The notes under the pieces are model-generated. The model searched no databases. It was not told the origin of the DNA and saw nothing but the letters and a program-made list of their open reading frames with translations. A program made the translations under genes and the position numbers. Positions 1 to 64,000 of a DNA stretch of 64,000 nucleotides are shown here, one piece after another (within the stretch, counting starts at the first letter, position 1; each line of letters begins with the position of its first letter). This DNA is from Halohasta salina (lineage in GTDB: Archaea; Halobacteriota; Halobacteria; Halobacteriales; Haloferacaceae): contig NZ_JAMZIE010000002.1 in the NCBI RefSeq assembly GCF_024178165.1, forward strand, positions 496,001 through 560,000. The letters are read 5' to 3'.

Positions 1-120
1 AATACAGGCGTTCATCCCGTGTTCCGTGGCCTCCGCGACCACGCGGTCGACGTCGGCGGGCGTCGTCTCGGGGCCCAACACCGTGTGATCGATCCGCCCG
101 GCGAGCTCCTGTCGGTTCAT
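1..120 (-). CDS. deoC: Deoxyribose-phosphate aldolase, N-terminal part (runs off the window)
   Basis: Only the first 40 codons are present, read leftward from an ATG whose complement ends at 120. The peptide opens [18 protein letters not shown] and continues with a TPADV helix and a NACI strand, matching the N terminus of class I DeoC aldolases (IDHTLLKPE type). The enzyme splits 2-deoxyribose 5-phosphate into glyceraldehyde 3-phosphate and acetaldehyde; its Schiff-base lysine lies outside the window. A uridine phosphorylase gene about 2.3 kb away gives a nucleoside-catabolism context, although unrelated membrane genes lie between them. The call rests on a short N terminus. Confidence 0.8.
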
Positions 121-203
121 GGCTGGTCGACGGAGGGGCGGGATGATAAAGCTCGCTTCGAGCCTTCGGCACAGTTTTGACGCCGAACCGACTGCCTCCG
201 GGT

Positions 204-1025
204 ATGGTCTTGCTCCCCGAAGGGTTCGCGTTGCCGCCGTGGCCCTATTTGCTGGGTTTGCTCGCGGCCGCAGCGGCGGTCGGCGCTGGGCTCTTCCGCC
301 GACGGCCGCCGGTCACCGCGCGGCACATCGTCGCGTTCGCGCCGTGGATGGCCGTCGGCTCGGCGCTCCACGTCCTCTATGTGGTCGATGGGCTCCCGCC
401 GGCGCTCGCACCGTTCGGCGGGACGGCCGCAGTGTATCTGACGGTCGCGGTGCTCGCTGGGGCGGTCCTACTGGCTGGGGACGTGAGCCGCACGCGACGG
501 CAGGTCCCACTCGTGATCGCGGCCACCGGGCTCGTGGTGTTCGTGCCGGTTGTCGGGACGACGCTCGCGGTCGGTGTCGACCGCGGCACGTTGGCGCTGT
601 GGTGGCCCGCAATCGCGGCGGTCGCTTCGATCGGCCTCACGGGGCTGGCGTGGCTCGCCGTGCGGCGACTCCGCCCGGCAGCAGCGGCGACGACCGGCGG
701 GGTCGGGCTGCTGGCGGTGTTCGGTCACACCCTCGACGGCCTGTCGACGGCCGTTGGGGTCGACGCCTTGGGGTTCGGCGAGCGGAGCCCCGTCTCGCGG
801 GCGATCATGGGGGTCGCCGAGGCGTTGCCGACCGCCGAAGCGCTGGGGATCGGTTGGCTGTTCGTTCTGGTCAAACTGGCCGTGGTCGGCGGGGTTGTCG
901 TGCTGTTCGCCGACTACATCGAGGAGACGCCGACCGAGGGCTACCTGCTGTTGGGATTCATCGCGGCTGTGGGGCTCGGTCCGGGGGTGCACAACCTGCT
1001 GCTGTTCGCCGTCACCGGCGGGTGA
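204..1025 (+). CDS. DUF63 family multi-spanning membrane protein
   Basis: This is a 273-residue hydrophobic protein with about seven or eight predicted membrane segments. It begins [20 protein letters not shown], the LPEGF.LPP opening I associate with the archaeal DUF63 family. Conserved-looking polar points inside the membrane region are [16 protein letters not shown] and [14 protein letters not shown]. The reading frame also opens upstream at a TTG (177), but the ATG at 204 starts exactly at the family-like N terminus and is preferred. The family is universal in haloarchaea and I know of no established biochemical function for it. Confidence 0.75.
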
Positions 1026-1080
1026 CGGCCGTGATCGTCTGACGTGGATTATATACCGGCCGGTCGTGTGAGGGGTGTGT

Positions 1081-1599
1081 ATGGACGGGCTGTTGACGAC
1101 GCTCGGGGCGGCCACCGCGCCGCTGTCGTGGGTCACGGCGGTCGCGCTGGGTGCGCTGGCCGGCCTCGTGGCCGCGATCGTGATGGACTGGCCGATGAGC
1201 CGCCAGCCGGACGGGTTCGTCCCGGCGGCGATCGCCGCGGCGGTCGTCACCCGGCAGTCGGTCGACGACGTGTCGATGCCGGAGCTACTGGTAGTCCACC
1301 ACGTCGCGGGGCTGCTGGCCGGCATCGCCTACGGCGTCGTCGCCCGTGGGCTTGCGGCTGGGCTGCCTGACCTCCTCCGAATCGGCGGTCTCGACCTGCT
1401 GGCCCATCTGTTGTCGGTCGGGCTCGTGGTGGGCTTTATTTACGGCTTCTTCGGCCACCTCGTCCTGCCGCGGGCTGGCGGCCGGAGTTACGAGGAACAG
1501 GCGACGGCGATCCGGGGCCAGTGGCTTCGGTCGGCGCTCGTCTTCGGGGTCACGCTGGCGGTGGTCGTGCCGCTCGTGGCCCCCTCGCTGGCGGGCTAA
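1081..1599 (+). CDS. Haloarchaeal integral membrane protein, function unknown
   Basis: This is a 172-residue protein with about four or five hydrophobic helices and a short cytoplasmic-type segment rich in Glu and Arg (RSYEEQATAIRGQWLRS) before the last helix. I do not recognise a named family. A TATA-like box (ATTATATACC, about 1048-1057) lies roughly 25-30 nt upstream of the ATG, so the transcript is probably leaderless or nearly so. A GTG two codons upstream is a less likely start. The stop codon abuts the stop of the convergent repeat protein gene on the other strand. Confidence 0.6.
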   Translation: MDGLLTTLGAATAPLSWVTAVALGALAGLVAAIVMDWPMSRQPDGFVPAAIAAAVVTRQSVDDVSMPELLVVHHVAGLLAGIAYGVVARGLAAGLPDLLRIGGLDLLAHLLSVGLVVGFIYGFFGHLVLPRAGGRSYEEQATAIRGQWLRSALVFGVTLAVVVPLVAPSLAG

Positions 1600-2304
1600 T
1601 CAGTCGTTGTCGTCGGTTTTCTCCTCGATCTTCTCTTCGATCTCCTCGGTCTGTTGTTCGAGTTTCTCCTCGACTTTCTCTTCGACCTCGTCGGTCCGCG
1701 GCCGGCGGTCGACCCGCTCGTTGATGTCTTCGAGCTTTTCGATGACCTCCGAGACCTCCTTGCTGACGGTCCGTTCGACCGTCTCTTCGACCGTCTCGTC
1801 TACGGTTTCGCCGACCGTCTTGTCGACCGTCTTCTCGACGGTTTCGCCAACCGTCTTGTCGACCGTCTTTTCGACTGCCTCGTCGACTGTTTTGCCGACC
1901 GTCTCGTCGACCGTCTTCTCGACTGCCTCGTCGACTGTTTTGCCGACCGTCTCGTCGACCGTCTTCTCGACGGTTTCGCCGACGGTCTTTTCGACTGTCT
2001 CGCCGACGGTCTTTTCGACGGTTTCACCGACGGTCTTCTCGACTGTTTCGCCGACCGTCTCGTCAACCGTTTTCTCGACGGCCTCGTCGACGGTCTTCTC
2101 GACGGTTTCGGCGACCTCCCGTGTCATCCAGTCGGGGTCGAACCGGGCCATCTTCCAGACGACGTGGAGCACGTAGGACAGCAGCACGCCGAGGCCGAAG
2201 GCGACACCGACCCGGTTGCCGACGACGACGAAAAGCGAGATCGCCACGAACAGCAACACGCCGTAGGCCAGATCCACGAGGAAGTCGACGCGGTTGGGAT
2301 TCAT
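1600..2304 (-). CDS. Two-helix membrane protein with a 29-fold tetrapeptide repeat
   Basis: This 234-residue protein has three parts: two hydrophobic helices (about residues 12-50), a central array of 29 four-residue units of the form [EDG][EKR][TA]V (residues 65-180), and a Glu/Lys-rich C-terminal helix (about 181-234). I do not recognise a family. The membrane anchor plus long charged helical region suggests a membrane-tethered rod or spacer on the cytoplasmic side, which is inference. The ATG at 2304 is preferred because a TATA-like box (GAGATATATTCG read on this strand, about 2336-2325) sits about 25 nt upstream. The frame stays open to 2463 but would start with unrelated residues. Confidence 0.6.
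   Translation of the reverse strand: MNPNRVDFLVDLAYGVLLFVAISLFVVVGNRVGVAFGLGVLLSYVLHVVWKMARFDPDWMTREVAETVEKTVDEAVEKTVDETVGETVEKTVGETVEKTVGETVEKTVGETVEKTVDETVGKTVDEAVEKTVDETVGKTVDEAVEKTVDKTVGETVEKTVDKTVGETVDETVEETVERTVSKEVSEVIEKLEDINERVDRRPRTDEVEEKVEEKLEQQTEEIEEKIEEKTDDND
1765..2112 (-). repeat. Degenerate 12-nt tandem repeat encoding ETVEKTVD-type units
   Basis: Twenty-nine consecutive 12-nt units lie in frame inside the membrane-anchored protein gene. Each encodes four residues ending in Val, mostly ETV, KTV or EAV preceded by E, D or G. Blocks of several units recur almost unchanged, which is typical of array growth by slippage or unequal recombination. Confidence 0.9.
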
Positions 2305-2445
2305 CGACACACACCACCTAACTGCGAATATATCTCGATCATATACTGACTGTTTGCGTTCAGCGGGGGAAAAGGGCGTGATTGACCGGCGGACGACGAC
2401 CACCGACATCGGACGGTTTTTGTCGCCACCGACCGACCTCCAGCC

Positions 2446-3171
2446 ATGGCCAAACAGCCGCATCTACTGGTAGAATCGGGCGATCTCCACGATCTGGCGA
2501 TCATTCCGGGCGACCCCGGCCGCGTCGACCGGATCGCCGAGCAGTGTTCGAACGCCGAAGTGGTCGCCGAAAACCGCGAGTACAAACTGGTTAACGCCAG
2601 CTACGAGGGCCGGGAACTGACCATCTGTTCGACGGGTATCGGCTGTCCCTCCGCGGCGATCGCCATCGAGGAACTCCACGCGGTGGGCGTCGAGACGGTG
2701 ATCCGATGCGGAACCACGGGCGCGCTGCAGGCCGACATGGAGATCGGTGACATGGTCGTCGCCACCGGCGCGGCCAAGGAGGAGGGCACCACCAAGCGCT
2801 ACGAGTCGGCGGTCTACCCTGCGGTGCCCGACTACGAGGTCCTCGGCGGGCTGGTCGACGCGGCGGAGGCCAACGACGAGGACGTGCATGTCGGGCCCGT
2901 CGTCTCCGACGACGCCTTCTATGCCGAAGACGAGGCGGCCGTCGACGACTGGGAGGCCGCGAACCTCTTGGCCGTCGAGATGGAGGCCGCCGCCGTCTTC
3001 TCGCTCGCGCGGCGCAAGGGAATGCGAGCCGGCGCGATCTGTACGGTCGACGGTAACCTCGTCGAAGGCACCCAGAAGGGAGCCGACAGCGAGGAGGAGT
3101 TGCCCGAAAAGGCCAAGAACAACGTCGAGCGCGCCATCGAGATCACGCTGTCGGCGGCCGCCGAGTTATAA
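2446..3171 (+). CDS. udp: Uridine phosphorylase (PNP/UDP family nucleoside phosphorylase)
   Basis: This 241-residue protein has the PNP_UDP_1 fold. It shows the phosphate-binding PGDPGRVDRIA near residue 25, the STGIGCPSAAI strand and loop, RCGTTGAL, and the late nucleoside-binding VEMEAAAVFSLA. It catalyses phosphorolysis of uridine, and possibly other nucleosides, to base and (deoxy)ribose 1-phosphate in the cytoplasm. Length is normal for the family. The ATG at 2446 gives the complete N terminus. A deoC gene begins about 2.3 kb to the left, consistent with nucleoside salvage or catabolism, but the genes are not in one operon. A T-rich run just after the stop could be a terminator. Preference for uridine over other nucleosides is by family resemblance only. 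Confidence 0.85.
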   Translation: MAKQPHLLVESGDLHDLAIIPGDPGRVDRIAEQCSNAEVVAENREYKLVNASYEGRELTICSTGIGCPSAAIAIEELHAVGVETVIRCGTTGALQADMEIGDMVVATGAAKEEGTTKRYESAVYPAVPDYEVLGGLVDAAEANDEDVHVGPVVSDDAFYAEDEAAVDDWEAANLLAVEMEAAAVFSLARRKGMRAGAICTVDGNLVEGTQKGADSEEELPEKAKNNVERAIEITLSAAAEL

Positions 3172-3248
3172 GCGTCTTTTACCGATCAAGATTTATATTC
3201 ACATAGCAGCACACGGACAGGTATGTTGGCACGTAGCGGCGTCGATAG

Positions 3249-4001
3249 ATGGTCCTGGCTCGTCAGTCGGCGGAGCGTCGACTGATGTGGATCACCGCGA
3301 TCGCCGTTGTCATCGTGCTACTGGGTCTCGCGATTGGCTGGGTCGCGCTGCGATCGCTTCTGGTGGTCCCGCGACTCGTTCGGAGCGAGGTTCAAGCGCC
3401 GTCGACCGTCTCCGAAGGATCATTCGCCGTCTGTCGCGGAACCGCGACCGAAGGCGACGAGGGGGTGATTGCCGCACCGTTTACCGGCCAAGAGTGCTTG
3501 AGTTTCGAATTCGAGGTGACCGAACGCCAGCCGTCGTTCGTCGGCATCCCGTGGTCCAACGACCACCTCGACGACGGCGTTGCCACGACGACGTTCGAAC
3601 TCGACGGCGAGTATGGGGACCTCGCGGTCGACCCCTCGCCGCGCCGTTTCTCGCTTGATACCGAGTCGACGGTCATCACCGTCGACCCACGCGAGACGCC
3701 GCCCGACCGGATCCGGCGGTTTCTCGACGTTCGTGGGCTCCCATCGGTCGCCCGGTGGCTCGCGGTGGTGCCGTTGCTCGGCACCCGCCGCTTCGTCGAA
3801 CGCCGCGTCGACCCCGGCGAGGAGTACCTCGTCGCCGGGAAGGCCGACTACCGCGAAGGCCGGGTCACCCTCATCGGCGACCTCGTGATCACCGACCGCA
3901 CGCCGTGGGGATTCGCGCTCGGTCGGCTCCGGATGGCCGTGTTTCCGCTGATCGTCGCGGCCGTCTTCGTCGCAACGGGATCGTGGGTACTACTCGGCTG
4001 A
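3249..4001 (+). CDS. GIDE/BAM-like membrane protein
   Basis: This 250-residue protein has an N-terminal helix (about 13-35), a soluble region of about 170 residues, and a C-terminal hydrophobic helix. The soluble part contains VCRGTATEGDEGVIAAPFTG followed by a Cys-containing E-C-L-S-F-E-F-E strand, resembling the GIDE (BAM) domain of MULAN-type E3 ligases, which is found without a RING finger in haloarchaea. No ligase activity is implied because no RING is present. A TATA-like box (TTTATATTC, 3192-3200) lies upstream. ATG codons at 3249 and 3285 are both possible starts; the later one would begin directly at the membrane helix. Function is unknown. Confidence 0.6.
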   Translation: MVLARQSAERRLMWITAIAVVIVLLGLAIGWVALRSLLVVPRLVRSEVQAPSTVSEGSFAVCRGTATEGDEGVIAAPFTGQECLSFEFEVTERQPSFVGIPWSNDHLDDGVATTTFELDGEYGDLAVDPSPRRFSLDTESTVITVDPRETPPDRIRRFLDVRGLPSVARWLAVVPLLGTRRFVERRVDPGEEYLVAGKADYREGRVTLIGDLVITDRTPWGFALGRLRMAVFPLIVAAVFVATGSWVLLG

Positions 4002-4124
4002 GATGGGCTCCCGGTCGGGGCTTCGACCGAGATCTTCGATCGAGAATATCCTGTGTGAACGAATATGATTCCGCGACAGACTCCGGATAGAGAAGCTTAT
4101 GCTACCGAACGGCCCTGTAGAGCT

Positions 4125-4682
4125 ATGCTCACTCGTCGAACACTCCTGTCGACGCTCGGTGGATCGGTGGCGCTTGCTAGCTGTCTCTCCGGGGATTCCG
4201 ACCCCGCCGCAGCCGTCGAGCCCACCGAACCCGACCGACCCAACGACCGCACGGTGGCTGCCGACCGAACCGAGACCGTCGACCGGACCGATCCGGAGTC
4301 GACGGCGTGGCGGTTCTACGAGACGCTACTCGGCGGCGACGTCGACGCACTGAACGGACTGGTCCACCCCGAGTCACCGGGCTACCCGGTTGCGGCTACC
4401 GACCTGCCGCCCGAACGGTTCACACAGTTCGAGACGGTCCGGATCGCCGACACCGAAGCGGTCTCGGTGCAGGATCGGGTCGTCCAGCGGCTCTACCCCA
4501 ACGTGACCCGAACCTCGAGGACCAGAAAGGCGATGGGGGCTGAGCGAATGCAGTACGTCCACACCCGGTTTTATATTACGCGTCCCGACGACGAGGGGAT
4601 CTACGAGGCCGACACGATCGACTACCTCGTCCGCGACGACGGCCAGTGGTACGTCCGCTACGAGGGTGCGTCGGATCGCTGA
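4125..4682 (+). CDS. Secreted lipoprotein, function unknown
   Basis: This 185-residue protein opens MLTRRTLLSTLGGSVALASC. It has a twin arginine, a short hydrophobic stretch and a lipobox (LASC, Cys20), the standard layout of haloarchaeal Tat lipoproteins. A Thr/Asp/Pro-rich linker follows, then a globular domain beginning STAWRFYETLLGGDVDALNGLVHP, which resembles small NTF2/SnoaL-like cone folds in which a helical start is followed by strands. That fold assignment is a guess. The ATG at 4125 is chosen over 4065 because it places the signal peptide at the N terminus. No partner genes are evident. Confidence 0.6.
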   Translation: MLTRRTLLSTLGGSVALASCLSGDSDPAAAVEPTEPDRPNDRTVAADRTETVDRTDPESTAWRFYETLLGGDVDALNGLVHPESPGYPVAATDLPPERFTQFETVRIADTEAVSVQDRVVQRLYPNVTRTSRTRKAMGAERMQYVHTRFYITRPDDEGIYEADTIDYLVRDDGQWYVRYEGASDR

Positions 4683-4704
4683 GTCGACGGCAACGACCAC
4701 ACAA

Positions 4705-6081
4705 TCAGGTCGCGGTCCCGTCCGGTTCCGCGCGGCTGGCGGCAAGCACCGACAGCGGGAACACGAGGAGTCCGAGGAGCGCCACGACAAAGGGGAGAAC
4801 GAAGAGGATCAGGAAGAACGGTCGGCTGTCGAACGGGACGAAGGCCCCACCGGCGACGACGAAGGCGGCCACCGCGCCGGCGACGGCGGCGGCCGTCGAC
4901 CGACTCATGAGGGCCTCACCGAGGACGCCGACCCCGAAGGCGGGGGCGACCGCCAGCGGGAGGTGGATCGCCATCGTGTGGGCGACCGTCGGCGCGAGGT
5001 CGGCGAACCGCGGGTCGATCGCGCCGAGTCCCAGCAGGATCCCGCCGACCGCCAGCAGCGCCGCGAGGCCGACCGCCAGCGACCCCCGAACCGAGCGGAG
5101 CCAGTCGGGGCGGACTAGCCCGGCGAGGCCTATCTCTGCGTAGAGTACGCCGACGCCGAGGAGCGTCGTCGGAAGCAGCCCGACGGCGGCGGCCAGCGCG
5201 CCGAGGACGCCGGCCCCGGCAACGGCGGCGGCGAACCGCCCGGCGTCGGTCGGCGTTTCGACCGTCCAGCGCGTCACGGCGGCGAGGCCGATCGAAACGA
5301 GGCCGTAGACGACCGCTCCCGGAAGCACGATATCCCGGACGTTCGAGAGCCAGATCGGCAGCGACGCCAACGTCAGCGCCGCGGTCACGCGAGTCGACCC
5401 CGTCTCGGGCTCGGCGAAGGCGATGTAGAACTCGTCGTACAGCTCCGCCGGATCTTCGGCGGCCGCCGTCCGCTGCCATGTCAGCGTCCCCTCGTCGACG
5501 GTCGGCAGCTCGCTGTCGGTGGCATGCTCGTCGTCGACGATCGAGCGAGGGTCGTTGGCGATGACCGTCCCCTCGGGGCCGGTGAGCGAAACCCGGTCGG
5601 CGTTGAAAACCGCACCCCACGTGCCGATCGCGTGGAAGTAGTCGACGACGAGCACGCCGGCGTGGCGGCTGGCCGCGTCGGGATCGGTAAACCGGACGCG
5701 AACCGTCTCGTTGTCGACGGTCGCCGACTGGACTGTGACCGACCCGGCCGAGTCTGCTGCCAACCCGTTATCGACGGCGGCCCCCCGAGCGATCTGCCTG
5801 AGCCGTTCGGGGGTTGCCGCGAGCAGCGACGCGTTTGCCTCGCCGAGTCGGTTAGTGACGATCCATGTCGCCGACCCGTTTTCGTCGACCCTGATCTCGG
5901 CCGTCGAGTGGGTGACATTGACCCCGACACCCTGCTGTTCGGCGCGTTCCTCGAACGCGGAGCTACAGGGCCCGCAGACCGGCTCCGGCGGCGAGCTGGC
6001 GGCCGCCGGCGCGGCGAGGGAGCCGACGGCGAGACACAGCACGGCAAGGATACCGAACACGACGGCGTGTTTCACTACCAC
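4705..6081 (-). CDS. Exported protein with N-terminal ectodomain and C-terminal membrane bundle
   Basis: This 458-residue protein has a Sec-type signal peptide (about 1-28, ending AAPAAASS), a CGPC motif just after the cleavage region, a beta-rich extracellular domain to about residue 230 with several N-x-S/T sites, and about seven C-terminal membrane helices. The ectodomain pattern (RVDENGSATWIVTNRLGE) resembles haloarchaeal proteins that carry a Bacterioopsin-neighbour type domain of unknown role. I do not recognise a named family. The CGPC Cys pair could form a disulfide or bind metal. It is convergent with the lipoprotein gene on the left. Confidence 0.6.
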   Translation of the reverse strand: MVVKHAVVFGILAVLCLAVGSLAAPAAASSPPEPVCGPCSSAFEERAEQQGVGVNVTHSTAEIRVDENGSATWIVTNRLGEANASLLAATPERLRQIARGAAVDNGLAADSAGSVTVQSATVDNETVRVRFTDPDAASRHAGVLVVDYFHAIGTWGAVFNADRVSLTGPEGTVIANDPRSIVDDEHATDSELPTVDEGTLTWQRTAAAEDPAELYDEFYIAFAEPETGSTRVTAALTLASLPIWLSNVRDIVLPGAVVYGLVSIGLAAVTRWTVETPTDAGRFAAAVAGAGVLGALAAAVGLLPTTLLGVGVLYAEIGLAGLVRPDWLRSVRGSLAVGLAALLAVGGILLGLGAIDPRFADLAPTVAHTMAIHLPLAVAPAFGVGVLGEALMSRSTAAAVAGAVAAFVVAGGAFVPFDSRPFFLILFVLPFVVALLGLLVFPLSVLAASRAEPDGTAT

Positions 6082-6225
6082 GGTGTGTTACTGTTCGGGA
6101 TAAATGTCTTCCGTGTGAAAACTCGCCGCGCTGCCGGGATGGCGACGGGGCGATCGACCGCGACGAATAGTTGGGTGGAATTTATATTTCTGCCCGAAGT
6201 TTATTCGGACAATGCACTGCCACGT

Positions 6226-9200
6226 ATGACGACACCACCTACACAGCTCCGGGTCACGGTCGTCGGCGACAGAGCGGCCCTCGACAGCCCGACCGTCGAT
6301 CGGCGGCTGTCGGTTTCGACCGCCGAGGCCGTGGCAATCGCGCCGCAGGCCGTCGACGGGCAGGCCGACAGTTCCGAGGCCGACCGGCTGGCCGACGCCG
6401 ACTGTCTGATCGTCGACCGACCGACCGCAGAGGCGTGGCGCGCGGTCGTCGAGCGGGTGGTCGACCGCCGCCCGGAGCTACCGGTCGTCGTCTTCTTCGA
6501 GGAGCCGGCGGCGGTCGGCGAGGCGATCGCCGCCGGAGCCGACGACTATCTCCCGCGGTCGCTGGCGGATCGTCGGCCGTCGCTGCTGCTCGACCGACTG
6601 GTGGCGATCGCCGCCGACGGTTCCGAGGAGGAGTCGACGTCGGGCCGCGAGGAGTCGGGAGCCGAAAGCGAGATACCGGGGTCGGAAATCGAGACGTCGT
6701 GGGCCGAAAGCGAGGAGTCGACGCCGAGCAACGAGATACCGCTCGACGGAGTCACCCGCGAACTCTTCGAGAGCGTGGCCGACGGGCTGGTCGTCCACGA
6801 CGCCGAGACCGGCGAGATACGCGACTGCAACGCGGCGTTCTGCGCCCAAACCGGCTACGATCGGGCCGAACTGCTCGGTGAGCCGGTCGACCGCGTGGTC
6901 GCCAGCGGCGAGGGGTACGGCTACGCGGAGGCCAGAGATCGGATCCGCCGGGCCAGCGAGCGCGGCCCCCAACTGTTCGAGTGGCGCGGCCGGCGGAAGA
7001 GCGGCGAGACCTATCCGGTGGAGGTCAGCCTCCGGCAGGCCACGATTGGGGGCCACGAGCGGGTCGTCGCGAGCGTCCGCGATATCACCGAGCGCCGCGA
7101 GAAGGAACGGCGGCTGGCGGCGGTCCGCGACCAGCGGTCGACGCTGTTCGCGAACTCCCCGGACCCGATCGTCGCGGTCACCCGGGTCGACGGCCGCCCG
7201 CAGATCACCGACGTCAACCCGGCCTTCGAGTCGACGTTCGGCTTCGAGGCCGAGAGCGTCGTCGGCGAGCCGATTTCGACGGCCATCGTCCCCGAGGACC
7301 GCCGCGAAAAATACGAGGGCCTGCGCGACCGCGCGCTGGGCGGCGAGCCGATCGAGGCCGAAGTCCGACGCGAGACTGCCGACGGGATGCGGGACTTTTT
7401 GCTCCGGGTCCTCCCGTTCGAGACCGACATCGACGACCACGCCTACGTCTGGTACACCGACATCACCGAGCGTCGCGAGCGGGAACGCGCCCTCGAACGC
7501 GAGCGCGACCGCCGGTCGGTACTGTTCGAGAACAACCCCGACCCGGTCGCCGGCATCGAGTTCGACGGCGACCGGGCGCTGATTCGCGAGGTGAACCCGG
7601 CCTTCGAGTCGACGTTCGGCTTCGCAGCCGAGGGCGTCGTCGGCGAACCGGTCGCCGAGACGGTCGTCCCCGAAGCCGAACGTGACGGCTACGACCGGCT
7701 TCGCAGCCGGGCGGCCGCCGGCGAGGCCATCGAGGGGGAGGCCCCGCGGCTGACCGCCGACGGCCGCCGGCAGTTCGTCTTCCGGGTGATCCAGTTCAAC
7801 GACGAGCCGGGGACGACCGACGCCTACGTCTGGTATACCGACGTCACCGACCGTCGACGCCACGAGCGGGCCGTCGAGAGCCTGCAGGCGGCCACCGGCC
7901 GGATGCAGCGGGCCGAAACCGCCGACGCGATCGCCGAGATCGCCGTCGAGGCCGCCACCGAGGCGCTGGAGCTTCCGAGGGCGGTCTGCTGGCTCCACGA
8001 CGCCGACCGTCGGCGGCTCGACCCGGTCGCGGCGACCGAGGGCGTCGACGCGGCGTTACAGCAGTCGATCGACGCCGGCAGCGAGCTGTACGACCGCTTC
8101 GAGACCGACGAGGTTACCCGGTGTCGAACCGACGACGGCGCGGCTATCGACGGACTGCTGTTGCCGCTGGGCGACCACGGCCTGCTGGCGGTCGGCGGGG
8201 CCGACGACGACGTGATCCGTGACGTCGTCGGGACGCTGGCCGAGCAGACCGAAACCGCCCTCAGGCGGGTCGACCGCGCCCAAGCGGTCCGGGAGAGCGA
8301 GCGCCGGCTGCAGGCCATCCTCGACCGGATCGACGAGGCGATCTTCCTCGGACCGGTTCCGGAACTCGATACGACCGCTCCAGACCCCGACTTCGTGAGT
8401 TCGGGCTACGAGGCGATCTGGGGCCAGTCGCTGGAGGCGATCCACGAATCGCACGACGAGGGGTTTTTCGAGACGGTTCACGACGACGACTACGACGGCT
8501 ACCGCGCGTTCATCCGGCAGCTCATGACCGAGGTCGACGGCGGCGAGCCGGCCGCGAGCTACAGCTACGAGTACCGCATCCGGCGGCCCGATGGCGAACT
8601 GCGGTGGATCCACTCGGATTTCTACCCGATCGACTGGCTGGCCGGCCCCGAGCGCGTGGTGATCGTGAGCCGTGACATCACCGCCCGGAAACAGCGGCAC
8701 CGCACGCTGGAATCGTTCCACGACGCCACCGCAGAGCTGACGACCGCCGACACCGTCGACGAGGTCAGCCGGCTGGGCGTCGAGGCCGCCGCCAGCGTCT
8801 TCGAGTTGCCGGCGACGGCGGTCTACCACTACGAGGAGTCGACCGCGCGGCTGACCCCGCGGGCGACCGGCCCCGAACTCCCGCCGCCGGACGAGCTGTC
8901 GCCGCTGAGCTCCGACCACCGCCACGTCTGGGATGCCTTCATCGGCGAGGGGATGGCCCGCATCGACACCGGTGACGAGCCCGCGCTGGCGGTCGGCCCC
9001 GGCGAGGAACTGCTGTTGTTCCCGCTTGGGCGCAACGGCCTGCTTGCGGCTTGGCGGGCCGGCGACGCCTTCGACACCGACGCCGCCAGCATCCTCGCGG
9101 CGACCCTCGAAGCCGCGCTCAACCGGCTGCGGGGGGAAAGACAGCTCGAATCCAGACAGCGGGAGCTCGAAGCCCAGACCGAACGCGCCGAGCGACTCGA

Positions 9201-10377
9201 CGCGGTCGCCGAACTCACCCAGCGCGTCGAGGCCGCGATCACGACCACCTCCTCCCGTGAGGGGATCCAGACGGCCGTCTGTGAGGAACTGGTCGACGTC
9301 GAGCCCTTCGCGGGGGCGTGGATCGCCGCCGCCGAGGTCGGGGCCGACCGGCTGACCCCGCGGGCGGTCGCCGGCGTCGACCGGGACCACGCCGAACAGC
9401 TTCTCGGCGGCGAACAGGGCGGGACCGACCCCCACCCGGCGGTCGACGCCTGGCGGAGCGGCGAGTCACGGGTCGTCAACGATCTGGTCGGCAGCGGCCG
9501 GGCCAGCGGCTGGCGGGAGCAGCTCCTGAAGGCGGGGGTGGGGTCGGTGTGTGCGGTGCCGCTGACCTACAGCGGGATCACCTACGGCGTCGTCACCATC
9601 CGCGCCGACGAACCCGGCGCGTTCGGCGATCGGGAGATGGACGTCCTCGCCCAGCTCAGCCGGTCGATCGGCTACGCCATCACCGCCGTCGAGCGGCGGC
9701 GCGCTCTCGAATCCGACGACACGGTCGAACTGGAGTTCACCGGCAGCGAGATGGCGCTCCCGTTCGCCGAGCTTGCCCGCGAGACGGCGTGTCAGGTCCG
9801 CCACGAACGGACGGTCCGCCGACAGGACGGCACCGTCAGCGTCTACTACAGCCTCCGGGGGACGATCCCCGAGACGGTCGAGACGATCGCCGCCGACGTG
9901 CTCGCCGGCGAGGTGGACGTCGTCTCACAGCAGGACGGCGAGGCGGTCGTCGAGCGACAGGGGTCGTCGTGGTTCGGCTCGCTGATCTCGGAGTACGGCG
10001 GCGTCCTCCGGCAGGGAATGGCGACGACCGGCGGTGTCACGCTGCTGGTCGAACTCCCGCGGGAGGCCGACGTCCGGACCATCGTCGACCGGCTACAGGC
10101 GGCGTTCCCGTCGCTCGAACTCGCTGCCAAGCGCCAACACCGTGAGACAGCGTCGACCCCGCGGGAAGCTCGCAGCCGGCTCCAGCGGGCGCTGACCGAC
10201 CGGCAGCACGAGGCCCTCCAGACGGCCCACGCGATGGGCTACTTCGCGTGGCCACGGGAGAACAGCGGCGAGGAGGTCGCCGACGCGCTGGGGATTACCC
10301 AGCCGACGGTAAACAAACACATCCGGCTCGGCGAGCGGAAGGTCTTCGACTTCTTCTTCGGCTCCAACGGGGAGTGA
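6226..10377 (+). CDS. Multi-PAS/GAF Bat-type transcriptional regulator
   Basis: This 1383-residue regulator has a degenerate receiver-like region (about 8-125), then PAS1 (176-290), PAS2 (306-420), PAS3 (431-545), GAF1 (551-690), PAS4 (695-825), GAF2 (828-970), GAF3 (994-1155), the bacterio-opsin-activator (BAT) domain (1167-1310) and a C-terminal HTH_10 (1323-1378, with GITQPTVNKHIRLGERKV). Bat-family proteins sense oxygen, light or redox state through PAS/GAF domains and activate transcription. No histidine kinase core is present, so it should act directly on DNA. The frame is open far upstream, but the ATG at 6226 begins the receiver-like region and follows a TATA box (TTTATATTT, about 6181-6189). 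PAS2 and PAS3 are near-duplicates. The target genes are unknown. Confidence 0.85.
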   Translation: MTTPPTQLRVTVVGDRAALDSPTVDRRLSVSTAEAVAIAPQAVDGQADSSEADRLADADCLIVDRPTAEAWRAVVERVVDRRPELPVVVFFEEPAAVGEAIAAGADDYLPRSLADRRPSLLLDRLVAIAADGSEEESTSGREESGAESEIPGSEIETSWAESEESTPSNEIPLDGVTRELFESVADGLVVHDAETGEIRDCNAAFCAQTGYDRAELLGEPVDRVVASGEGYGYAEARDRIRRASERGPQLFEWRGRRKSGETYPVEVSLRQATIGGHERVVASVRDITERREKERRLAAVRDQRSTLFANSPDPIVAVTRVDGRPQITDVNPAFESTFGFEAESVVGEPISTAIVPEDRREKYEGLRDRALGGEPIEAEVRRETADGMRDFLLRVLPFETDIDDHAYVWYTDITERRERERALERERDRRSVLFENNPDPVAGIEFDGDRALIREVNPAFESTFGFAAEGVVGEPVAETVVPEAERDGYDRLRSRAAAGEAIEGEAPRLTADGRRQFVFRVIQFNDEPGTTDAYVWYTDVTDRRRHERAVESLQAATGRMQRAETADAIAEIAVEAATEALELPRAVCWLHDADRRRLDPVAATEGVDAALQQSIDAGSELYDRFETDEVTRCRTDDGAAIDGLLLPLGDHGLLAVGGADDDVIRDVVGTLAEQTETALRRVDRAQAVRESERRLQAILDRIDEAIFLGPVPELDTTAPDPDFVSSGYEAIWGQSLEAIHESHDEGFFETVHDDDYDGYRAFIRQLMTEVDGGEPAASYSYEYRIRRPDGELRWIHSDFYPIDWLAGPERVVIVSRDITARKQRHRTLESFHDATAELTTADTVDEVSRLGVEAAASVFELPATAVYHYEESTARLTPRATGPELPPPDELSPLSSDHRHVWDAFIGEGMARIDTGDEPALAVGPGEELLLFPLGRNGLLAAWRAGDAFDTDAASILAATLEAALNRLRGERQLESRQRELEAQTERAERLDAVAELTQRVEAAITTTSSREGIQTAVCEELVDVEPFAGAWIAAAEVGADRLTPRAVAGVDRDHAEQLLGGEQGGTDPHPAVDAWRSGESRVVNDLVGSGRASGWREQLLKAGVGSVCAVPLTYSGITYGVVTIRADEPGAFGDREMDVLAQLSRSIGYAITAVERRRALESDDTVELEFTGSEMALPFAELARETACQVRHERTVRRQDGTVSVYYSLRGTIPETVETIAADVLAGEVDVVSQQDGEAVVERQGSSWFGSLISEYGGVLRQGMATTGGVTLLVELPREADVRTIVDRLQAAFPSLELAAKRQHRETASTPREARSRLQRALTDRQHEALQTAHAMGYFAWPRENSGEEVADALGITQPTVNKHIRLGERKVFDFFFGSNGE

Positions 10378-10409
10378 TCGGCCGCAGAGCCGGAAGAGGA
10401 GCCCGCCGG

Positions 10410-10871
10410 TCAGCAGGGCGATGGGGGCTCGCGGAGTTCGCCGTCGACGCCGTCGCCAGACAGCGAGAAGGCCACGGTCTCGACGGCAAGGCGGTACTCC
10501 TGATGGTGGTGGCCCGACGCCGACGGCGAGCAGACGGCCTCGACCAGCCCGGCGTCGGTGAGCCGGTCGAGCCGCCGGTAGACGGTCGGCCGGGACATCT
10601 CACAGCGGTCGACGAGGTCGGCCGCCGACAGCGGCTCCGCCTCAAGCGCGACGAGCAGTCGACAGGCGTACTCGTCGCCGAGGAGAGCCAGCAGTGTCTC
10701 GGTGTCGGCACTGGCGTCGTCGTCACCGGCGGCGACACTGACGCTGTCGGTGTCGGCATTGACGCTGTCGGTGCCGGCAGCGTCACCAGCCGCCGGCGTC
10801 GACCGGGCGTCCGCCGACGCGCCTGCGGCCCCGTTCGATTCCGTCTCCGCGATAGTCGGGGGAGGGGTCAT
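10410..10871 (-). CDS. ArsR-like winged-helix regulator (paralogue 1 of a pair)
   Basis: This 153-residue protein has a disordered Ala/Asp-rich N-terminal half and a winged helix from about residue 58 (LLALLGDEYACRLLVAL, then the recognition region CEMSRPTVYRRLDRLTDAGLVE). It is homologous to the HTH gene at 12238-12645: both contain the same SRPTVYRRL.RL.DAG core and a His-containing wing (GHHHQEY here, GNHCKEF there). It is transcribed away from the FAD oxidoreductase gene. The start at the ATG complementary to 10869-10871 is chosen because residues upstream of it look non-coding. A TATA-containing 18-nt element lies 66 nt upstream and is shared with the paralogue. Confidence 0.75.
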   Translation of the reverse strand: MTPPPTIAETESNGAAGASADARSTPAAGDAAGTDSVNADTDSVSVAAGDDDASADTETLLALLGDEYACRLLVALEAEPLSAADLVDRCEMSRPTVYRRLDRLTDAGLVEAVCSPSASGHHHQEYRLAVETVAFSLSGDGVDGELREPPSPC

Positions 10872-10937
10872 CACCGTCGACAAGGCCGACGGCCACCCCA
10901 AAGCTGCCGGAAACACAGATTACCGTGTCGAGCAGTT

Positions 10938-10955
10938 GGGGGCTATACATATTGC
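10938..10955 (-). promoter_or_regulatory. TATA-containing promoter element shared by two HTH paralogues (copy 1)
   Basis: Read on the minus strand the element is GCAATATGTATAGCCCCC. It matches 16 of 18 positions of the element at 12152-12169, which precedes the paralogous HTH gene in the same orientation relative to that gene. It lies 66 nt before the start codon of the left-hand HTH gene. Confidence 0.6.
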
Positions 10956-11021
10956 GTCGGGGGGTCTCTGGGTCAGAAACAGCCGGGGAGCGTTTAGGTA
11001 ACTCGCGGCTGCGGTCGACGT

Positions 11022-12143
11022 ATGCCGCAGTTTCCGGTCGGGGGCGAGCGCCCGGTGTTGGTCGTCGGCCGCGGGCTCACCGCCGCCGCGACCGCGGGCT
11101 TCCTCGATCAGGCGGGGCTGGATCCGGTGGTCGCCCCGACCGCCGAGCGGGGCCGGGTCGCGGGAGTGACGGTGCTCTGGCGGCCGGGACTGGTGTTGCT
11201 CGAACGCATCGGCCTCCGGCGACCGATCGAGCGGGTCGGGACCGCCCTCGAGAGTCACCGCTGTCTGACGACCGGTCGGTCGACGACCGCCGCCGAGGGC
11301 GACCGGCCGGCAGTCGTCGCCGTCGACCGGGCGCGACTCGCGGAACTGATCGAAGCGACGGTCTACGATCGTGTCCGGACGGTCGACCGCCCGGTCCGGC
11401 GCGTCGAACAGGCGGCCGCCGGCGTCGAGGTCGGCTTCGAAGGGGGCCTCACCGAGTCCTTCGACGCGGTCGTGACGACCACCCGCTCGCTGCCACCCGA
11501 GCGTTCGGCACCGACGCCTGACCGGGGGGTGCACAGTTGGTCGTTCGACTGGCCCGCCGGTCGACCGACGCCGCAGGCTCCCGCCGCAGTGTGGGATCGC
11601 CGCCGGGCGGCGCTGTTCGTCCCGACGGCCGACCGGACCCACGTCCGGCTGGTGTCGACGGCCGGCGTCGACGCCGCCAGCGCCCTCTCGATCGACGACC
11701 TCGAAGGCCGGTTCGGCGGGCTCTTCGAGACGGCGGACGGACTGTTCGCCGCCCTCGACCAGCACCGCCTCCGATACGCCCGCTCGGCGGCGGTGACCCC
11801 TACAACGGTGACCGGCGACGGGGTCGTGGTGGTCGGGGCCGCGGGCCGGCCGGCCCTCCCCGGCGACTGTCTGGGGGCGGCCCTCGACATCGAGGCGGCG
11901 TGGGTCATCGCCGACGCACTGGCCTACGGCCCGGAAGACATCGACGCCGCCCTCGAAGCCTATCAGTGCCGGCGCCGACGCCGCCAGCGGGTGATCGCCG
12001 AGGCGGTGGCCGCCGCGACCGACGACCCGCCGGTCGATCTCGACCCCGTCCTCCGTTGGCTTCGGACCCGTCGCAGACTGGCGTTCGGTCACACCGACGA
12101 CGGCAACGCGGCGCTCGCCGAATCGATCCCCGACCGACTCTGA
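11022..12143 (+). CDS. FAD-dependent oxidoreductase (aromatic-monooxygenase-like)
   Basis: This 373-residue protein has an N-terminal Rossmann FAD motif (VLVVGRGLTAAATAGFL, a GxGxxA variant) and a C-terminal second FAD signature, GDCLGAALDIEAAWVIADAL, the layout of PHBH/kynurenine-3-monooxygenase-like flavoproteins. The usual GD-(A/C)-H with the pyrophosphate-contacting region is only partly conserved (GDCLG). The substrate is unknown. It is flanked on both sides by paralogous HTH regulator genes transcribed outward or onward, which suggests shared control. The ATG at 11022 is the first start of the frame and gives a complete nucleotide-binding motif. Confidence 0.65.
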   Translation: MPQFPVGGERPVLVVGRGLTAAATAGFLDQAGLDPVVAPTAERGRVAGVTVLWRPGLVLLERIGLRRPIERVGTALESHRCLTTGRSTTAAEGDRPAVVAVDRARLAELIEATVYDRVRTVDRPVRRVEQAAAGVEVGFEGGLTESFDAVVTTTRSLPPERSAPTPDRGVHSWSFDWPAGRPTPQAPAAVWDRRRAALFVPTADRTHVRLVSTAGVDAASALSIDDLEGRFGGLFETADGLFAALDQHRLRYARSAAVTPTTVTGDGVVVVGAAGRPALPGDCLGAALDIEAAWVIADALAYGPEDIDAALEAYQCRRRRRQRVIAEAVAAATDDPPVDLDPVLRWLRTRRRLAFGHTDDGNAALAESIPDRL

Positions 12144-12151
12144 GGCCTGAG

Positions 12152-12169
12152 GCAATACATATAGCCCCC
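12152..12169 (+). promoter_or_regulatory. TATA-containing promoter element shared by two HTH paralogues (copy 2)
   Basis: The element is GCAATACATATAGCCCCC, placed 68 nt before the ATG of the right-hand HTH gene. It is the near-copy (16 of 18) of the element upstream of the left-hand paralogue, in inverted orientation on the chromosome. Confidence 0.6.
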
Positions 12170-12237
12170 GCGAGAGGCGCATGTCAGTGTAGACAGACAG
12201 CAACAACAGGGAGGACGGGCCGGTACGTGGAGATACG

Positions 12238-12645
12238 ATGGCGACGATACCCGATGACGCGAGTAGCGATCGATCGACCGTCGAGTCGGCCGGGCCGGGC
12301 GTCGACCGGGAGGCCGACGGCTCGTCCGAACCGGTGGTCGACCGAGCCACAGACGGGGTTCCCGAGCCGCTGTCGCTGCTGGAGGACAGCTACGCCCGGC
12401 GGATCCTTGCGGTGCTGACCGACGACCCCCACCGGGGGCGGGAACTCGCGGACGCCTGTGAGTTCTCCCGGCCGACGGTCTACCGCCGGCTCAATCGGCT
12501 CGAAGACGCCGGCATCGTCGACAGCGAACTCCGGATCGATCCCGGCGGCAACCACTGCAAGGAGTTTTTCATCCAGCGGGACGCCGTCGAGGTGACGATC
12601 GCCGACGGCTCGCTGACGGTGACCACCCGGTCGACCGATCGGTAA
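12238..12645 (+). CDS. ArsR-like winged-helix regulator (paralogue 2 of a pair)
   Basis: This 135-residue protein has a low-complexity acidic N terminus (about 1-40) and a winged helix (LLEDSYARRILAVL, then CEFSRPTVYRRLNRLEDAGIV) with a C-terminal extension ending in a basic/Thr-rich tail. It is clearly homologous to the HTH gene at 10410-10871 and shares its promoter element at nearly the same distance. It lies downstream of the FAD oxidoreductase on the same strand, separated by 94 nt that contain its own promoter. It is probably a DNA-binding repressor; the ligand is unknown. Confidence 0.75.
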   Translation: MATIPDDASSDRSTVESAGPGVDREADGSSEPVVDRATDGVPEPLSLLEDSYARRILAVLTDDPHRGRELADACEFSRPTVYRRLNRLEDAGIVDSELRIDPGGNHCKEFFIQRDAVEVTIADGSLTVTTRSTDR

Positions 12646-12758
12646 CGGTCCGACGACCCGAGCAGCACCGACTCCCGGTCGCTGACCCCGTCCGTGTCGT
12701 GCGGCCGGCACCGTGATCCGCCGACCCCTTATGTGTCCGACTACGATACGAAACCACG

Positions 12759-13862
12759 ATGACTGACGACCTGCTTTTCGACGAATTCGAACTAAACGGT
12801 CACAACCTCGCTAACCGTATCGGCCTCGCGCCGATGACACGCACGAGCGCGACCGACGACGGCCATGCGACCGACCGCATGGCACGCTACTACGCCTCCT
12901 TTGCCCGTGGCGGCTTCTCGTTCCTTGTTACTGAGGGCGTCCACCCGGACGCAACCCACAGCCAAGGCTATCCCAACCAACCCGGCCTCGCTACCGACGA
13001 GCAGGCGGCGGCCTGGGAGCGCGTGGTCGACGCCGTCCACGCGGAGGGGAGCCCCATCTTCGCACAACTCATGCACGCCGGGGCCCAAGCGCAGGGCAAT
13101 CGCTACGGCTACGATCCGGTCGCTCCCTCTGCCTACCGTCCGCCGGGTGAGATGTCCGAACTCTACGGCGGGTCCGGCGAGTTCCCGGAAGCCGACGCGC
13201 TCGATGCTGACGGCCTCACAGCGGTGACGGAGGGATTCGTTGCTGCCGCCGAACGCGCCGTCGAGGCCGGCTTCGATGGTATCGAGGTCCACGCGGCCAA
13301 CGGCTATCTTCTCCACGAGTTCGTCGACCCGCTGGTCAACGACCGCGACGACGAGTACGGCGGCTCGCCGGCGAACCGTGCGCGATTCCCCGCCGAGGTG
13401 ACCGCCGCGATCGACGAGGCGACGCCCGACGAGTTCGTCGTCGGCGTGCGTACCTCGCAGGCGGCCGTCACCGACGAAGAGCGGGTTTGGCCGGACGGCG
13501 AGGAGACTGCCGCCGCGCTGTTCGGGGCGCTCTCGGAGGCCGGTGCCGACTACGTACACGTCACTGGCGGCGACGCGACCGCCCCGGAGGTGCCGGATAC
13601 CGACCGCACGCTTGCCGAACTGGCGGTCGAATACGTCGACGACGTCGCCGTAATCGCCAACGGAGGGCTTGGTGATCCGGAAAACGCGCGGACGGCACTG
13701 GCGGACGGCTCCGACCTCATCACGCTCGGGACCGGGGCGCTCGCCAACCACGACTGGCCCGATCGAGTCCGGACGGGCGAACCGCTCGACGAGTTGGATC
13801 CGAGTATCGTCTTCCAGCCCGACGCCTCACTGAGCGACGCCGAGATCCCCGGCGACGATTGA
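12759..13862 (+). CDS. NADH:flavin oxidoreductase, Old Yellow Enzyme family
   Basis: This 367-residue TIM-barrel flavoprotein has FMN and substrate motifs including NRIGLAPMTR near residue 20, QLMHAGAQ, the HAANGYLLHEF signature with a following NDRDDEYGGS, and a late GGLGDPENART/LGTGALANHDWP phosphate-binding region. Family members reduce activated C=C bonds using NAD(P)H. The protein has the length of single-domain OYE enzymes and lacks the C-terminal Fe-S/FAD domain of 2,4-dienoyl-CoA reductase, so it acts alone in the cytoplasm. Its physiological substrate is not predictable. About 790 nt of non-coding or decayed sequence follow it. Confidence 0.88.
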   Translation: MTDDLLFDEFELNGHNLANRIGLAPMTRTSATDDGHATDRMARYYASFARGGFSFLVTEGVHPDATHSQGYPNQPGLATDEQAAAWERVVDAVHAEGSPIFAQLMHAGAQAQGNRYGYDPVAPSAYRPPGEMSELYGGSGEFPEADALDADGLTAVTEGFVAAAERAVEAGFDGIEVHAANGYLLHEFVDPLVNDRDDEYGGSPANRARFPAEVTAAIDEATPDEFVVGVRTSQAAVTDEERVWPDGEETAAALFGALSEAGADYVHVTGGDATAPEVPDTDRTLAELAVEYVDDVAVIANGGLGDPENARTALADGSDLITLGTGALANHDWPDRVRTGEPLDELDPSIVFQPDASLSDAEIPGDD

Positions 13863-13982
13863 GGGCGTCGGGTTACGATCTCCCGCACTCGTCGACCGGG
13901 CCGCGTACTTCGCAACCAGTAGCGTCGATATCGCCGCCCCACTCGGGAGATCACTCTGTCGAGGTACCACTGGGTTCCACGA

Positions 13983-14500
13983 TCATCGTGGCGTGGTACC
14001 ACTCACCAGCAAGTGCGACGGCTCGTAGACCAGCCCGACGACGCCGAGCGGACACGCCGTCTCTCCGGTGGTGTCGACGGCGTTGAACAGGATGAAACCG
14101 TCCGAGATGGTAGTCCCGTCTCGTCAGCAACCCCCTCAACAGGGATTCGATCAGCCAGCGATAGGTGCCGTCGCTGGCGACCCTAATACTGTGTGAATTG
14201 CACATACCAGTGGCGACCACTCGACCGGCTGCCGACCCACCAACAACGAGTGCGGTCGATCCAGCTCCGTGTGTTTACACCCAGTTTCCGATCGGGGGTC
14301 GGGCCGAACACTCACGCCGATCACGTGATTCTAACCGACCGACTGCAGCCCGATAGACTGGTTGTCGACGAGCAACACGGCCTCGGAGTAGTCGTTATTT
14401 TCGAAGTGAGGATGCAGAAACGAAGCAGTCGGATCGGTCCCGTGAGTTCCGAACAGACGACATCCGACAGCAGTATATTCTCGCAACGTATTGCATTGTA
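13983..14500 (-). pseudogene. Decayed coding remnants on the minus strand
   Basis: The 781-nt stretch between the OYE gene and the hydrogenase operon has no intact gene. On the minus strand it contains protein-like fragments in different frames: one ending NDYSEAVLLVDNQSIGLQSV then a stop near 14362; another reading VASDGTYRWLIESLLRGLL (about 14185-14130); and a third reading SDGFILFNAVDTTGETACPL up to a stop at 13983-13985. The third has haloarchaeal codon bias (C/G third positions) but lies in a different frame from the second, as expected after frameshifts. I cannot name the ancestral gene, and these may be more than one remnant. Confidence 0.35.
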
Positions 14501-14625
14501 AGTACAAGATTACTTGCCAGTAACTTCGACACCAGCAAGAAATTCCCGCGAAAGCTGTGAACGAGAGATACTTATGATTTTTGATTCGGAATACCGTTCT
14601 CAGTTTTTAGAAACCCGTTATTGGG

Positions 14626-14636
14626 TTTATTAAATA
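14626..14636 (+). promoter_or_regulatory. TATA box of the hydrogenase operon
   Basis: The sequence TTTATTAAATA is centred about 26 nt upstream of the ATG at 14656, the haloarchaeal TATA-to-start distance for a leaderless transcript. It lies in a markedly AT-richer stretch than the flanking genes. No other convincing promoter interrupts the operon before hypF. Confidence 0.6.
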
Positions 14637-14655
14637 GTGATGAATGCGGCCGAAC

Positions 14656-15915
14656 ATGGCTCAATCTGGTGTATCGGTGACTGAGTCTGGGACGACACGT
14701 CGGAACTTCTTGCGACTGGTGGGGACGGCCGCGACGGGCTCGGTCATCACCGAGTACAGTTCGGACGTCGCAGCAGCGCTCGACCGTGCGACGAACGGAT
14801 CGAAAGAGGTCGTCTGGTTGCAGGGACAGACCTGTTCGGCATGTACGATGTCGACGCTACAGGGGACGTCACCGAGCCTCGAAGAGGCGGTCTCGGAGTT
14901 CAAACTGGACGTGACCTACCACCCGGAGTTGATGGCCGAAACCGGTGACGCAGCTATCGACGCGATGAGCAGTTCGCCGGACGTGCTGATGATCGAGGGG
15001 GCGATTCCGACGAAGATCCCTTCGGCCGCGACGTTCGGTCGGGACGCCGAGGGCCGTCCCAAACCCATCGTCGACTGGGTACACGAACTCGCCCCGGAGG
15101 CCGAGTACGTCATGGGGATCGGCACGTGTGCCTGCTACGGCGGCTGGCAGTCCGCCGAGAACGGCGCGCCGGCGGTCATGGACGACCCCGAGGAGGGGCC
15201 GTGGTTGGATTCGAACGTCACCGGCGCGAAGGGGGTCCAGTTCACCCACCAGCAGGGCGATCAGGGCGTCCTCGGCCCCGACTTCACCTCGAACGCCGGA
15301 CTGCCCGTGATCAACGTGCCGGGCTGTATGACCCACCCGGACTACGTCCTGTTGACCGTCGCCACGCTGCTGAACGGCCACACCCCGGAACTCGACGAGT
15401 TCAACCGGCCGGAGGCGTTCTACGGGCCGCTCGTCCACGATCAGTGTTCACGGCGGGGCTACTTCGACCGCGGGGAGTTCGTCGACCACGTCGGCGAGGA
15501 CTCCGAGAAGTGTCTCTACACCGTCGGCTGCAAGGGGCCGTACTGTCACTGTGACGACTCGGTTCGCCTCTGGAACGACGGGACGAGCGTCTGCCGGAAC
15601 GTCGGCGCGCCGTGTATCGGCTGTATGGAACCGGGCTTTTGGGACAACATGACGCCGTTCTACGAACCGATCGAGAAACAGGGAATGGGAGTGACCGACA
15701 TCGAAACGGCCGGGAAAGCGGCCGTCGGCGCGACGGTTGCGGGGCTCGGGGCCCACGCCGCACGGAAGGCGACAGGTTACGGTGACACCGACGAACCGCC
15801 GGCCGAAGCCGACGACGAGGCCGCGGAGAACGAACAGCCACCCAAAACGGACGGCTGTGGCTGTGGCAGCGCCTGCGGCTGCCAGCCGGACGACACGGAG
15901 AACACGGAGGACTGA
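14656..15915 (+). CDS. hyaA: [NiFe] hydrogenase small subunit, Tat-exported, membrane-anchored
   Basis: This 419-residue protein carries electrons from the Ni-Fe site through three Fe-S clusters. A Tat signal (TTRRNFLRLVG, R15-R16) is followed by proximal cluster ligands C60, C63, C158 and C224. Distal ligands are H261, C264, C286 and C292. Medial ligands are C299, C320 and C323, plus C313 where the usual enzymes have proline. A C-terminal hydrophobic anchor (about 350-372) and a CxCx3CxC tail (C401-C409) end the protein. The two extra proximal-site cysteines of O2-tolerant enzymes are missing. The ATG at 14656 is preferred over 14644 because of the TATA spacing. It is the first gene of a ten-kilobase operon. 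Confidence 0.92.
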   Translation: MAQSGVSVTESGTTRRNFLRLVGTAATGSVITEYSSDVAAALDRATNGSKEVVWLQGQTCSACTMSTLQGTSPSLEEAVSEFKLDVTYHPELMAETGDAAIDAMSSSPDVLMIEGAIPTKIPSAATFGRDAEGRPKPIVDWVHELAPEAEYVMGIGTCACYGGWQSAENGAPAVMDDPEEGPWLDSNVTGAKGVQFTHQQGDQGVLGPDFTSNAGLPVINVPGCMTHPDYVLLTVATLLNGHTPELDEFNRPEAFYGPLVHDQCSRRGYFDRGEFVDHVGEDSEKCLYTVGCKGPYCHCDDSVRLWNDGTSVCRNVGAPCIGCMEPGFWDNMTPFYEPIEKQGMGVTDIETAGKAAVGATVAGLGAHAARKATGYGDTDEPPAEADDEAAENEQPPKTDGCGCGSACGCQPDDTENTED

Positions 15916-15918
15916 CAG

Positions 15919-17484
15919 ATGCCGGAGATCGAAATCGATCCGACGACACGTATCGAGGGGCACCACAGCACGACGCTCGACGTCGAGAACGGAGTGGTGA
16001 CCGAAGCCAAGAGCCACATGGACATGTTCCGCGGCATGGAGCTGGTCGTGCTGAACCGGCCGCCGTCGGACGCGCCGGTGTTCACCCAGCGCGTCTGTGG
16101 CGTCTGTTTCACGGTCCACCGCCAGACGTCGCTGTTGGCCATCGAGAACGCGGCCAAGAACGCCGGCGTCTTCGACGGCATCCCGGAGACGGCCCGGAAG
16201 ATGCGGAACCTGCTCGAACGCATGGCGACGCTGTGGAACCACGCCGTCCACATGTTCGCGCTCGTCGGGCCGGACTACAGCGACGCCGTCGCCGACACGG
16301 GGCTGACCCGGATCGACCCGATGGAGGGAGAGGGGTACAAAGCCGCCTTGGAGGCCCAACGCGAGCTGCTGTCGGGCTTCGCCGAGTTCGGCGGGAAGGC
16401 TCCCCATCCCCTCACCTACGCCCCCGGTGGGATGTCCGCGAACCCCACGATCGAGAAACTCCAGCAGATCCGCGATCAGGTCGAGTTCGTCAGCGACTGG
16501 CTCGGCCCGACCGACGCCGTCCCCGAAGTCATCGAGAACGTCCGCAACGACGAGTTCGACCCTACGCTGGGCGAGGGGCTCCACGACATCGTGTCGATCC
16601 TCTTTGCCGCCAAGGAGGCCGGTGCCGACGACTTCGGTGTCGGGCCCGGCCGCTACTACTGCAACGGGATCTATCCCGACGAAAATGGCGACGACCAGAT
16701 CCCCTCAGGGATCTACGTCGACGGCGAACTCTCCCATCCCAGCGACGAGGAGATCACGGCGGCGATAACCGAAGACACTGCCCACTCGTGGTACACCGAC
16801 GACTCCGGCGGCCACCCGATGGAGGAGACCCCACCGAAGCCCGACCCCGAAAAGGAGGGGGCCTACTCGTGGGGGAAGGCCCCGCGGTACAACGGGATGA
16901 ACATGGAGACGGGATCGCTGGCCCGCTTGATCATCACGGACAAGGACCCGTTCGATCTACGGTCGACGCTGGGCGGCGACCCGACCAAAAGCAGCACGCT
17001 CAACCGGCTGATCGCCCGTGCCCAGGAGTCACTGCTCCTCCGGGATCAGATTCTGGAACTGCTCGACGACATCGACCCCAACGGGACGGTCAACAACGGC
17101 TGGAGCGACGACTTCAGCGGCGAGGGCGTCGGCCTCTGGGAGGCCTCCCGGGGTGCACTCTCCCACTGGGTGAAGATCGAGGACGGCACCATCACCAACT
17201 ACCAGATCATCACGCCGACGCTGTGGAACCTCGGCCCGCGAGACGAGTCGGGGACGCCGAGCATCTTCGAGGGGGCCGTCGAGGGGATGGCCGTCGAAGA
17301 CGTCGAGAACCCGATCAACGTGATGCGGACGGTCCGGTCGTTCGACCCGTGTCTGGCCTGTTCGGTCCACGTCGAGAGCCCCGACGTGAGCTACACCGAA
17401 GAGATCACGCCGGCCTCGCCGGGCAGCGCGATCGGCGCGGCCTGTGACGCCCCCATCGCCGGCGAGGAGGTCGACGATCCATGA
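15919..17484 (+). CDS. hyaB: [NiFe] hydrogenase large (catalytic) subunit
   Basis: This 521-residue subunit holds the Ni-Fe(CN)2CO site. The N-terminal RIEGHH is followed by the first Cys pair in RVCGVCFTVH (C60, C63, H67) and the second pair in DPCLACSVH (C478, C481, H484). It has no signal peptide, so it should be co-exported with the Tat-bearing small subunit. The 37 residues after His484 are the peptide expected to be removed by the maturation protease encoded two genes downstream; this tail is longer than the roughly 15 residues common in bacterial enzymes. The start is 3 nt after the small-subunit stop, and the stop overlaps the cytochrome b start (ATGA). Confidence 0.93.
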   Translation: MPEIEIDPTTRIEGHHSTTLDVENGVVTEAKSHMDMFRGMELVVLNRPPSDAPVFTQRVCGVCFTVHRQTSLLAIENAAKNAGVFDGIPETARKMRNLLERMATLWNHAVHMFALVGPDYSDAVADTGLTRIDPMEGEGYKAALEAQRELLSGFAEFGGKAPHPLTYAPGGMSANPTIEKLQQIRDQVEFVSDWLGPTDAVPEVIENVRNDEFDPTLGEGLHDIVSILFAAKEAGADDFGVGPGRYYCNGIYPDENGDDQIPSGIYVDGELSHPSDEEITAAITEDTAHSWYTDDSGGHPMEETPPKPDPEKEGAYSWGKAPRYNGMNMETGSLARLIITDKDPFDLRSTLGGDPTKSSTLNRLIARAQESLLLRDQILELLDDIDPNGTVNNGWSDDFSGEGVGLWEASRGALSHWVKIEDGTITNYQIITPTLWNLGPRDESGTPSIFEGAVEGMAVEDVENPINVMRTVRSFDPCLACSVHVESPDVSYTEEITPASPGSAIGAACDAPIAGEEVDDP

Positions 17485-18311
17485 CCACATCGGACCCCGG
17501 TCCAACCGGCGACGAGGCGGCTAATCTGCGCCAGCGACTGGTTGGCCTCGTCGGCTCGGTGCTCGCACCGCCCGAGGAGGCCGACGACCGGTACAGCCGG
17601 GTCCAGGCGCTGAAAGGCCGGGTTACCGTCGAACGACACGGCCTCGGCGCACGACTCTCCCATTGGACGCAGGCGTTTCTGATGTTCGTCCTGATGGGGA
17701 CGGGGTATGCCATCTGGACGGGGAGCTACGGCCCGCTCAACGTCGTGCCGTGGGACGGCTACTACCTCGCCTTCGGGCTGCACATGTGGGCCGGGATCCT
17801 GCTCATGGCGTTTTTGTTCGTCCTGTTCCCGCTGTATCACGTCTACGTCGACGGCCACCGCCAACTGGCCGAACTCGCGGATATCCGGGTGGCGCTGCGG
17901 GTCGGTCAGGCCTTTGTCGGCCTGAAATCCTACATCCCGGGCTACCACGAGGCACGCCAGACCTACGACGAAGAAGACGGCGACTGGGTCGCCTACCACC
18001 CGATGCAGAAGACGTTCTTCTGGTGGGTATCGATCCTCTTCGGCGTGCTCGCGTTGACCGGCTTCGGCATGTATCGGGAGATGCGGTCGGATCCGGCCTG
18101 GTGGGTCGACTGGCTCGGCTTTCTGGACGGCTGGCTGAACATCGTCCTGCTGAAGCAGATCCACCTGCTGACCTTCTTCCTGATCGTGGCGATGGTCGCC
18201 GGTCACGTCTACTTCGCCCTCCTGCCGAGCAACCGGGAGACGCTCAAGTCGATGGTGTTCGGCGAGATGGACGCCTACGTACTAGGGGGAGAGGATGACG
18301 ACGAGCGGTGA
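17481..18311 (+). CDS. hyaC: Hydrogenase cytochrome b subunit
   Basis: This 276-residue protein has four main membrane helices and a polar N-terminal extension of about 50 residues. Candidate haem ligands are histidines in RLSHWTQAF, GLHMWAG, KQIHLLTFF and AGHVYF, the pattern of Ni/Fe-hydrogenase b-type cytochromes (HyaC/HupC). It would take electrons from the distal cluster of the small subunit and reduce quinone. A hydrophilic loop of about 50 residues between helices 2 and 3 (with SYIPGYHEARQTYDEEDG) is also typical. It overlaps the large-subunit stop by 4 nt and the protease start by 17 nt, so translation is probably coupled. Confidence 0.88.
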   Translation: MTTSDPGPTGDEAANLRQRLVGLVGSVLAPPEEADDRYSRVQALKGRVTVERHGLGARLSHWTQAFLMFVLMGTGYAIWTGSYGPLNVVPWDGYYLAFGLHMWAGILLMAFLFVLFPLYHVYVDGHRQLAELADIRVALRVGQAFVGLKSYIPGYHEARQTYDEEDGDWVAYHPMQKTFFWWVSILFGVLALTGFGMYREMRSDPAWWVDWLGFLDGWLNIVLLKQIHLLTFFLIVAMVAGHVYFALLPSNRETLKSMVFGEMDAYVLGGEDDDER

Positions 18312-18816
18312 GGCGACCACAAGCGGAGTAGCGTCGAGTGGCGAGTCGACCGCCACGGAGCCCGCCGTCGAGCAGGCCGTCGTCGGCGTCGGCAGCCGCG
18401 TCATGGGCGACGACGGCGTCGGCTTCCACGCCGTCGAGCGCCTGCAGGACCGCTCGCTGCCCGGCGGCGTAACCGCGACCCACGCCGGAACGACCGCCTT
18501 CCTCGCGCTGGAGGCGATGAGCGGGGCCGACCGCGCGGTCGTCGTCGACGCGCTCGCACTCGACGACGACCCGGGGACGATCCGCGAGTTCCGGCTTCAC
18601 GACGCACCCGAGGAGGCCCCGGAGGTAACGATGCACGACTTCAGCTTCACCGACGCGCTCGCGGTCGGCGACGCTGCCTACGACCTGCCCGAGGAGGTGT
18701 TGCTCGTCGGGGTCGTCCCCGAACGACTCGAACCGAGCCTCGAACTCTCCGAGACGGTCGCGGCGGCGTTACCCGACCTCGTCTCGCGTATCGAAACCCG
18801 ACTCGACACAGCATGA
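18295..18816 (+). CDS. hyaD: Hydrogenase maturation endopeptidase
   Basis: This 173-residue HyaD/HycI-family protease has the diagnostic GVGSRVMGDDGVGFHAVE (nickel-binding Asp within GDDG), a VVVDAL strand carrying a second acidic ligand, and a late HDFSFTDAL histidine. It removes the C-terminal peptide of the large subunit after Ni insertion, triggering closure of the active site. A Thr/Ser/Glu-rich extension of about 25 residues precedes the core and is not part of the conserved fold. The start overlaps the cytochrome b gene, and the stop overlaps the next small gene (ATGA). Confidence 0.88.
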   Translation: MTTSGEATTSGVASSGESTATEPAVEQAVVGVGSRVMGDDGVGFHAVERLQDRSLPGGVTATHAGTTAFLALEAMSGADRAVVVDALALDDDPGTIREFRLHDAPEEAPEVTMHDFSFTDALAVGDAAYDLPEEVLLVGVVPERLEPSLELSETVAAALPDLVSRIETRLDTA

Positions 18817-18992
18817 ACGGAACCTGGTACTGTACCGACTGTGAGGAACAGATCGACAAGGACGCCATCGACGACCACGAGGCCGACGGCCACCACGTCA
18901 AGGGGCATTTCCGCCCCGATCGGCTGTTGTCCGGCGATCCCGAACTCGTCGGCACGCAGGCGGGACTCGGCGATACCGGGGGTGGGTCCTGA
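18813..18992 (+). CDS. Zinc-finger microprotein inside the hydrogenase operon
   Basis: This 59-residue gene is joined to its neighbours by ATGA and TGATG overlaps. The protein begins MNGTWYCTDCEEQIDKDAID and continues with histidines in DDHEADGHHVKGH, giving a C-x2-C plus His-His layout typical of haloarchaeal one-domain zinc-finger microproteins. The rest (about 35-59) is Gly- and Leu-containing and likely flexible. I do not know a named hydrogenase accessory protein of this type. Position between the protease and hypC, with coupled translation, suggests a role in maturation, metal handling or regulation of the enzyme; that is inference. Confidence 0.75.
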   Translation: MNGTWYCTDCEEQIDKDAIDDHEADGHHVKGHFRPDRLLSGDPELVGTQAGLGDTGGGS

Positions 18993-19315
18993 TGTGTCTG
19001 GGCGTCCCCGGCGAGATCAAAGAGATCGACGGCCACGAAGCCGTGGCCGACTTCTGGGGCGTCGAGCGACGCGTCCGCCTCGACGTGGTCGGCGACGCCG
19101 TCGACGTCGGTGACTACATCCTCAACCACGCCGGCTTCGCGATCCGAAAGATCCCCGACCGCGAGGTCGAAGAGACGATGGCGATCTACGAGTCGCTGTT
19201 CGGCGACGACGTCGACGAGGCGCTCGACGAGATCGGCGCGCCCCAGGGTGCGGATATCGACCTCGGCGACGAACAGCCGGCGGCCGAACCCGTGGGTGAG
19301 TCCAATGACGACTGA
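18992..19315 (+). CDS. hypC: Hydrogenase maturation chaperone HypC
   Basis: This 107-residue protein opens MCLGVPGEI, whose Cys2 is the essential ligand that carries the Fe(CN)2CO unit with HypD. The OB-fold core follows (to about residue 75, ending with MAIYESLFG), then an acidic C-terminal tail of about 30 residues typical of halophilic homologues. Its ATG overlaps the stop of the preceding microprotein gene, and its stop overlaps the hypD start by 11 nt. Confidence 0.93.
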   Translation: MCLGVPGEIKEIDGHEAVADFWGVERRVRLDVVGDAVDVGDYILNHAGFAIRKIPDREVEETMAIYESLFGDDVDEALDEIGAPQGADIDLGDEQPAAEPVGESNDD

Positions 19316-20414
19316 GGTCGACGATCTGAAGTTCCGCGACCCGGAGGCCGCAGAGGAACTCGCCGCCGACATCGAGGCCCAGATGGCGCGGATCGACGAG
19401 CCGGTCGAGATCATGCACGTCTGTGGGAGCCACGAGCAGGTCATCGCCAAGTTCGGGCTCCGGAGCATGCTCCCGGCTGACCTCTCGATAACGATGGGAC
19501 CGGGCTGTCCGGTCTGTGTGACGAACATGCCCGAAGTCGACGAGGCGGTGGCGCTCGCGGAGGCCGGCAAGACCGTCGCGACCTACGGCGACATGTTCCG
19601 CGTGCCGGGGACGGTCAAATCACTCGCGGACGCCAAATCGGAGGGCGCGTCGGTCGAGGTCGTCTACAGCGCGAGCGATGCGGTCGACCTCGCCGCGGAA
19701 AACCCCGACGAGGACGTCGTCTTCTTCGCGACCGGCTTCGAGACCACGGCCGCGCCGACCGCGGCCGTCCTGCAGGCCGACCCGCCGGAGAACTTCTACG
19801 TCCTCTCGGCGCACAAGTACGTCCCCCCGGCGATGGAAGTCGTCGCGGAGATGCCCGACACCGACGTCGACGCGTTCCTCGCGGCCGGCCACGCGGCGAC
19901 CATCACGGGCTACGGCCTCTTCGAGGAGTTCACCGACGAGTACGACCTCCCGGTCGTCGTCGGCGGTTTCGAACCGCTCGACGTGCTGTACGGCGTCCGC
20001 AGGATCCTCGAATTCATCGAGGCGGGCGAAAGTGGCCTCGACAACGCCTATCCACGTGGTGTCTCTCGCGAGGGTAACGTGGCGGCAATGGGTGCCATTG
20101 ACGAGGTGTTCGAGCGCACGTCCGGCGAGTGGCGCGGTATCGCCGAGATCCCGGAGGCCAACTTCGTCCTGCGCGACGACTACGCAGCCCACAGCGCCCG
20201 CCGACAGTTCGACGTCGAGGCCGTCGACGGGGCGGGCGATCCCCTCACCGAGGAGTGTATTTGTGGCAATATCATGGCCGGAACGGCCTCGCCAAAGGAG
20301 TGTGATCTGTTCGGCGAGGAGTGTACGCCGTCGAACCCGGTCGGGGCGTGTATGGTCTCCGACGAGGGCACCTGCAAGATCGCCCTCGAGTACGGGGGGC
20401 AGCCGGACCTATGA
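19305..20414 (+). CDS. hypD: Hydrogenase maturation protein HypD
   Basis: This 369-residue Fe-S protein is the scaffold on which Fe(CN)2CO is assembled with HypC. Visible signatures are HVCGSHE (active Cys), GPGCPVC, FFATGFETTAAPTAA, and the C-terminal cluster-binding cysteines in ECICGNIMAGTASPKEC followed by ECTPSNPVGACMVSDEGTC. The ATG at 19305 is used because it gives the normal HypD N terminus; the open frame upstream is simply hypC read in another phase. It overlaps hypE by 4 nt. Confidence 0.94.
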   Translation: MTTEVDDLKFRDPEAAEELAADIEAQMARIDEPVEIMHVCGSHEQVIAKFGLRSMLPADLSITMGPGCPVCVTNMPEVDEAVALAEAGKTVATYGDMFRVPGTVKSLADAKSEGASVEVVYSASDAVDLAAENPDEDVVFFATGFETTAAPTAAVLQADPPENFYVLSAHKYVPPAMEVVAEMPDTDVDAFLAAGHAATITGYGLFEEFTDEYDLPVVVGGFEPLDVLYGVRRILEFIEAGESGLDNAYPRGVSREGNVAAMGAIDEVFERTSGEWRGIAEIPEANFVLRDDYAAHSARRQFDVEAVDGAGDPLTEECICGNIMAGTASPKECDLFGEECTPSNPVGACMVSDEGTCKIALEYGGQPDL

Positions 20415-21442
20415 GCGACGAGACGGTAACCGTCGCCCACGGCTCCGGAGCCGGGAAGACCCGGGAGTTCATCGAGGACCGTATCTGCTCGCGGTTCGCC
20501 GACGCTGGCGGAGACCCGGACCTCGCCGTCGGCCTCGGGGCACTCGACGACGGCGCGGTCCACGATCTCGGCGACCAGTCGGTGGTCGTCACGACCGATA
20601 GCCACGTCGTCTCGCCGCTGTCGTTCCCGGGCGGCGACATCGGTCGGCTGGCCGTCGCGGGGACGGTCAACGATCTGGCGGTCATGGGGGCAACCGACCC
20701 ACTCTCGCTTACCTGTTCGCTCGTCGTCGAGGCGGGGACGTCTCTCGACCTGCTGGAGGAGATCCTCGACTCGATGCAGGCCGCCTGCGAGGAGGCCGGC
20801 TGTGCCATCACCACCGGCGACACGAAGGTGATGGGCAGCGGCGAGATCGACGGGATCGTCATCAACACCACGGGGGTCGGCGTCCTCCCGCGGGGCGAGC
20901 ACGTTCCCGACGCGGGCCTCTCGCCGGGTGACAAACTCGTTCTCTCGGGGCCAGTCGGCGACCACGGCATCACGCTACTGGCCGAGCGCGAGGGGTTCGA
21001 TATCGACGGCGACCTCACGAGCGACGTCGCGCCGATCAACGACATCGTCGACGCCGCACTCGACACGGGGACCGTCACCGCGATGAAAGACCCGACGCGG
21101 GGCGGGCTCGCGACCGCACTCAACGAGATGGTTCGGAAGGCCGACATCGGGGCGACGGTCGACGAGACCGCGATCCCGGTCCGCGAGTCGGTCGCGGCGG
21201 CGGGCGAACTCCTCGGGATCGACCCCTTCGACGTGGCCAACGAGGGGAAGGTCGTCTTCGGCGTCGACGCCGCCGACGCCGAGGCCGTCGTCGAGGCGAT
21301 CCGGTCGACCCAACGGGGGAGCGACGCCGCCGTCATCGGCGAGGTCACCGCGGACAACGCCGGGCGGGTCGTCCTCGACACCGGGTTCGGACGCCGCTAC
21401 CTGAGTGAACCGGAGGGCGAACAGCTCCCACGGATCTGCTGA
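20411..21442 (+). CDS. hypE: Hydrogenase maturation protein HypE
   Basis: This 343-residue member of the PurM/SelD-like ATP-dependent family dehydrates the thiocarbamate on its C-terminal cysteine to thiocyanate, the source of the active-site cyanides. Features are the N-terminal HGSGAGKTREFIED, TDSHVVSPLSFPGGDIGRLA, KDPTRGGLATALNE and, decisively, the terminal P-R-I-C. It works with HypF, which is encoded three genes downstream. The ATG overlaps the hypD stop (ATGA), and hypA starts 2 nt after its own stop. Confidence 0.95.
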   Translation: MSDETVTVAHGSGAGKTREFIEDRICSRFADAGGDPDLAVGLGALDDGAVHDLGDQSVVVTTDSHVVSPLSFPGGDIGRLAVAGTVNDLAVMGATDPLSLTCSLVVEAGTSLDLLEEILDSMQAACEEAGCAITTGDTKVMGSGEIDGIVINTTGVGVLPRGEHVPDAGLSPGDKLVLSGPVGDHGITLLAEREGFDIDGDLTSDVAPINDIVDAALDTGTVTAMKDPTRGGLATALNEMVRKADIGATVDETAIPVRESVAAAGELLGIDPFDVANEGKVVFGVDAADAEAVVEAIRSTQRGSDAAVIGEVTADNAGRVVLDTGFGRRYLSEPEGEQLPRIC

Positions 21443-21444
21443 GC

Positions 21445-21885
21445 ATGCACGAACTCAGCCTCGCGGAGGCACTGCTCGACCGGGCCGCCGAGGTCGCCGC
21501 CGAACACGACGCCGAGACCGTCGACGCGCTGACCGTCGAACTCGGTGCGGCGACCCACGTCAACCCCGACCAGTTGCGGTTCTGTCTCGAAACGGTCGCG
21601 ACGGCGACGGTCGCGGCGGATGCCACGGTCGACATCGAGACCGTCACCCCACGCGCGGCCTGCGACTGCGGCTGGGAGGGCGAGCCGCCGAGCTTCGAGG
21701 GGACCGCAGCCGTCGTACCGACGGCTCGCTGTCCGGAGTGTGGCGACCGGACCGAGTTCGTCCGCGGAAAGGAGTGTCACCTGACCGCCGTCTCCGTCCC
21801 TGACGACGCCGAGTCGACCACCGCCGAGAACGACAGCGATTCGACTTCCACCGAGAACGACACAGAAGCGACCACCACCGAATAG
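21445..21885 (+). CDS. hypA: Hydrogenase nickel-insertion protein HypA
   Basis: This 146-residue protein begins MHELSLAEALLDRA, where the invariant Met-His-Glu binds nickel. A zinc site follows with cysteines in ACDCGWEG and RCPECGD. The last 30 residues are a Thr/Glu/Asp/Ser-rich tail (DDAESTTAENDSDSTST and on), an extension relative to the usual length of about 115. HypA hands nickel to the large subunit together with HypB, encoded immediately downstream. Confidence 0.93.
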   Translation: MHELSLAEALLDRAAEVAAEHDAETVDALTVELGAATHVNPDQLRFCLETVATATVAADATVDIETVTPRAACDCGWEGEPPSFEGTAAVVPTARCPECGDRTEFVRGKECHLTAVSVPDDAESTTAENDSDSTSTENDTEATTTE

Positions 21886-21897
21886 GAGCACGACACC

Positions 21898-22764
21898 ATG
21901 ACGACAGTACCCACCGCGAGACGGATGCATCGAACACCAATCGACCGGCTGCTGGCCGCTCTGTTCGGTCGATCACAGCGATCACAGCGAGCGCCGATCG
22001 CCCGCGCCCACCGGTTCGGCCACGATCACGACGAGTCGACCGAGTCGGAGGCCGCCGACGACGTACTCGCACAGTTCCGCGAGCAGGCCCAGGCGCTCCA
22101 CGAGGAGGTCGTCCACGACCACGGCGTGTTCGTCGTCGAGTTCCTCGGGGCGACCGGCAGCGGCAAGACGACGCTCGTCGAGCGACTTATCGAGCGCGCC
22201 CCGAACGACGAGCAGATCGGTGTCGTCGTGGGCGACGTGGCCGGGGACGACGACGCGAGCCGGTTCCGTGACCACGGCGTGTCGGTCGCCAACGTCACGA
22301 CCGGCAAGGAGTGTCACCTCGACCCCGGCCTGTTGGAGGGGGCCCTCTCCGAGTTCGATCTCGACGAACTGGATCGGCTGTACGTCGAAAACGTCGGCAA
22401 CATGGTCTGTCCGGCCGACTTTCCGCTCGGCGCACAGGCACGGGTCCTCGTCGTGAGCACGACCGAAGGCGACGACGTGGTGCGCAAACACCCGCTGTTG
22501 TTCGAGGCCTGCGACGCCGCGGTCGTCAACAAGGTCGACATCGCGGATGCCGTGGGAGCCGATCTCGACCGCATGGCCGCGGATGTCCAGGATGTCGTCC
22601 CTGACATGGACGTGTTCCGGACGAACGCACGGGCCGACGAGGGTGTCGACGACCTCGCGTCGTTCCTGGCCAACCTCCGGACGGGCGACCACCACCATCA
22701 CGGCCACGGCAACCACGATCACGCCCATGACGACCACGTAGGGACACACGACCACCACGACTGA
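21898..22764 (+). CDS. hypB: Hydrogenase nickel GTPase HypB with His-rich C terminus
   Basis: This 288-residue SIMIBI GTPase has its P-loop in GATGSGKTTLVE (residues 84-91 core), then VGDVAGDDDASR, TGKECHLDP, the YVENVGNMVCP metal-switch segment, and NKVD for guanine recognition. It drives nickel insertion with HypA. Twelve of the last 26 residues are histidine, and a few more (HRFGHDHDE) lie in the N-terminal extension. His-rich nickel-storage segments of HypB are usually N-terminal, so the C-terminal placement is unusual. A GGAG-type sequence stands before the ATG. Confidence 0.92.
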   Translation: MTTVPTARRMHRTPIDRLLAALFGRSQRSQRAPIARAHRFGHDHDESTESEAADDVLAQFREQAQALHEEVVHDHGVFVVEFLGATGSGKTTLVERLIERAPNDEQIGVVVGDVAGDDDASRFRDHGVSVANVTTGKECHLDPGLLEGALSEFDLDELDRLYVENVGNMVCPADFPLGAQARVLVVSTTEGDDVVRKHPLLFEACDAAVVNKVDIADAVGADLDRMAADVQDVVPDMDVFRTNARADEGVDDLASFLANLRTGDHHHHGHGNHDHAHDDHVGTHDHHD

Positions 22765-22766
22765 CG

Positions 22767-25067
22767 ATGGTCGACACCTGCCGAGCGACGGTCCGTATCT
22801 CCGGCACCGTGCAGGGTGTCGGATTCCGGCCGTTCGTCTACCGAACCGCGGTCGAGGCGGGCGTGACGGGCCACGTCCGCAACGCGGGTGGGACCGTCGA
22901 GGCCGCCTTCGAGGGCCCCCGCGATGCGGTCGAGGATGTAGTAGCGACCGTCCGAGACGACACCCCGCCGCTGGCGACGGTCGACGCCATGACGGTCGAC
23001 TGGGGTGAGCCGGCCGGTGACGATAGCTTCGAGATCCGCGACTCCGAGGCCGACGCCAGCGGCGGGATCGACGTTCCCGTCCCGCCGGACACGGGGATCT
23101 GTGAGGCGTGTCTCGACGACGTTCGCGATCCGTCCTCGCCGTACCACGACTACTGGGCGACCGCCTGCGTCGACTGTGGCCCGCGGTTTACCGCCGTCCG
23201 GGACGTTCCCTACGATCGAACCCGGACGTCGATGGCCGACTTCCCCCTGTGTGATGACTGTCGGGAGCGCTACGAGACGCCGACGGACCGACGCTACCAC
23301 GCCCAGACGACCGCCTGTCCGGACTGCGGGCCGACCCTCCAGTATGAGGTCGACGGCTCCCCCGTAACGACTGGCAACGACGTGCTCCGGCGGGCTGGCG
23401 ACGCGCTATCCGCCGGAAATATCATCGCGGTCAAAGGGATCGGCGGGTTCCATCTCGTCTGTGACGCGACTGACCCGGCGGTCGTCGACGCGCTCCGGGA
23501 GCGCACGGGACGGCCCGCCAAACCGTTCGCCTGTATGGTCCCATCGCTCGACAGCCTCAGTGGGTTCGCCGCGGTCGACGAGGCTGAGGCCGACGCACTC
23601 GGCGACATTCGCCGGCCGATCGTCCTGGTCGACAAAGCCGCCGAGACACCGTGGCTTGAGGCGGTCGCCCCGGGACTCGACACCCTCGGCGTGATGTTGC
23701 CGTACGCCGGCCTCCACCATCTCCTGTTCGACCACGTCTCCGGCCCGCTCGTGATGACGAGTGCGAACCGCCCGGGCGAACCGATGTGTACGACCGCCGA
23801 CGCGGTGTGGGCGCGACTCGACGGAGTAGTCGACGGCGTGCTCACTCACGACCGCGAGATCGTCGCCCGGTGTGACGACAGCGTCGTCCGCGTCGTCGAC
23901 GGCGACCGACGGTTCGTCCGTCGCTCCCGTGGCTGGACGCCGACGACCCTCCCGAACCCCGCGGGGGACAGCGAGACAGCGCCCGTGGTGGCGCTGGGCC
24001 CAGAGCGGGACGCCACGGTCGCCGTCGCGACGGGCGAGGGGGTCGTCGTCTCCCAGCACCTCGGCGATATCGACGGCCCCGAGGCGCTGTCGTTTCACCG
24101 CGAGGCGGTCGACCACTTGTGTCGACTGACCGACATCGAACCCGAGGTCGTAGCCTGCGACCAGCATCCCGAGTTCCTCACGACCGCCGAGGCCGACAGC
24201 TACGCCGCCGAGGGGACAGAGGGCCCGGTCGCCGTCCAGCACCACCACGCACACGCCGCCGGGTTGTGTGCCGAACACGGCATAGAGCGGGCCATCGTCG
24301 TGACGGCCGACGGAACCGGCTACGGGCCGGACGGAACGGTGTGGGGTGGCGAGGTCCTCGACGTCCAGTACGCCGACTTCGAGCGTGTCGGCGGACTGGG
24401 ACCGTTCCCACTGCCGGGCGGACGGGCGGCCGTCGAATACCCGGCCCGCGTGCTCGCCGGTCTGCTTGCAGACCCCATCGTCGACGACCGACTCGTCGAG
24501 ACCGGGGCCGTCGACTCGCGGGCGGAGGCGACGGTCGTCCGTCAGCAGGCCGAAACCGGGGTCAACGCGCCGACAACCACGAGTGCGGGGCGGGTGCTCG
24601 ACGCGGTGAGCGCGCTGGTCGGTGCCTGCGACAGGCGGACCTACGAGGGCGAACCCGCCCAGCGGCTCGAAGCCCTTGCCACCAACGGCACGGTCCAGCC
24701 GATAGACATCCAGTACCGCTCTACTAACGGCCGTCGCGTTTTGGACACACAGTCCCTCGTTTCGGCTCTCGCCGACATGCTGACTCGCCAGTCGGCGGCC
24801 GACGTGGCGGCGACGGCCCAAGCCGCCGTGGCGCGCGGGCTCGGGACGCTCGCGGTCGCGGCTGCGAGGAGACGCGATGTGGGGACGATCGGGTTCACCG
24901 GTGGCGTCGCCTACAACGACGCCATCAATCGACACCTCCGAGCGGTCGTCGAGGGTGCGGGTCTCACGTTGCTCACACCGAATGCCGTCCCGCCCGGCGA
25001 CGGGGGGATCGCCTACGGACAGGCCATCGTCGCCACCTCGCGCTCGGTCGACCGACATAACGAGTAG
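22767..25067 (+). CDS. hypF: Carbamoyltransferase HypF
   Basis: This 766-residue enzyme transfers the carbamoyl group of carbamoyl phosphate to HypE. The domains are in standard order: acylphosphatase-like (1-90, VQGVGFRPFVYR), two zinc fingers (about 110-190, CEACLDDVRDP, CVDCGPRF, CDDCRERYE, CPDCGP), YrdC-like (about 200-390, KGIGGFHLVCDA) and Kae1/HypF_C (about 400-760, HHHAHAAGLCAEHGI and the ADGTGYGPDG nucleotide loop). It is the last gene of the hydrogenase operon; about 130 nt of unassigned sequence separate it from a convergent gene. Confidence 0.95.
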   Translation: MVDTCRATVRISGTVQGVGFRPFVYRTAVEAGVTGHVRNAGGTVEAAFEGPRDAVEDVVATVRDDTPPLATVDAMTVDWGEPAGDDSFEIRDSEADASGGIDVPVPPDTGICEACLDDVRDPSSPYHDYWATACVDCGPRFTAVRDVPYDRTRTSMADFPLCDDCRERYETPTDRRYHAQTTACPDCGPTLQYEVDGSPVTTGNDVLRRAGDALSAGNIIAVKGIGGFHLVCDATDPAVVDALRERTGRPAKPFACMVPSLDSLSGFAAVDEAEADALGDIRRPIVLVDKAAETPWLEAVAPGLDTLGVMLPYAGLHHLLFDHVSGPLVMTSANRPGEPMCTTADAVWARLDGVVDGVLTHDREIVARCDDSVVRVVDGDRRFVRRSRGWTPTTLPNPAGDSETAPVVALGPERDATVAVATGEGVVVSQHLGDIDGPEALSFHREAVDHLCRLTDIEPEVVACDQHPEFLTTAEADSYAAEGTEGPVAVQHHHAHAAGLCAEHGIERAIVVTADGTGYGPDGTVWGGEVLDVQYADFERVGGLGPFPLPGGRAAVEYPARVLAGLLADPIVDDRLVETGAVDSRAEATVVRQQAETGVNAPTTTSAGRVLDAVSALVGACDRRTYEGEPAQRLEALATNGTVQPIDIQYRSTNGRRVLDTQSLVSALADMLTRQSAADVAATAQAAVARGLGTLAVAAARRRDVGTIGFTGGVAYNDAINRHLRAVVEGAGLTLLTPNAVPPGDGGIAYGQAIVATSRSVDRHNE

Positions 25068-25196
25068 TTCCCACGCCGTCAGGCGGGACAGTAGTCGATC
25101 CAGCAGCGAGGCGGCGGTCGGTTCGAGCGGCGGTGAAGGGGCGTGGCCTGTCGACACCGGTCGACCACGGGGGGTGCGAAGCGCAGCCACAGCCGG

Positions 25197-26540
25197 CTAC
25201 CCGACAGCGTCACGCCCGTCTGGCTCGCCTACCGCGGCGACGTAGCCCGTCTTCGTCCCGATGAGTGCCCGTGTCCCGTCCACAGCCGGCCGTGTGAACG
25301 CGCCCGCATGCGAAAACGACCACCGCTCGGTCCCGTCGGGCGCGTACGCCCGGAGCTGCTGGTCACCTTCGTCGCGGCCACCACGGACGATGAGTCCCTG
25401 CCGATTGCCGGCAACGAACCTCGCCTGCCCGGCTACCGGTTGTTTCCACTGCCGTTCCCCTGTCGTCACATCGACGGCATGGACACCGTCGTTCCTGCTG
25501 ACCACATAGACCAGCCCGTCTCCGATCATCGGCGCGTCTCGCGTCTCGCCGTCCGTCGAGTACCGCCAGCGTTCGGTCCCGTCACTGGGGTCGACGCCGA
25601 ACAGCCAGCCGCCGTACTCCGTGATACACACCGTCGCTCCCGACACGACAGCACCGGTCGGAACGAACGGTTCGTCGACGGGTACCGAGAATCGCCAGCG
25701 TTCGGTTCCATCGGCCGCAGCCACCGCGACGACCGGGTAATTTCCGTGCTCGTTCGTCCGTTCGGCTACCAGATACAGGGTGTCGTCGAACACGCGGGGC
25801 CCGTCGGTCGCCGGGCGCATGGCTTTCTGCCACCGCTTGGCCCCATCACTGACCGCATAGGCGGTCGTTCGACGGCTACCTTCCACGGCATACAGCGTTT
25901 CGCCGTCCACGGTGGCGGCGGTCGTGTCGCCGGCCTCGATAGCCCAGCGTTGGTCGCCATCGCCCGTGTGCACGGCAGACAGTTCCTCACCCTGGAGCCC
26001 GAACTCGTCGTCCGAGGTGCCGAGGTAGGCCGTCCCGTCGCGAACCGCCAAGAGGTGTCGGAAGCGGTCGCGTGACCGCGTCGACCACATCTCGGCGCCG
26101 TCATCGAGACGGACGAGCCGCTGGTCGATGCCGTGTGTGCCGGCGTTCCACCCAACGACGACGAAGACGCCGTCGCTGACGATCGGCGACGACGCGACGC
26201 CCGCCGACGCCTCGTAGCGCCACTGCTCGCTGCCAGTATCGGCACTGAGCGCGTAGACGTTCTCGCTTCTCTCCGGCCGGACGTGTTTCCTCTGGCTGGT
26301 CGCGTTCCCGTTTTCCCCGCCACCAACGTAGACGATGCCGTCTCGAAGAGTTGGCCGATGGCGAACGGAGCCGCCCGTCCGGTACGTCCAGTCGACAGCA
26401 TCGCCGCTCGGTGCCGCACCCTCGGCGTCCGTTCTACGACCGGACGACTCACCGAGGATCCCGGTGCCGCCTCCACTCACACAGCCAGCACTGCTGACCG
26501 TTGCTGCAGAAACGGTAGCCAGCAGTTCCCGACGTTTCAC
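25197..26540 (-). CDS. PQQ-like beta-propeller lipoprotein
   Basis: This 447-residue exported protein begins (GTG) VKRRELLATVSAATVSSAGC, a Tat-type signal with lipobox, then a Gly-rich linker and repeated propeller blades with the motifs VYALSADTGSEQWRYE, ERWRFSVPV, DGTERWRYST and TGERQWKQP. These are PQQ/BamB-like repeats. No PQQ-dehydrogenase catalytic residues are evident, so it is more likely a binding or scaffold protein on the cell surface. The start at the GTG complementary to 26538-26540 is chosen because it places the signal at the N terminus. It is convergent with hypF and appears unrelated to the hydrogenase. Confidence 0.75.
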   Translation of the reverse strand: MKRRELLATVSAATVSSAGCVSGGGTGILGESSGRRTDAEGAAPSGDAVDWTYRTGGSVRHRPTLRDGIVYVGGGENGNATSQRKHVRPERSENVYALSADTGSEQWRYEASAGVASSPIVSDGVFVVVGWNAGTHGIDQRLVRLDDGAEMWSTRSRDRFRHLLAVRDGTAYLGTSDDEFGLQGEELSAVHTGDGDQRWAIEAGDTTAATVDGETLYAVEGSRRTTAYAVSDGAKRWQKAMRPATDGPRVFDDTLYLVAERTNEHGNYPVVAVAAADGTERWRFSVPVDEPFVPTGAVVSGATVCITEYGGWLFGVDPSDGTERWRYSTDGETRDAPMIGDGLVYVVSRNDGVHAVDVTTGERQWKQPVAGQARFVAGNRQGLIVRGGRDEGDQQLRAYAPDGTERWSFSHAGAFTRPAVDGTRALIGTKTGYVAAVGEPDGRDAVG

Positions 26541-26802
26541 ACCGGATGGCTTTCCTCGACAACAATGGGTCTGTCGGAGACACAAAGGACCGTTTTACGT
26601 TCTGCAAAACCACTGCCGTACCAGCGATCGGTGGCTCCGTCTCGATCAGGCCGTCACCGACCAGCTATTTGACAACCCGATTCGCCACACGGCCCATGAA
26701 TGCCAACCAAATTCATCAAAAACACCTCGAAAAGAGAGGCGTGATCGGAGAACGACCTATTGTTTTTATATTATCTGAGTGCTACCGTCGGAACGTTATA
26801 GA

Positions 26803-28287
26803 ATGGATCGGAGTCAACTCGGCGAACTAACTATCGAACAGTTTCACGCTCGTCTCCGGACCGACGAACTCACCGTCGACGCCGTCGTCCGGGCGTATCT
26901 CGATCGCATTCAGGCGCTCGACCGATCCGGTCCGGCGCTCAATGCCGTCGTGACCACCAACGACGAAGCAATGGGCCGGGCCCGTCGACTCGATGCCGCC
27001 CTCGCCGACGAGGGGTTCGTCGGCCCGCTTCATGGGGTGCCGGTGTTGGTCAAAGATCAGGCGATGACCGCCGGGCTCCGAACGACCTTCGGCTCGGCGG
27101 CGTTCGCCGACTACGTGCCCGACACCAGTGCGACGATCGTCGACCGACTCGAATCGGCCGGGGCGGTGATCCTCGGCAAGACGAACCTGCCGGATTTCGC
27201 CGCCGGCTTCGTCGGCTACTCCTCGGCTGGCGGCCAGACACGCAATCCGTACGACCGATCGCGGGACTCCGGGGGGTCGAGCGCGGGCACCGGTGCCGGG
27301 ATCGCGGCGAACCTCGGGCTGGTCGGCATCGGGGAGGATACCGGTGGGTCGATCCGCGTGCCAGCGTCGTTCTGCAACCTCTTCGGCCTGCGGGTGACGA
27401 CGGGGCTCATCAGTCGGGCCGGGATGTCCCCGCTCGTCGCCGAACAGGACACCCCCGGCCCGATGTGTCGGACGGTCGACGATCTGGCCCGTGTGCTCGA
27501 CGTGATCGTCGGTTTCGATCCCGCCGACGAGGCGACTGCGGTCCACAGCGAGTGGACTGCCGACGGCTCGTTCGTCGACGCCGTCGACGGGGCGAGCCTC
27601 GATGGCGCACGGATCGGCGTGTTGCGCGAGGCGTTCGGCGACAGCGATGAGACGCGGGTGACGGCCGTGAACGAGACCGTTGAGTCGGCGCTTGTCGAGA
27701 TCGAGGCGGCCGGCGCGACGCTGGTCGACCCCGTTGAGATCGACGGGCTCGAACAGTTCATCGACGACACCTCGCTGTACGGGCTCGTGGCGAAACGCGA
27801 TCTCAACGCGTTCTTCAACGAGCTCTCCGACCCGCCGGTCGACGCCTTCGAGGACATCTACGAACAGGGGGCCTACCACGAGGCACTCGAACACGTCCAG
27901 ACCATTGCCGATGCGCCCGCCGATCCAACTGGCGACCGGGAATACTGGTGGCGGCTGGCCCGACAGGCGGCGTTCAGACGGCGCATCGAGTACACGCTGG
28001 TCGACCACGATCTCGACGCGCTGGCGTTTCCCGACGTGCAGGTCGTCCCACCGGTCGCCGACGACTACCACACCGGCGAGATCACGCGTGCGGACGTACC
28101 GACCAACACGTTCATCGCCTCCCAGTCGGGCTGTCCGGCGATCTCGATGCCCGCCGGCTTCACCGACGAGGGGCTGCCGGTCGGGATCGAACTGCTCGGC
28201 GCGCCACTCGCGGACCGTCGACTAGTCGAACTCGCGGCGGCCTACGAGAGCGCCACCGAGCCACGTCGATCGCCCGCCCTCGAATGA
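26803..28287 (+). CDS. Amidase (amidase-signature family)
   Basis: This 494-residue hydrolase has the Ser-cisSer-Lys triad readable as K84 (VLVKDQAMT), S159 (GGSSAGTGAG) and S183 (DTGGSIRVPASF). The spacings of 75 and 24 residues match characterised amidase-signature enzymes. A flexible lid region and the C-terminal QSGCPAISMPAGF are also typical. It should hydrolyse an amide to acid plus ammonia; the substrate is unknown. The ATG at 26803 lies about 30 nt after a TATA box (TTTTTATATTATC, about 26762-26774). It overlaps the RidA gene (ATGA), and an ABC importer operon lies convergently downstream. Confidence 0.85.
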   Translation: MDRSQLGELTIEQFHARLRTDELTVDAVVRAYLDRIQALDRSGPALNAVVTTNDEAMGRARRLDAALADEGFVGPLHGVPVLVKDQAMTAGLRTTFGSAAFADYVPDTSATIVDRLESAGAVILGKTNLPDFAAGFVGYSSAGGQTRNPYDRSRDSGGSSAGTGAGIAANLGLVGIGEDTGGSIRVPASFCNLFGLRVTTGLISRAGMSPLVAEQDTPGPMCRTVDDLARVLDVIVGFDPADEATAVHSEWTADGSFVDAVDGASLDGARIGVLREAFGDSDETRVTAVNETVESALVEIEAAGATLVDPVEIDGLEQFIDDTSLYGLVAKRDLNAFFNELSDPPVDAFEDIYEQGAYHEALEHVQTIADAPADPTGDREYWWRLARQAAFRRRIEYTLVDHDLDALAFPDVQVVPPVADDYHTGEITRADVPTNTFIASQSGCPAISMPAGFTDEGLPVGIELLGAPLADRRLVELAAAYESATEPRRSPALE

Positions 28288-28661
28288 ACGAACTCCACAG
28301 TCCCGACGTCTACGACGATCCGGCCCCGTATTCGCAGGGGATCGTCCACGGCGAGACGATATTTCTCGCCGGGCAGGTCCCGGACGACGATACCGGCGCG
28401 ATCGTCGGCGACGACATCGAGACACAGACGCGACCGGCGATCAGTAATATCGAGGCGCTACTGGAGGCGGCCGGCTCGTCGCTCGACCGGATCGTCTCTG
28501 TGACGGCCTATCTCACGGATCGCGACGATCTCGACGGCTTCAATCGGGAGTACGCGGAACTGCTTGCCGATCCCAAACCGGCACGCGCGACCGTCGTCGT
28601 CGAGGAGTTGGTGGTCGACGCCCGGCTGGAGCTACAGGTTACCGCTGTCAAAAACGGGTAA
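28284..28661 (+). CDS. RidA/YjgF family protein
   Basis: This 125-residue single-domain protein shows PAPYSQGIVHGETIFLAGQ, the N..ALLEAAGSSLDRIVSVTAYL segment and a late RATVVVEELV, with the catalytic-pocket Arg of RidA retained in PARATV. RidA proteins hydrolyse reactive enamine/imine intermediates formed by amino-acid metabolism. Its start overlaps the amidase stop (ATGA), so the two are translationally coupled, which suggests that the amidase pathway also generates an imine or a related deamination product. Confidence 0.85.
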   Translation: MNELHSPDVYDDPAPYSQGIVHGETIFLAGQVPDDDTGAIVGDDIETQTRPAISNIEALLEAAGSSLDRIVSVTAYLTDRDDLDGFNREYAELLADPKPARATVVVEELVVDARLELQVTAVKNG

Positions 28662-28674
28662 ACGAGGAGCCCGA

Positions 28675-29430
28675 TCAGGCCTGTCGCCACGCGAAGGCGC
28701 GGTTCTGGACCGGGTTCAACACGGCGTACTCGATGACGAGCACCACGCCGACGAACAACACGGCGTAGGCCAGCACTTCGGCGATGTTGCCCTGGAGGAA
28801 CCAAAACCGGACCCGCGAGCCGACACCGTTGCTGATGCCGAAGACCTCGGCGATCACCGCCACCTTCCAGGTCATCCCGAAGAGGTTGCGGAGCGACGAG
28901 AAGATGTACGACATGAGGTGCGGAACGTAGATCTGCCGCCAGATCTCGACCCGGCTAGCCTCGAAGGCGTCGGCCATCTCGACGAGCCCCGGGTCGACCT
29001 CCTGGAGCCCTTGCCAGATCGTCACCAGCGCGAACGGCGTGTAGGCGAAGGTGACCGCGACCACGACCGCGAGGCTGTTGAAGCCGAGAATCACCATCAC
29101 GACGAGGATCACCACGACGTCCGGCGGCGTCATCCACACCGGCAGCCACGCTTCGAAGGCCTTGGCAACGCCGTCGTTGGTTTTCATCGCGATCCCGATG
29201 ACGAGTGCGATCCCCAACGCGAGGGCGGTCGACGCCAGCACGCGGCCGAAGGTTACCCAGAGGTGGTAGAGCGCCGACCGGTTGTCGATATCGCCCTCGA
29301 AGACGAACTCGACGATCAGGCCGCCGACGGCGACTGGCGAGGGAAACATCCGGCCGTTGTAGAGCGACAACAGCCACCACCCTGCCACGAAGGCGACAAG
29401 CGAGACGGCGATGCGAGGGGCTCGGTTCAT
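28675..29430 (-). CDS. ABC transporter permease (SsuC/TauC-like)
   Basis: This 251-residue inner-membrane permease has about six helices and the EAA-loop signature (VEMADAFEASRVEIWRQIYVPHL) of nitrate/sulfonate/taurine-type importers. It is the last gene of a five-gene minus-strand cluster: gamma-glutamyltransferase, permease, binding protein, ATPase, permease. Its start overlaps the ATPase stop by 4 nt. The importer has two different permeases and probably forms a heterodimeric channel. The substrate cannot be read from the sequence. Confidence 0.85.
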   Translation of the reverse strand: MNRAPRIAVSLVAFVAGWWLLSLYNGRMFPSPVAVGGLIVEFVFEGDIDNRSALYHLWVTFGRVLASTALALGIALVIGIAMKTNDGVAKAFEAWLPVWMTPPDVVVILVVMVILGFNSLAVVVAVTFAYTPFALVTIWQGLQEVDPGLVEMADAFEASRVEIWRQIYVPHLMSYIFSSLRNLFGMTWKVAVIAEVFGISNGVGSRVRFWFLQGNIAEVLAYAVLFVGVVLVIEYAVLNPVQNRAFAWRQA

Positions 29431-30335
29431 GACTCGTCGGGGCCGGTATCGAGATGGGCGAAGAACTGCTCCATCATCGTAGATTCGGTTTCGATCAGTG
29501 CCTCGTCGCCGATGGTACGTGGTCGCGGCGCGTCGACGCTGACCTGATCGAACAGTTGGCCGTTGTCGTCGAGGATCAGGATCGAATCCGAGAGGAAGAC
29601 CGCCTCGCTGCTGTTGTGCGTGACGAAGATGATGGTCTTGCCCGTCTCCTTCCAGATTTCGAGTAAGTCCGCTCGGAGTTCCTTGGCGGTGAACTCATCG
29701 AGGCTGCTGAACGGTTCGTCCATGAACAGGATCTCGGGGTCGACCGCCAGCGCGCGGGCGATGCCGACACGCTGTCGCATCCCGCCCGAGAGCTGCTGGG
29801 GGTAGCTGTCGATCTTGTCTTCGAGCCCGACGAGTTCGAGATAGCGGTAGATCCGTCCCGACTGGTCTTCAGGGGGGACCCCCTGGGCCCGGAGGGCGAA
29901 CCGCACGTTTTCGCCGATGGTGAGCCAATCGAGCAGCCGCGGCTCCTGAAAGACGTAGCTGTAGAAGAACTCCCCCGGCTCGACGATCTCGCCGTCCCGT
30001 CGAATCTCGCCTTCGTCCGGCGGAATCAGCCCGGAGATGACGTTGAGCAGCGTCGACTTCCCGCAGCCCGAGGGGCCCATAATCGAGGTGAAACTCCCTT
30101 CGGTGATCTCGAAATCGAGGCCCTCGAAGACGGTAAACGACTCCTCGCCGTTGGCGAAGGACTTCTTCAGGTTCGAAAACGCGATCACCGAGGCCTGGCC
30201 GTCGGCGGAGTGGCTATCGCTGCTGGCGGGAGCAGTTGGTTCGCCGTCGCCGGAGTGGCTCTCGTCGACTGGCGGTCCGGTCGTGGTGTCGTCGGATTGG
30301 CTCATCTGTGTCGTGCTGGCGGTGGTATCGGCCAT
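29427..30335 (-). CDS. ABC transporter ATPase (SsuB/TauB-like)
   Basis: This 302-residue ATPase has a low-complexity N-terminal extension of about 50 residues and then Walker A GPSGCGKST, a Q-loop in YVFQEPRLLDW, the signature LSGGMRQRVGIARAL and Walker B ILFMDEPFSSLDE. It energises the adjacent two-permease importer. The ATG complementary to 30333-30335 is preferred; a slightly longer version (from 30347) or a shorter one (from about 30305) cannot be excluded. The stop overlaps the permease start. Confidence 0.85.
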   Translation of the reverse strand: MADTTASTTQMSQSDDTTTGPPVDESHSGDGEPTAPASSDSHSADGQASVIAFSNLKKSFANGEESFTVFEGLDFEITEGSFTSIMGPSGCGKSTLLNVISGLIPPDEGEIRRDGEIVEPGEFFYSYVFQEPRLLDWLTIGENVRFALRAQGVPPEDQSGRIYRYLELVGLEDKIDSYPQQLSGGMRQRVGIARALAVDPEILFMDEPFSSLDEFTAKELRADLLEIWKETGKTIIFVTHNSSEAVFLSDSILILDDNGQLFDQVSVDAPRPRTIGDEALIETESTMMEQFFAHLDTGPDES

Positions 30336-30399
30336 CGTCAGCCCCAATCAGTCGCTCGGTACCCGTTGAGACGGCGGTCGACCTCGTCGCGTGAAGCGA

Positions 30400-31437
30400 T
30401 CATGCATCGGCCTCCGCTCGGAGATCGTCGATCGAAATAACGTGGTCCTCACGCGGCGGGACCTCCTCGATCGAGCCGAGATCCGCCATCGCTTCGACGA
30501 GTCGCCACTGGGAGTCGATCAGGTCGTCTGTGTACTCGTCGATCGGGAGGTGGAGCCCGCCGGACTCGGCGAGCTCGATTACCGCATCCTGATCGCCTTC
30601 GCCGACACCGGCGAGCTGGCCGTACTCGGAGACGACCGCTTCGGCGTTGTTCTCGATGTGTTGTTGGGCCGTTCCCCAGCCTTCGACCAACGCGAGGGCG
30701 GTGTCGTAGTTCTCCTCGAGCCAGCTTCGTTGAGCACACCACGGCGTGATTAGCGGCGGGTAGCCGGTCTCGGCCTCCCACTCCTCCCAGGCGTTGTAGA
30801 CGGGCCGAACGTCGTCGGAGTTGGCGAGACCACGCACCGTCTGGCCCGTGAACTGCAGCATCGCATCGACCTCGTCCTGCTCGACCATCAGATCGTACAG
30901 CGTGGCCGGATCGGACTCGACACTCTCGTTTTCCTCGCGGATGTCGAAGCCGTATTGCTCCCAGATCATCGCTTGGGTGTAGGTGCCGGTCCCGGTCGAC
31001 CAGCCGGGATGACCGAACCGAATCCCCTGGAGGTCTTCGACGGTCTCGATATCGGAGTCAGTGGGGACGAAAATCGAGTTGATCTGGGTGATACACGGGC
31101 CGAACTGCACCAGCTCTTCGCCCTCTTGGGTGTACTGTGCGAGGTTGTTGTATTCGAGCAGTCCGACGTCGTTGCCGCCGGACGGCAACGCGTTGACGAA
31201 CCGGCCGTAGGCCGCTACCTCGGGGGCGAATTCGAGTCCCTCGTCGGCCCAAAACCCCTCGTCGGTCCCCGAGAGGAAATGCATGATGTTGAGGTTCCCC
31301 TCCGGCGTGAGCAGTTCGATCGACTCCCCCGACTCGCCGCCGCCACCCATACACCCTGCCAGTCCGACCGATGCGGCAGCACTGATGCCGGCGGCAGATT
31401 TCACAAACGAACGTCTACTGAAACTGCGTTTTCCCAT
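30400..31437 (-). CDS. ABC transporter substrate-binding lipoprotein (NMT1/TauA-like)
   Basis: This 345-residue protein begins MGKRSFSRRSFVKSAAGISA with a twin arginine and the lipobox VGLAGC, so it is exported and lipid-anchored. The mature part is an NMT1/TauA-type periplasmic-binding fold: IELLTPEGNLNIMHFLSGTDEGFWADEGL, then a VGLLEYNN substrate-loop region and NSIFVPTDSDIETVEDLQG. Its substrate is probably a small nitrogen- or sulfur-containing organic molecule by family. The start is chosen at the signal peptide. A TATA-like sequence (AAACTATAAC read on this strand, about 31473-31464) is well placed for a leaderless transcript. Confidence 0.85.
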   Translation of the reverse strand: MGKRSFSRRSFVKSAAGISAAASVGLAGCMGGGGESGESIELLTPEGNLNIMHFLSGTDEGFWADEGLEFAPEVAAYGRFVNALPSGGNDVGLLEYNNLAQYTQEGEELVQFGPCITQINSIFVPTDSDIETVEDLQGIRFGHPGWSTGTGTYTQAMIWEQYGFDIREENESVESDPATLYDLMVEQDEVDAMLQFTGQTVRGLANSDDVRPVYNAWEEWEAETGYPPLITPWCAQRSWLEENYDTALALVEGWGTAQQHIENNAEAVVSEYGQLAGVGEGDQDAVIELAESGGLHLPIDEYTDDLIDSQWRLVEAMADLGSIEEVPPREDHVISIDDLRAEADA

Positions 31438-31815
31438 TACAATCAGGTCGATACACCACGCATAGTTATAGTTTTGGTCGGATTCAATCACAATATACTG
31501 TACAAGAGCCAAGGTAGACTGTATACTGTTTGTATGTCCTAATATTCGAAACGATTCGGCGGTTACCCATCGACGAGTCGGCTCTCGGTTCGGATTCTGG
31601 CTCGGAGGGCCACAGTTCTGCCGGAACAAACATTCCAAGTCGAGCGATTGCAGAATAAAGTGCCGGATCGACCGAAGCGGGTGCGGACATGCTGGCGATC
31701 GACCGGACGGATGCGGACGCGTCGGCGGTCGACCGGTCGGTCGACCTGTCGACGGCGGCATCGCTGGCAGCATCGGTGACGAACGGCGGTCGGAGGACAG
31801 TAGAACGGAGAGCGG
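31438..31815. other. Intergenic region between binding protein and second permease
   Basis: These 378 nt hold a TATA-like promoter for the binding protein gene near 31470 and AT-rich sequence around 31480-31540. The segment 31560-31800 reads protein-like for short stretches on the minus strand but shows no consistent gene. I see no RNA gene or mobile-element end. Confidence 0.4.
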
Positions 31816-32661
31816 TCAGGCGGCCTGAGTCGGTGCGTCGGCGTCCCGCCAGGAGAACCGCTCGGTTTCGATCCGTCGGAGCCCCCGGTCGATGAGGAAC
31901 ATCAGTGCCATCATCGGGAGCACCCACGCGATGATCATGTCGTTTTGGTTGGCTTTGAAGTAGTAGTTGATAATCTCGCCCAGTCCGAGTTGCGTCCCGA
32001 AGATCTCCGCGATGAGGGTGATCTTCCATGCGAGTGTCAGCGTGAGCCGCGTGCTACCGAAGATGTGTGGATAGAGATGGGGAATGTAGATGTTCTGCCA
32101 GACGAGGTACGACGAGGCATCGAAGGAGTCTGCCATTTCCGTGAGGTTCGAGTCCAACTCCTCGATTCCCTCCTTGATACTGATCGCGACGTACGGGGCG
32201 ACGATCATGAAGACAGTGAAGACGGCGACGAACCACGTCGTCAGGCCGAACCAGATCACCGCCAGGAACGCCCAGATAACCGACGGGAACGCGAAGGTCC
32301 CGAGGACGTAAACGAACAGGTAGTCGTCGGCACGCTGGCTCGTGCCCATCAGGATCCCGGCCGAGATACCCACGACCAGGCAGAGCACGGTCGCTGCCAG
32401 GACACGGAGCAGCGTCATCCCGTAGTTGTCGACGACCGAAAACTCCCCGCCCGAGCCGAACACCCCAACGATGGACGCCAGTAGTTCAGGAATCGTCGGG
32501 AAGATGTACGACGGCGTCTGTGACGCCGCGAGCGTCCAGACACCCATCACGATCAGCACCGATACCGGAACGGCAACACGCTCGCCCAGCGGGCCGTTCC
32601 ACCCGTCGGCCCACCCGTCCGTCGACGAAGACGTCGTGTCAGTGCCCATCGTTTTCCCCAT
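31816..32661 (-). CDS. ABC transporter permease, second of the pair
   Basis: This 281-residue permease has about six helices and an EAA loop (LTEMADSFDASSYLVWQNIYIPHL) closely resembling that of the permease at 28675. The two share the order of motifs but are clearly diverged, consistent with a heterodimeric channel. It lies between the gamma-glutamyltransferase gene and the binding protein gene. Two or three in-frame ATGs occur within 12 codons; the one complementary to 32659-32661 is used. A TATA-like element (TTTATATG on this strand, about 32747-32740) precedes it, so it probably has its own promoter downstream of the transferase gene. Confidence 0.82.
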   Translation of the reverse strand: MGKTMGTDTTSSSTDGWADGWNGPLGERVAVPVSVLIVMGVWTLAASQTPSYIFPTIPELLASIVGVFGSGGEFSVVDNYGMTLLRVLAATVLCLVVGISAGILMGTSQRADDYLFVYVLGTFAFPSVIWAFLAVIWFGLTTWFVAVFTVFMIVAPYVAISIKEGIEELDSNLTEMADSFDASSYLVWQNIYIPHLYPHIFGSTRLTLTLAWKITLIAEIFGTQLGLGEIINYYFKANQNDMIIAWVLPMMALMFLIDRGLRRIETERFSWRDADAPTQAA

Positions 32662-32783
32662 TATTGTTCGACATGCATCCACTTTTCAGCGCAGATTTCA
32701 GTTGTCCCATCAGCTATGCAGCGATCGATCGGGCGAACATATAAATCTGTGTGTCAGCGCAGTCCTACCGTCGACGGCCGCCC

Positions 32784-34427
32784 TCAGTAGCCGATCGCCG
32801 CCCCGTCGCCGCGGGGATCCGCACCGCCTTCGAGCGTGCCGTCGGCGTGCAGGCGGATCGCCCCGGCGTGACCCATCACGTCGTCGACATCGCGGACCAT
32901 CGCCACCGGTTGGCCCCGACCCTGAAGCTCCGTGGCGACGCCGTCGGGAATCCGCCCTTCCAGCGACAGCGATTTCGATTCCTCGCCCCACGTCCGGCCG
33001 AACAGCCATCGCGGGGCCTCGATAGCCTGCTGGACGTCGTAGCCGAAGTCGACGATCCGGGAGACCAGCGCGGCCTGCGTCTGTGGTTGGCCCTCCCCGC
33101 CCATCGTGCCGTAGACGAGCCACGGCTCGCCGTCCCGCGTGAGCAGCGACGGAATCAGCGTGTGGAACGTCCGTTTGCCGGGTTCGAGCCGGTTGACGTG
33201 GCTGGCATCCAGCGAGAAGAACGACCCGCGGTTCTGTGGGATGATCCCCGTGTCGCCAGTGATCATGCCGCTGCCGAAATCGAAGTAAATCGACTGGATC
33301 ATCGACACCGCCAGCCCATCGTCGTCGACCACCGAGAGATAGCAGGTGTCGCCGCCGGGATCCTGTGGCTGAAGCGTCACACCTTCGGGCGTCAGACCGG
33401 GCTCGACAGCCGCCGGCAGCGAACTCGCGGCGTCGATCAGTTCGCGTCGTTCGTCGAGATACGACGCCGAGAGCAGCCGGTCGGCCGGCATGTCGACTGC
33501 CTCAGGGTCGGTGACCCAGGCGTCACGATCGGCGAAGGCGACTTTGACGGCTTCGGCCATGTGGTGGTAGTAGTCGGCCGTGCCGTCGCCCCACGATTCG
33601 ACGTCGAACCCCGCCAACAGACCGAGGATCTGCAGCGCGGCGATCCCCTGGGTGTTCGGCGGTAGCGAGTAGGCCGTGAAGCCGCGGTAGTCGACGCTGA
33701 GTGGGTCGACCCACTCGGCGGTATACTGCTCGAAATCCTTCGGCGTGAGCGGCGACTCCTCGCCGAGCCCCGCACAGAACGCCTCGGCGACTGACCCCTC
33801 ATAAAAGCCATCCCGTGGGCCGTGATCGGCGAGGGCCGCCAGCGAGTCGGCGAGGTCGGGCTGGCGAAGCACCGCCCCCGGATCGGGTGCTGCACCGTCG
33901 ACGAGGAAGGTCTCGGCGGCAACCTGATCCTCGCCCAGCACGTCCGCATCCAGTGCGATCCACCGGGTGAAGTCGTCGGTCATCGCCACCCCTCTGCGGG
34001 CGTAGGTGATGGCATCTTCGAACAACCGTGCCCACGGTAGCTTGCCGTGTTTCTCGTGAGCGAGCCGCCAGCCGTCGACCGCTCCCGGCACCGTCAACGC
34101 TGACCCACTGCCACGCTCTGGAATCTCGTCGTACCCCAACGCGGTGTAGTACTCACGGGTCGCCGCTTCGGCTGCAGGGCCGCTGGCGTTGATCGCCTCG
34201 ACGTCGGCGTCGTCGCCGGCGATCAGCCAGAAGCCATCGCCGCCGAGCCCGGCCATATGTGGATACACCACACACAGCGTCGCGTTGGCCGCGATGGCGG
34301 CGTCGACTGCCGAGCCGCCGTCCCGAAGGACATCGACGCCGGTACTGCTGGCGAGGTAGTGCGGGCTGGTGATGAGTCCGTGCTGTGCTCTGGTCGGTGG
34401 TCGACCGGTCGGTGTGTTCGAATACAT
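32784..34427 (-). CDS. ggt: Gamma-glutamyltransferase (Ntn hydrolase)
   Basis: This 547-residue proenzyme cleaves itself before a Thr; here that is T361 in GGDTCYLSVVD. Other signatures are the N-terminal HGLITSPHYLAS, DGGSAVDAAIAANATLCVVYPHMAGLGGDG and, in the small subunit, GSGMITGDTGIIPQNRG plus YGTMGGEGQPQTQ. No signal peptide is visible, so unlike the periplasmic bacterial enzyme it is probably intracellular. It transfers or hydrolyses gamma-glutamyl groups, and some relatives act on other gamma-amides. It sits at the head of the ABC-importer cluster, suggesting that the imported compound is gamma-glutamylated or an amide. Confidence 0.88.
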   Translation of the reverse strand: MYSNTPTGRPPTRAQHGLITSPHYLASSTGVDVLRDGGSAVDAAIAANATLCVVYPHMAGLGGDGFWLIAGDDADVEAINASGPAAEAATREYYTALGYDEIPERGSGSALTVPGAVDGWRLAHEKHGKLPWARLFEDAITYARRGVAMTDDFTRWIALDADVLGEDQVAAETFLVDGAAPDPGAVLRQPDLADSLAALADHGPRDGFYEGSVAEAFCAGLGEESPLTPKDFEQYTAEWVDPLSVDYRGFTAYSLPPNTQGIAALQILGLLAGFDVESWGDGTADYYHHMAEAVKVAFADRDAWVTDPEAVDMPADRLLSASYLDERRELIDAASSLPAAVEPGLTPEGVTLQPQDPGGDTCYLSVVDDDGLAVSMIQSIYFDFGSGMITGDTGIIPQNRGSFFSLDASHVNRLEPGKRTFHTLIPSLLTRDGEPWLVYGTMGGEGQPQTQAALVSRIVDFGYDVQQAIEAPRWLFGRTWGEESKSLSLEGRIPDGVATELQGRGQPVAMVRDVDDVMGHAGAIRLHADGTLEGGADPRGDGAAIGY

Positions 34428-34634
34428 CGGCTATCTTCCCCTCGTCGACCGTCTCTCAGTAGGTAACAACATCTGTCTTGTTATGATGGTATCCACAATT
34501 ACTTATTAAAGTTATTCTCTCGAAAGGGTGGACGAGTCGATAAATATAGCTGTGGGTCCTCGGTTGATCGCCGTGTCGTACTCGTCGCTTCGATGCGCTC
34601 GATGGACGGGCAGCAGGCCGTCAGTCGTGTGGTC

Positions 34635-34817
34635 TCAGGCGGTCGAGGCTGGTGATTCGAGGTATCGCATGAGCGGTGGGATCGCCGTCCCGACGACCAG
34701 AACGGCGAATCCGACGGTCCACAGTGTCGACGCGCTCCCGGTCGACCCGAGGCTTATCAGCGGCAGCGAGATCGCCATCAGGACGAAGGCGACCGTCTCG
34801 AACTCGATCCGCTCCAT
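34635..34817 (-). CDS. Small two-helix membrane protein paired with LctP
   Basis: This 60-residue protein begins MERIEFETVAFVLMAISLPL and has two hydrophobic helices separated by a short Gly/Ser-rich turn. Its ATG is directly adjacent to the LctP stop (shared nucleotides 34817/34818), implying coupled translation. Small membrane accessory subunits of this size often accompany haloarchaeal carboxylate symporters; a stabilising or gating role is inference. The stop is near the end of the transcript, and about 200 nt of AT-rich intergenic sequence follow it. Confidence 0.6.
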   Translation of the reverse strand: MERIEFETVAFVLMAISLPLISLGSTGSASTLWTVGFAVLVVGTAIPPLMRYLESPASTA

Positions 34818-36512
34818 TCAGGCCACCCCCAGGAAGCCGATGGCGTTGAACCCGACGATCAGCAGGCCGATGAGCGCGGCGACCGCCGCCACCCACGGAA
34901 TCGTCTTGCGGAGCACGTCACCCTCGCGGCCGACGATACCGACCGCGGAGGTGCCGAGGATGACGTTGCCGGGCGACATCGCGTTGCCGATCGCGCCGCC
35001 GGAGGTCTGACCGCCGAGGATCCAGTTCTCGCTGAGCCCGCCCAGCGAGAGGGCCGTCTCCTGCTGGAGGCCGCTGAAGAGGATGTTCGAGGCCGTGTTA
35101 CTGGAGGTCATAAACGCACCCAGCGCGCCGATCAGCGGCGAGAGGAAGCCGTAGCTGGCTGGCGTGGCGACCTCAGCGATCCCCTGTGCGAGCACCAGCG
35201 TCTGGCCGCTGTGGTCCATGACCTTCGCCATCACGAGGAAGGAGATCACCGCCACGGAGGCGGGGATGGCAGTCGACAGGACCGACCGAGTCAAACTGGT
35301 CGACTCGGTGGGTCCGGCCTCGAAGTAGCCCTCGTGTTTGTAGACGGCGTAGGCGACGAGCGTGCTCACGAGCAGCAGCGTCCCGGGGTGCGTCAGCGGG
35401 GTGAACGGGGAGTAGGGGGCTGCGGCCTCGACGGCGACACCGTAGCCGGTTTCGATCGCCGGGAACGAGAGCCCCGCCTGAACCGTGTTGAGTGCCGCAG
35501 CCAACGGGTCGAGCGTGGCCGTCAGGAACGCCACCGCCGCGAGGACGCCGAACGGAAGCAACGCGAGTTTCAGACCCATGAGATCGTCGGTCTCCGGTAT
35601 CTCGACCCCGTTGGCGGTTGCGACGCCGCCGTCGGTCGCTACCGTGGCGGTGCCGCCTGCGGAGCCACCTCCGAAATCGTCACGCATCGCCGGCCGAAGC
35701 TCCAGCGCCGAGGTCGAATCGGCGTAGGGGGCCCACTTCGCCAACAGCGGCAGGGCGAGCAGGCCGAGCGTGGCGGCCATGAAGTTCGCGAACGCCGGCT
35801 CCCAGACGTAGATGCCGAGGAGCTGGCCCGCACCGTGAATCAGCGAGACGACACCGATCATCGGGAGGGCGTAGGTCACGGCTTCCTTGCGGCCGAAGAG
35901 CCACGCGACGGTCACCCCACCGGCGAGGTTGACGACCCACAGCAGGACGCCGGCTGCCACCGCCGTCAGCAGCACCGCCTGCAGTTCGACGGTCGAATCG
36001 AGCGCTAACCATGCTACACCGAGCGTGCCGAAGGTATTCGCCCACGCGTGGCCGACCAACGGAATGGCGACGGCGTACACCGGTTTGACCCCGAGTGCCA
36101 GCAGGATCGGCGCGACGACGACGATCGGCGTCCCGAAGCCGGAGATCGACTGCATGAACGAGACGAACACCCAGCCGAACCCCAACACCAGAAACAGCTC
36201 GTTTTCCGTGACGGCTTTGACCTCCTCGCGGAGCGCATCGAACCCGTTGGCGCGGTCGATGACGTGATAGAAGATCAACGCGGGGATGATCACATAGAGG
36301 ACGAACACCGCGTCCCAGACACCCTTGCCGCTGGCGACCGTGAGATCCCGAAGCGGCATCTCGTAGGCTGTCAGTCCGATGAGCACCGCGGCGAACATCC
36401 CGACCGAGGCAGCCTCGTGAGCCTGCCAGCGGAGCCCGACGAGGGTCACCAACAGCAACACCAACGGCGCGACCCCGAGTCCCCAAAACAGCGGATCAAC
36501 TGGCGGAACCAT
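34818..36512 (-). CDS. lctP: L-lactate permease family transporter (LctP)
   Basis: This 564-residue protein has about 13-14 membrane helices. Family signatures are the WQAHEAASVGMFAAVLIG region, FVSFMQSISGFGTPIVVVAPIL and the late QTSGGAIGNAMSPGNVILGTSA. LctP proteins import lactate or glycolate with protons or sodium. The ATG complementary to 36510-36512 is used; the frame is open to 36626 but only from a GTG with unrelated residues. The nearest TATA-like box (ACTTATATGC on this strand, about 36655-36646) implies an untranslated leader of roughly 110 nt. A palindrome lies about 55 nt upstream of that box. Confidence 0.87.
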   Translation of the reverse strand: MVPPVDPLFWGLGVAPLVLLLVTLVGLRWQAHEAASVGMFAAVLIGLTAYEMPLRDLTVASGKGVWDAVFVLYVIIPALIFYHVIDRANGFDALREEVKAVTENELFLVLGFGWVFVSFMQSISGFGTPIVVVAPILLALGVKPVYAVAIPLVGHAWANTFGTLGVAWLALDSTVELQAVLLTAVAAGVLLWVVNLAGGVTVAWLFGRKEAVTYALPMIGVVSLIHGAGQLLGIYVWEPAFANFMAATLGLLALPLLAKWAPYADSTSALELRPAMRDDFGGGSAGGTATVATDGGVATANGVEIPETDDLMGLKLALLPFGVLAAVAFLTATLDPLAAALNTVQAGLSFPAIETGYGVAVEAAAPYSPFTPLTHPGTLLLVSTLVAYAVYKHEGYFEAGPTESTSLTRSVLSTAIPASVAVISFLVMAKVMDHSGQTLVLAQGIAEVATPASYGFLSPLIGALGAFMTSSNTASNILFSGLQQETALSLGGLSENWILGGQTSGGAIGNAMSPGNVILGTSAVGIVGREGDVLRKTIPWVAAVAALIGLLIVGFNAIGFLGVA

Positions 36513-36707
36513 CACCAACCTCCGGTTTGGGTTCCGTTGGGCAATCGAAGACAGATTCGCCGATTCGTCTATGCTTTCGTCGACAGGGTAGACGTGTGTT
36601 TGTCTCTTCGAGCATACGACATACACTCGTAGTTCGAATTTTGCATATAAGTTTTTTCACACCCTTCTCGAAGGCCGATTGAGGCAGTATAACGTCCTAT
36701 TATGTCT

Positions 36708-36726
36708 GGATTCGATATTCGAATCC
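36708..36726. promoter_or_regulatory. Palindrome upstream of lctP
   Basis: A perfect inverted repeat, GGATTCGA-TAT-TCGAATCC (8-3-8), lies in the 335-nt gap between lctP and the MFS gene, about 55 nt upstream of the lctP TATA-like box. The arrangement fits a binding site for a dimeric regulator of lctP. The rest of the gap shows only AT-rich promoter sequence and no gene. Confidence 0.45.
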
Positions 36727-36848
36727 GCTTTTCATGCTCGAATATACAGAATTAGGTCGACAGCATCGGCGGCAGCGCGCCCGTTCGGCGCGGGTTCGAA
36801 CGGCCGTCGCTCGGAGCGAGGGTCCGAACCGAGGGGAGACGGGAACGC

Positions 36849-38138
36849 TCAGGTGTCGGGCGACGAGTCGGTCCGGTGTGTCGACCGCCCCCGTCGACTG
36901 AGGACGATCGCAAAGAAGCTGCCCAGCGCCGGGAACACCGCCAGTCCGAGGAAGGTGCCGTCGGTGGTGGTGACCGACAGCAGGAACCCCGCGATCGCGG
37001 CTCCGGCAGCGCCGATACCGAACGACATGAGGTAGGTGTAGCCGTAGGACAGTCCGCGATCACCGGGCGGGCTGTGGTCGGCAATCGTCGCCTGATACAG
37101 CGGCTGGAGCGCGAACAGCAGGAACCCCAACAGTCCGCTCGCGGCGAGCAGTGTCACCAGACCACCACTGGCCGCGGGGACGAACGCGACGGTGACGACG
37201 ACGAGACTCCCGAAGACGACGGCCAGCCCGGTGGTCGACGGGATCCGATCGGAGACCTTGCCGCCGACGTACTGGCCGCCGATCCCGATCGTCAGCAGGG
37301 CGACATAGACGTACGACGAGAGGGTGAACTCCTCGGCGATCGGGCTGTCGGGATCGAACAGTTGGATGTAGTCGGTGATCGGCGGGAGGAACTGATCGAG
37401 GACGTCCGGGAGGAACGTCAACATCCCGCGGTAGAACAGGCCGTTCATCATCACGACCGCCATCGCGAGCGCGAAGCCGACGGTAAAGAGCGCCCGGCTG
37501 TCGACGAGGAACGTCGACAGCGACATCGGCTCGGTGTCGTCGACCGCCTCCGAGCGGTCGGTACCGCCGTCGGCAGTGACGGCGGCAGCCTCGTCGAACT
37601 CGGTGGTCAGCGCGTAGCCGATCGCCACCACCGTCGGGATCACGAGCAGTCTGGCCACCATCCGCCAGTCGAAGGTGAGCAACAACAGCGCCGTGAGCAG
37701 CGGGCCGAAGGCGATGCCGATGTTGCCCGCCATGCCGTGGTAGGCGAACGCCGACCCGCGGTTGTCGACGCCAGTCGAGATGAGCGACAGCCCAGAGGGG
37801 TGATAGACGCTCGCTGCGATTCCCCAAGCGGCCAGTGCGATCGCGATCGTCACCACGCCGGGGGCGAGACTCAACAGGAGAAACGAGATCCCCATGCCGG
37901 CCAGACAGCCGATGATGAGCGTCCGCGAGCCCAGTCGGTCGGCAAGCACCCCGCCGGGGAGCGCGCCGATGCCGAACAGTCCGTAGCCGATCGACACGAC
38001 CGCTCCCAGCGTCGCCGTGGTGACCGGGAACTCGACGAGCCAGATGGCGACTAGGATCGGAATCGATAGTTCGTATGTATGAACTATCGCATGCGAAACA
38101 CCGGTAAAGAAGACGATAGAACGGGAGTTATCGTTCAT
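36849..38138 (-). CDS. Major facilitator superfamily transporter
   Basis: This 429-residue protein has 12 predicted helices, the A-motif-like GGVLADRLGSRTLIIG between helices 2 and 3, and GGKVSDRIPSTTG in the second half. Overall it resembles fosmidomycin-resistance-like or general metabolite exporters of the MFS. The ATG complementary to 38136-38138 is preferred to an upstream GTG (38150). A TATA-like sequence (AATATTAAATAC on this strand, about 38181-38170) is suitably placed. It lies just downstream of an IclR-family gene on the same strand, which may control it. The substrate is unknown. Confidence 0.8.
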   Translation of the reverse strand: MNDNSRSIVFFTGVSHAIVHTYELSIPILVAIWLVEFPVTTATLGAVVSIGYGLFGIGALPGGVLADRLGSRTLIIGCLAGMGISFLLLSLAPGVVTIAIALAAWGIAASVYHPSGLSLISTGVDNRGSAFAYHGMAGNIGIAFGPLLTALLLLTFDWRMVARLLVIPTVVAIGYALTTEFDEAAAVTADGGTDRSEAVDDTEPMSLSTFLVDSRALFTVGFALAMAVVMMNGLFYRGMLTFLPDVLDQFLPPITDYIQLFDPDSPIAEEFTLSSYVYVALLTIGIGGQYVGGKVSDRIPSTTGLAVVFGSLVVVTVAFVPAASGGLVTLLAASGLLGFLLFALQPLYQATIADHSPPGDRGLSYGYTYLMSFGIGAAGAAIAGFLLSVTTTDGTFLGLAVFPALGSFFAIVLSRRGRSTHRTDSSPDT

Positions 38139-38205
38139 ATTGTTGGGCACTTCGGGAAATCAGGCCGCAGTATTTAATATTTGTGGAGCTTCGTCCCAGT
38201 GGCAC

Positions 38206-38976
38206 TCAAGAGATCCACGAGTGTTTCTCGGTCGCAAACGAGCGGGTCGACTCCCACCCCGAGTCGAGCCGGCTTTCGATCCGGGTTCGCAACCCGACTG
38301 CTGCCTCGGTGAGTTCCACAGAGCGCTGCTCGGAGCGGTCGGCCGGCAGGACCGCCCCGACGCTCCCACAGCAGTCGCCCGCCTCGTCGACGATGGGAAC
38401 GGCGACGCAGTCGATCGACGTCGACGTCGTGAGGGGGCCGACGACGTACCCCTGCTCGGCGACGGCCTCGCGGATCGCTGTCGGCTCGTAGTCGGCTCCC
38501 GTCGACTCGGCCGAGACGGTCGGCGCACCGTCGGTCGCACTGACCGCGGCGACGAGCCCCGTCAGCGACTCCGAAACGGGGATCGGCGTGCCGACCGTGA
38601 GGTCGAGACGCTGGGGAAGTCGCTGGACATCGGTCACGATACACTCCGTCGAGGCCCGCTCACAGAGCACCACTCCGGTGTCGAGACGGTCGACGAACTC
38701 CGAAAGCGGGGCGTGAGCCGCAGTGAACAGCCGGGAGTACGACCGGGCCCGAAACCCGATGCTCAGGAACTTCGGCGACAGCTGGTAGTAGTCGCCGGTC
38801 TTTCGGACGTAGCCGAGTTCGCGGAGCGTACTCAGGTGGTTGTGAACGATCCCTTTGCTCTCGTCGAGCTCCGCCGCCAACTGGGAGAGCCGAATCCGAT
38901 CGGTCCGACTCAACTGTTCTACTATCTCAAACGTCTTGACGCTTGTTTTTACAGGTCGGTTCGCTTCGAAGCTCAT
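38206..38976 (-). CDS. IclR-family transcriptional regulator (first locus)
   Basis: This 256-residue protein has an N-terminal winged helix (about 8-65, TSVKTFEIVEQLSRTDRIRL, ESKGIVHNHLSTLRELG) and a C-terminal IclR effector-binding domain (about 80-250). IclR proteins bind small carboxylates or aromatic compounds and act as dimers on palindromes. A perfect 17-bp palindrome lies 61 nt upstream. Neighbours are an MFS transporter, LctP and a CitE-type lyase, so organic-acid uptake and cleavage is a reasonable target pathway. The ATG complementary to 38974-38976 gives the standard IclR N terminus. Confidence 0.85.
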   Translation of the reverse strand: MSFEANRPVKTSVKTFEIVEQLSRTDRIRLSQLAAELDESKGIVHNHLSTLRELGYVRKTGDYYQLSPKFLSIGFRARSYSRLFTAAHAPLSEFVDRLDTGVVLCERASTECIVTDVQRLPQRLDLTVGTPIPVSESLTGLVAAVSATDGAPTVSAESTGADYEPTAIREAVAEQGYVVGPLTTSTSIDCVAVPIVDEAGDCCGSVGAVLPADRSEQRSVELTEAAVGLRTRIESRLDSGWESTRSFATEKHSWIS

Positions 38977-39036
38977 AGGAGAAAATTGTACAGTAACTCG
39001 TATAATTGTTGTGGGAACCATCACCGGACCACTGCT

Positions 39037-39053
39037 GTTCTACAATGTAGAAC
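39037..39053. promoter_or_regulatory. Perfect 17-bp palindrome, candidate IclR operator
   Basis: GTTCTACA-A-TGTAGAAC is a perfect inverted repeat of the form GTTC-N9-GAAC. It lies upstream of the IclR gene, just beyond a TATA-like sequence (AATTATACG on the minus strand near 39010). The same GTTC-N9-GAAC format recurs at the second IclR locus near 43.1 kb, which strengthens the assignment. Confidence 0.6.
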
Positions 39054-39247
39054 GCACAGGCACCAGTGGCCCCACTCCGAGACGTTCGAACTCTCGGACA
39101 GGTGTCGTTTTTATACATATGGTGGCGATTGTCGGTGAGTTTCGGTTCGTCGCTCGACAACACTCGTGGTTTCTGGATGAGCCACTCCATGAGGCTCCGG
39201 TAGCGGACCGAGGGCGTTTGCAGGAATAGAACGCGCTGGGACGTCAC

Positions 39248-40144
39248 CTACAGCTGTCCGGATTGCTCCGCCTTCGCGGAGATCCGTTTCGCCATCCGAT
39301 ACATCTCTTGATCGATGATCTTCCCGTCGATCGCGGCGACGTCGTTCGACGGCGTCGACTCGTAGGTCTCGACGATGCGGCGGGCACGGTCGGCCTCCGC
39401 GTCGGTCGGCGAGAAGACCCGATTGACGGTCTCGATCTGGTCGGGATGGACGATGAGTTTCCCGTCGAATCCCAGCGCCGCTTCGGCCTGACAGGCCGCC
39501 TGAAACCCCTGTGTGTCGTAGGGATCCGTGTGGGGGCCGCCAATGGCCAGCAGGCCAGCACTCGCAGCCGCCTGCGAGACCCGCGACAGCGGGTAGTGCC
39601 AGTAGTGGCCCGGATAGTCGTCGACGCCGTGTGCGGCACCGATCGAGGCGGCGTAGTCCGCCGGGCCGAAGACGAGCGCTTCGAGCCGGTCGCTGGCGTG
39701 GGCGATCTCCCTGACCGCGTTCATCCCGGTAGCCGTCTCGATCTGCGCGCTGATGCCGATCGACCCGATCTCGGAGCCGGCGTTCGTCTCGACGGCCGCC
39801 AGAAGCGTCGCGACCGTCCGAATATCCGCGGGGCCCTCGACTTTCGGGACGATCATCGTGTCGACCACACCGCCGACAGCCTCGACGACGTCGATGACGT
39901 CCTCGTACCACCACCGCGTGTCGGTTCCGTTGATTCGGTAGCCGAGCCCGGTGTCGCTCCAGTCGTGGGCTCGCACGGTCTCGATCAACGCCGATCGGGC
40001 GGCGGTCTTTTCGCTCGGGGCAAGGGAGTCTTCGAGGTCGATAAAAACCACGTCGACCGGACTCTCGATCGCCTCTCCGACGAGTTGGGATTCGTTTCCG
40101 GGAATCCCGAGCTGAGAGCGGCGAAGACGGGTTTCGTTTGGCAT
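39248..40144 (-). CDS. HpcH/HpaI/CitE-family C-C lyase
   Basis: This 298-residue TIM-barrel enzyme has the CitE-type pattern: N-terminal RSQLGIPGNESQLV, IDLEDSLAPSEKTAAR, an Arg and acidic metal site in SAQIETATGMNAVRE, FGPADYAASIG, and GKLIVHPDQIETVN. The superfamily cleaves malyl-CoA, citramalyl-CoA or related hydroxyacyl-CoAs using Mg2+. It stands alone next to LctP, MFS and IclR genes; which CoA ester it uses cannot be read from the sequence. The ATG complementary to 40142-40144 gives the standard start; the longer open frame upstream is Arg-rich and unlikely to be translated. Confidence 0.82.
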   Translation of the reverse strand: MPNETRLRRSQLGIPGNESQLVGEAIESPVDVVFIDLEDSLAPSEKTAARSALIETVRAHDWSDTGLGYRINGTDTRWWYEDVIDVVEAVGGVVDTMIVPKVEGPADIRTVATLLAAVETNAGSEIGSIGISAQIETATGMNAVREIAHASDRLEALVFGPADYAASIGAAHGVDDYPGHYWHYPLSRVSQAAASAGLLAIGGPHTDPYDTQGFQAACQAEAALGFDGKLIVHPDQIETVNRVFSPTDAEADRARRIVETYESTPSNDVAAIDGKIIDQEMYRMAKRISAKAEQSGQL

Positions 40145-40320
40145 ATCCCCTATGGATGGGCGACTCGTAAATATACTATGGACGATGTGACGCTTTGTCG
40201 ACCTCTCTTCGGCCGATGCCATCCGAGCGGACGAGTCGCGGCGTCGCGCCGGCGGTCGACATGTTGGGACGCGTAAAGTGATGTCCCACAACTGTCTTCG
40301 GGGCCGTCCGGTCGTCTACC

Positions 40321-42147
40321 TCAGGCGGGCTGGTCGACGTGATCCGAGACGACGGTCCAGTCGTCCGGCGAGAGCACGTGGCCGTCGAACTCGCCGGCCT
40401 CGGGGTAGGCGGTGGTGACGACGTAGTCCGTGCGGGCTTCGAGATAGGTGACGAGTGTGTGGATGTGTTCGCTCGCCAGTCCACCGAGGTCGTCGAGCAG
40501 GATACACGGCACCTGCTCGGCGACGTCGAAGGCTTCGTGGCCAGCGAGTGCCGCGATGAGCCCGATCAGTTCGACCTCGCCCTCCGAGAGCGCGTCGACG
40601 GATATCTCCCGGCCGTCTCGGGCGATGACCAACTCCAGTCGTTCGGTTCGTCCCGTGTCGGGGTCGGCGTGTTTTTCGAGCCGTGCCTGCTCGAAGCTGG
40701 GGTTGAATTTCGCGACGACGTCTTCGAGTGCCTCGTGGAAGGCCGTCCGAGCCGACCGAACGACGCGCTCACGGCGCGACCGAAGCGCCTCGATCTCATC
40801 GGAGAGTTCGTCGACCCGCTTTTGGAGCTGTTCGCGCTGCTGTGCACGTTCTTCCAGCGACGCTTGTTCCTCCCGGCTGCGCTCCAGTTTCGTCTCGGTC
40901 CGCGCGATCTCCTGTTCGAGGGATTTCCGCCGGTCGTCGGTCTCCTGGACCCGGCTCTCTAGTGTGTCGACGCGGTCGTCGTGGTCCGCCAGTTCCCGTT
41001 CGGCAGCCGCCAACTCCTCGCGGGAGTCGGCAAGGTTCGTCTCGAGCGTATCGAGGCTCGCTTCGAGGGACTGTTTCCGCCGGCGCTGTCGGTCGATCGT
41101 CTGCTGTGTCTCTTCGAGCTCCGAAACCGTCGACTGTAGCTCCGAGCGCCGCGCCCGACGCTCGGCGATCAGCTCGCTTACCCCCTCCATTCGGGCCTCG
41201 ATAGCCTCGCGGGTGGTGTCGCTGCCACAGACCCAGCAGGCGACGTGGTCGCCGTCGAGCCGCCGATCGACATCCGCCAGCAGGTCGAGGTGGCCACCAT
41301 CGAGAACGTCGTTCGTCGCGTTGTACAGCGACTCCAGGGTCTCGATCTCCCGGCCGACCTCCCGGAGCGCAGTCCGTTTGTCCTCCAGCTTCGACGCGAG
41401 CTCCGGTTCCGAATCGACCGTCAACTCGTCTAACTCCTGTCGTTTGGTCTCGATCTGGGACTCCAGTGAGTCGATTTTTCCTTGGAGTCGGTCGACCCGC
41501 TGGCTGACCTGCTCCCGCTCGCGGCGAGCCCCTGTAAGCTCCTCGCGTAGCTCGGCCTGATCGCCACTGTCGTCGGTGTCGCCTTCGAGGTCGGCGAGCT
41601 CCGCCTCGAGCTCCGCGAGTTCCGTCTCGAGATCGTCGACGGTCTCGATCGTCGCCGGCAGCTTCTCGGCGGCCCGTTCGGCGCGGTCGAGTTCGGCAGT
41701 GGCGGTCTCCCGATCGGATTTGAGCCGCCTGATCTGCCCCTCGATGTCCTCGTGTTCCAGCGGCTCGATGAGGTGTGGCGTGAGATCTGCGCCGTCACGC
41801 ACCGCGGTCCGAATCGGGTTCTGTTCGTCCAGAAAGGCGAACAGCTCGGCGGCGGTCTGCTGCTGTGGCTCGGTGAGATACGGTTCCCCGTCGGTGGTGA
41901 CGCTCCGACCGGCTCGCGTGAGGCGGCGCTCGTACTCGCCGTCGGCCGTTCGCAGCCGAACGTGGCCCGAGTCCGCGCCATCGGTGAGCGTCGCGGCCGT
42001 CACCGACCCGCCAAGTACGGTCCTGATGGCGGTTACCAGTGACGTCTTCCCCTGCCAGTTGCTCGCCTGCACGGCGTTAATGCCGGGTTCGAGCGTCGGG
42101 GCACCCTCACGGATCCCCGCGATATTCGAAACGTTGAGTGACCACAT
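40321..42147 (-). CDS. Archaea-specific SMC-related ATPase with zinc hook
   Basis: This 608-residue protein has an N-terminal ATP-binding head (MWSLNVSNIAGIREGAPTL and a P-loop variant ASNWQGKTSLV), a long antiparallel coiled coil with a central CWVC zinc hook (about residue 310), and a C-terminal head with a signature-like ALSEGEVELIGLIA and Walker B PCILLDDLG. This is the layout of Rad50/SMC proteins but shorter, matching haloarchaeal SMC-related proteins (ASRP/Sph type) encoded next to rdfA. It probably acts in DNA or cell-shape organisation with RdfA; that pairing is inferred from conserved neighbourhood. Its ATG lies 60 nt after the rdfA stop. Confidence 0.8.
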   Translation of the reverse strand: MWSLNVSNIAGIREGAPTLEPGINAVQASNWQGKTSLVTAIRTVLGGSVTAATLTDGADSGHVRLRTADGEYERRLTRAGRSVTTDGEPYLTEPQQQTAAELFAFLDEQNPIRTAVRDGADLTPHLIEPLEHEDIEGQIRRLKSDRETATAELDRAERAAEKLPATIETVDDLETELAELEAELADLEGDTDDSGDQAELREELTGARREREQVSQRVDRLQGKIDSLESQIETKRQELDELTVDSEPELASKLEDKRTALREVGREIETLESLYNATNDVLDGGHLDLLADVDRRLDGDHVACWVCGSDTTREAIEARMEGVSELIAERRARRSELQSTVSELEETQQTIDRQRRRKQSLEASLDTLETNLADSREELAAAERELADHDDRVDTLESRVQETDDRRKSLEQEIARTETKLERSREEQASLEERAQQREQLQKRVDELSDEIEALRSRRERVVRSARTAFHEALEDVVAKFNPSFEQARLEKHADPDTGRTERLELVIARDGREISVDALSEGEVELIGLIAALAGHEAFDVAEQVPCILLDDLGGLASEHIHTLVTYLEARTDYVVTTAYPEAGEFDGHVLSPDDWTVVSDHVDQPA

Positions 42148-42207
42148 AGTTATCAATCAAGCAGAGTACGGACTTAAATCGGTCGACCCGCCGCGGACCG
42201 TCGGCTC

Positions 42208-42843
42208 TCAGGAGTCGTCGTGGTGATCCTCACAGACGTACCCCTGTTCGTAGGCCGTCTCGACGTTGACACGCGTCGGACACTCCGGACACGAGAGGGT
42301 GGCCTGAATCTGGAGGTCGGCCTCGTCGACGCCGGCGATCCGGCCTTTGGTATCAAGGGAGCCAAGCGCCGATTCGAGATGTGAGCGGTAGCTGCCGGTC
42401 GCAACCCGGATGCGGTCGATCTCCCACTCCGTCTCCGCCTCCGGCGTCTCCTTGCTCGCGCCCAGACACCCCTTGAGATGGCGCGACAACGTACTCTTCC
42501 CGATGAACTGCCGCGCCGTCGACTCGCCGTCGATGCCGTCGGCGGCGAGCTCCGAGAGGAGCTCCGCCCGCTGGTGGTCGGGGATCTCCTCGCCCTGCAG
42601 CGCCGCGTAGTCCGAATTGATCCGGACGCTCGAATCCGGTCGGCCGTGCTCGCGGTACACTGCCCGGAGGACCTGCTTATTAAACCACTCGGCGAGGGTC
42701 CGGAGACCCGTCGGTTCGGCCTCCCCCCTCCCGGTCCATCTGTCGACGAGATAGGTATCGAGCGCCCCGTTGGCACGCCCCGGCGGCGAGATGTCGTGGG
42801 CCGCACGGACCCGGTCGACCTTACAACAGTGTTCTGCACTCAT
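42208..42843 (-). CDS. rdfA: Rod-determining factor RdfA family protein
   Basis: This 211-residue protein begins MSAEHCCKVDRVRAAHDISP, has a helical middle with WTGRGEAEPTGLRTLAEWFN, and ends with a zinc-finger-like CPECPTRVNVETAYEQGYVCEDHH. This matches the haloarchaeal RdfA family; HVO_2174 of Haloferax volcanii is reported to be needed for rod-shaped cells. Its downstream partner is the SMC-related ATPase, same strand, 60-nt gap. Haloarchaea often carry several copies of this pair, so this copy is not necessarily the cell-shape orthologue. The ATG complementary to 42841-42843 is the only reasonable start. Confidence 0.75.
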   Translation of the reverse strand: MSAEHCCKVDRVRAAHDISPPGRANGALDTYLVDRWTGRGEAEPTGLRTLAEWFNKQVLRAVYREHGRPDSSVRINSDYAALQGEEIPDHQRAELLSELAADGIDGESTARQFIGKSTLSRHLKGCLGASKETPEAETEWEIDRIRVATGSYRSHLESALGSLDTKGRIAGVDEADLQIQATLSCPECPTRVNVETAYEQGYVCEDHHDDS

Positions 42844-43051
42844 CGAATACAGCGTTTTGCGGGTCGCTTTGTAACCGTTGTGGTCCCGGCTGCCCCCGAC
42901 GACCGGCGGTGAACGCGCCGGTGGACGACCGCCGGACCGCGTTTGGGACAGTGATAGTGGTGTCCCAAACGGGACAGGGGACCGACCGTCTCCGACGCCT
43001 CGTTCGATGGCGGCCGGTCGACGCCCGCCACAGGTCCCTGCACGGAGGTGG

Positions 43052-43068
43052 GTTCGGTTATACCGAAC
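43052..43068. promoter_or_regulatory. 17-bp palindrome GTTC-N9-GAAC, candidate operator A
   Basis: The sequence is GTTCGGTTATACCGAAC, an inverted repeat with 7-nt arms and a TAT centre. It lies in the 351-nt gap between rdfA and the IclR gene, which otherwise holds no gene that I can see. A second copy of the same GTTCGG-N5-CCGAAC type lies 96 nt away. Confidence 0.6.
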
Positions 43069-43147
43069 AGTATCACAGTATTAATCGTGTTGTTTCCCCG
43101 ACGTGGTATAAAACCGACCGCGAATCGGTCCGTTTTCGGAGCTGTCT

Positions 43148-43164
43148 GTTCGGTAACGCCGAAC
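43148..43164. promoter_or_regulatory. 17-bp palindrome GTTC-N9-GAAC, candidate operator B
   Basis: The sequence is GTTCGGTAACGCCGAAC; with one extra matching pair on each side (CT/AG) the arms reach 8 nt. It has the same core as the palindrome at 43052. Both are 3' of the IclR gene, so they may serve transcription to the left or act at a distance. Confidence 0.6.
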
Positions 43165-43194
43165 AGAACGTCGCGGTGGGTTCCGGCTCCGGTC

Positions 43195-43959
43195 TCAGGC
43201 GTCTCGAAGCGCGTTTCGGATCCGGGTGGCCGAACTGATGACCAGCCCGGGGAAGTCCTGCTGAAACCGCTTGCCAGAGTGGCTTTCGCTGCCGGTCAAC
43301 AGATAAATCGCCCCCGCGACACCCCCGTCGGGACCTGTGACGGTCGCAGCGATGCCCCGCCTGTCGGGCTCCCACTCCTCCCGGTCGACCGCGAGGCCGC
43401 GTGCGGTGACCGTCCGGAGTTCGGCGGCGAGATCCGCCCGTTTCGCGTGTGACTGGTCGGTGCCGGCCGCGAAGGGATGGTCGGCGAGAATGTCCTCACG
43501 GCGTGCCTCCGGCAGCGCTGCGAGGATCGCCTTTCCGGGGGCCGTACAGTGAACCGGCAGCCGGTCGCCCGCCGCGAGCCGCGGCGAGCCGGCCTCGGGC
43601 CCGAGCCGGTGGTGGAGACAGACCACGCTGTCGCCTTCGAGGACGGCCATCCCGGCCGCACAGCCCGCGGCCGTCGACAGCTGCTGGACCTCCTCGATGC
43701 CGGCCTCGTACATCGGGTACTGCGAGCGGGCGAACTCACCGAGCCGGAGGAACCGCAGGCCGAGACGGTACTCGTGGCCGTCTTTGACAACGACGCCGAG
43801 GCCGACCAGCGTCTGGAGGTGGTCGTGAACCGAGCTTTTCGACCGGTCGAGCGCCTCGGCGATCGCAGTGACCCCGCCGCCGTCGAGGTCGACGAGCGTT
43901 TCGAGGATCCGCATACTCGTCCGGGTCGCCGCGACTGGGAGATCCGCGTCAGCTACCAT
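43195..43959 (-). CDS. IclR-family transcriptional regulator (second locus)
   Basis: This 254-residue IclR protein has a winged helix (about 10-70, TRTSMRILETLVDLDGGG, SSVHDHLQTLVGLG) and an effector domain (about 85-250, with AAGCAAGMAVLEG and APGKAILAALPE). It lies next to, and on the same strand as, the DgoD-like gene that begins the carbohydrate island, so control of that island is the natural guess. A TATA-like box (TTTAAATA on this strand, about 43988-43981) sits about 25 nt upstream of the start, and a degenerate copy of the GTTC-N9-GAAC palindrome lies immediately upstream of the box, which suggests autoregulation. Confidence 0.85.
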   Translation of the reverse strand: MVADADLPVAATRTSMRILETLVDLDGGGVTAIAEALDRSKSSVHDHLQTLVGLGVVVKDGHEYRLGLRFLRLGEFARSQYPMYEAGIEEVQQLSTAAGCAAGMAVLEGDSVVCLHHRLGPEAGSPRLAAGDRLPVHCTAPGKAILAALPEARREDILADHPFAAGTDQSHAKRADLAAELRTVTARGLAVDREEWEPDRRGIAATVTGPDGGVAGAIYLLTGSESHSGKRFQQDFPGLVISSATRIRNALRDA

Positions 43960-43991
43960 ACCGGTGAGTCACCACAGCTCTATTTAAATTT

Positions 43992-44008
43992 GTTCGCTCA
44001 TGCCGAAT
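43992..44008. promoter_or_regulatory. Imperfect operator-like palindrome next to the IclR promoter
   Basis: GTTCGC-TCATG-CCGAAT differs at two positions from the GTTCGG-N5-CCGAAC palindromes at 43052 and 43148. It is immediately upstream of the TATA box of the second IclR gene, where a bound dimer could affect promoter recognition. Confidence 0.45.
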
Positions 44009-44030
44009 CGGACGAGCAGCGCGCCGCGGG

Positions 44031-45182
44031 CTACCACTCGGCGACGCTGCCGTCGTCGTGGTACCAGATCGGGTTCTGCCAGTTGATCCGGGCGCTTGCC
44101 TGCTCCCGGACGACCGCCTCGTCGACCTCGATACCGAGGCCGGGGCCCTCGGGGGCGGTGACGTAGCCGTCGGTAAACCCGAAGACGTCCGGCTCGGCCA
44201 GATACGCCAGCAGATCGTTGTCGGCTGGCTGGTGGATATCGAGGCTCTGGGCTTGGACGATGCTGTTCGGCGTCACCATATCGAGTTGGAGACAGGCCGC
44301 GAGCGAAAGGGGGCCGAGCGGGCAGTGTAGCGACACCAGCACGTCGGCGCTCTCGGCGCTGCTCGCGATCTTCCGGACCTCCGAGATGCCGCCGGCATGT
44401 GAGGGCGACGGCTGGACGATGTCGACCGTCCCGGCCTCGAACAGCGGGGCGAAATCCCACCGGGAGTAGAGCCGCTGACCGATCGCCAGCGGGACCTTGG
44501 TGCTGGCGGCGATGTCGGCGAGAGCGTCGGCGTGCTCGGGGAGGACGGGCTCCTCGTAGAACATCGGGTCGTAGGGGTCGAGTTCGGTCGCCACCCAGTC
44601 GGCCATCGCCTTGGTCACCCGGCCGCGGAAGTCGACGCCGATGTCGATCTCGTCGCCGACGCGTTCGCGAACCGCCGCGAGCCGTTTTCGGGCGTGGTCG
44701 ACCGCGGCCGGCGAATCGATCCGGCGGAACTGCGAGACCGCCGAGAGCTTCAGGGTCCGGTAGCCGGCGTCGACGGCGGCTTCGGCCGCGTCGGCGATCT
44801 CCCCGGGCGTGTCGCCGCCGATCCACTGGTAGACTCGGATCCGATCGCGAGCCCGGCCGCCCAGCAGGTCGTAGACCGGCGCGTCGTAGGCTTTCCCCTT
44901 GATATCCCACAGCGCCTGATCGATGCCACCCATGGCGCTCATCAGGATCGGCCCGCCCCGAAAGTGTCGACCCCGATACATCGCCTGCCAGTGGCGCTCG
45001 ATCTCCATGGGATCCTTCCCGATGAGGTAGCTGTCGAGGATCTCCTCGACGGCCGCCCGCGTCGTCTTGGTATGACCCTCGACGATCGGTTCGCCCCAGC
45101 CACAGATTCCCGCGTCGGTCTCCAGTTTGAGAAAGAGCCACCGCGGTGGGACGGCGAACAGTTCGTAGTCGGTGATTTTCAT
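44031..45182 (-). CDS. Galactonate-dehydratase-like enolase-superfamily protein with altered active site
   Basis: This 383-residue protein aligns along its length with E. coli DgoD: MKITDYELFAVPPRWLFLKL, CGWGEPIVEGH, FRGGPILMSAMGGIDQALWD, EEPVLPEH, HCPLGPLSLAACLQ and the C-terminal W.NP.WYHDDGSVAEW. However, the general-acid His of DgoD is Arg186 (VDFRGRV), the third metal-ligand Glu is Gln236 (AIGQRLY), and the Asp of the His-Asp dyad is Ser259 (QPSPSHAGG). D184, E210 and H286 are kept. It may therefore catalyse another reaction or none. The ATG complementary to 45180-45182 is used. It sits between the IclR gene and the FGGY kinase gene. Confidence 0.8.
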   Translation of the reverse strand: MKITDYELFAVPPRWLFLKLETDAGICGWGEPIVEGHTKTTRAAVEEILDSYLIGKDPMEIERHWQAMYRGRHFRGGPILMSAMGGIDQALWDIKGKAYDAPVYDLLGGRARDRIRVYQWIGGDTPGEIADAAEAAVDAGYRTLKLSAVSQFRRIDSPAAVDHARKRLAAVRERVGDEIDIGVDFRGRVTKAMADWVATELDPYDPMFYEEPVLPEHADALADIAASTKVPLAIGQRLYSRWDFAPLFEAGTVDIVQPSPSHAGGISEVRKIASSAESADVLVSLHCPLGPLSLAACLQLDMVTPNSIVQAQSLDIHQPADNDLLAYLAEPDVFGFTDGYVTAPEGPGLGIEVDEAVVREQASARINWQNPIWYHDDGSVAEW

Positions 45183-45324
45183 ACGCCGACAACGACGGTC
45201 CGGGAAAAATAGGTTTGCCCCAGTAGCGTCGACGAGGCCGTGCCCGGCGGCGGTCGTCGAACGCCCTCCGGTGCTGTGGAGCCGTCTCGTGTGGATAGGG
45301 TGCCTCGATACTGCCCGTGGAAGC

Positions 45325-46860
45325 TTACTGCGCCTGTGGCGTCGTACTCTGTGTGTCGTGAAGGCGGTCGAGGGTCTCGACACGGTCGTCCCACACCTCG
45401 AACATCGCCTGATAGGCGTCGTGGTAGAACTCGTACCACTCGTCGTATTTGGGGACTTTTTCGGGGTCGGGTTCGAAGCGATCGGTGGTCCGAACGGTCC
45501 GGTCGACCGCTGCTTCGAGGTCGTCGTACTCGTCGAGGGCGACGCCCGTCAGCAGCGCCGCGCCCTTCGCGCCGAGTTCGTCGCCCTCCGGGAGGACGAT
45601 GGGCGCGCCGAGACAGTCGGCGAACATCTGACACCAGAACGCCGAGCGGGAGCCGCCGCCACTGATCATCACGCGGTCGGAGTCGACGTCGATGTGCTCG
45701 AAGGAGTCACGCATCGCCAGCGCGACGCCCTCGTAGATCGCCCGCATCATGTGTTTCTGGTCGTGTTCCGGCGACAGCCCGATGAACTGGGCGCGGGCGC
45801 TCGTCTTGAGGAACGGGTGGCGCTCGCCCGACGAACTCAGATACGGGTGATACAGCAGCCCATCCGAGCCGACCGGAAGCTCCTCGATCTCCGCCTCGAC
45901 ATCGGCGAACTCGCGGTTGTTGGCGATGTTCTCGTAGGACCAGTCGATGTTGGGGGTGCCCGCCATCGACGCCATCGACCGGAGGTAGAAGCCATCGTCG
46001 ACTGCGAGCGTGAACCCCCGACCCAGTAGCTCCTCGGGCGGTTCGGTCAGGACGGTCTGGTTCAGCGAGGTCGTCCCCACGATCGAGGAGCTCTCACCGG
46101 GTCGGACCGCGCCGCTGCCGATGGCACACGCCGGGATGTCGAAGACCCCCGAGATCACGGGGGTTCCCTCGGGGAGGCCGGTCTCGACCGCGGCGTCGCC
46201 GGTCACCTCACCGATGATCTCGGTCGGCGGCGCGAGCCGCGGCAGGAGATCGTCGACGCCGTCGTAGTCGACCAGTTCTTGGACGTCCTCGGAGTACTCC
46301 AGCGCCTCGACGTCGAGGAACGGCAGCGTCGCGTCGCTGTAGTCCATCGTCCGCTCGCCGGTGAGCTTGAACTTGAGCCAGTCCTTGCAGAAAAACACCG
46401 TGTCGGCGTCGTCGAGGGTCTCGGGCTCGTTTTCGGCCAGCCACTGCATGATCGGCAGGGAAACACCGGGGAAGATGTCGGTCCCCGTCGCCTCCCGGAT
46501 CACGTCGGCTTTCCCGTTGTCGACCCACTCGTCTACGATCTCGGCGGCCCGGCCGTCCGACCAGAGGATCGCATCCCGAACTGGATCACCGTCCTCGTCG
46601 ATGAGCCAGCAGCCGTCGCCCTGGCCCGTGATCCCGATCCCGAGGATCTCGTGGTCGTCGCCGAGGTCCTCGACGACCTCGCTGATGACGGTGGCGGTCT
46701 TCTTCCAGTTGGTGGTCATGTTCTGCTCCTGCCACCCCGTCTGCGGCGTTTCGACCGGGTTTTCGATCGTGGCGATCTCGACCTGCTGGCCGTCGAGATC
46801 GAACGCTGCGGCTTTGAGGTTGGAGGTGCCGGCGTCGACACCTATGAGTACACGGCTCAT
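45325..46860 (-). CDS. FGGY-family carbohydrate kinase
   Basis: This 511-residue sugar kinase has the N-terminal phosphate motif GVDAGTSNLKAAAFD, GQGDGCWLIDEDG, the FGGY C-terminal signature region with MISGGGSRSAFWCQMFADCLG, and GAKGAALLTGVAL. FGGY kinases phosphorylate pentuloses, polyols or glycerol; the substrate is not determined by these motifs, and the closest broad types are xylulose/ribulose/polyol kinases. It is divergent from the class II aldolase gene, and the island also encodes GlpA and GlpB homologues, consistent with making and cleaving a sugar or polyol phosphate. A TATA-like box (GTTATATATC on this strand) lies about 25-35 nt upstream. Confidence 0.85.
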   Translation of the reverse strand: MSRVLIGVDAGTSNLKAAAFDLDGQQVEIATIENPVETPQTGWQEQNMTTNWKKTATVISEVVEDLGDDHEILGIGITGQGDGCWLIDEDGDPVRDAILWSDGRAAEIVDEWVDNGKADVIREATGTDIFPGVSLPIMQWLAENEPETLDDADTVFFCKDWLKFKLTGERTMDYSDATLPFLDVEALEYSEDVQELVDYDGVDDLLPRLAPPTEIIGEVTGDAAVETGLPEGTPVISGVFDIPACAIGSGAVRPGESSSIVGTTSLNQTVLTEPPEELLGRGFTLAVDDGFYLRSMASMAGTPNIDWSYENIANNREFADVEAEIEELPVGSDGLLYHPYLSSSGERHPFLKTSARAQFIGLSPEHDQKHMMRAIYEGVALAMRDSFEHIDVDSDRVMISGGGSRSAFWCQMFADCLGAPIVLPEGDELGAKGAALLTGVALDEYDDLEAAVDRTVRTTDRFEPDPEKVPKYDEWYEFYHDAYQAMFEVWDDRVETLDRLHDTQSTTPQAQ

Positions 46861-47024
46861 GCGCAGCTAGGAATGAACAACCCTGATATATAACTATACA
46901 TGGTTACTGTCTCGCGGTTTTCATATGTCTTCCAACTGTCAATCCCGGCCGATGCCAGCTAGCTGTGACGATCGATGATGGCATACATTGATCACCCCCC
47001 TCGCCAAATGGGAGAGTACGGACC

Positions 47025-48368
47025 ATGACAGACCAATCTGCCCAGCGTGTGGTCAGCGAGCTCGGCCGCCGAATGCTCGCCGACGGCCTGACGAAAGGGA
47101 CTGGCGGCAACGTCAGCGTGAAAACCGACGACGGAACCGTGGCGATCAGCCCCTCGGGAATGCCGTACGACGAGATCAAGCCCGACGACGTGCCGATCGT
47201 CGACGTCGACGGCACCCGGCTCGAAGGCGACCGCGAACCCTCCAGCGAGTTCCGGATGCACACCGACATCCTGCGGGAGCGCGAGGATGTGGGTGCGGTC
47301 GTCCACAACCACTCTCCCTATGCGAGTACCTTCGCCAGCATCGGCGAGGCGGTCGGCCCCTCGCATTACCTCATCGCGTTTATCGGCGACGAGATCCCGG
47401 TCGCCCCCTACGAGACCTACGGCACCGCGGAACTCGCGGAGGTCGCCCTCGAAACGCTGGGCGAGGAGTACAACGCCTGTCTGCTCGAAAACCACGGCGT
47501 CCTCGCCACGGGTGCGACCGCGGAGGCGGCCTACGAGGTCGCGCTGATGGTCGAGTACTGTGCGCGAATCCACTACCACGCGCTGTCGATCGGCGAGCCG
47601 AGCCTGCTCGACGACGCCGAAATCGACACCCTCCTGGAGCGGTTCGCCGACTACGGCCAGAGCCAATCCGCGGACGACGCGGGAGCCGAGCCGGACACCG
47701 GTGTGAGCGTGTCGGCCGACCGACTTACCGACCTGCGATCGGACCGCGAGGCCGTCAGCGAGTTCGGGCGGAAGATGTTGCATCAGGGACTCACCGAGGG
47801 TACCGGCGGCAACATCAGTTCGCAGCACGGCGACCTCGTCGCCATTAGCCCCTCCGGGATGCCGTACGACGAGATCGAGCCCGAAGACGTCTCGATCGTC
47901 GACCTCCAGGGCGAACACGTCGCCGGCAAGCGCGAGCCATCCAGCGAGTTCCGGATGCACACCGACATCCTGCGGGAGCGCGAGGACGTCGGCGCGGTCG
48001 TCCACAACCACTCGCCGTACGCCAGCGCCTTCGCCAGCCTCAACGAGCCGATCGAAGCCTCCCACTACCTGATCGCCTTCGCGGGCGATCAGATCCCGGT
48101 CGCGCCCTACGAAACGTACGGCACCGCCGAACTCGCGGAGGTCGCTCTCGAAACCCTCGGCGAGGCGTACAACGCCTGCCTGCTCGAAAACCACGGCGTG
48201 CTGGCGACCGGCGAGACGGTCGAGGAGGCCTTCGAAGTGGCGCTGATGGTCGAGTACTGCGCCCGGATCCACTACCAGGCCCGCAACATCGGCGAGCCGA
48301 ACCTGCTGCCCGACGAGGAGATCGACACCCTGCTCGACCGCTTCGCCGACTACGGTCAGGACCACTGA
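47025..48368 (+). CDS. Double-domain class II aldolase/adducin-family protein
   Basis: This 447-residue protein consists of two complete class II aldolase domains (about 1-222 and 228-447), each roughly 210 residues and both highly similar. Each has GLT.GTGGN.S, ISPSGMPYDEI, an SSEF metal Glu, VHNHSPYA (two zinc His) and LENHGVLATG (third zinc His), so both sites appear competent. The family includes L-fuculose-phosphate aldolase and related pentulose or tetrose phosphate aldolases and epimerases, which usually form homotetramers of single domains; here a fused dimer is encoded. It is divergent from the FGGY kinase gene. A transcript could start after the AT-rich sequence 46884-46900. Confidence 0.85.
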   Translation: MTDQSAQRVVSELGRRMLADGLTKGTGGNVSVKTDDGTVAISPSGMPYDEIKPDDVPIVDVDGTRLEGDREPSSEFRMHTDILREREDVGAVVHNHSPYASTFASIGEAVGPSHYLIAFIGDEIPVAPYETYGTAELAEVALETLGEEYNACLLENHGVLATGATAEAAYEVALMVEYCARIHYHALSIGEPSLLDDAEIDTLLERFADYGQSQSADDAGAEPDTGVSVSADRLTDLRSDREAVSEFGRKMLHQGLTEGTGGNISSQHGDLVAISPSGMPYDEIEPEDVSIVDLQGEHVAGKREPSSEFRMHTDILREREDVGAVVHNHSPYASAFASLNEPIEASHYLIAFAGDQIPVAPYETYGTAELAEVALETLGEAYNACLLENHGVLATGETVEEAFEVALMVEYCARIHYQARNIGEPNLLPDEEIDTLLDRFADYGQDH

Positions 48369-48461
48369 CCGTGTCGTCGACTCGCGACAGTGGCATGGCA
48401 ACACGCCACAACCACGGACGCACGTAACGGTTATCATGCTACTCTACCACATCGAAACCAC

Positions 48462-50156
48462 ATGACTCACTCAGTCGTCGTTATCGGCGGCGGAGCGACC
48501 GGAACGGGCACGGCTCGTGATCTCGCAATGCGGGGGTTCGACGTGACGCTCGTCGAGCGCGGGAACCTCACCGAGGGGACCACCGGCCGTACCCACGGCC
48601 ACCTCCACAGCGGGGGCCGCTACGCCGTTTCGGATCAGGAAAGCGCGGTCGACTGCATGCAGGAAAACCGGATCCTCCACCGGATCGCGGGCCACTGTAT
48701 CGAGGATACCGGCGGGCTGTTCGTCCAACTGGAGGGGGATTCCGACGAGTACTTCGAACAGAAACTGCAGGGCTGTGCGGAGTGTGACATCCCGACGGAG
48801 GTCATCTCCGGCGAGGAAGCCCGTCGGCAGGAACCGCATCTCACCAAGCGCGTCGAGCGGGCGATCCGGGTGCCCGACGGCGCGATCGACCCCTTCCGGC
48901 TCTGTGTCGCCAACGCGGCCGACGCCGTCGACCACGGCGCACGCGTCGAAACCCACGCCGAAGTGGTCGACCTCGTCGTCGAAGACGACCGGGTCACCGG
49001 CGTCGAGATCGAACGGCAGGGACCCAACTACCTCGGCGAGGGACAGGAGGGCCAGACCGAAATTATCGAGGCCGACTACGTCGTCAGCGCGACCGGCGCG
49101 TGGGCGGGCCAGTTGGCCGCGATGGCCGGGGTCGATCTCGACATGGCGATCTCGAAGGGCGCGATGGTCGTCACCAACGTCCGGCAGGTCGACACCGTGA
49201 TCAACCGCTGTCTGCCCAAGGGCGGGGGTGACACCATCATCCCCCACGAGACGACGGTCCTGCTGGGGGCCAACGACGATCCGGTCGAGGACCCCGACGA
49301 CTACCCCGAAGAACAGTGGGAGGTCGATATGATGATCGACATCGCCAGCGAAATGGTGCCCATCGTCTCGGAGGCCCGCATGATCCGGGCCTACTGGGGC
49401 GTCAGACCGCTGTACGATCCGAACCCCGAGTCGACGAAGGAGTCCGGTGACGTAACCCGGAACTACTTCGTCCTCGACCACGCCGAGCGCGACGGGATCG
49501 AGGGCTTCACCTCGATCGTCGGCGGCAAACTCACCACCTACCGGGAGATGGCCGAATCCGCGACCGACCACGTCTGCGACGTCCTCGGGGTCGACGCCAC
49601 CTGCCGCACTCACGAGGAGCCACTGCCGGGGAGCAGCGACATCTCGGTCCTCGAAGACCGGATGGACACCTTCGGGCTTCGGTCACCGATTGCCCGTCGC
49701 AGCAAACAGCGACTCGGGGATCGCGCTCCGGAGGTACTCATCACCGAGGGACCGAACCCCACGGTCTGTGAGTGTGAGGCCGTCACTCGCGCGGAGGTTC
49801 AGGACGCCGTCGACGAGGTCGGTGCGGATCCCAACGGGATCCGGCTCCGGACGCGCGCCTCGATGGGCAACTGTCAGGGCGGGCTCTGCTCGCACCGGAT
49901 CAGCGCCGAGATCTATCCGAAACACGATGCGATCACCGCCCGCGATGCGCTCGATCAGCTGTATCAGGAACGCTGGAAGGGCCAGCGCCACACACTGTGG
50001 GGTCGACAGCTCTCGCAGGCCATGCTCAATCACCTCCTTCACGCAACGACCATGAACCACGATGCCGACCCCGCGGTCGGTGGGCCGGGTGTCGACTACG
50101 ACGCCTTCGACTCCGGCCGCACGGACGCGATTGCCGAGGAGATCCATGGCGATTGA
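48462..50156 (+). CDS. glpA: Anaerobic glycerol-3-phosphate dehydrogenase subunit A (GlpA-like)
   Basis: This 564-residue flavoprotein has the N-terminal FAD motif [21 protein letters not shown], the family [15 protein letters not shown], the [11 protein letters not shown] segment, [12 protein letters not shown] and [11 protein letters not shown]. The C-terminal part carries BFD-like [2Fe-2S] cysteines (VCECEAVTR and [11 protein letters not shown]). It closely matches GlpA, which oxidises sn-glycerol 3-phosphate and passes electrons to quinone via GlpB and GlpC. The ATG at 48462 gives the family N terminus. It overlaps glpB by 11 nt. No glpC follows, so electron transfer must use another partner or a gene outside the window. 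Confidence 0.85.
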
Positions 50157-51495
50157 AAGCGAGGTGCTGGTCGTCGGCGGCGGTCTCGCCGGGATCACCA
50201 GCGCGATCGCGGCCGCCCGCGAGGGCGCGGACGTGCGGCTGGTCTGCCACAAGCGCACCTCGCTCCGGCAGGCCTCGGGGCTGGTCGACGGGCTGGGCTA
50301 CGTCCCCGCCCGCAACGAGCCCCGCGAGGCTGCCGAGATCACCCAGCGACGCAAGGATTTTCGAACTGTTCGGGCCGAACGCGGCTCCTATACCGGGCCG
50401 CTCGTCTCGCCGTTCGAGGGGGTCGACGAACTTCCCGCGGACCATCCGTACTCGATTCTCGGCCCCGAGGCGCTTCGGGAGGGACTCGCCCTGTTCGACG
50501 AGCTTACCGGCGACATGTACCGCGGAAGCCACACCGAGCGCAACGCGCTCGTGCCGACCTTCGGCGGGACGGTCAAACCGACTGCCCGCTACCCGCGGGC
50601 GGTCGAAGCCGGGCTGGCCAGCGACAGTCGACCGATGGCCGTCGTTGGCTTCCGGTCGCTGGTCGACTTCGACGCCCGGATGGTCGCCGACACGCTCGAA
50701 CTGGCCGACGTTCCCTTCGCGGTGACCGGCGCGGAGGTTGCCTTCGCCGAGGCGTTCCCTGACGACGCCAAGATCACCCGGTTCGCCAAAGCACTCGAGC
50801 ACGACGAACCGATCGACGGCACGCCGGCCCGGCAGGCCCTCGCGGACGCGGTCGACCCACACGTCGGCGAGGCCGAACGCGTCGGCTTTCCCGCACTGTT
50901 GGGTGACGACAACACCGCCGCGGTGCGGGCCGACCTCGGTGACCGACTCGGCGTCGACGTCTTCGAGATCCCGATGGGGCCGCCCAGTCTGCTCGGGCTG
51001 CGGCTCGAAGACCGGCTCTACGAGGCACTGGATGCCGAAGGTGTTCGCTTCCAGACCGGCACCCCGGTCGTCGGCTACGAGAGCAGCGACGGCGAGCGGA
51101 TCGAGTCGGTCGTCGTCGACCACAAGGGCCGCGAGGTGCCCTACCACGCCGACCGGTACATCCTTGCGACCGGCGGCTTCGTCGGCAAGGGCCTCGATTC
51201 CGACCGCCAGCGCGTTGAGGAGCCGGTCTTCGGCTGCCACGTGCCGCATCCCGAGGACCGCTACGACTGGTTCGTCGACGACGCCTTCGGCGACCATCCG
51301 TACGCACGGTTCGGCGTGCGACCCGACGCGTCGATGCAGCCGCTCGACGCTGACGGTAAGCCGGAGTTCACCAATCTGTATGCGGCCGGCTCGGTCGTCG
51401 GCGGTGCGGACGTCGCCCGCGAGAAGTCCGCCAGCGGCGTCTCGCTGTCGACCGCCGTCGTCGCCGGACGGATGGCCGCCGACCCGACCCAGTAG
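50146..51495 (+). CDS. glpB: Anaerobic glycerol-3-phosphate dehydrogenase subunit B (GlpB-like)
   Basis: This 449-residue flavoprotein begins [20 protein letters not shown] with a complete Rossmann motif, followed by a [13 protein letters not shown] segment and a C-terminal FAD region ending in [20 protein letters not shown]. The layout matches GlpB, the flavin subunit that associates with GlpA. Its start overlaps the glpA stop by 11 nt, so the two are co-translated. In the typical haloarchaeal locus glpC follows; here the next gene is a GlcG-like protein with its own TATA box, so no GlpC is encoded nearby. Confidence 0.85.
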
Positions 51496-51621
51496 ACGGC
51501 GACCCGCGGACGAGAGACGGTCGACAGGTGAGTATCAGTCAATGCTGACTGTCCACTTTTATGTCTCAAATTCTCAAAAAATACGAACGTTTATATTCTA
51601 TTGAAATTAACTGGTAGCTGC

Positions 51622-52068
51622 ATGGTAGAATCAATCCCGCTGGCAGTAGCAACGCAGTTGATCGAGGCGGCCGAGGCGAAAGCTGAGGCGATCGATAACC
51701 CGATGGTGATCACGGTCGCCAACAGCGAGGGCAACCTCATCGCCCAACACCGAATGGACGGCGCGTGGCTCGCGTCGGTCAACATCTCGAAGAACAAAGC
51801 CTACACGTCGGCTGCCCTCGACATGCCGACCCACGATCTCGCCGAGGCGAGCACGCCCGGCAACTCGCTGTACGGGCTCGACACCCGCGACGAGGGCCGG
51901 ATGGTCGTCTTCGGCGGCGGCTATCCCCTCGAAGCCGACGGTGAGGTCGTCGGCGCAATCGGCGTCTCCGGCGGCGAAGTCTCACAGGACCGCACGGTCG
52001 CCGAGGCCGGCGTCGACGAGTGGGCCGACCTCCTCGAAGACGGTGCCGTCGACGTCCGGCACGACTGA
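51622..52068 (+). CDS. GlcG/HbpS-family protein
   Basis: This 148-residue protein begins MVESIPLAVATQLIEAAEAK and shows the family's VVIT.AN.EGNLIAQHRMDGAWLASV and VVFGGGYPLEADGEVVGAIGVSGG. GlcG/HbpS/PduO-C domains bind haem or corrinoid in some members and often lie near polyol or glycolate genes. The ATG at 51622 is chosen over a TTG at 51601 because a TATA-like box (TTTATATTCTA, about 51590-51600) sits about 25 nt upstream of it. It follows glpB by 126 nt. Confidence 0.75.
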   Translation: MVESIPLAVATQLIEAAEAKAEAIDNPMVITVANSEGNLIAQHRMDGAWLASVNISKNKAYTSAALDMPTHDLAEASTPGNSLYGLDTRDEGRMVVFGGGYPLEADGEVVGAIGVSGGEVSQDRTVAEAGVDEWADLLEDGAVDVRHD

Positions 52069-52170
52069 TCGGGAATCGAGCTCGTCGGAACCCATTTTTC
52101 AGGAGCGGTGCTCACGCCGAGGGGTCGTCTCACGCATCGTACTCAAAAGAAGCTCTACTGGGTGCCCGGT

Positions 52171-52392
52171 CTAGAAGTCGCCGTGCTCGTTGGCCGGCCA
52201 CATGTAGGTCATCCCCGAACTCTCGGAGTCCCACGGCGTCTCAGGTGTGGTGTCGGCCTCGTGGTCTCGGACCTCGCTTACGATAGCTTCCACGACCGCC
52301 TCGTCGACGTCGGTCCGATCGGCGACGGCCCGGCTCCAGTCGTCGAGCGATTCTGCACTGTCGAGTTTCGGTAGTTGGACGAACATTCTCAT
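52171..52392 (-). CDS. Small acidic protein, function unknown
   Basis: This 73-residue protein begins MRMFVQLPKLDSAESLDDWS and is acidic, with two probable helices and a Pro/Ser-rich C-terminal tail containing SSGMTYMWPANEH. A TATA-like box (AATACTTATC on this strand, about 52425-52416) is correctly spaced for a leaderless transcript starting at the Met-Arg-Met. I do not recognise a family. Two in-frame starts two codons apart are possible. Confidence 0.5.
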   Translation of the reverse strand: MRMFVQLPKLDSAESLDDWSRAVADRTDVDEAVVEAIVSEVRDHEADTTPETPWDSESSGMTYMWPANEHGDF

Positions 52393-52564
52393 CTGCCCGT
52401 TCGAACCGTGTCCTGATAAGTATTTTTGCGCATCCAAATTCGTGAAAAATAATGGCATGAATATTCATCCACGACTCCGAACGCCGATGGGCCGTCAGGT
52501 GTGCCGCGATCGCCGTGAGGCCGGCCGGCGGTAGGTTTAGGGACGGTGCGGCGAGTTATCGGAT

Positions 52565-53278
52565 ATGGTTTCAGTGACCGTCTGGAACGAGTTTCTCGAA
52601 GAGCAGACGAACGACGAGGTCGCGTCGGTGTATCCGGATGGGATCCACGAGGTACTGGCAGCGGGGCTTCGGGAGCGCGGCCACGAGGTCCGCACGGCGA
52701 CCCTCGAGGAGCCGGATCACGGACTCACGCCCGAGGTCCTCGAGGAGACCGACGTCCTCGTCTGGTGGGAACACCGGGCCCACGAGGACGTCGACGACGA
52801 GGTCGTAGACCGGGTCTGCCAGCAGATCTACGACGGAATGGGGTTCGTCCCGCTCCACTCGGCGCACTTCTCGAAGCCGTTCAAGCGACTGATGGGCACC
52901 CCCTGCTCGCTGAACTATCGGGAGTCACGGGAGCGAGAACGCGTCTGGACCGTCGACCCGAGCCATCCGATCACCGCCGGGCTCAACGATTCGTTCGTGA
53001 TTCCGGAAACAGAGATGTACGGCGAACCGTTCGCGGTTCCCGAACCGGAGCAGTTGGTGTTCGTCTCGTGGTTCGAGGGCGGCGAAGTGTTCCGGTCGGG
53101 CTGCTGTTACACCCGCGGCACCGGTCGGATCTTCTACTTCCGGCCGGGCCACGAAACGTATCCCGTCTACCACGAGGACGTGGTGCTCGACGTACTCGAC
53201 AACGCCGTCGACTGGGCGGCCCCGCGTACCGAACGGTCCGTCTCGACCGAAAACAGTTCGGTGGAGCCACGGGAGTAG
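52565..53278 (+). CDS. ThuA-like protein (trehalose-utilisation family)
   Basis: This 237-residue protein has a glutamine-amidotransferase-like fold: VTVWNEFLEEQTNDEVASVYPDGIHEVL, a TDVLVWWEHRAHEDV strand, PLHSAHFSKPFKRLMGT and the late GRIFYFRPGHETYPVYH. ThuA proteins are linked to disaccharide utilisation and lack the classical amidotransferase Cys nucleophile. It follows the GlcG-like gene on the same strand but with about 500 nt between them, including a small minus-strand gene. Confidence 0.82.
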   Translation: MVSVTVWNEFLEEQTNDEVASVYPDGIHEVLAAGLRERGHEVRTATLEEPDHGLTPEVLEETDVLVWWEHRAHEDVDDEVVDRVCQQIYDGMGFVPLHSAHFSKPFKRLMGTPCSLNYRESRERERVWTVDPSHPITAGLNDSFVIPETEMYGEPFAVPEPEQLVFVSWFEGGEVFRSGCCYTRGTGRIFYFRPGHETYPVYHEDVVLDVLDNAVDWAAPRTERSVSTENSSVEPRE

Positions 53279-53324
53279 CCGGACCGATCCCCCCACGTGG
53301 CTCGGTTATCGATCCCGCCGGCCC

Positions 53325-53669
53325 TCACGTCGACGACGTCCCGTCGCTGGGCGTCGGGTCGAGCGGGATCGCCGCCGGCTCCCAGAGGTGGGTTTCGAGC
53401 CGGTCTGTCAGCGCGTCGAGTCGGGCGAGGTTCCGTTGGTACTGGTCGGACTCGACGAACCGCCCCCAGTTGGCGAGCGTCGCGAACTCGAAGCGGAGTC
53501 GAACCGCCGGACTCTCCCCCATGAGGCTCCGTTCGCTCCGGAAGCCATCGAGGCTCTCGGCCATGAGCCACTGTTCTGTCGTTTTCGAAAGCCACGTCTC
53601 GTGGTCCGCCCTGTGCTGATCACGGATGTCGTAACTGATCTCGAACACGTATCGTTCGTAGGGGTTCAT
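53325..53669 (-). CDS. Dimeric alpha/beta-barrel (ABM-like) protein
   Basis: This 114-residue protein begins MNPYERYVFEISYDIRDQHR, followed by a TWLSKTTEQWL helix, VRLRFEFATLANWGRFVESD and QYQRNLARLDAL, the size and alternation of antibiotic-biosynthesis-monooxygenase/NIPSNAP-like dimeric barrels. The assignment is structural guesswork; no cofactor motif is visible. It lies between the ThuA-like gene and the torD-type chaperone gene but is separated from the latter by 56 nt. Confidence 0.5.
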   Translation of the reverse strand: MNPYERYVFEISYDIRDQHRADHETWLSKTTEQWLMAESLDGFRSERSLMGESPAVRLRFEFATLANWGRFVESDQYQRNLARLDALTDRLETHLWEPAAIPLDPTPSDGTSST

Positions 53670-53725
53670 GTCGAAACTCCTCCCCGGAGACTACCGGGTG
53701 GGTCACCCAGCAGACCGGAGGTAGG

Positions 53726-54289
53726 CTATTCCAGCAGCACCTCGCGGGTCGTCCGCGCCAGCGCGGCGTAGAATCCCTCGCAGGTCTCGGCTTCGACCCG
53801 GTCGAGGAACGTGTCAGCCCAGACGCGGAGGTGTTCGTCGAGGAACTGTTCGAGCCGGTCGACGCGTCCCTCGTCGGCGAGGGCGGCGGCGAACTCCAGT
53901 TCGGCCGCGATGTGGTCCGGCAGGTCCGAGTACTCCGGGGCGGGGTGGACGCCGAAGGCCCGATACCACCGTCTGACCGCGACCGTCGACGGGCCCTCGA
54001 CCGGACCGAACTCCGCGTCGTCCTCCCCGTCGCGGTAGACGCTCTCGTAGGGGGGACACGGCGGTCCCGCCGGCCCGATGAACAGCCGGGTGTACTCGAC
54101 GCGGAGGTCGTCGGGGTCGACGCCGTCGAGGTCGCCGACGACCGGCGTCAGTTCCCCCTCGTTGGCGACGGCGACCAGCCGGTCGGACGGCTCGCGCCAA
54201 CACACGGCGAGGACCGCGTAGGTCGCCGCGAGGTCGGACTCCAGCCCGTCGACGCTGTCCGTGGTCGGGCGGTCGGTGGTGTCGCTCAT
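53726..54289 (-). CDS. dmsD: TorD/DmsD-family chaperone for the molybdoenzyme
   Basis: This 187-residue helical protein shows YAVLAVCWREPSDRL, EYTRLFIGPAGPPCPPYESVY, and late LPDHIAAELEFAAAL, the TorD family pattern (L..Y..LF.GP..P.PPYES). It binds the Tat signal of the molybdoenzyme and aids cofactor insertion before export. It is the last gene of the DMSO-reductase-type operon. Its start overlaps the NrfD stop by 3 nt. Confidence 0.88.
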   Translation of the reverse strand: MSDTTDRPTTDSVDGLESDLAATYAVLAVCWREPSDRLVAVANEGELTPVVGDLDGVDPDDLRVEYTRLFIGPAGPPCPPYESVYRDGEDDAEFGPVEGPSTVAVRRWYRAFGVHPAPEYSDLPDHIAAELEFAAALADEGRVDRLEQFLDEHLRVWADTFLDRVEAETCEGFYAALARTTREVLLE

Positions 54290-55590
54290 GTGGTGTCCTC
54301 GTGGCCGCCATCAGTTGCATACGAGCGCTGTCCGTCGGGCTGCTGGATCGGGACGTACCGCATGCCGACGGTGACGATGAGGGCACCGACGGCGATGATC
54401 CCGAGGGTGACCACGACCTCGACCAGCGTCGGCGTGTAGGATCCGGCGGTCGCCCAGATGTCGGTCCCGACACCGGCGTAGGTGCCGCCGAGGGAGATCC
54501 CCGGCGCGGCATCGATGTTGGCGACCTCGTAGCCCGTGAACACCAGCCGGATTCCCTCGAACATCGTCCCGACGACCGCCAGCGCGCCAGCGGTGACGAT
54601 GACCGGCACGCGCTTCCGCAGCGAGGGGATCGCCAACAGCCCCAGCGGCAGTGCCCCGCCGACGACCGTCCACAGCCAGAAGTACGCCGACTCGCCGATG
54701 AGGAAGCTCCCGGTGATCGCCCAGAACTCGAAGTGGTTGGCCCAGGCGTGTGGCAGCCGTTCGGCCGCCAGCAGGTAGACCACGTGGAACGCGAGGAAGA
54801 TGCCCAGCACCTTCCCGAGGCTCGCGAGTTCTTCGCGGTCGACTCGGAAGCGCGTGAACCGGTCGGCGAGCACGGCGACGACCAACAGGAGGCCGAGGCC
54901 GGAGACGAGCGCCTTCGCGATGAAGACGGGCGCGACGAGCGGGCTGAACCAGTCGCCACGACCGATCTGGGTCGCGAAGATCCAGCCGGTCACCGAGTGG
55001 AGCGCGACCGCCGTCGGCAACGCGACCGTCGCCGTCCAGAACATCAGCTTGCGGTCGCGCTCGCGGCCCGCCTCGGTGTCCTCGCGGCCGAACGCTAGCC
55101 GCGAGCCGGCGGCGGCCAGATCACGGCGGGTCAACAGCCACAGGTACCAGAGGTTGAGCGCCCCGTAGAGGAGGACGATCCCGAAGTCCCACACCATCGG
55201 CGACCGGAAGTCCGGCGAGGTGACAAACTGGTAGAGTCGCTCTGGCCGGCCGATGTCGGGGAGGATGAGCAGTCCCGCGACGGTGATACACGCGAGGCTC
55301 ACCAGCACGCCGAGGCGGGCGAACCCCTCGTAGCGGTGGGAGTGGAAGAACTTCGGCGCGCTCGAAATGATGAGTCCGCCCGCCGACAGCCCGACGAACA
55401 GGACGAACATCATGATGTACAACCCCCACGAGAAGACGTTTCGCATCCCGGTGGCGATCAGTCCCGTGGTGAGTTGGTACCCCCAGGCGGCCAGCCCGGC
55501 GACGATCAGCGCCCCCAGCAGGCCGAGCCAGAGTTTCCCCTTCCGGCCGAAGGCGGGGACCGCGATCCCAGAGGACTCGGTCGACGCCAT
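54286..55590 (-). CDS. dmsC: NrfD-family membrane anchor subunit
   Basis: This 434-residue protein has about ten membrane helices of the NrfD/PsrC/DmsC class. Visible points are GLYIMMFVLFVGLSAGGLII, a long GRPERLYQF loop, TGWIFATQIGRGDW and LPHAWANHFEFWAI. These subunits oxidise quinol and pass electrons to the Fe-S subunit. It overlaps the Fe-S gene by 1 nt (ATTA type) and the chaperone gene by a few nucleotides, so the four structural genes form one transcript. Confidence 0.9.
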   Translation of the reverse strand: MASTESSGIAVPAFGRKGKLWLGLLGALIVAGLAAWGYQLTTGLIATGMRNVFSWGLYIMMFVLFVGLSAGGLIISSAPKFFHSHRYEGFARLGVLVSLACITVAGLLILPDIGRPERLYQFVTSPDFRSPMVWDFGIVLLYGALNLWYLWLLTRRDLAAAGSRLAFGREDTEAGRERDRKLMFWTATVALPTAVALHSVTGWIFATQIGRGDWFSPLVAPVFIAKALVSGLGLLLVVAVLADRFTRFRVDREELASLGKVLGIFLAFHVVYLLAAERLPHAWANHFEFWAITGSFLIGESAYFWLWTVVGGALPLGLLAIPSLRKRVPVIVTAGALAVVGTMFEGIRLVFTGYEVANIDAAPGISLGGTYAGVGTDIWATAGSYTPTLVEVVVTLGIIAVGALIVTVGMRYVPIQQPDGQRSYATDGGHEDTT

Positions 55591-56324
55591 TAGTCGTCAC
55601 CTCCCGATTTCGCCGCGGGCACGCCTGGCATCGCGTCGTCGTCGAGTTCGCTCTCCAGTTTGTCGCTCGTCTGGGGTCGACCGGGGCTCATCTCGCCACG
55701 GATGTAGTACGTCTTGGGGTCGGTCCCCCGGTCTTCGAGCAGCCGGTCGGTCTCGTAGTTGTTGACGTACTTCGAGACGGTGCTGGTCTCCTCGTCGAGG
55801 TCGCCGAAGATCCGGGCGTCGGCCGGACAGTTGACGACACAGGCGGGGTCGAGCCCCTCGTCGACGCGGTGGCTACAGAACGTACACTTCTCGACGACGC
55901 CCTGCGGTCGGGCCTCGACGTCGCCGGTTCCCTCCTCGGGGACGTGTTCGGGCTCGTCCCAGTTGAACACCCGCGCGTTGTACGGACAGGCGGCCATACA
56001 GTACCGGCAGCCGATACACTTGTCGTAGTCGATCTCGACGATCCCGTCGTCCCGGGTGTAGGTCGCGTTGACCGGGCAGACCTTCACGCAGGGGGCGTTC
56101 TCACAGTGCTGGCAGGCCGTCGGCTGGTAGTGCATGTCCAGGGTGCCGTCGTCCCCGTCTTCGGGGTACCCCCCTGCCGGGGTGTCGAGCTTGTCGCCGC
56201 CCTCGGTGAGCACCCGGTTCCAGAACTGCCCCATCGGGACGTTGTTCTCCTGCTTACACGAGACGGCACAGGCCTGACAGCCGATACACCGTTCCTGGTC
56301 GATTACTAAGCCGTAGTTCGTCAT
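55590..56324 (-). CDS. dmsB: Four-cluster Fe-S electron-transfer subunit
   Basis: This 244-residue protein has the DmsB/NrfC/PsrB layout with Cys motifs CIGCQACAVSCK, CQHCENAPCVKVCP, CIGCRYCMAACP and CTFCSHRV-x-CVVNCP for four [4Fe-4S] clusters. It conducts electrons between the membrane subunit and the molybdenum subunit and has no signal peptide of its own. An acidic loop (TLDMHYQPTAC and preceding GGYPEDGDDG) is a halophilic insertion. It starts 2 nt after the molybdenum-subunit stop. Confidence 0.92.
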   Translation of the reverse strand: MTNYGLVIDQERCIGCQACAVSCKQENNVPMGQFWNRVLTEGGDKLDTPAGGYPEDGDDGTLDMHYQPTACQHCENAPCVKVCPVNATYTRDDGIVEIDYDKCIGCRYCMAACPYNARVFNWDEPEHVPEEGTGDVEARPQGVVEKCTFCSHRVDEGLDPACVVNCPADARIFGDLDEETSTVSKYVNNYETDRLLEDRGTDPKTYYIRGEMSPGRPQTSDKLESELDDDAMPGVPAAKSGGDD

Positions 56325-56326
56325 TG

Positions 56327-58807
56327 TCAGTCACCTCCAGTGTGGGGAGTCGCCGCACCGGACCCCTTGGGGTTCCCCTCCGTGTACATGCTGGTGTCGA
56401 CGTCCTCGGGTGCGGGTTCGACCGCCACACGGACGTCGTAGAACGCCATACACCGGCCGACATCGCTGGTCTCGTTGTGTGTGAGGTCGTTGAGGTGGCC
56501 CTCGACGAAGTCCCGTGCCCACCATCCCTGATCGGTGTTGACCAGACCGGGCTGGAACGCCTCGTTGTACTTCGCCTTCACGACCATCTCGCCGCGGTCG
56601 TTGTACACTCGGACGTACTCGTCGTCCTCGATGCCGCGGGCCTTCGCGTCCCGCGGGTGGATGTCCAGTTGCGGTTCGGGATTGATCTCGCGGCTCCAGT
56701 TCACCATCTCGTACTGCGAGTGGATGCGGAAGCGACTGTGCTTCTGCATGAACATGAGGGGGTACTCGTCGGCCTGCTCGTGGTCGTCGGCCGTCCGGTC
56801 TTCCAGCGGCCGCGGCAGCTCGAAGGAGACGCCCTCCTCGCTCGGGGCGTCGTCGTCGTACAGCTCGATGCGCCCCGTCTCGGTGGGGAACTCGTCGGTG
56901 TACTTGACGACCGGCGTGGTCTCCTTGCGCTGGGTCCCCTGTTCGTACAGCGTCTCGAAGTCGATGGCGTCGTCCCGGCTGGCGAGCTCCCGGAGCATCT
57001 CGCGTTTCGTCTCGGGGAACCGGTCGCCGAAGCCGAGTCGCTCGGCCAGACCACGGATGGCCTCGTAGTCGTCTCTGGTCTCCCAGAGCGGCTCCTGGAC
57101 CCTGTGTCGGTAGCCGAGGTGTGGGTGCGACCCCCAACCGGAGATGATGTCCTCCTGTTCGAACCAGTGGGGCACCGGCAGGACGATGTCGGCCTGCTGG
57201 ACCGTATCCGTGTGGTGCATGTCGGCAACCACGTACATCTCGAGGTTCTCGATAGCGTTCTGGTAGCGCTGGCGGTCGGGGAACTGGTTGCCCATCATGT
57301 TCGACTCGATGGAGTAGACGGCCCGGATCTCGTGGGGATCGCCGTCGATCATCGCGTCGGGGTACTCCGGGAAGATCAGCGACGGCCCGGGGTCGACGTC
57401 CGACGGCGCTGCCCAGTCGCCGGCGGCGAGCGTCGTTCCGCCGGGGTGGTGGGCGTGAATGTTGCCGTGGTTCCCGTAGTCGCCGGTCATCGCCAGCATG
57501 ATCGCGTAGGCCTGCCCGAAGATGTGGCCGTGTGTGTACCGACCGAGGGCGTAGCTCGACGCGATGCCGCCGGGACCCCGGGTGGCCAGCCAGCGCGCGG
57601 CCGTGCGGATGTTGTCGGCGTCGACGCCGGTCTTCTCGGCGACCGCCGCGGGCGCGTGGTCGGCGGCGTGGTCACGGAGCTTCGTCAGCGAGGTCACACA
57701 CTCGACGCCGTCGACCGTGTACTCGCCAAACAGGGCGTAGTCCCCCTCGGTTTCGGGTTCGAGGGCGACCGGTTCGCCGTCTTCGATCGCGACGACCTGA
57801 TCGTCGCGCCCGTCGACCGAGACGTCGGCCGCCCGGAGCAGTTCGCCGGTGTCGGTGCGGACCAATGCGGGGGCGGTCGTCCGGCTGCGGAGGAAGTCGG
57901 TGTCGTAGGTTTCCTCCTCGAAGACGGTGTGCATCATCGCGAGGATGAGGTAGACGTCCTTGCCGGGTTTGACCGGGAGCCACAGGTCGGCTTTCGACGC
58001 CGTCGTCGTGTACACCGGGTCGACGACGACGAGTTTCGCCCCGTTTTCGACCGCATCCAGCACCTTCGAGGCGTCCATCTGGAACTGGCTGGAGAAGATG
58101 TCCGACCCCCAGACGATGATCGTGTTGGCGTTCTCCCAGTCCTCGGACTCGTTTGTCGGCGGGAGGAACGCGCCGTGGCCGGTGATGCGGTTGAATCCCT
58201 TGCCGACGTTGGTATCGATCCCCCACGCCGACTGGGTCGCGCCGAACAGCGAGGCCAGCCGCTTGAACGATTTGCCCGTCTGTCCGTAGTTCCCCGATCC
58301 CTCGTGGAACAGGACGCTCTCGGCACCGTACTCTGATTTCAGCGACTGCATCTTGTCGGCGACCAGATCCAGCGCCTCGTCCCACGAGATCCGCTCGAAC
58401 TCCGCCTCCGGCCCTCTCCCCGTCGGATTGGGCTCGTCGGGCGACCAGTCGGCGCGCTTCATCGGGTACTTCAGCCGCGTCGGATCGTAGACGCGCTGGG
58501 TGTGTGACAGGCCGAGCACGCAGGCCCGTTTGTACTGTTCGTCCTCCGGCGGATGTGGCTCGATCTTCTTTATTTGGCCGTCCCGCACGTGGACGTCGAT
58601 CGGACACTTCCCACGGCAGTTCGGCGAACAGACCGTCTGGGTGACCTCGTTTTGGCCGACGAAACTCTCGAGGCCGGTAGCCGTCGACGCTCCATCGCCG
58701 CCGCTGGCGAGTGCGTTGAGATAGCCACCGCCGCCGAGCCCGAGTGCGGCGGCCGCCCCACCGGCTTTCAGTACGTCGCGTCGGCCGACGTCCTCCGAGT
58801 CACCCAT
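56327..58807 (-). CDS. dmsA: Molybdopterin oxidoreductase, DMSO/TMAO-reductase type, Tat-exported
   Basis: This 826-residue catalytic subunit has a Tat signal (VGRRDVLKAGG), an N-terminal [4Fe-4S] site (CSPNCRGKC then RACVLG) and the molybdopterin domains. In the segment where family members place the Mo ligand it reads HEGSGNYGQTGKSF, containing Ser but no Cys or Asp. This fits DMSO/TMAO reductases (Ser) better than Psr, Phs, Ttr or Nap (Cys). Gene order (small protein, A, B, C, chaperone, with a Bat-family regulator alongside) repeats the dmsREABCD locus described in Halobacterium. The exact substrate (DMSO, TMAO or a sulfur or selenium oxyanion) remains uncertain. It overlaps the small upstream gene by 8 nt. 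Confidence 0.87.
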   Translation of the reverse strand: MGDSEDVGRRDVLKAGGAAAALGLGGGGYLNALASGGDGASTATGLESFVGQNEVTQTVCSPNCRGKCPIDVHVRDGQIKKIEPHPPEDEQYKRACVLGLSHTQRVYDPTRLKYPMKRADWSPDEPNPTGRGPEAEFERISWDEALDLVADKMQSLKSEYGAESVLFHEGSGNYGQTGKSFKRLASLFGATQSAWGIDTNVGKGFNRITGHGAFLPPTNESEDWENANTIIVWGSDIFSSQFQMDASKVLDAVENGAKLVVVDPVYTTTASKADLWLPVKPGKDVYLILAMMHTVFEEETYDTDFLRSRTTAPALVRTDTGELLRAADVSVDGRDDQVVAIEDGEPVALEPETEGDYALFGEYTVDGVECVTSLTKLRDHAADHAPAAVAEKTGVDADNIRTAARWLATRGPGGIASSYALGRYTHGHIFGQAYAIMLAMTGDYGNHGNIHAHHPGGTTLAAGDWAAPSDVDPGPSLIFPEYPDAMIDGDPHEIRAVYSIESNMMGNQFPDRQRYQNAIENLEMYVVADMHHTDTVQQADIVLPVPHWFEQEDIISGWGSHPHLGYRHRVQEPLWETRDDYEAIRGLAERLGFGDRFPETKREMLRELASRDDAIDFETLYEQGTQRKETTPVVKYTDEFPTETGRIELYDDDAPSEEGVSFELPRPLEDRTADDHEQADEYPLMFMQKHSRFRIHSQYEMVNWSREINPEPQLDIHPRDAKARGIEDDEYVRVYNDRGEMVVKAKYNEAFQPGLVNTDQGWWARDFVEGHLNDLTHNETSDVGRCMAFYDVRVAVEPAPEDVDTSMYTEGNPKGSGAATPHTGGD

Positions 58808-59042
58808 CGTCGAACCCCTCCGGTTCGGTCGGCCGGTTGTCCTCGCCGAACTCCGCCAGCACGTCCTCGTGGTACTTCTCGTGGAACTCGGCGTCGGTTA
58901 GCTCGCCGTTCGAAACGCGAATCGCGTCGCGAGCCATCTGCAGTCCCAGCTCAGCGTCGTAGTCGACGCCATCCAGAATATCCATCGCCTCCGATTCCCA
59001 CTCGGGGAGTGGCGTCAGAGTCGGCTGTTGTGGGTCGTTCAT
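58800..59042 (-). CDS. Small leader gene of the DMSO-reductase-type operon (DmsE position)
   Basis: This 80-residue acidic protein begins MNDPQQPTLTPLPEWESEAM and shows YDAELGLQMARDAIRVSNGEL, then FHEKYHEDVLAEFGEDN, a helical domain of the sort found at the N terminus of some haloarchaeal ferredoxin-like proteins. It has no Cys, so it binds no cluster itself. It occupies the position of dmsE in the Halobacterium locus. Its stop lies within the next gene (8-nt overlap), indicating coupled translation. A TATA-like CTTATAAG (minus strand, about 59109-59102) lies about 60 nt upstream. Confidence 0.65.
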   Translation of the reverse strand: MNDPQQPTLTPLPEWESEAMDILDGVDYDAELGLQMARDAIRVSNGELTDAEFHEKYHEDVLAEFGEDNRPTEPEGFDDG

Positions 59043-59109
59043 GGCTACAGTTACACTGTCGGAGCCAAACGCCGTAGGGGATTGGCTGGATAATGAAGAT
59101 ACTTATAAG

Positions 59110-59119
59110 CAACCGGTTG
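59110..59119. promoter_or_regulatory. Palindrome CAACCGGTTG next to the dms promoter
   Basis: A perfect 10-bp palindrome abuts the TATA-like box of the DMSO-reductase-type operon on its upstream side. The position fits an activator site, and the regulator gene just upstream (to the right) is the obvious candidate to bind it. Confidence 0.4.
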
Positions 59120-59229
59120 GGAGGATGAACTATTCGTGGCGGTCATCGGGCTGCTTTCCCGACTACACAGTATCGGCTGGAAAACAACGACCGATATGGA
59201 AATTCGAAACAGCTACCGACGTGCTGTCG

Positions 59230-59868
59230 TCACGGATCGAAGACCGCGGTCGCCAGTTTCGACTCGACAGCGTTCAGCCGCTGTGAGAGTGCCGACTTCG
59301 AGATCCCAAGCGTCGTTGCGAGATCGTCGAGACTCGTCTGTCTGGGTGTCTCGTAGTAGCCCTCGCTTACCGCCATCGTGGCCGCCTCTCGCTGTTTCGC
59401 GGTCAGATGTGAGAGTTCGACGGTGGTCGGCGACGACGCGACGGCACCATCCCGTCTGGCGGTGAGTCGCTGGAGACTGACGTGCTCGGTCACGGTTTTG
59501 AGTCGGTCGACGAGTTCGCTGATGCGTTCTCGATCCGAGAGGTACGTCTCGATGAGGACCGCGTCCCCGTCGGCGTTCCGGATGCGTGGGATACAGCCGA
59601 CCTCCCTGAACGCGAGACAGAGACAGGAGCCCTCGACGTGGTTCGTCGTGTGAACCACGTGGGCAGTATCGGACTCGTCACAGACAGTCACCTCCGCGTG
59701 ACAGACCCCGTCGTCGATCTGGTTGTGCACGTTCTCGACCGGCGACTCCGAATTCGAGAGCGGACACGAACAGTCTTCGGACAGTATGACCTCGAACAAC
59801 ACCTGGAGGGTTCGCTCTTTCGAGGCGCTCTCCCCCGAGCCCGTGTTCCCACTCTCAGAACGTTCCAT
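59230..59868 (-). CDS. dmsR: Cys-rich Bat-family HTH regulator (DmsR-like)
   Basis: This 212-residue protein has an N-terminal sensor region with seven cysteines (C33, C35, C56, C63, C82, C84, C92) and several histidines, then a helical linker and a C-terminal HTH_10 (about 157-212, LTAKQREAATMAVSEGYYET and LGISKSALSQRL). HTH_10 proteins of this kind adjoin the dms operon in Halobacterium and activate it without oxygen. The Cys/His content suggests an Fe-S or thiol redox sensor, which is inference. The ATG complementary to 59866-59868 is used. A TATA box (AATTTATATACC on this strand, about 59909-59898) is about 30 nt upstream. Confidence 0.82.
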   Translation of the reverse strand: MERSESGNTGSGESASKERTLQVLFEVILSEDCSCPLSNSESPVENVHNQIDDGVCHAEVTVCDESDTAHVVHTTNHVEGSCLCLAFREVGCIPRIRNADGDAVLIETYLSDRERISELVDRLKTVTEHVSLQRLTARRDGAVASSPTTVELSHLTAKQREAATMAVSEGYYETPRQTSLDDLATTLGISKSALSQRLNAVESKLATAVFDP

Positions 59869-60548
59869 GCGTTCCGACTGTTTCGAACACTCTGGTATAT
59901 AAATTTCGTCTGATTTATGACGTAATTTGTATAGGAAATTGACGAGATCGGCGTTCGGATCCCGTCGATCTGTGGTAGTATTTCGTATATTTAACAATAC
60001 TTGGTCCGCTCGATCGGCAGAGTCGGTCGACAGGACGACGCCATGGGTGCACTCGGAGCGGACTAATGCCGAAACCAAAGGAACGATTGGTGGCTTGCAA
60101 CTGGAAGTATCGATATTCCAGCGGGTCGACCGTCCACGGATTAGATGTGGGCGTGTCGGGAGAGAATCGAGATCGTGAGTGGGTTATCTACACACGATTG
60201 GACAGCGTTAACCGACGGGAAATCGACTTATCGGAATAGTGAATTGTGGGTCGTATTCGTCGTCATATCGCCCCTCTCGGCGGCCAGTGTGCGTCGACTC
60301 GTGTCTCAGGTGGTAGAAGGCCCCTACCTACAGAATACGTCGGTTTTTGCTGTTTTGTTGCGTGACTGTATATGAGATACTGCTATACAGAATTTCGATC
60401 CGGTGGAATTCACCACGATCAGCGTGTGTTGATACGGTCACTGCCGCTCGGACGTACGGTGGAGGCCGCTGGTGAAACGAGATAGCAACCGTCTCGTCGA
60501 CGGGTGTGCCGGCGAGGGACCGATACGTCGACGTGACGGACTATAGCC
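59869..60548. other. AT-richer intergenic region without a recognisable gene
   Basis: This 680-nt gap holds the regulator's promoter at its left end (TATA near 59905). The remainder has lower GC than the flanking genes, with no frame showing haloarchaeal codon bias, and a few AT-rich, promoter-like stretches near 59990 and 60370. I see no RNA gene, insertion-sequence end or repeat array. Confidence 0.45.
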
Positions 60549-62825
60549 TCACTCGCGGACGGATTCGAGGACGAGTTGCTGCTCGACGCGTGCGGCCTTC
60601 CGTTGGGCGTCGTGGACGGCATCGAGGTTGACACTGATCGACGAGATGCCGGCGTTGATCAACTCCTCGATCATCTTCGGATCCGAGGCCGCTTGGCCAC
60701 AGATGCTCGTCGAGACGTCGTACTCCCGGCAGGTTTCGATCGTCTCCCGAATCAGGCGCAACACGGCGGGGTGCAACGCGTCGTACCGATCGGCGACGAC
60801 CTCGTTGTTACGGTCGACGGCCAGCGTGTACTGGGTGAGGTCGTTCGTCCCGAAGGAGACGAAGTCGACGCCCGCCTCACAGATCTCTCTCGCACACAGC
60901 GCGCTCGCCGGGGTCTCGATCATCACCCCCCACTCCCGCTTCGTGGGGTCGATGCCGGCCTCGGTCATGAGGTCGCGGGCACGGTCGACGTCGTCGGCAT
61001 CGTTGACCAGCGGGAACATGAGTTCGACGTTGTCGTACCCCATCCCGAACAGTTCCTCGAAGGCCTGCAACTGGAGGGTAAAGAGGTCAGGGTTGTCCAG
61101 CGACCGCCTGAGCCCGCGGTAGCCGAGCATCGGGTTGTGCTCGACCGGCTCGTCTCCACCGCCGTCGAGTTGGCGGAACTCGTCGGTCGGCGCGTCGAGC
61201 GTCCGGATGCGGACCGATCGGGGGTAAAACGCCTCTGCGACGGTCCGCATGTCGTCGGCCAGCATGGTGACGAACGCGTCGGCACCGTGATCGGCAACGT
61301 ACTGCTCGGGCGTCTTGTTCGTCGAGATCACCATGTGTTCCATCCGGAGGAGACCGACACCGTCCGCACCAGTATTGGCCGCCCGCTCGGCGGCCGCAGG
61401 GATCGAGATGTTGGTCTTGATCTCCGTCGCCGTCATCGGCTTCGGCTGGCTGGTGGTGGAACTGGTCGGCGTGGGTTCCTGTTCGGGTTCCGGGGTGGTC
61501 TCCCGCTGGGCGTCAGTCACGACGCCGCGGTCTCCGTCGACGGTGATATACTGGTCGTCGGTGAGCGTGGCGGTGGCGGTTTCACAGCCGGTGATCGCCG
61601 TGACACCGAGCTCCCGTGAGACGATAGCGGCGTGACTCGTCATGCCGCCCTCGTCGGTGACGATCGCACTCGCCCGCTTCATCGCCGGCATCATATCGGG
61701 CGTCGTCACCTCGGTGACGATCACGTCGCCCTCGTTGACCTTGTCGAGTTGGTCAAGCGAGCCCACGATCCGAGCGGTCCCCGAAACCGTCCCGGGGCTC
61801 GCGCCGAGGCCGTCGACCAGTACCGAACGCTCGTTGGTGGATTCGTTCGGTTCGGTTCCGGCGTCCGACTCGTCTCCGGCGCCGTCGTCGATCGTCGTGA
61901 TCGGACGGGACTGGAGGAGATAGATCTCCCCGTCGCTGATCGCCCACTCGACGTCCTGCGGCTGGCCGTAGTGGTCCTCGACGAGTTCCCCCATATCGCT
62001 CAGGCGGTCGAGTTCCTCGTCGGAGAGCACACGCTCGGTCCGCTTCTCGGGTGGCACCGACTTCTCCAGCGTCTCGCCGGTCTCTGGATCCTTGACGTGC
62101 ATCGTCTTTTTCGTCGAGACGCTCACCGATCCGACGGCCTCCTCGGTCCGGTCGTACGTGTAGTGATCGGGCGAGACGGCCCCCGAGACGACCGCTTCAC
62201 CGAGTCCCCAAGCGGCCTCGACGGTCATCTGCTTTTTTCCCGTCGACGGGTGGCTGGTGAACATCACGCCCGACTTGTCGGCGTCGACCATCCGCTGGAC
62301 GACCACCGCGATGTCGACGTCGTGGTGGGCAAACCCCTGTTCTTCCCGGTAGCAGATCGCCCGCTCGGTAAACAGGGAGGCCCAGCAGCGCTTGATCCGG
62401 TCCAACAGGTCGCTCTCCGAGACGTTGAGGAACGTCTCCTGCTGGCCGGCGAACGAGGCATCCGGCAGATCCTCGGCCGTGGCCGAGGACCGAACGGCGA
62501 CGATCGAGTCCGAGCCGAGATCCTCGAACGCGCTGCGGATCTCCGCCCGGGTCTCGTCGGGCCACGGTGCTTCGAGAATGAGCTGCCGAGCGCGCTGTTC
62601 GGCTTCAGCGAGTGCCCGAGAGTCCTCGATGTCGACGTCGACCGCGTCGAACAGTTCCTCGTCGATCCCGGTACTCTCGATGAAATGCCGGTAAGCGTCG
62701 GCGGTGACGGTGAACCCCGAAGGGATCGGCAAGTTGTGTGACGACAACTCGCCCAAGGACGCCGCTTTGCCACCGACGATGTCTACGTCACTGGCGCTGA
62801 CCGCGCTCAGCCATGCTACTAACAT
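60549..62825 (-). CDS. ppsA: Phosphoenolpyruvate synthase
   Basis: This 758-residue enzyme makes PEP from pyruvate and ATP. The order is: ATP-grasp N-terminal domain (about 1-330, VGGKAASLGELS, AVRSSATAEDLPDASFAGQQ), phosphohistidine domain with catalytic H398 (EGGMTSHAAIVSRELG), a Pro/Thr/Ser-rich linker (about 445-480) and the PEP-binding barrel (about 480-750, NPMLGYRGLR, GTNDLTQYTLAVDR, SICGQA). A TATA-like box (AATACTTATG on this strand) is about 30 nt upstream. It is divergent from the GAPDH transcript, and both enzymes serve gluconeogenesis. The Pro/Thr linker is longer than in bacterial homologues. Confidence 0.93.
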   Translation of the reverse strand: MLVAWLSAVSASDVDIVGGKAASLGELSSHNLPIPSGFTVTADAYRHFIESTGIDEELFDAVDVDIEDSRALAEAEQRARQLILEAPWPDETRAEIRSAFEDLGSDSIVAVRSSATAEDLPDASFAGQQETFLNVSESDLLDRIKRCWASLFTERAICYREEQGFAHHDVDIAVVVQRMVDADKSGVMFTSHPSTGKKQMTVEAAWGLGEAVVSGAVSPDHYTYDRTEEAVGSVSVSTKKTMHVKDPETGETLEKSVPPEKRTERVLSDEELDRLSDMGELVEDHYGQPQDVEWAISDGEIYLLQSRPITTIDDGAGDESDAGTEPNESTNERSVLVDGLGASPGTVSGTARIVGSLDQLDKVNEGDVIVTEVTTPDMMPAMKRASAIVTDEGGMTSHAAIVSRELGVTAITGCETATATLTDDQYITVDGDRGVVTDAQRETTPEPEQEPTPTSSTTSQPKPMTATEIKTNISIPAAAERAANTGADGVGLLRMEHMVISTNKTPEQYVADHGADAFVTMLADDMRTVAEAFYPRSVRIRTLDAPTDEFRQLDGGGDEPVEHNPMLGYRGLRRSLDNPDLFTLQLQAFEELFGMGYDNVELMFPLVNDADDVDRARDLMTEAGIDPTKREWGVMIETPASALCAREICEAGVDFVSFGTNDLTQYTLAVDRNNEVVADRYDALHPAVLRLIRETIETCREYDVSTSICGQAASDPKMIEELINAGISSISVNLDAVHDAQRKAARVEQQLVLESVRE

Positions 62826-62959
62826 CAGGTGGATACATTCCGCACCGCATCATAAGTATTCGTGTGGCAGAGAGAATAACTGCTAGTTGATTTCCGGAGA
62901 AATTAACTCGATTACGAGTCCGCACAGCGTTATATTCCCACCCCTGATAGCTGTCAGTG

Positions 62960-63085
62960 ATGCCTGTAATCGAGGTATCGAACCAGCTGTACAGCCAGCT
63001 CCGGGCGGCCGATTCGACGGATGACACCGGGGCAGAACGCTGGCAACTCCTGGACGACCCACGACGGGAGAGCGCCAACAGATGA
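62960..63085 (+). CDS. Small 41-residue gene coupled to GAPDH
   Basis: This short gene begins about 27 nt after a TATA box (GTTATATTCC, about 62929-62938), so its ATG is probably the first codon of a leaderless transcript. The protein begins MPVIEVSNQLYSQLRAADST, like the N terminus of small ribbon-helix-helix or VapB-type antitoxins (M-x-x-I-E-V/L), but it ends after a short charged tail without the rest of that fold. Its stop overlaps the GAPDH start (ATGA). It may be a truncated antitoxin-like gene or a leader whose translation promotes GAPDH translation. Confidence 0.55.
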   Translation: MPVIEVSNQLYSQLRAADSTDDTGAERWQLLDDPRRESANR

Positions 63086-64000
63086 TCGAGGTCGGTATCA
63101 ACGGCTACGGAACGATCGGGAAGCGTGTCGCCGAGGCGGTCGACAGCCAGCCCGACATGTGTATCGTCGGCGTCAGCAAACGCACGCCGGACCACGAGGC
63201 CGCCAGTGCGGTCGACCGTGGCTTCGAGCTGTATGCGCCCGACGCCGAGACGGAAGCCACCTTCTCCGCCCACGAGCTGCCCGTCGCGGGCACCGTCGAG
63301 ACGCTGATCGCCGACAGCGATGTCGTCGTCGACGCGACACCCGCGGGTGTGGGTGCGGAGAACGCGCCGCGATACGAGCGGGCGGAGACGCCGGTCGTCT
63401 ATCAGGGCGGCGAGGACGCGACCATCGCGCCGACGAGTTTCTGTGCGCGGAGCAACTACGAGGAGACGGTCGGCCGGGCGTCGACGCGGGTCGTCTCCTG
63501 TAACACGACGGGGCTGGCTCGCCTGTTGTCGCCACTCGACGACCGCTTCGGCGTCGAGTCGGTCGACTGCACGCTGATCCGCCGGGGCGGCGATCCGACC
63601 CAGTCCGACCGGGGGCCGATCAACGACATCGTCCCCGATCCGGTGACCGTCCCCTCCCACCACGCCCCCGACCTCCGAACCGTGTTGCCCTCCGTCGACG
63701 TGATGACGAAGGGTGTGACCGTGCCGGCGACGCTGATGCACCTCCACAGTCTGACGGTGCGGCTCGACGACACGCCGACGGCCGCGGCGGTCGAGAGCTG
63801 TCTGGACGACGAGAGCCGCATCGAACTCGTCGCGAGCGCTCACGGGCAGGACAGCTGTGCGGCCCTCCGTGAGTCCGCCCACGACCGGGGTCGACAGCGT
63901 GGTGACGTCTGGGAGAACTGCGTCTGGACGGAGTCGATCACCGTCGACGAAGGGCAGCTATCGCTCCTTCAGGCGGTCCACCAGCAGGCCGACGTGGTGC
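63082..64000 (+). CDS. gapB: Type II glyceraldehyde-3-phosphate dehydrogenase (partial at the window end)
   Basis: The first 306 codons of an archaeal type II GAPDH are present and the frame is open to the window end. It begins MIEVGINGYGTIGKRVAEAV with a complete dinucleotide motif, and the catalytic Cys is C140 in VSCNTTGLAR, the archaeal position. The later DIVPDPVTVPSHH and PSVDVMTKGVTVPATLMHLH are family segments. Type II enzymes are mainly gluconeogenic in haloarchaea, matching the divergent PEP synthase. Its ATG overlaps the stop of the small upstream gene. Confidence 0.92.
   Translation, partial: MIEVGINGYGTIGKRVAEAVDSQPDMCIVGVSKRTPDHEAASAVDRGFELYAPDAETEATFSAHELPVAGTVETLIADSDVVVDATPAGVGAENAPRYERAETPVVYQGGEDATIAPTSFCARSNYEETVGRASTRVVSCNTTGLARLLSPLDDRFGVESVDCTLIRRGGDPTQSDRGPINDIVPDPVTVPSHHAPDLRTVLPSVDVMTKGVTVPATLMHLHSLTVRLDDTPTAAAVESCLDDESRIELVASAHGQDSCAALRESAHDRGRQRGDVWENCVWTESITVDEGQLSLLQAVHQQADVV

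Follow-up and report, generated by a model that had tools for sequence, protein, structure and literature searches.

The window, a 64-kb stretch of DNA from Halohasta salina, carries eleven tightly packed genes (positions 14656–25067, forward strand), abutting or overlapping one another, that are predicted to encode a membrane-bound H2-uptake [NiFe] hydrogenase together with a full maturation kit (Table 1). This type of operon is already known from haloarchaea; its unreported part is a conserved zinc finger linked to the maturation protease. The explanation that best accounts for the data as a whole, to which a probability of about 0.72 is given, is that of a Tat-exported H2-uptake hydrogenase working with an anaerobic electron sink, with the finger acting as an accessory of the protease, in an operon clade that has moved between haloarchaeal families.

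Gene content of the operon

The initial annotation described a complete hydrogenase operon on one strand, and all eleven genes were indeed found in the order hydS-hydL-cytb-protease-59aa-hypC-D-E-A-B-F, so that the operon possesses its own maturation set. Ten of the eleven genes were identified by Pfam or NCBIfam family matches and the remaining one, a 59-aa ORF, by its conservation. The host genome harbors a single copy of such an operon, and the identical eleven-gene order is found in nine named genomes and in more distant loci (subclade B, described below). An AT-rich sequence (tttattaaat) is located 20–29 bases before the ATG at 14656 and a single TATA promoter for the whole operon is plausible. 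Regarding start codons, alternatives exist for hydS (14644) and hypB (21925), and starts at 19305 for hypD and 20411 for hypE are possible.

Table 1. Features of the hydrogenase operon, its left border and the molybdenum-enzyme operon of the window.
Feature	Coordinates	Strand	Evidence or remark
IS6/IS240-type DDE transposase gene, degenerate remnant	14118..14465	-	190 bp upstream of hydS
HydS/HydA, Tat-exported small subunit, 419 aa	14656..15915	+	TIGR00391, PF14720, PF01058; Tat RR motif
HydL/HydB, [NiFe] large subunit, 521 aa	15919..17484	+	PF00374 (8.8e-88); Ni-ligand motifs
HydC, b-type cytochrome membrane subunit, 276 aa	17481..18311	+	PF01292 (7.1e-18)
HydD, hydrogenase maturation endopeptidase, 173 aa	18295..18816	+	TIGR00072 (6.2e-36), PF01750
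Putative C2H2 zinc-finger microprotein, 59 aa	18813..18992	+	Conserved family; ATGA overlap with protease gene
HypC	18992..19315	+	PF01455 (1.4e-22)
HypD	19305..20414	+	TIGR00075 (8e-126)
HypE	20411..21442	+	TIGR02124 (1e-109)
HypA, Ni metallochaperone	21445..21885	+	PF01155 (1.1e-23)
HypB, Ni-inserting GTPase, His-rich C-terminus	21898..22764	+	TIGR00073 (7.5e-69)
HypF, carbamoyltransferase	22767..25067	+	TIGR00143 (5.3e-234)
Mo-enzyme operon, DMSO/TMAO-reductase superfamily	53726..58807	-	Candidate electron sink
Mo-enzyme catalytic subunit	56327-58807	-	Tat-exported
Mo-enzyme Fe-S subunit	55590-56324	-	
Mo-enzyme membrane subunit	54286-55590	-	NrfD-like
Mo-enzyme chaperone	53726-54289	-	DmsD-like

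Phylogeny, distribution and history

In a tree of 68 proteins, the 33 haloarchaeal large subunits form one clade (support 100/100) that consists of three subclades: A, which holds the window enzyme and the close relatives of its operon (Halonotius, Haloplanus, Halorussus, Halobiforma, Natronomonas, Halovenus and Salinibaculum), B, which holds the AArc1 type and its kin, and C. HydL identity is 75–93% among members of subclade A and about 60% to the AArc1-type proteins of subclade B. Most small subunits of subclade C lack the twin-arginine motif, and the operons of that subclade yielded no cytochrome b gene. The haloarchaeal clade groups with other archaeal enzymes (98/97), apart from the bacterial 1a–1d references, in a part of the tree where branches are long; the nearest well-supported non-haloarchaeal large subunits, also at 98/97 and where long branches meet, are those of a family (f21) that probably corresponds to Archaeoglobi. 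Additionally, the clade did not join the sole 1a-type reference in the tree, a partial NiFeSe sequence. The haloarchaeal relatives were assigned by HydDB to group 1a according to PMC6176080; as the Archaeoglobi enzymes are separated from 1a as group 1j (HydDB; PMC5037454), this 1a label of 2018 deserves rechecking.

Among the Halobacteria sampled, 41 of 391 genomes (20 of 86 genera) possess a [NiFe] large subunit of any kind and 27 of 391 (about 7%) possess the window's hydrogenase clade, which agrees with the earlier view that the operon is not ubiquitous in haloarchaea. The initial annotation also restricted H2 genes to a few anaerobic sulfur-respiring lineages; these counts speak against that restriction, as do the facultative aerobes reported in 2018 (PMC6176080). 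The present operon would add a haloarchaeal genus that has aerobic respiratory genes to those with the capacity for H2 oxidation; since its clade occurs in about one in fourteen of the sampled genomes, the role of H2 as an electron donor in brines may have been overlooked.

The idea that the operon is a transferable module is not new, since it already appears in PMC6176080. Movement of the operon clade between haloarchaeal families is supported by comparison of HydL with the RNA polymerase subunit RpoB': the identity of the window proteins to those of Halorussus is 89.6% for HydL vs 84.9% for RpoB', to those of Halovenus salina 87.3% vs 81.5% and to those of Natronomonas 84.4% vs 82.9%. Additionally, Halorussus, which belongs to another family, falls in the group formed by the window, Halonotius and Haloplanus (91/96 in the tree of structural proteins, 99/99 in that of Hyp proteins), and two genomes of the window's own family (G018 and G374) harbor a B-type large subunit with about 61% identity. 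For Salinibaculum, Halovenus, Natronomonas and Halobiforma the structural and Hyp trees disagree (AU p 0.012 and 0.0014, for groups that were named after the trees were seen), and it is proposed that the structural and maturation halves may sometimes have been exchanged separately.

This support for transfer is at the level of the clade, and in this particular genome the operon may have either history. The window copy groups with two genera of its own family in the structural as well as the Hyp tree, which makes vertical descent followed by loss in the congeners possible: the operon would stem from an ancestor common to Halonotius, Haloplanus and the window's host, and the sequenced congeners would have lost it, with no recent transfer. 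RpoB' gives the same grouping within one family, the identity to Halonotius (92.7% for HydL vs 94.2% for RpoB') shows no excess, and this history fits the window copy about as well as transfer does. On the other hand, the operon is missing from two near-complete congeners (the genome of the third congener reaches just 83% completeness), Halorussus is found inside the group despite its different family, and the left flank is colinear with one congener (G003) until about 12.65 kb, where synteny breaks before the operon. An insertion-sequence remnant also lies at the operon border; copies in congeners share 69–72% DNA identity with it along some 350 bp, an intact copy matches PF13610/PF13683, and the remnant itself encodes two protein pieces that lie in different frames and include an in-frame stop. 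A clean empty site was not found in the congeners, where the right flank is located elsewhere or broken by contig ends. Considering both sides, the probability of descent with loss is put slightly below one half.

A putative zinc-finger microprotein linked to the endopeptidase

The 59-aa ORF had no family match in Pfam or NCBIfam searches. It is considered real because it is conserved in nine other operons of subclade A (64–84% identity) and because 15 residues are invariant in an alignment of 23 sequences. These include W5, C7, C10, H22 and H27 as well as a PxRLLxxDP tail (P35, R37, L38, L39, D42 and P43). The C-x2-C and H-x4-H spacing is also invariant in the 23 sequences (the first pair reads CTDC in the window protein), and the four invariant Cys/His residues would bind zinc. 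The AlphaFold model consists of a strand-strand-helix-strand finger of moderate confidence, with a pLDDT of 69 (about 89 over residues 11–30), and a structure search with this model gave only non-significant B-box/ZZ matches.

A search of 391 Halobacteria genomes gave strong matches (E < 1e-20) in 25 of them, all among the 27 genomes with this hydrogenase clade and always adjoining it; ten weaker matches were due to the core finger only or to chance. The microprotein was not found in the sampled genomes with other hydrogenase types or in 13 non-haloarchaeal relatives. Possible paralogues near hyp genes in one genus (g62) were discarded as weak homologues lacking the operon neighbours.

Within the operons, the finger appears to go with the protease rather than with the Hyp proteins, because four loci without hyp genes (L062, L063, L064 and L076) still have it next to the protease. 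In most loci of subclades A and B the finger and protease genes share 1 or 4 bases, a few being separated by 4 to 121 bases instead, and every hypC-bearing locus but one shows an overlap of one base between the finger gene and hypC; in the window the overlaps with the two neighbours are of 4 and 1 bases. Additionally, the reading frame of the protease continues through the finger in six loci of subclade C, resulting in one fused protein, which places the finger with the endopeptidase. Two genomes (G119 and G334) carry the hydrogenase and the protease with no finger at the locus, so the finger is not absolutely required.

The most likely role of the zinc finger is that of an accessory to the endopeptidase that would aid recognition or release of the HydL precursor. 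In a more specific form, to which even odds are given, it would be a new dedicated maturation factor of [NiFe] hydrogenases that, together with the endopeptidase, checks or presents the C-terminus of the HydL precursor, as a separate subunit in the window and as part of the fusion protein in subclade C of the haloarchaea. A partner of the endopeptidase would represent a step outside the standard scheme of HypA-F plus protease. It is rather unlikely, roughly at one in four by our judgement, that the microprotein instead acts as a small regulator of the operon's transcription. Such a role is known for Brz of Halobacterium salinarum, a small zinc-finger protein encoded beside bop and required for bop transcription, and Brz-like small zinc-finger proteins are common in haloarchaea (PMC2253796). 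However, the microprotein gene is the fifth of eleven and overlaps both neighbours in the middle of the operon, and the six protease fusions would be left unexplained. The CPxCG-like pattern that defines the Brz family is also absent from the window protein; the Pro of CPxC is never seen among the 23 sequences, and a few relatives read CxxCG, which is compatible with a looser form of the pattern.

The enzyme and its proposed working

Alignment to solved hydrogenases revealed both Ni-ligand motifs of HydL intact (L1, RVCGVC; L2, DPCLACSVH), consistent with the [NiFe] enzyme of the initial annotation. A C-terminal extension follows DPCLACSVH and, judging from its sequence, corresponds to the cleavable tail that serves as substrate of the protease. 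HydS possesses the Tat motif TRRNFLRL, and the Cys/His ligands of the proximal, medial and distal Fe-S clusters are all present in the alignment, with the four normal Cys in the proximal cluster. In the medial cluster one Cys is displaced by two residues and another Cys takes the place of a Pro, from which a [4Fe-4S] medial cluster is predicted; this Pro to Cys change is common to the aligned haloarchaeal relatives of subclades A, B and C and to the f21 archaeal relatives, and a haloarchaea-specific GPYxxCDD loop is found close to the same cluster. Regarding O2 tolerance, HydS reads CSAC and CYGG at the sites where HyaA/HoxK read CTCC and SWGC. The two extra proximal Cys of the O2-tolerant enzymes are thus absent, as the initial annotation had noticed (A and G vs C in E. 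coli HyaA and Cupriavidus HoxK), and the six-Cys proximal cluster of O2-tolerant group 1d is not found in the window HydS on alignment.

From these features we infer an active enzyme that works in the direction of H2 uptake and delivers electrons to an anaerobic acceptor. HypF and HypE would provide the cyanide ligands, HypC and HypD would assemble the Fe(CN)2CO unit, and nickel would be inserted by HypA and HypB, after which HydD would cut the HydL tail behind DPCLACSVH. The folded heterodimer would then cross the membrane by the Tat path, carried by the small subunit, and electrons would pass through the b-type cytochrome to menaquinone. From there they probably reach anaerobic reductases, for example the DMSO-reductase-like complex encoded 29 kb away, which may be functionally tied to the hydrogenase. 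The host genome encodes four heme-copper oxidases and several Mo enzymes, which suggests that the organism is probably a facultative anaerobe.

It is improbable, by contrast, that the hydrogenase supplies aerobic respiration with electrons drawn from H2 in a cell that is otherwise aerobic, although the four oxidase genes would allow it and the carriers of subclade A include genera generally described as aerobic. HydS shows no extra proximal Cys and the window enzyme is separate from the O2-tolerant 1d references in the 68-protein tree. According to PMC6176080, the AArc strains obtained energy by oxidizing H2 anaerobically with sulfur or DMSO and, AArc1 among them, did not use H2 aerobically; this anaerobic-only use is the best guide for the window enzyme. 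The Mo-reductase genes, one set of which is located within the window, also argue against an aerobic role.

NiFeSe models are among the best NCBIfam scores for the window enzyme and a Cys at the medial-cluster Pro position is a trait of [NiFeSe] enzymes, but a true [NiFeSe] or an O2-tolerant membrane hydrogenase is exceedingly improbable and was ruled out by sequence, as those scores are under the model cut-offs, the Ni ligands are all Cys (including that of L2, with no selenocysteine and no in-frame TGA in the window HydL) and the extra proximal Cys are missing. Large-subunit matches in two other genomes (G046 and G061) were listed as having a TGA inside; that of G046 is the normal stop codon, located shortly ahead of where the query match ends, because its ORF already contains DPCLACSVH.

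Comparison with known systems

The Brz/CPxCG-related proteins (PMC2253796) resemble the window microprotein in their size under 70 aa, their Cys/His finger and the location of their genes beside functional neighbours. The window finger differs in having C-x2-C, H-x4-H and an RPxRLLxxDP tail where those proteins have CPxCG; its gene also lies within an enzyme operon and, elsewhere, forms a fusion with that of a protease. The hydrogenase operon of Cupriavidus necator pHG1 likewise has a small metal-binding protein among its maturation genes; it is a rubredoxin, whereas that of the window is a C2H2 finger. The enzymes of the Archaeoglobi-type group 1j show about 40–45% identity to the haloarchaeal enzyme and, in f21 as in the window, a Cys at the medial Pro position, whereas the GPYxxCDD loop is exclusive to haloarchaea and the zinc finger was not found in f21 genomes.

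The closest described systems are the hydABC-hydD-hypA-F operons of Halodesulfurarchaeum formicicum and Natrarchaeobaculum sulfurireducens. Sorokin et al. (2017, PMC5437934; 2018, PMC6176080) report H2-dependent growth of haloarchaea and group 1 hydrogenases whose hydD adjoins hypA-F, and they describe operons that can be located on a plasmid and are suited to lateral transfer; the main-text passages searched make no mention of the zinc finger. As in the window, these operons encode a Tat-exported small subunit and a cytochrome b, and their descriptions call them O2-sensitive and suited to lateral transfer. Plasmid pAArc1-02 of N. sulfurireducens AArc1 harbors a homologous operon with identical gene set and order, in which the small ORF is present and annotated as 'hypothetical'. 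The AArc1-type operons belong to subclade B and possess a larger cytochrome b (about 295–331 aa), whereas the window operon belongs to subclade A.

Variant haloarchaeal hydrogenases

The small subunits of six subclade C loci of the haloarchaeal large-subunit clade (L051 and L065–L069) lack a clear Tat signal, no cytochrome b gene was detected in their operons, and the protease is fused to the zinc finger at all six; these are apparently cytosolic two-subunit enzymes. The window small subunit carries a Cys-rich C-terminal tail (CGCGSACGC) past the membrane anchor, of which Halonotius and Salinibaculum litoreum have variant forms and which is missing in Halovenus salina.

A second haloarchaeal type (L071–L075), from which the zinc finger is absent, has large subunits of 606–657 aa on a very long branch, ~30% identical to that of the window. 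Distant [NiFe] large subunits, in place of the group 1 type, occur in haloarchaeal genomes G038 (locus L078), G091, G112, G165, G169 and G287 and by eye look HoxH-like. Weak matches to the finger core were observed in genomes of genera g62 and g80 (L152–L156), with no hydrogenase or hyp genes within ~6–8 kb.

Neighboring features and proximal-cluster variants

The window also holds a sugar/glycerol-type cluster, and in the congener G002 (L183) an ORF directly follows the intact IS6-type transposase.

Coordinates of hydrogenase small subunits and other features
Feature	Location	Coordinates	Strand	Remarks
Small subunit	window	14656-15915	+	Cys-rich tail
Sugar/glycerol-type cluster	window	45325-51495		FGGY kinase, class II aldolase, anaerobic glycerol-3-phosphate dehydrogenase GlpA/GlpB
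ORF	L183	1676-2950		TnpB-like by eye, IS200/IS605 type
Small subunit	L053	12933-14027	-	Asp at proximal-cluster Cys position
Small subunit	L052	12592-13428	-	Asp at proximal-cluster Cys position

Asp replaces a proximal-cluster Cys in the small subunits of L053, L052 and L102 (CSGD; DAGC; DNGC). Asp-ligated clusters are a feature of O2-insensitive actinobacterial hydrogenases, which this change recalls.

Follow-up and report, generated by a model that had tools for sequence, protein, structure and literature searches.

In Halobacterium, the dmsREABCD operon encodes a bifunctional DMSO/TMAO reductase that is positively controlled by DmsR, as knockout evidence indicates (PMC1447603, a review). 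Haloarchaeal DmsA is listed as Asp-coordinated in published surveys (PMC6650914; PMC10100899). The use of formate or H2 as donors with DMSO as acceptor has been reported across strains of Halodesulfurarchaeum (PMC5437934; PMC6176080), and natronoarchaea have been reported to use H2 together with either DMSO or sulfur (PMC6176080). In Halodesulfurarchaeum formicicum, HTSR_0517 is induced on DMSO and HTSR_0423 was undetected in DMSO-grown cells (PMC5437934).

We analysed a stretch of 64,000 nucleotides of the Halohasta salina genome (hereafter the window), and find in it a real Dms operon, fairly typical of haloarchaea, whose catalytic clade is the less studied one. We propose, at a probability of about 0.68, that this operon encodes an exported, Asp-ligated S-/N-oxide reductase complex of the haloarchaeal Dms type, which electrons from H2 could reach via the quinone pool. 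The operon runs from 59868 to 53726 on the minus strand as six co-directional genes in the order dmsR-E-A-B-C-D. This order, regulator-small protein-A-B-C-chaperone, and the operon boundaries (53726-59868) had been given in the preliminary description, and both the gene positions and the domain matches agree with it. From dmsE through dmsD, neighbouring genes overlap or nearly abut. The features of the window discussed here are as follows.

59230-59868, minus strand: dmsR-like Bat-family transcriptional activator (Pfam DmsR_N 2.8e-9, HTH_10 6e-19)
58800-59042, minus strand: dmsE, an 80-aa Ferredoxin_N-domain protein (PF16947 1.8e-33)
56327-58807, minus strand: dmsA, molybdopterin catalytic subunit, 826 aa (three molybdopterin oxidoreductase domains)
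55590-56324, minus strand: dmsB, ferredoxin-like electron-transfer subunit (NCBIfam DsrO above cut-off; Fer4 / 4Fe-4S dicluster domains)
54286-55590, minus strand: dmsC, predicted NrfD/PsrC-type membrane quinol-oxidising anchor (PF03916 NrfD 6.5e-65)
53726-54289, minus strand: dmsD, TorD/DmsD-family maturation chaperone (PF02613 1.5e-28)
53325-53669, minus strand: 114-aa open reading frame directly downstream of dmsD (homologs beside dmsD in Haloferax marinum, L021 13303-13620)
14644-18816, plus strand: [NiFe] hydrogenase, comprising a small subunit (Tat), large subunit, cytochrome-b561-type subunit and maturation protease; proposed quinone-reducing partner
20321-25067, plus strand: hydrogenase maturation genes (AIR-synthase/HypE-like, HypA, HypB-like, HypF)

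Translation of dmsR from the ATG at 59868 yields 212 aa, with an open reading frame extendable to 60078, and the Halobacterium R gene has the identical pair of Pfam domains (DmsR_N and HTH_10). The 3′ end of dmsE overlaps the start of dmsA and its product is free of cysteines; Halobacterium DmsE matches PF16947 (Ferredoxin_N) at 5e-34. DmsA carries the 4Fe-4S cysteines Cys60/64/68/96 as well as the putative Mo ligand Asp198, and the 16 Cys of DmsB fit four 4Fe-4S clusters. The DmsD-specific model scores 5e-20 on the dmsD product, under the model's cut-off, and in the family model search DmsB and DmsC of the window passed none of the DMSO-reductase-specific B or C models. The 114-aa open reading frame is possibly part of the Dms module. 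It matches no Pfam family and turns up again next to operons for Dms and for Psr-type molybdoenzymes (also at L015 7871-8170).

Searching genome contigs with DmsA returned 27 loci, including that of Halobacterium salinarum DSM 3754, which is split across two contig ends. Using tblastn with each window protein, we located R, E and A on one contig (L042) and the end of A, B, C and D on the other (L044), and the Halobacterium dmsREABCD order is repeated in the window as had been claimed. Window DmsA is 55% identical to the first part (L042, residues 1-634) and 59% to the second (L044, residues 617-825). In a 60-row tree of catalytic subunits the haloarchaeal DmsA clade, window included, is fully supported (100% SH-aLRT). 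It falls within the Ser/Asp part of the superfamily (97), and PhsA/TtrA-like proteins branch elsewhere; a 31-row tree groups it with the Asp proteins at 90 (not starred). Forced union with the Cys-ligated sulfur reductases was rejected (p=0.03), while union with the Ser group (E. coli DmsA/YnfE/TorA), although absent from the best tree, was not rejected (p=0.25). The deep branching order is uncertain, because several outgroup branches are long. Together with the Halobacterium-like operon and the catalytic identity, this placement bears out the assignment of the locus as dms-type, and the proposed phylogenetic check of the catalytic subunit came out on the haloarchaeal DmsA side, not with the Cys-ligated sulfur reductases, the grouping named as refuting the proposal.

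The argument from the Mo ligand, on the other hand, had to be changed. The Mo-ligand segment of DmsA, QSAWGIDTNVGKGFNR, had been described as having Ser but no Cys or Asp. We aligned it with E. coli NarG, DmsA, YnfE/F, TorA and NapA, Proteus PhsA, the genome's own paralogs and 40 haloarchaeal rows. D198 of the WGIDTN motif aligns with E. coli NarG Asp222 and is invariant in 40/40 haloarchaeal homologs; position 199 varies among T, S, A and I in those homologs (Thr199 in the window). No Ser is conserved at the Mo-ligand columns among the 40 haloarchaeal homologs, and window DmsA has no Cys at these columns. Asp198 is likely the Mo ligand, judging from this conservation. Since Asp ligation has already been described for haloarchaeal DmsA, Asp198 supports the Dms assignment, and the Dms-type conclusion holds with Asp in place of Ser: it is Asp that accompanies DMSO reductase in haloarchaea. 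An AlphaFold2 model of DmsA built from 18 homologs had a mean pLDDT of 59, too low to measure distances in the active site or to search by fold. The best PDB sequence match of DmsA is thiosulfate/polysulfide reductase 2vpw, and the anchor is NrfD-type rather than DmsC-type, features that would suit a Cys-ligated polysulfide/thiosulfate reductase; however, the Cys-free ligand columns with their invariant Asp198, the rejection of a clade with PhsA/TtrA-like proteins and the presence of a separate PhsA-like operon in the genome make such an identity very improbable.

Twin-arginine motifs are present in DmsA (GRRDVLK) and in the hydrogenase small subunit (TRRNFL), and both enzymes are predicted to be Tat-exported, as first suggested. 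The operon had also been placed within 30 kb of the hydrogenase; this is right for the maturation cluster, with the end of hypF (25067) 28.7 kb away, and wrong for the structural and protease genes, which end (18816) at a distance of 34.9 kb. Of 392 Halobacteriales genomes, this Dms type occurs in 43, the hydrogenase in 28 and both in 11 versus about 3 expected, giving Fisher p=4e-5 by genome and p=0.002 by genus (8/95), in tests that allow only partly for relatedness among genomes. Several hydrogenase matches had in-frame TGA codons considered as selenocysteine; these are ordinary stop codons at the alignment end. Elsewhere in the window (28675-32682), the genes of an ABC transporter (two permeases, an ATPase and a binding protein of the NMT1 type) adjoin a gamma-glutamyltranspeptidase gene.

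Operons for PhsA-like and TtrA-like reductases and a formate dehydrogenase are present in the genome as well, so H2-to-DMSO would be one of several possible routes. The hydrogenase could serve sulfur/polysulfide or tetrathionate-type respiration, with Dms fed by other donors and the proximity incidental, a reading to which we give somewhat less than an even chance. Besides the other reductases and the formate dehydrogenase, it is favoured by the 35 kb gap filled with unrelated genes, by the 17 of 28 hydrogenase genomes that have no Dms, and by the use of H2 with sulfur in sulfur-respiring haloarchaea (PMC5437934; PMC6176080). However, one quinone pool would be common to both systems, no donor need be tied to one acceptor, and Dms and hydrogenase co-occur above chance. 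H2-dependent DMSO/TMAO respiration by the window genes is plausible and has precedents in haloarchaea. The PhsA-like and TtrA-like operons lie at L015 8813-13450 and L016 7765-14070 (contigs C20 and C22 of the same genome), and a Ferredoxin_N protein or domain is found near each.

Haloarchaeal DmsA falls into two clades in the tree, with catalytic subunits 55-60% identical between them. Clade I contains Halobacterium, Haloferax sulfurifontis/denitrificans, Halorhabdus and Halodesulfurarchaeum copy 2; clade II contains the window, Halorubrum, Haloarcula, Haloferax marinum, Halobiforma, Natrinema and Halodesulfurarchaeum copy 1. The two clades are fully distinguished at eleven alignment positions, including 168, which we take, from the alignment and from what is generally known of DMSO reductases, to be near the active site, and 199, which adjoins the putative Mo ligand Asp198. 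Substrate may therefore differ between the clades. Seven genomes hold two dms copies, and in the ones followed in the tree there is mostly one per clade. DMSO/TMAO function is known for clade I, from the Halobacterium knockouts (PMC1447603) and the DMSO-induced Halodesulfurarchaeum complex (PMC5437934), and window DmsA lies outside this clade of experimentally tested enzymes at the level of sub-family, not family. We infer that Halodesulfurarchaeum copy 1 is HTSR_0423 and copy 2 HTSR_0517, because of their order and spacing relative to the hydrogenase. In the Haloarcula-containing group (g44), all ten genomes with a match hold a single DmsA, 79-83% identical and of clade II, and DMSO respiration has been reported for Haloarcula strains (PMC8966722). 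Haloarcula marismortui is a reported DMSO user, yet the species has no DMSO reductase in a KEGG-based table (PMC8966722), which weakens this genus-level argument.

The most interesting by-product of the window analysis is the exchange of catalytic subunits among its relatives. The A tree and the B+C tree of Dms operons disagree. The groupings found with B+C are rejected by the A data, with p=0.002 for the Halomicrobium group and about 1e-48 for window-type plus Haloferax; those of the A tree are in turn rejected by the B+C data (p=1e-4 and 6e-57). These p-values are optimistic, since the groups were named after the trees had been seen. The clearest case of exchange needs no tree. In the syntenic plasmids of Halomicrobium sp. 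LC1Hm and H. mukohataei, R, E, B, C and D are 93, 96, 88, 98 and 92% identical and the flanking genes 94-98%, versus 58% for DmsA (L011 9974-12472 vs L013 9974-12484). Identity drops near A residue 55, past the Tat signal and ahead of the first Fe-S cysteine, and rises again around the point where A ends and B begins. The best reading of this pattern is that the mature catalytic domain was probably replaced in place by recombination, with the Tat signal retained. Another genome (G171) has two operons (L085 and L086) with B/C nearly alike (89% identity) and A from different clades. An extra B-C-D set lies just upstream of the first of these (L085, 29-2618). DmsA clades appear to have been exchanged between otherwise stable operons, which is a new finding. 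This exchange offers a natural experiment: the near-identical Halomicrobium operons differ almost solely in DmsA, so that what the cassette does to substrate use could be measured directly. We tentatively suggest, while thinking the opposite more probable, that Dms operons may be a fixed chassis (regulator, Tat signal, Fe-S subunit, quinol anchor and chaperone) with a clade I/II catalytic cassette, swapped by recombination, that changes the oxide respired, the window carrying a clade II cassette.

Clade II DmsA might be a functionally distinct S-/N-oxide or oxyanion reductase on shared Dms electron-transfer parts, DMSO not being its physiological substrate. The divergence of the clades, their mostly one-per-clade distribution in the traced two-copy genomes, the clade I membership of the DMSO-induced and genetically tested enzymes, the fixed differences at 168 and 199 flanking putative active-site residues, and the swapping of clades on unchanged partner subunits all speak for it. 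However, we consider it rather unlikely, as Haloarcula genomes hold only clade II in a genus with reported DMSO respiration (PMC8966722), and haloarchaeal and bacterial DMSO reductases take a range of S- and N-oxides (PMC10100899).

We prefer the Dms-type oxide reductase because of the domains, the Halobacterium gene order and the 47-76% subunit identity; the tree placement, Asp198, the DMSO-induced Halodesulfurarchaeum homolog and the H2 plus DMSO growth of natronoarchaea; and the co-occurrence of Dms with hydrogenase and the single clade II DmsA in the group that includes Haloarcula, strains of which are reported to respire DMSO. Counting against this reading are the grouping with Halodesulfurarchaeum copy 1, the 11 clade-fixed positions and the DMSO-reductase-specific B/C models that were not passed. 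In the proposed mechanism, NrfD-type DmsC would oxidise menaquinol, DmsB would relay the electrons via its Fe-S clusters, and Tat-exported DmsA, on the outer face, would reduce the oxide, which is most likely DMSO and/or TMAO. Maturation of the Mo subunit would fall to DmsD, DmsR would activate the operon, and DmsE would act as an accessory protein. The hydrogenase 35 kb away could supply reducing equivalents through the quinone pool.

E. coli DmsABC is Ser-ligated. Like the complex predicted for the window, it is a quinol-linked, Tat-exported Mo reductase; however, the two DmsA proteins are about 28% identical, the window anchor is NrfD-type, and the ligand feature of bacterial Ser-type DmsA/TorA is absent from the window, which has Asp198/Thr199 at the ligand columns. 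The window operon is closer to dmsREABCD of Halobacterium salinarum / NRC-1 (DmsA Q9HR74), with gene order, all subunit families and the ligand-column Asp in common and identities of 55-59% for A, 76% for B, 75% for C, 59% for E, 51% for D and 47% for R, although Halobacterium DmsA belongs to clade I and window DmsA to clade II. Halodesulfurarchaeum formicicum likewise combines Dms operons (HTSR_0517 and HTSR_0423) and a [NiFe] hydrogenase in one genome; it has two Dms copies, copy 2 being the DMSO-induced one as assigned by gene order, whereas the window has one, in the copy-1 clade. By reported features, the window also resembles the natronoarchaeal strain AArc1, which has a [NiFe] hydrogenase and a DMSO reductase and grows with H2 and DMSO (PMC6176080), although its hydrogenase is on a plasmid, unlike that of the window. 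Halohasta salina adds to the haloarchaea whose genes would allow organic oxides to be respired with H2.
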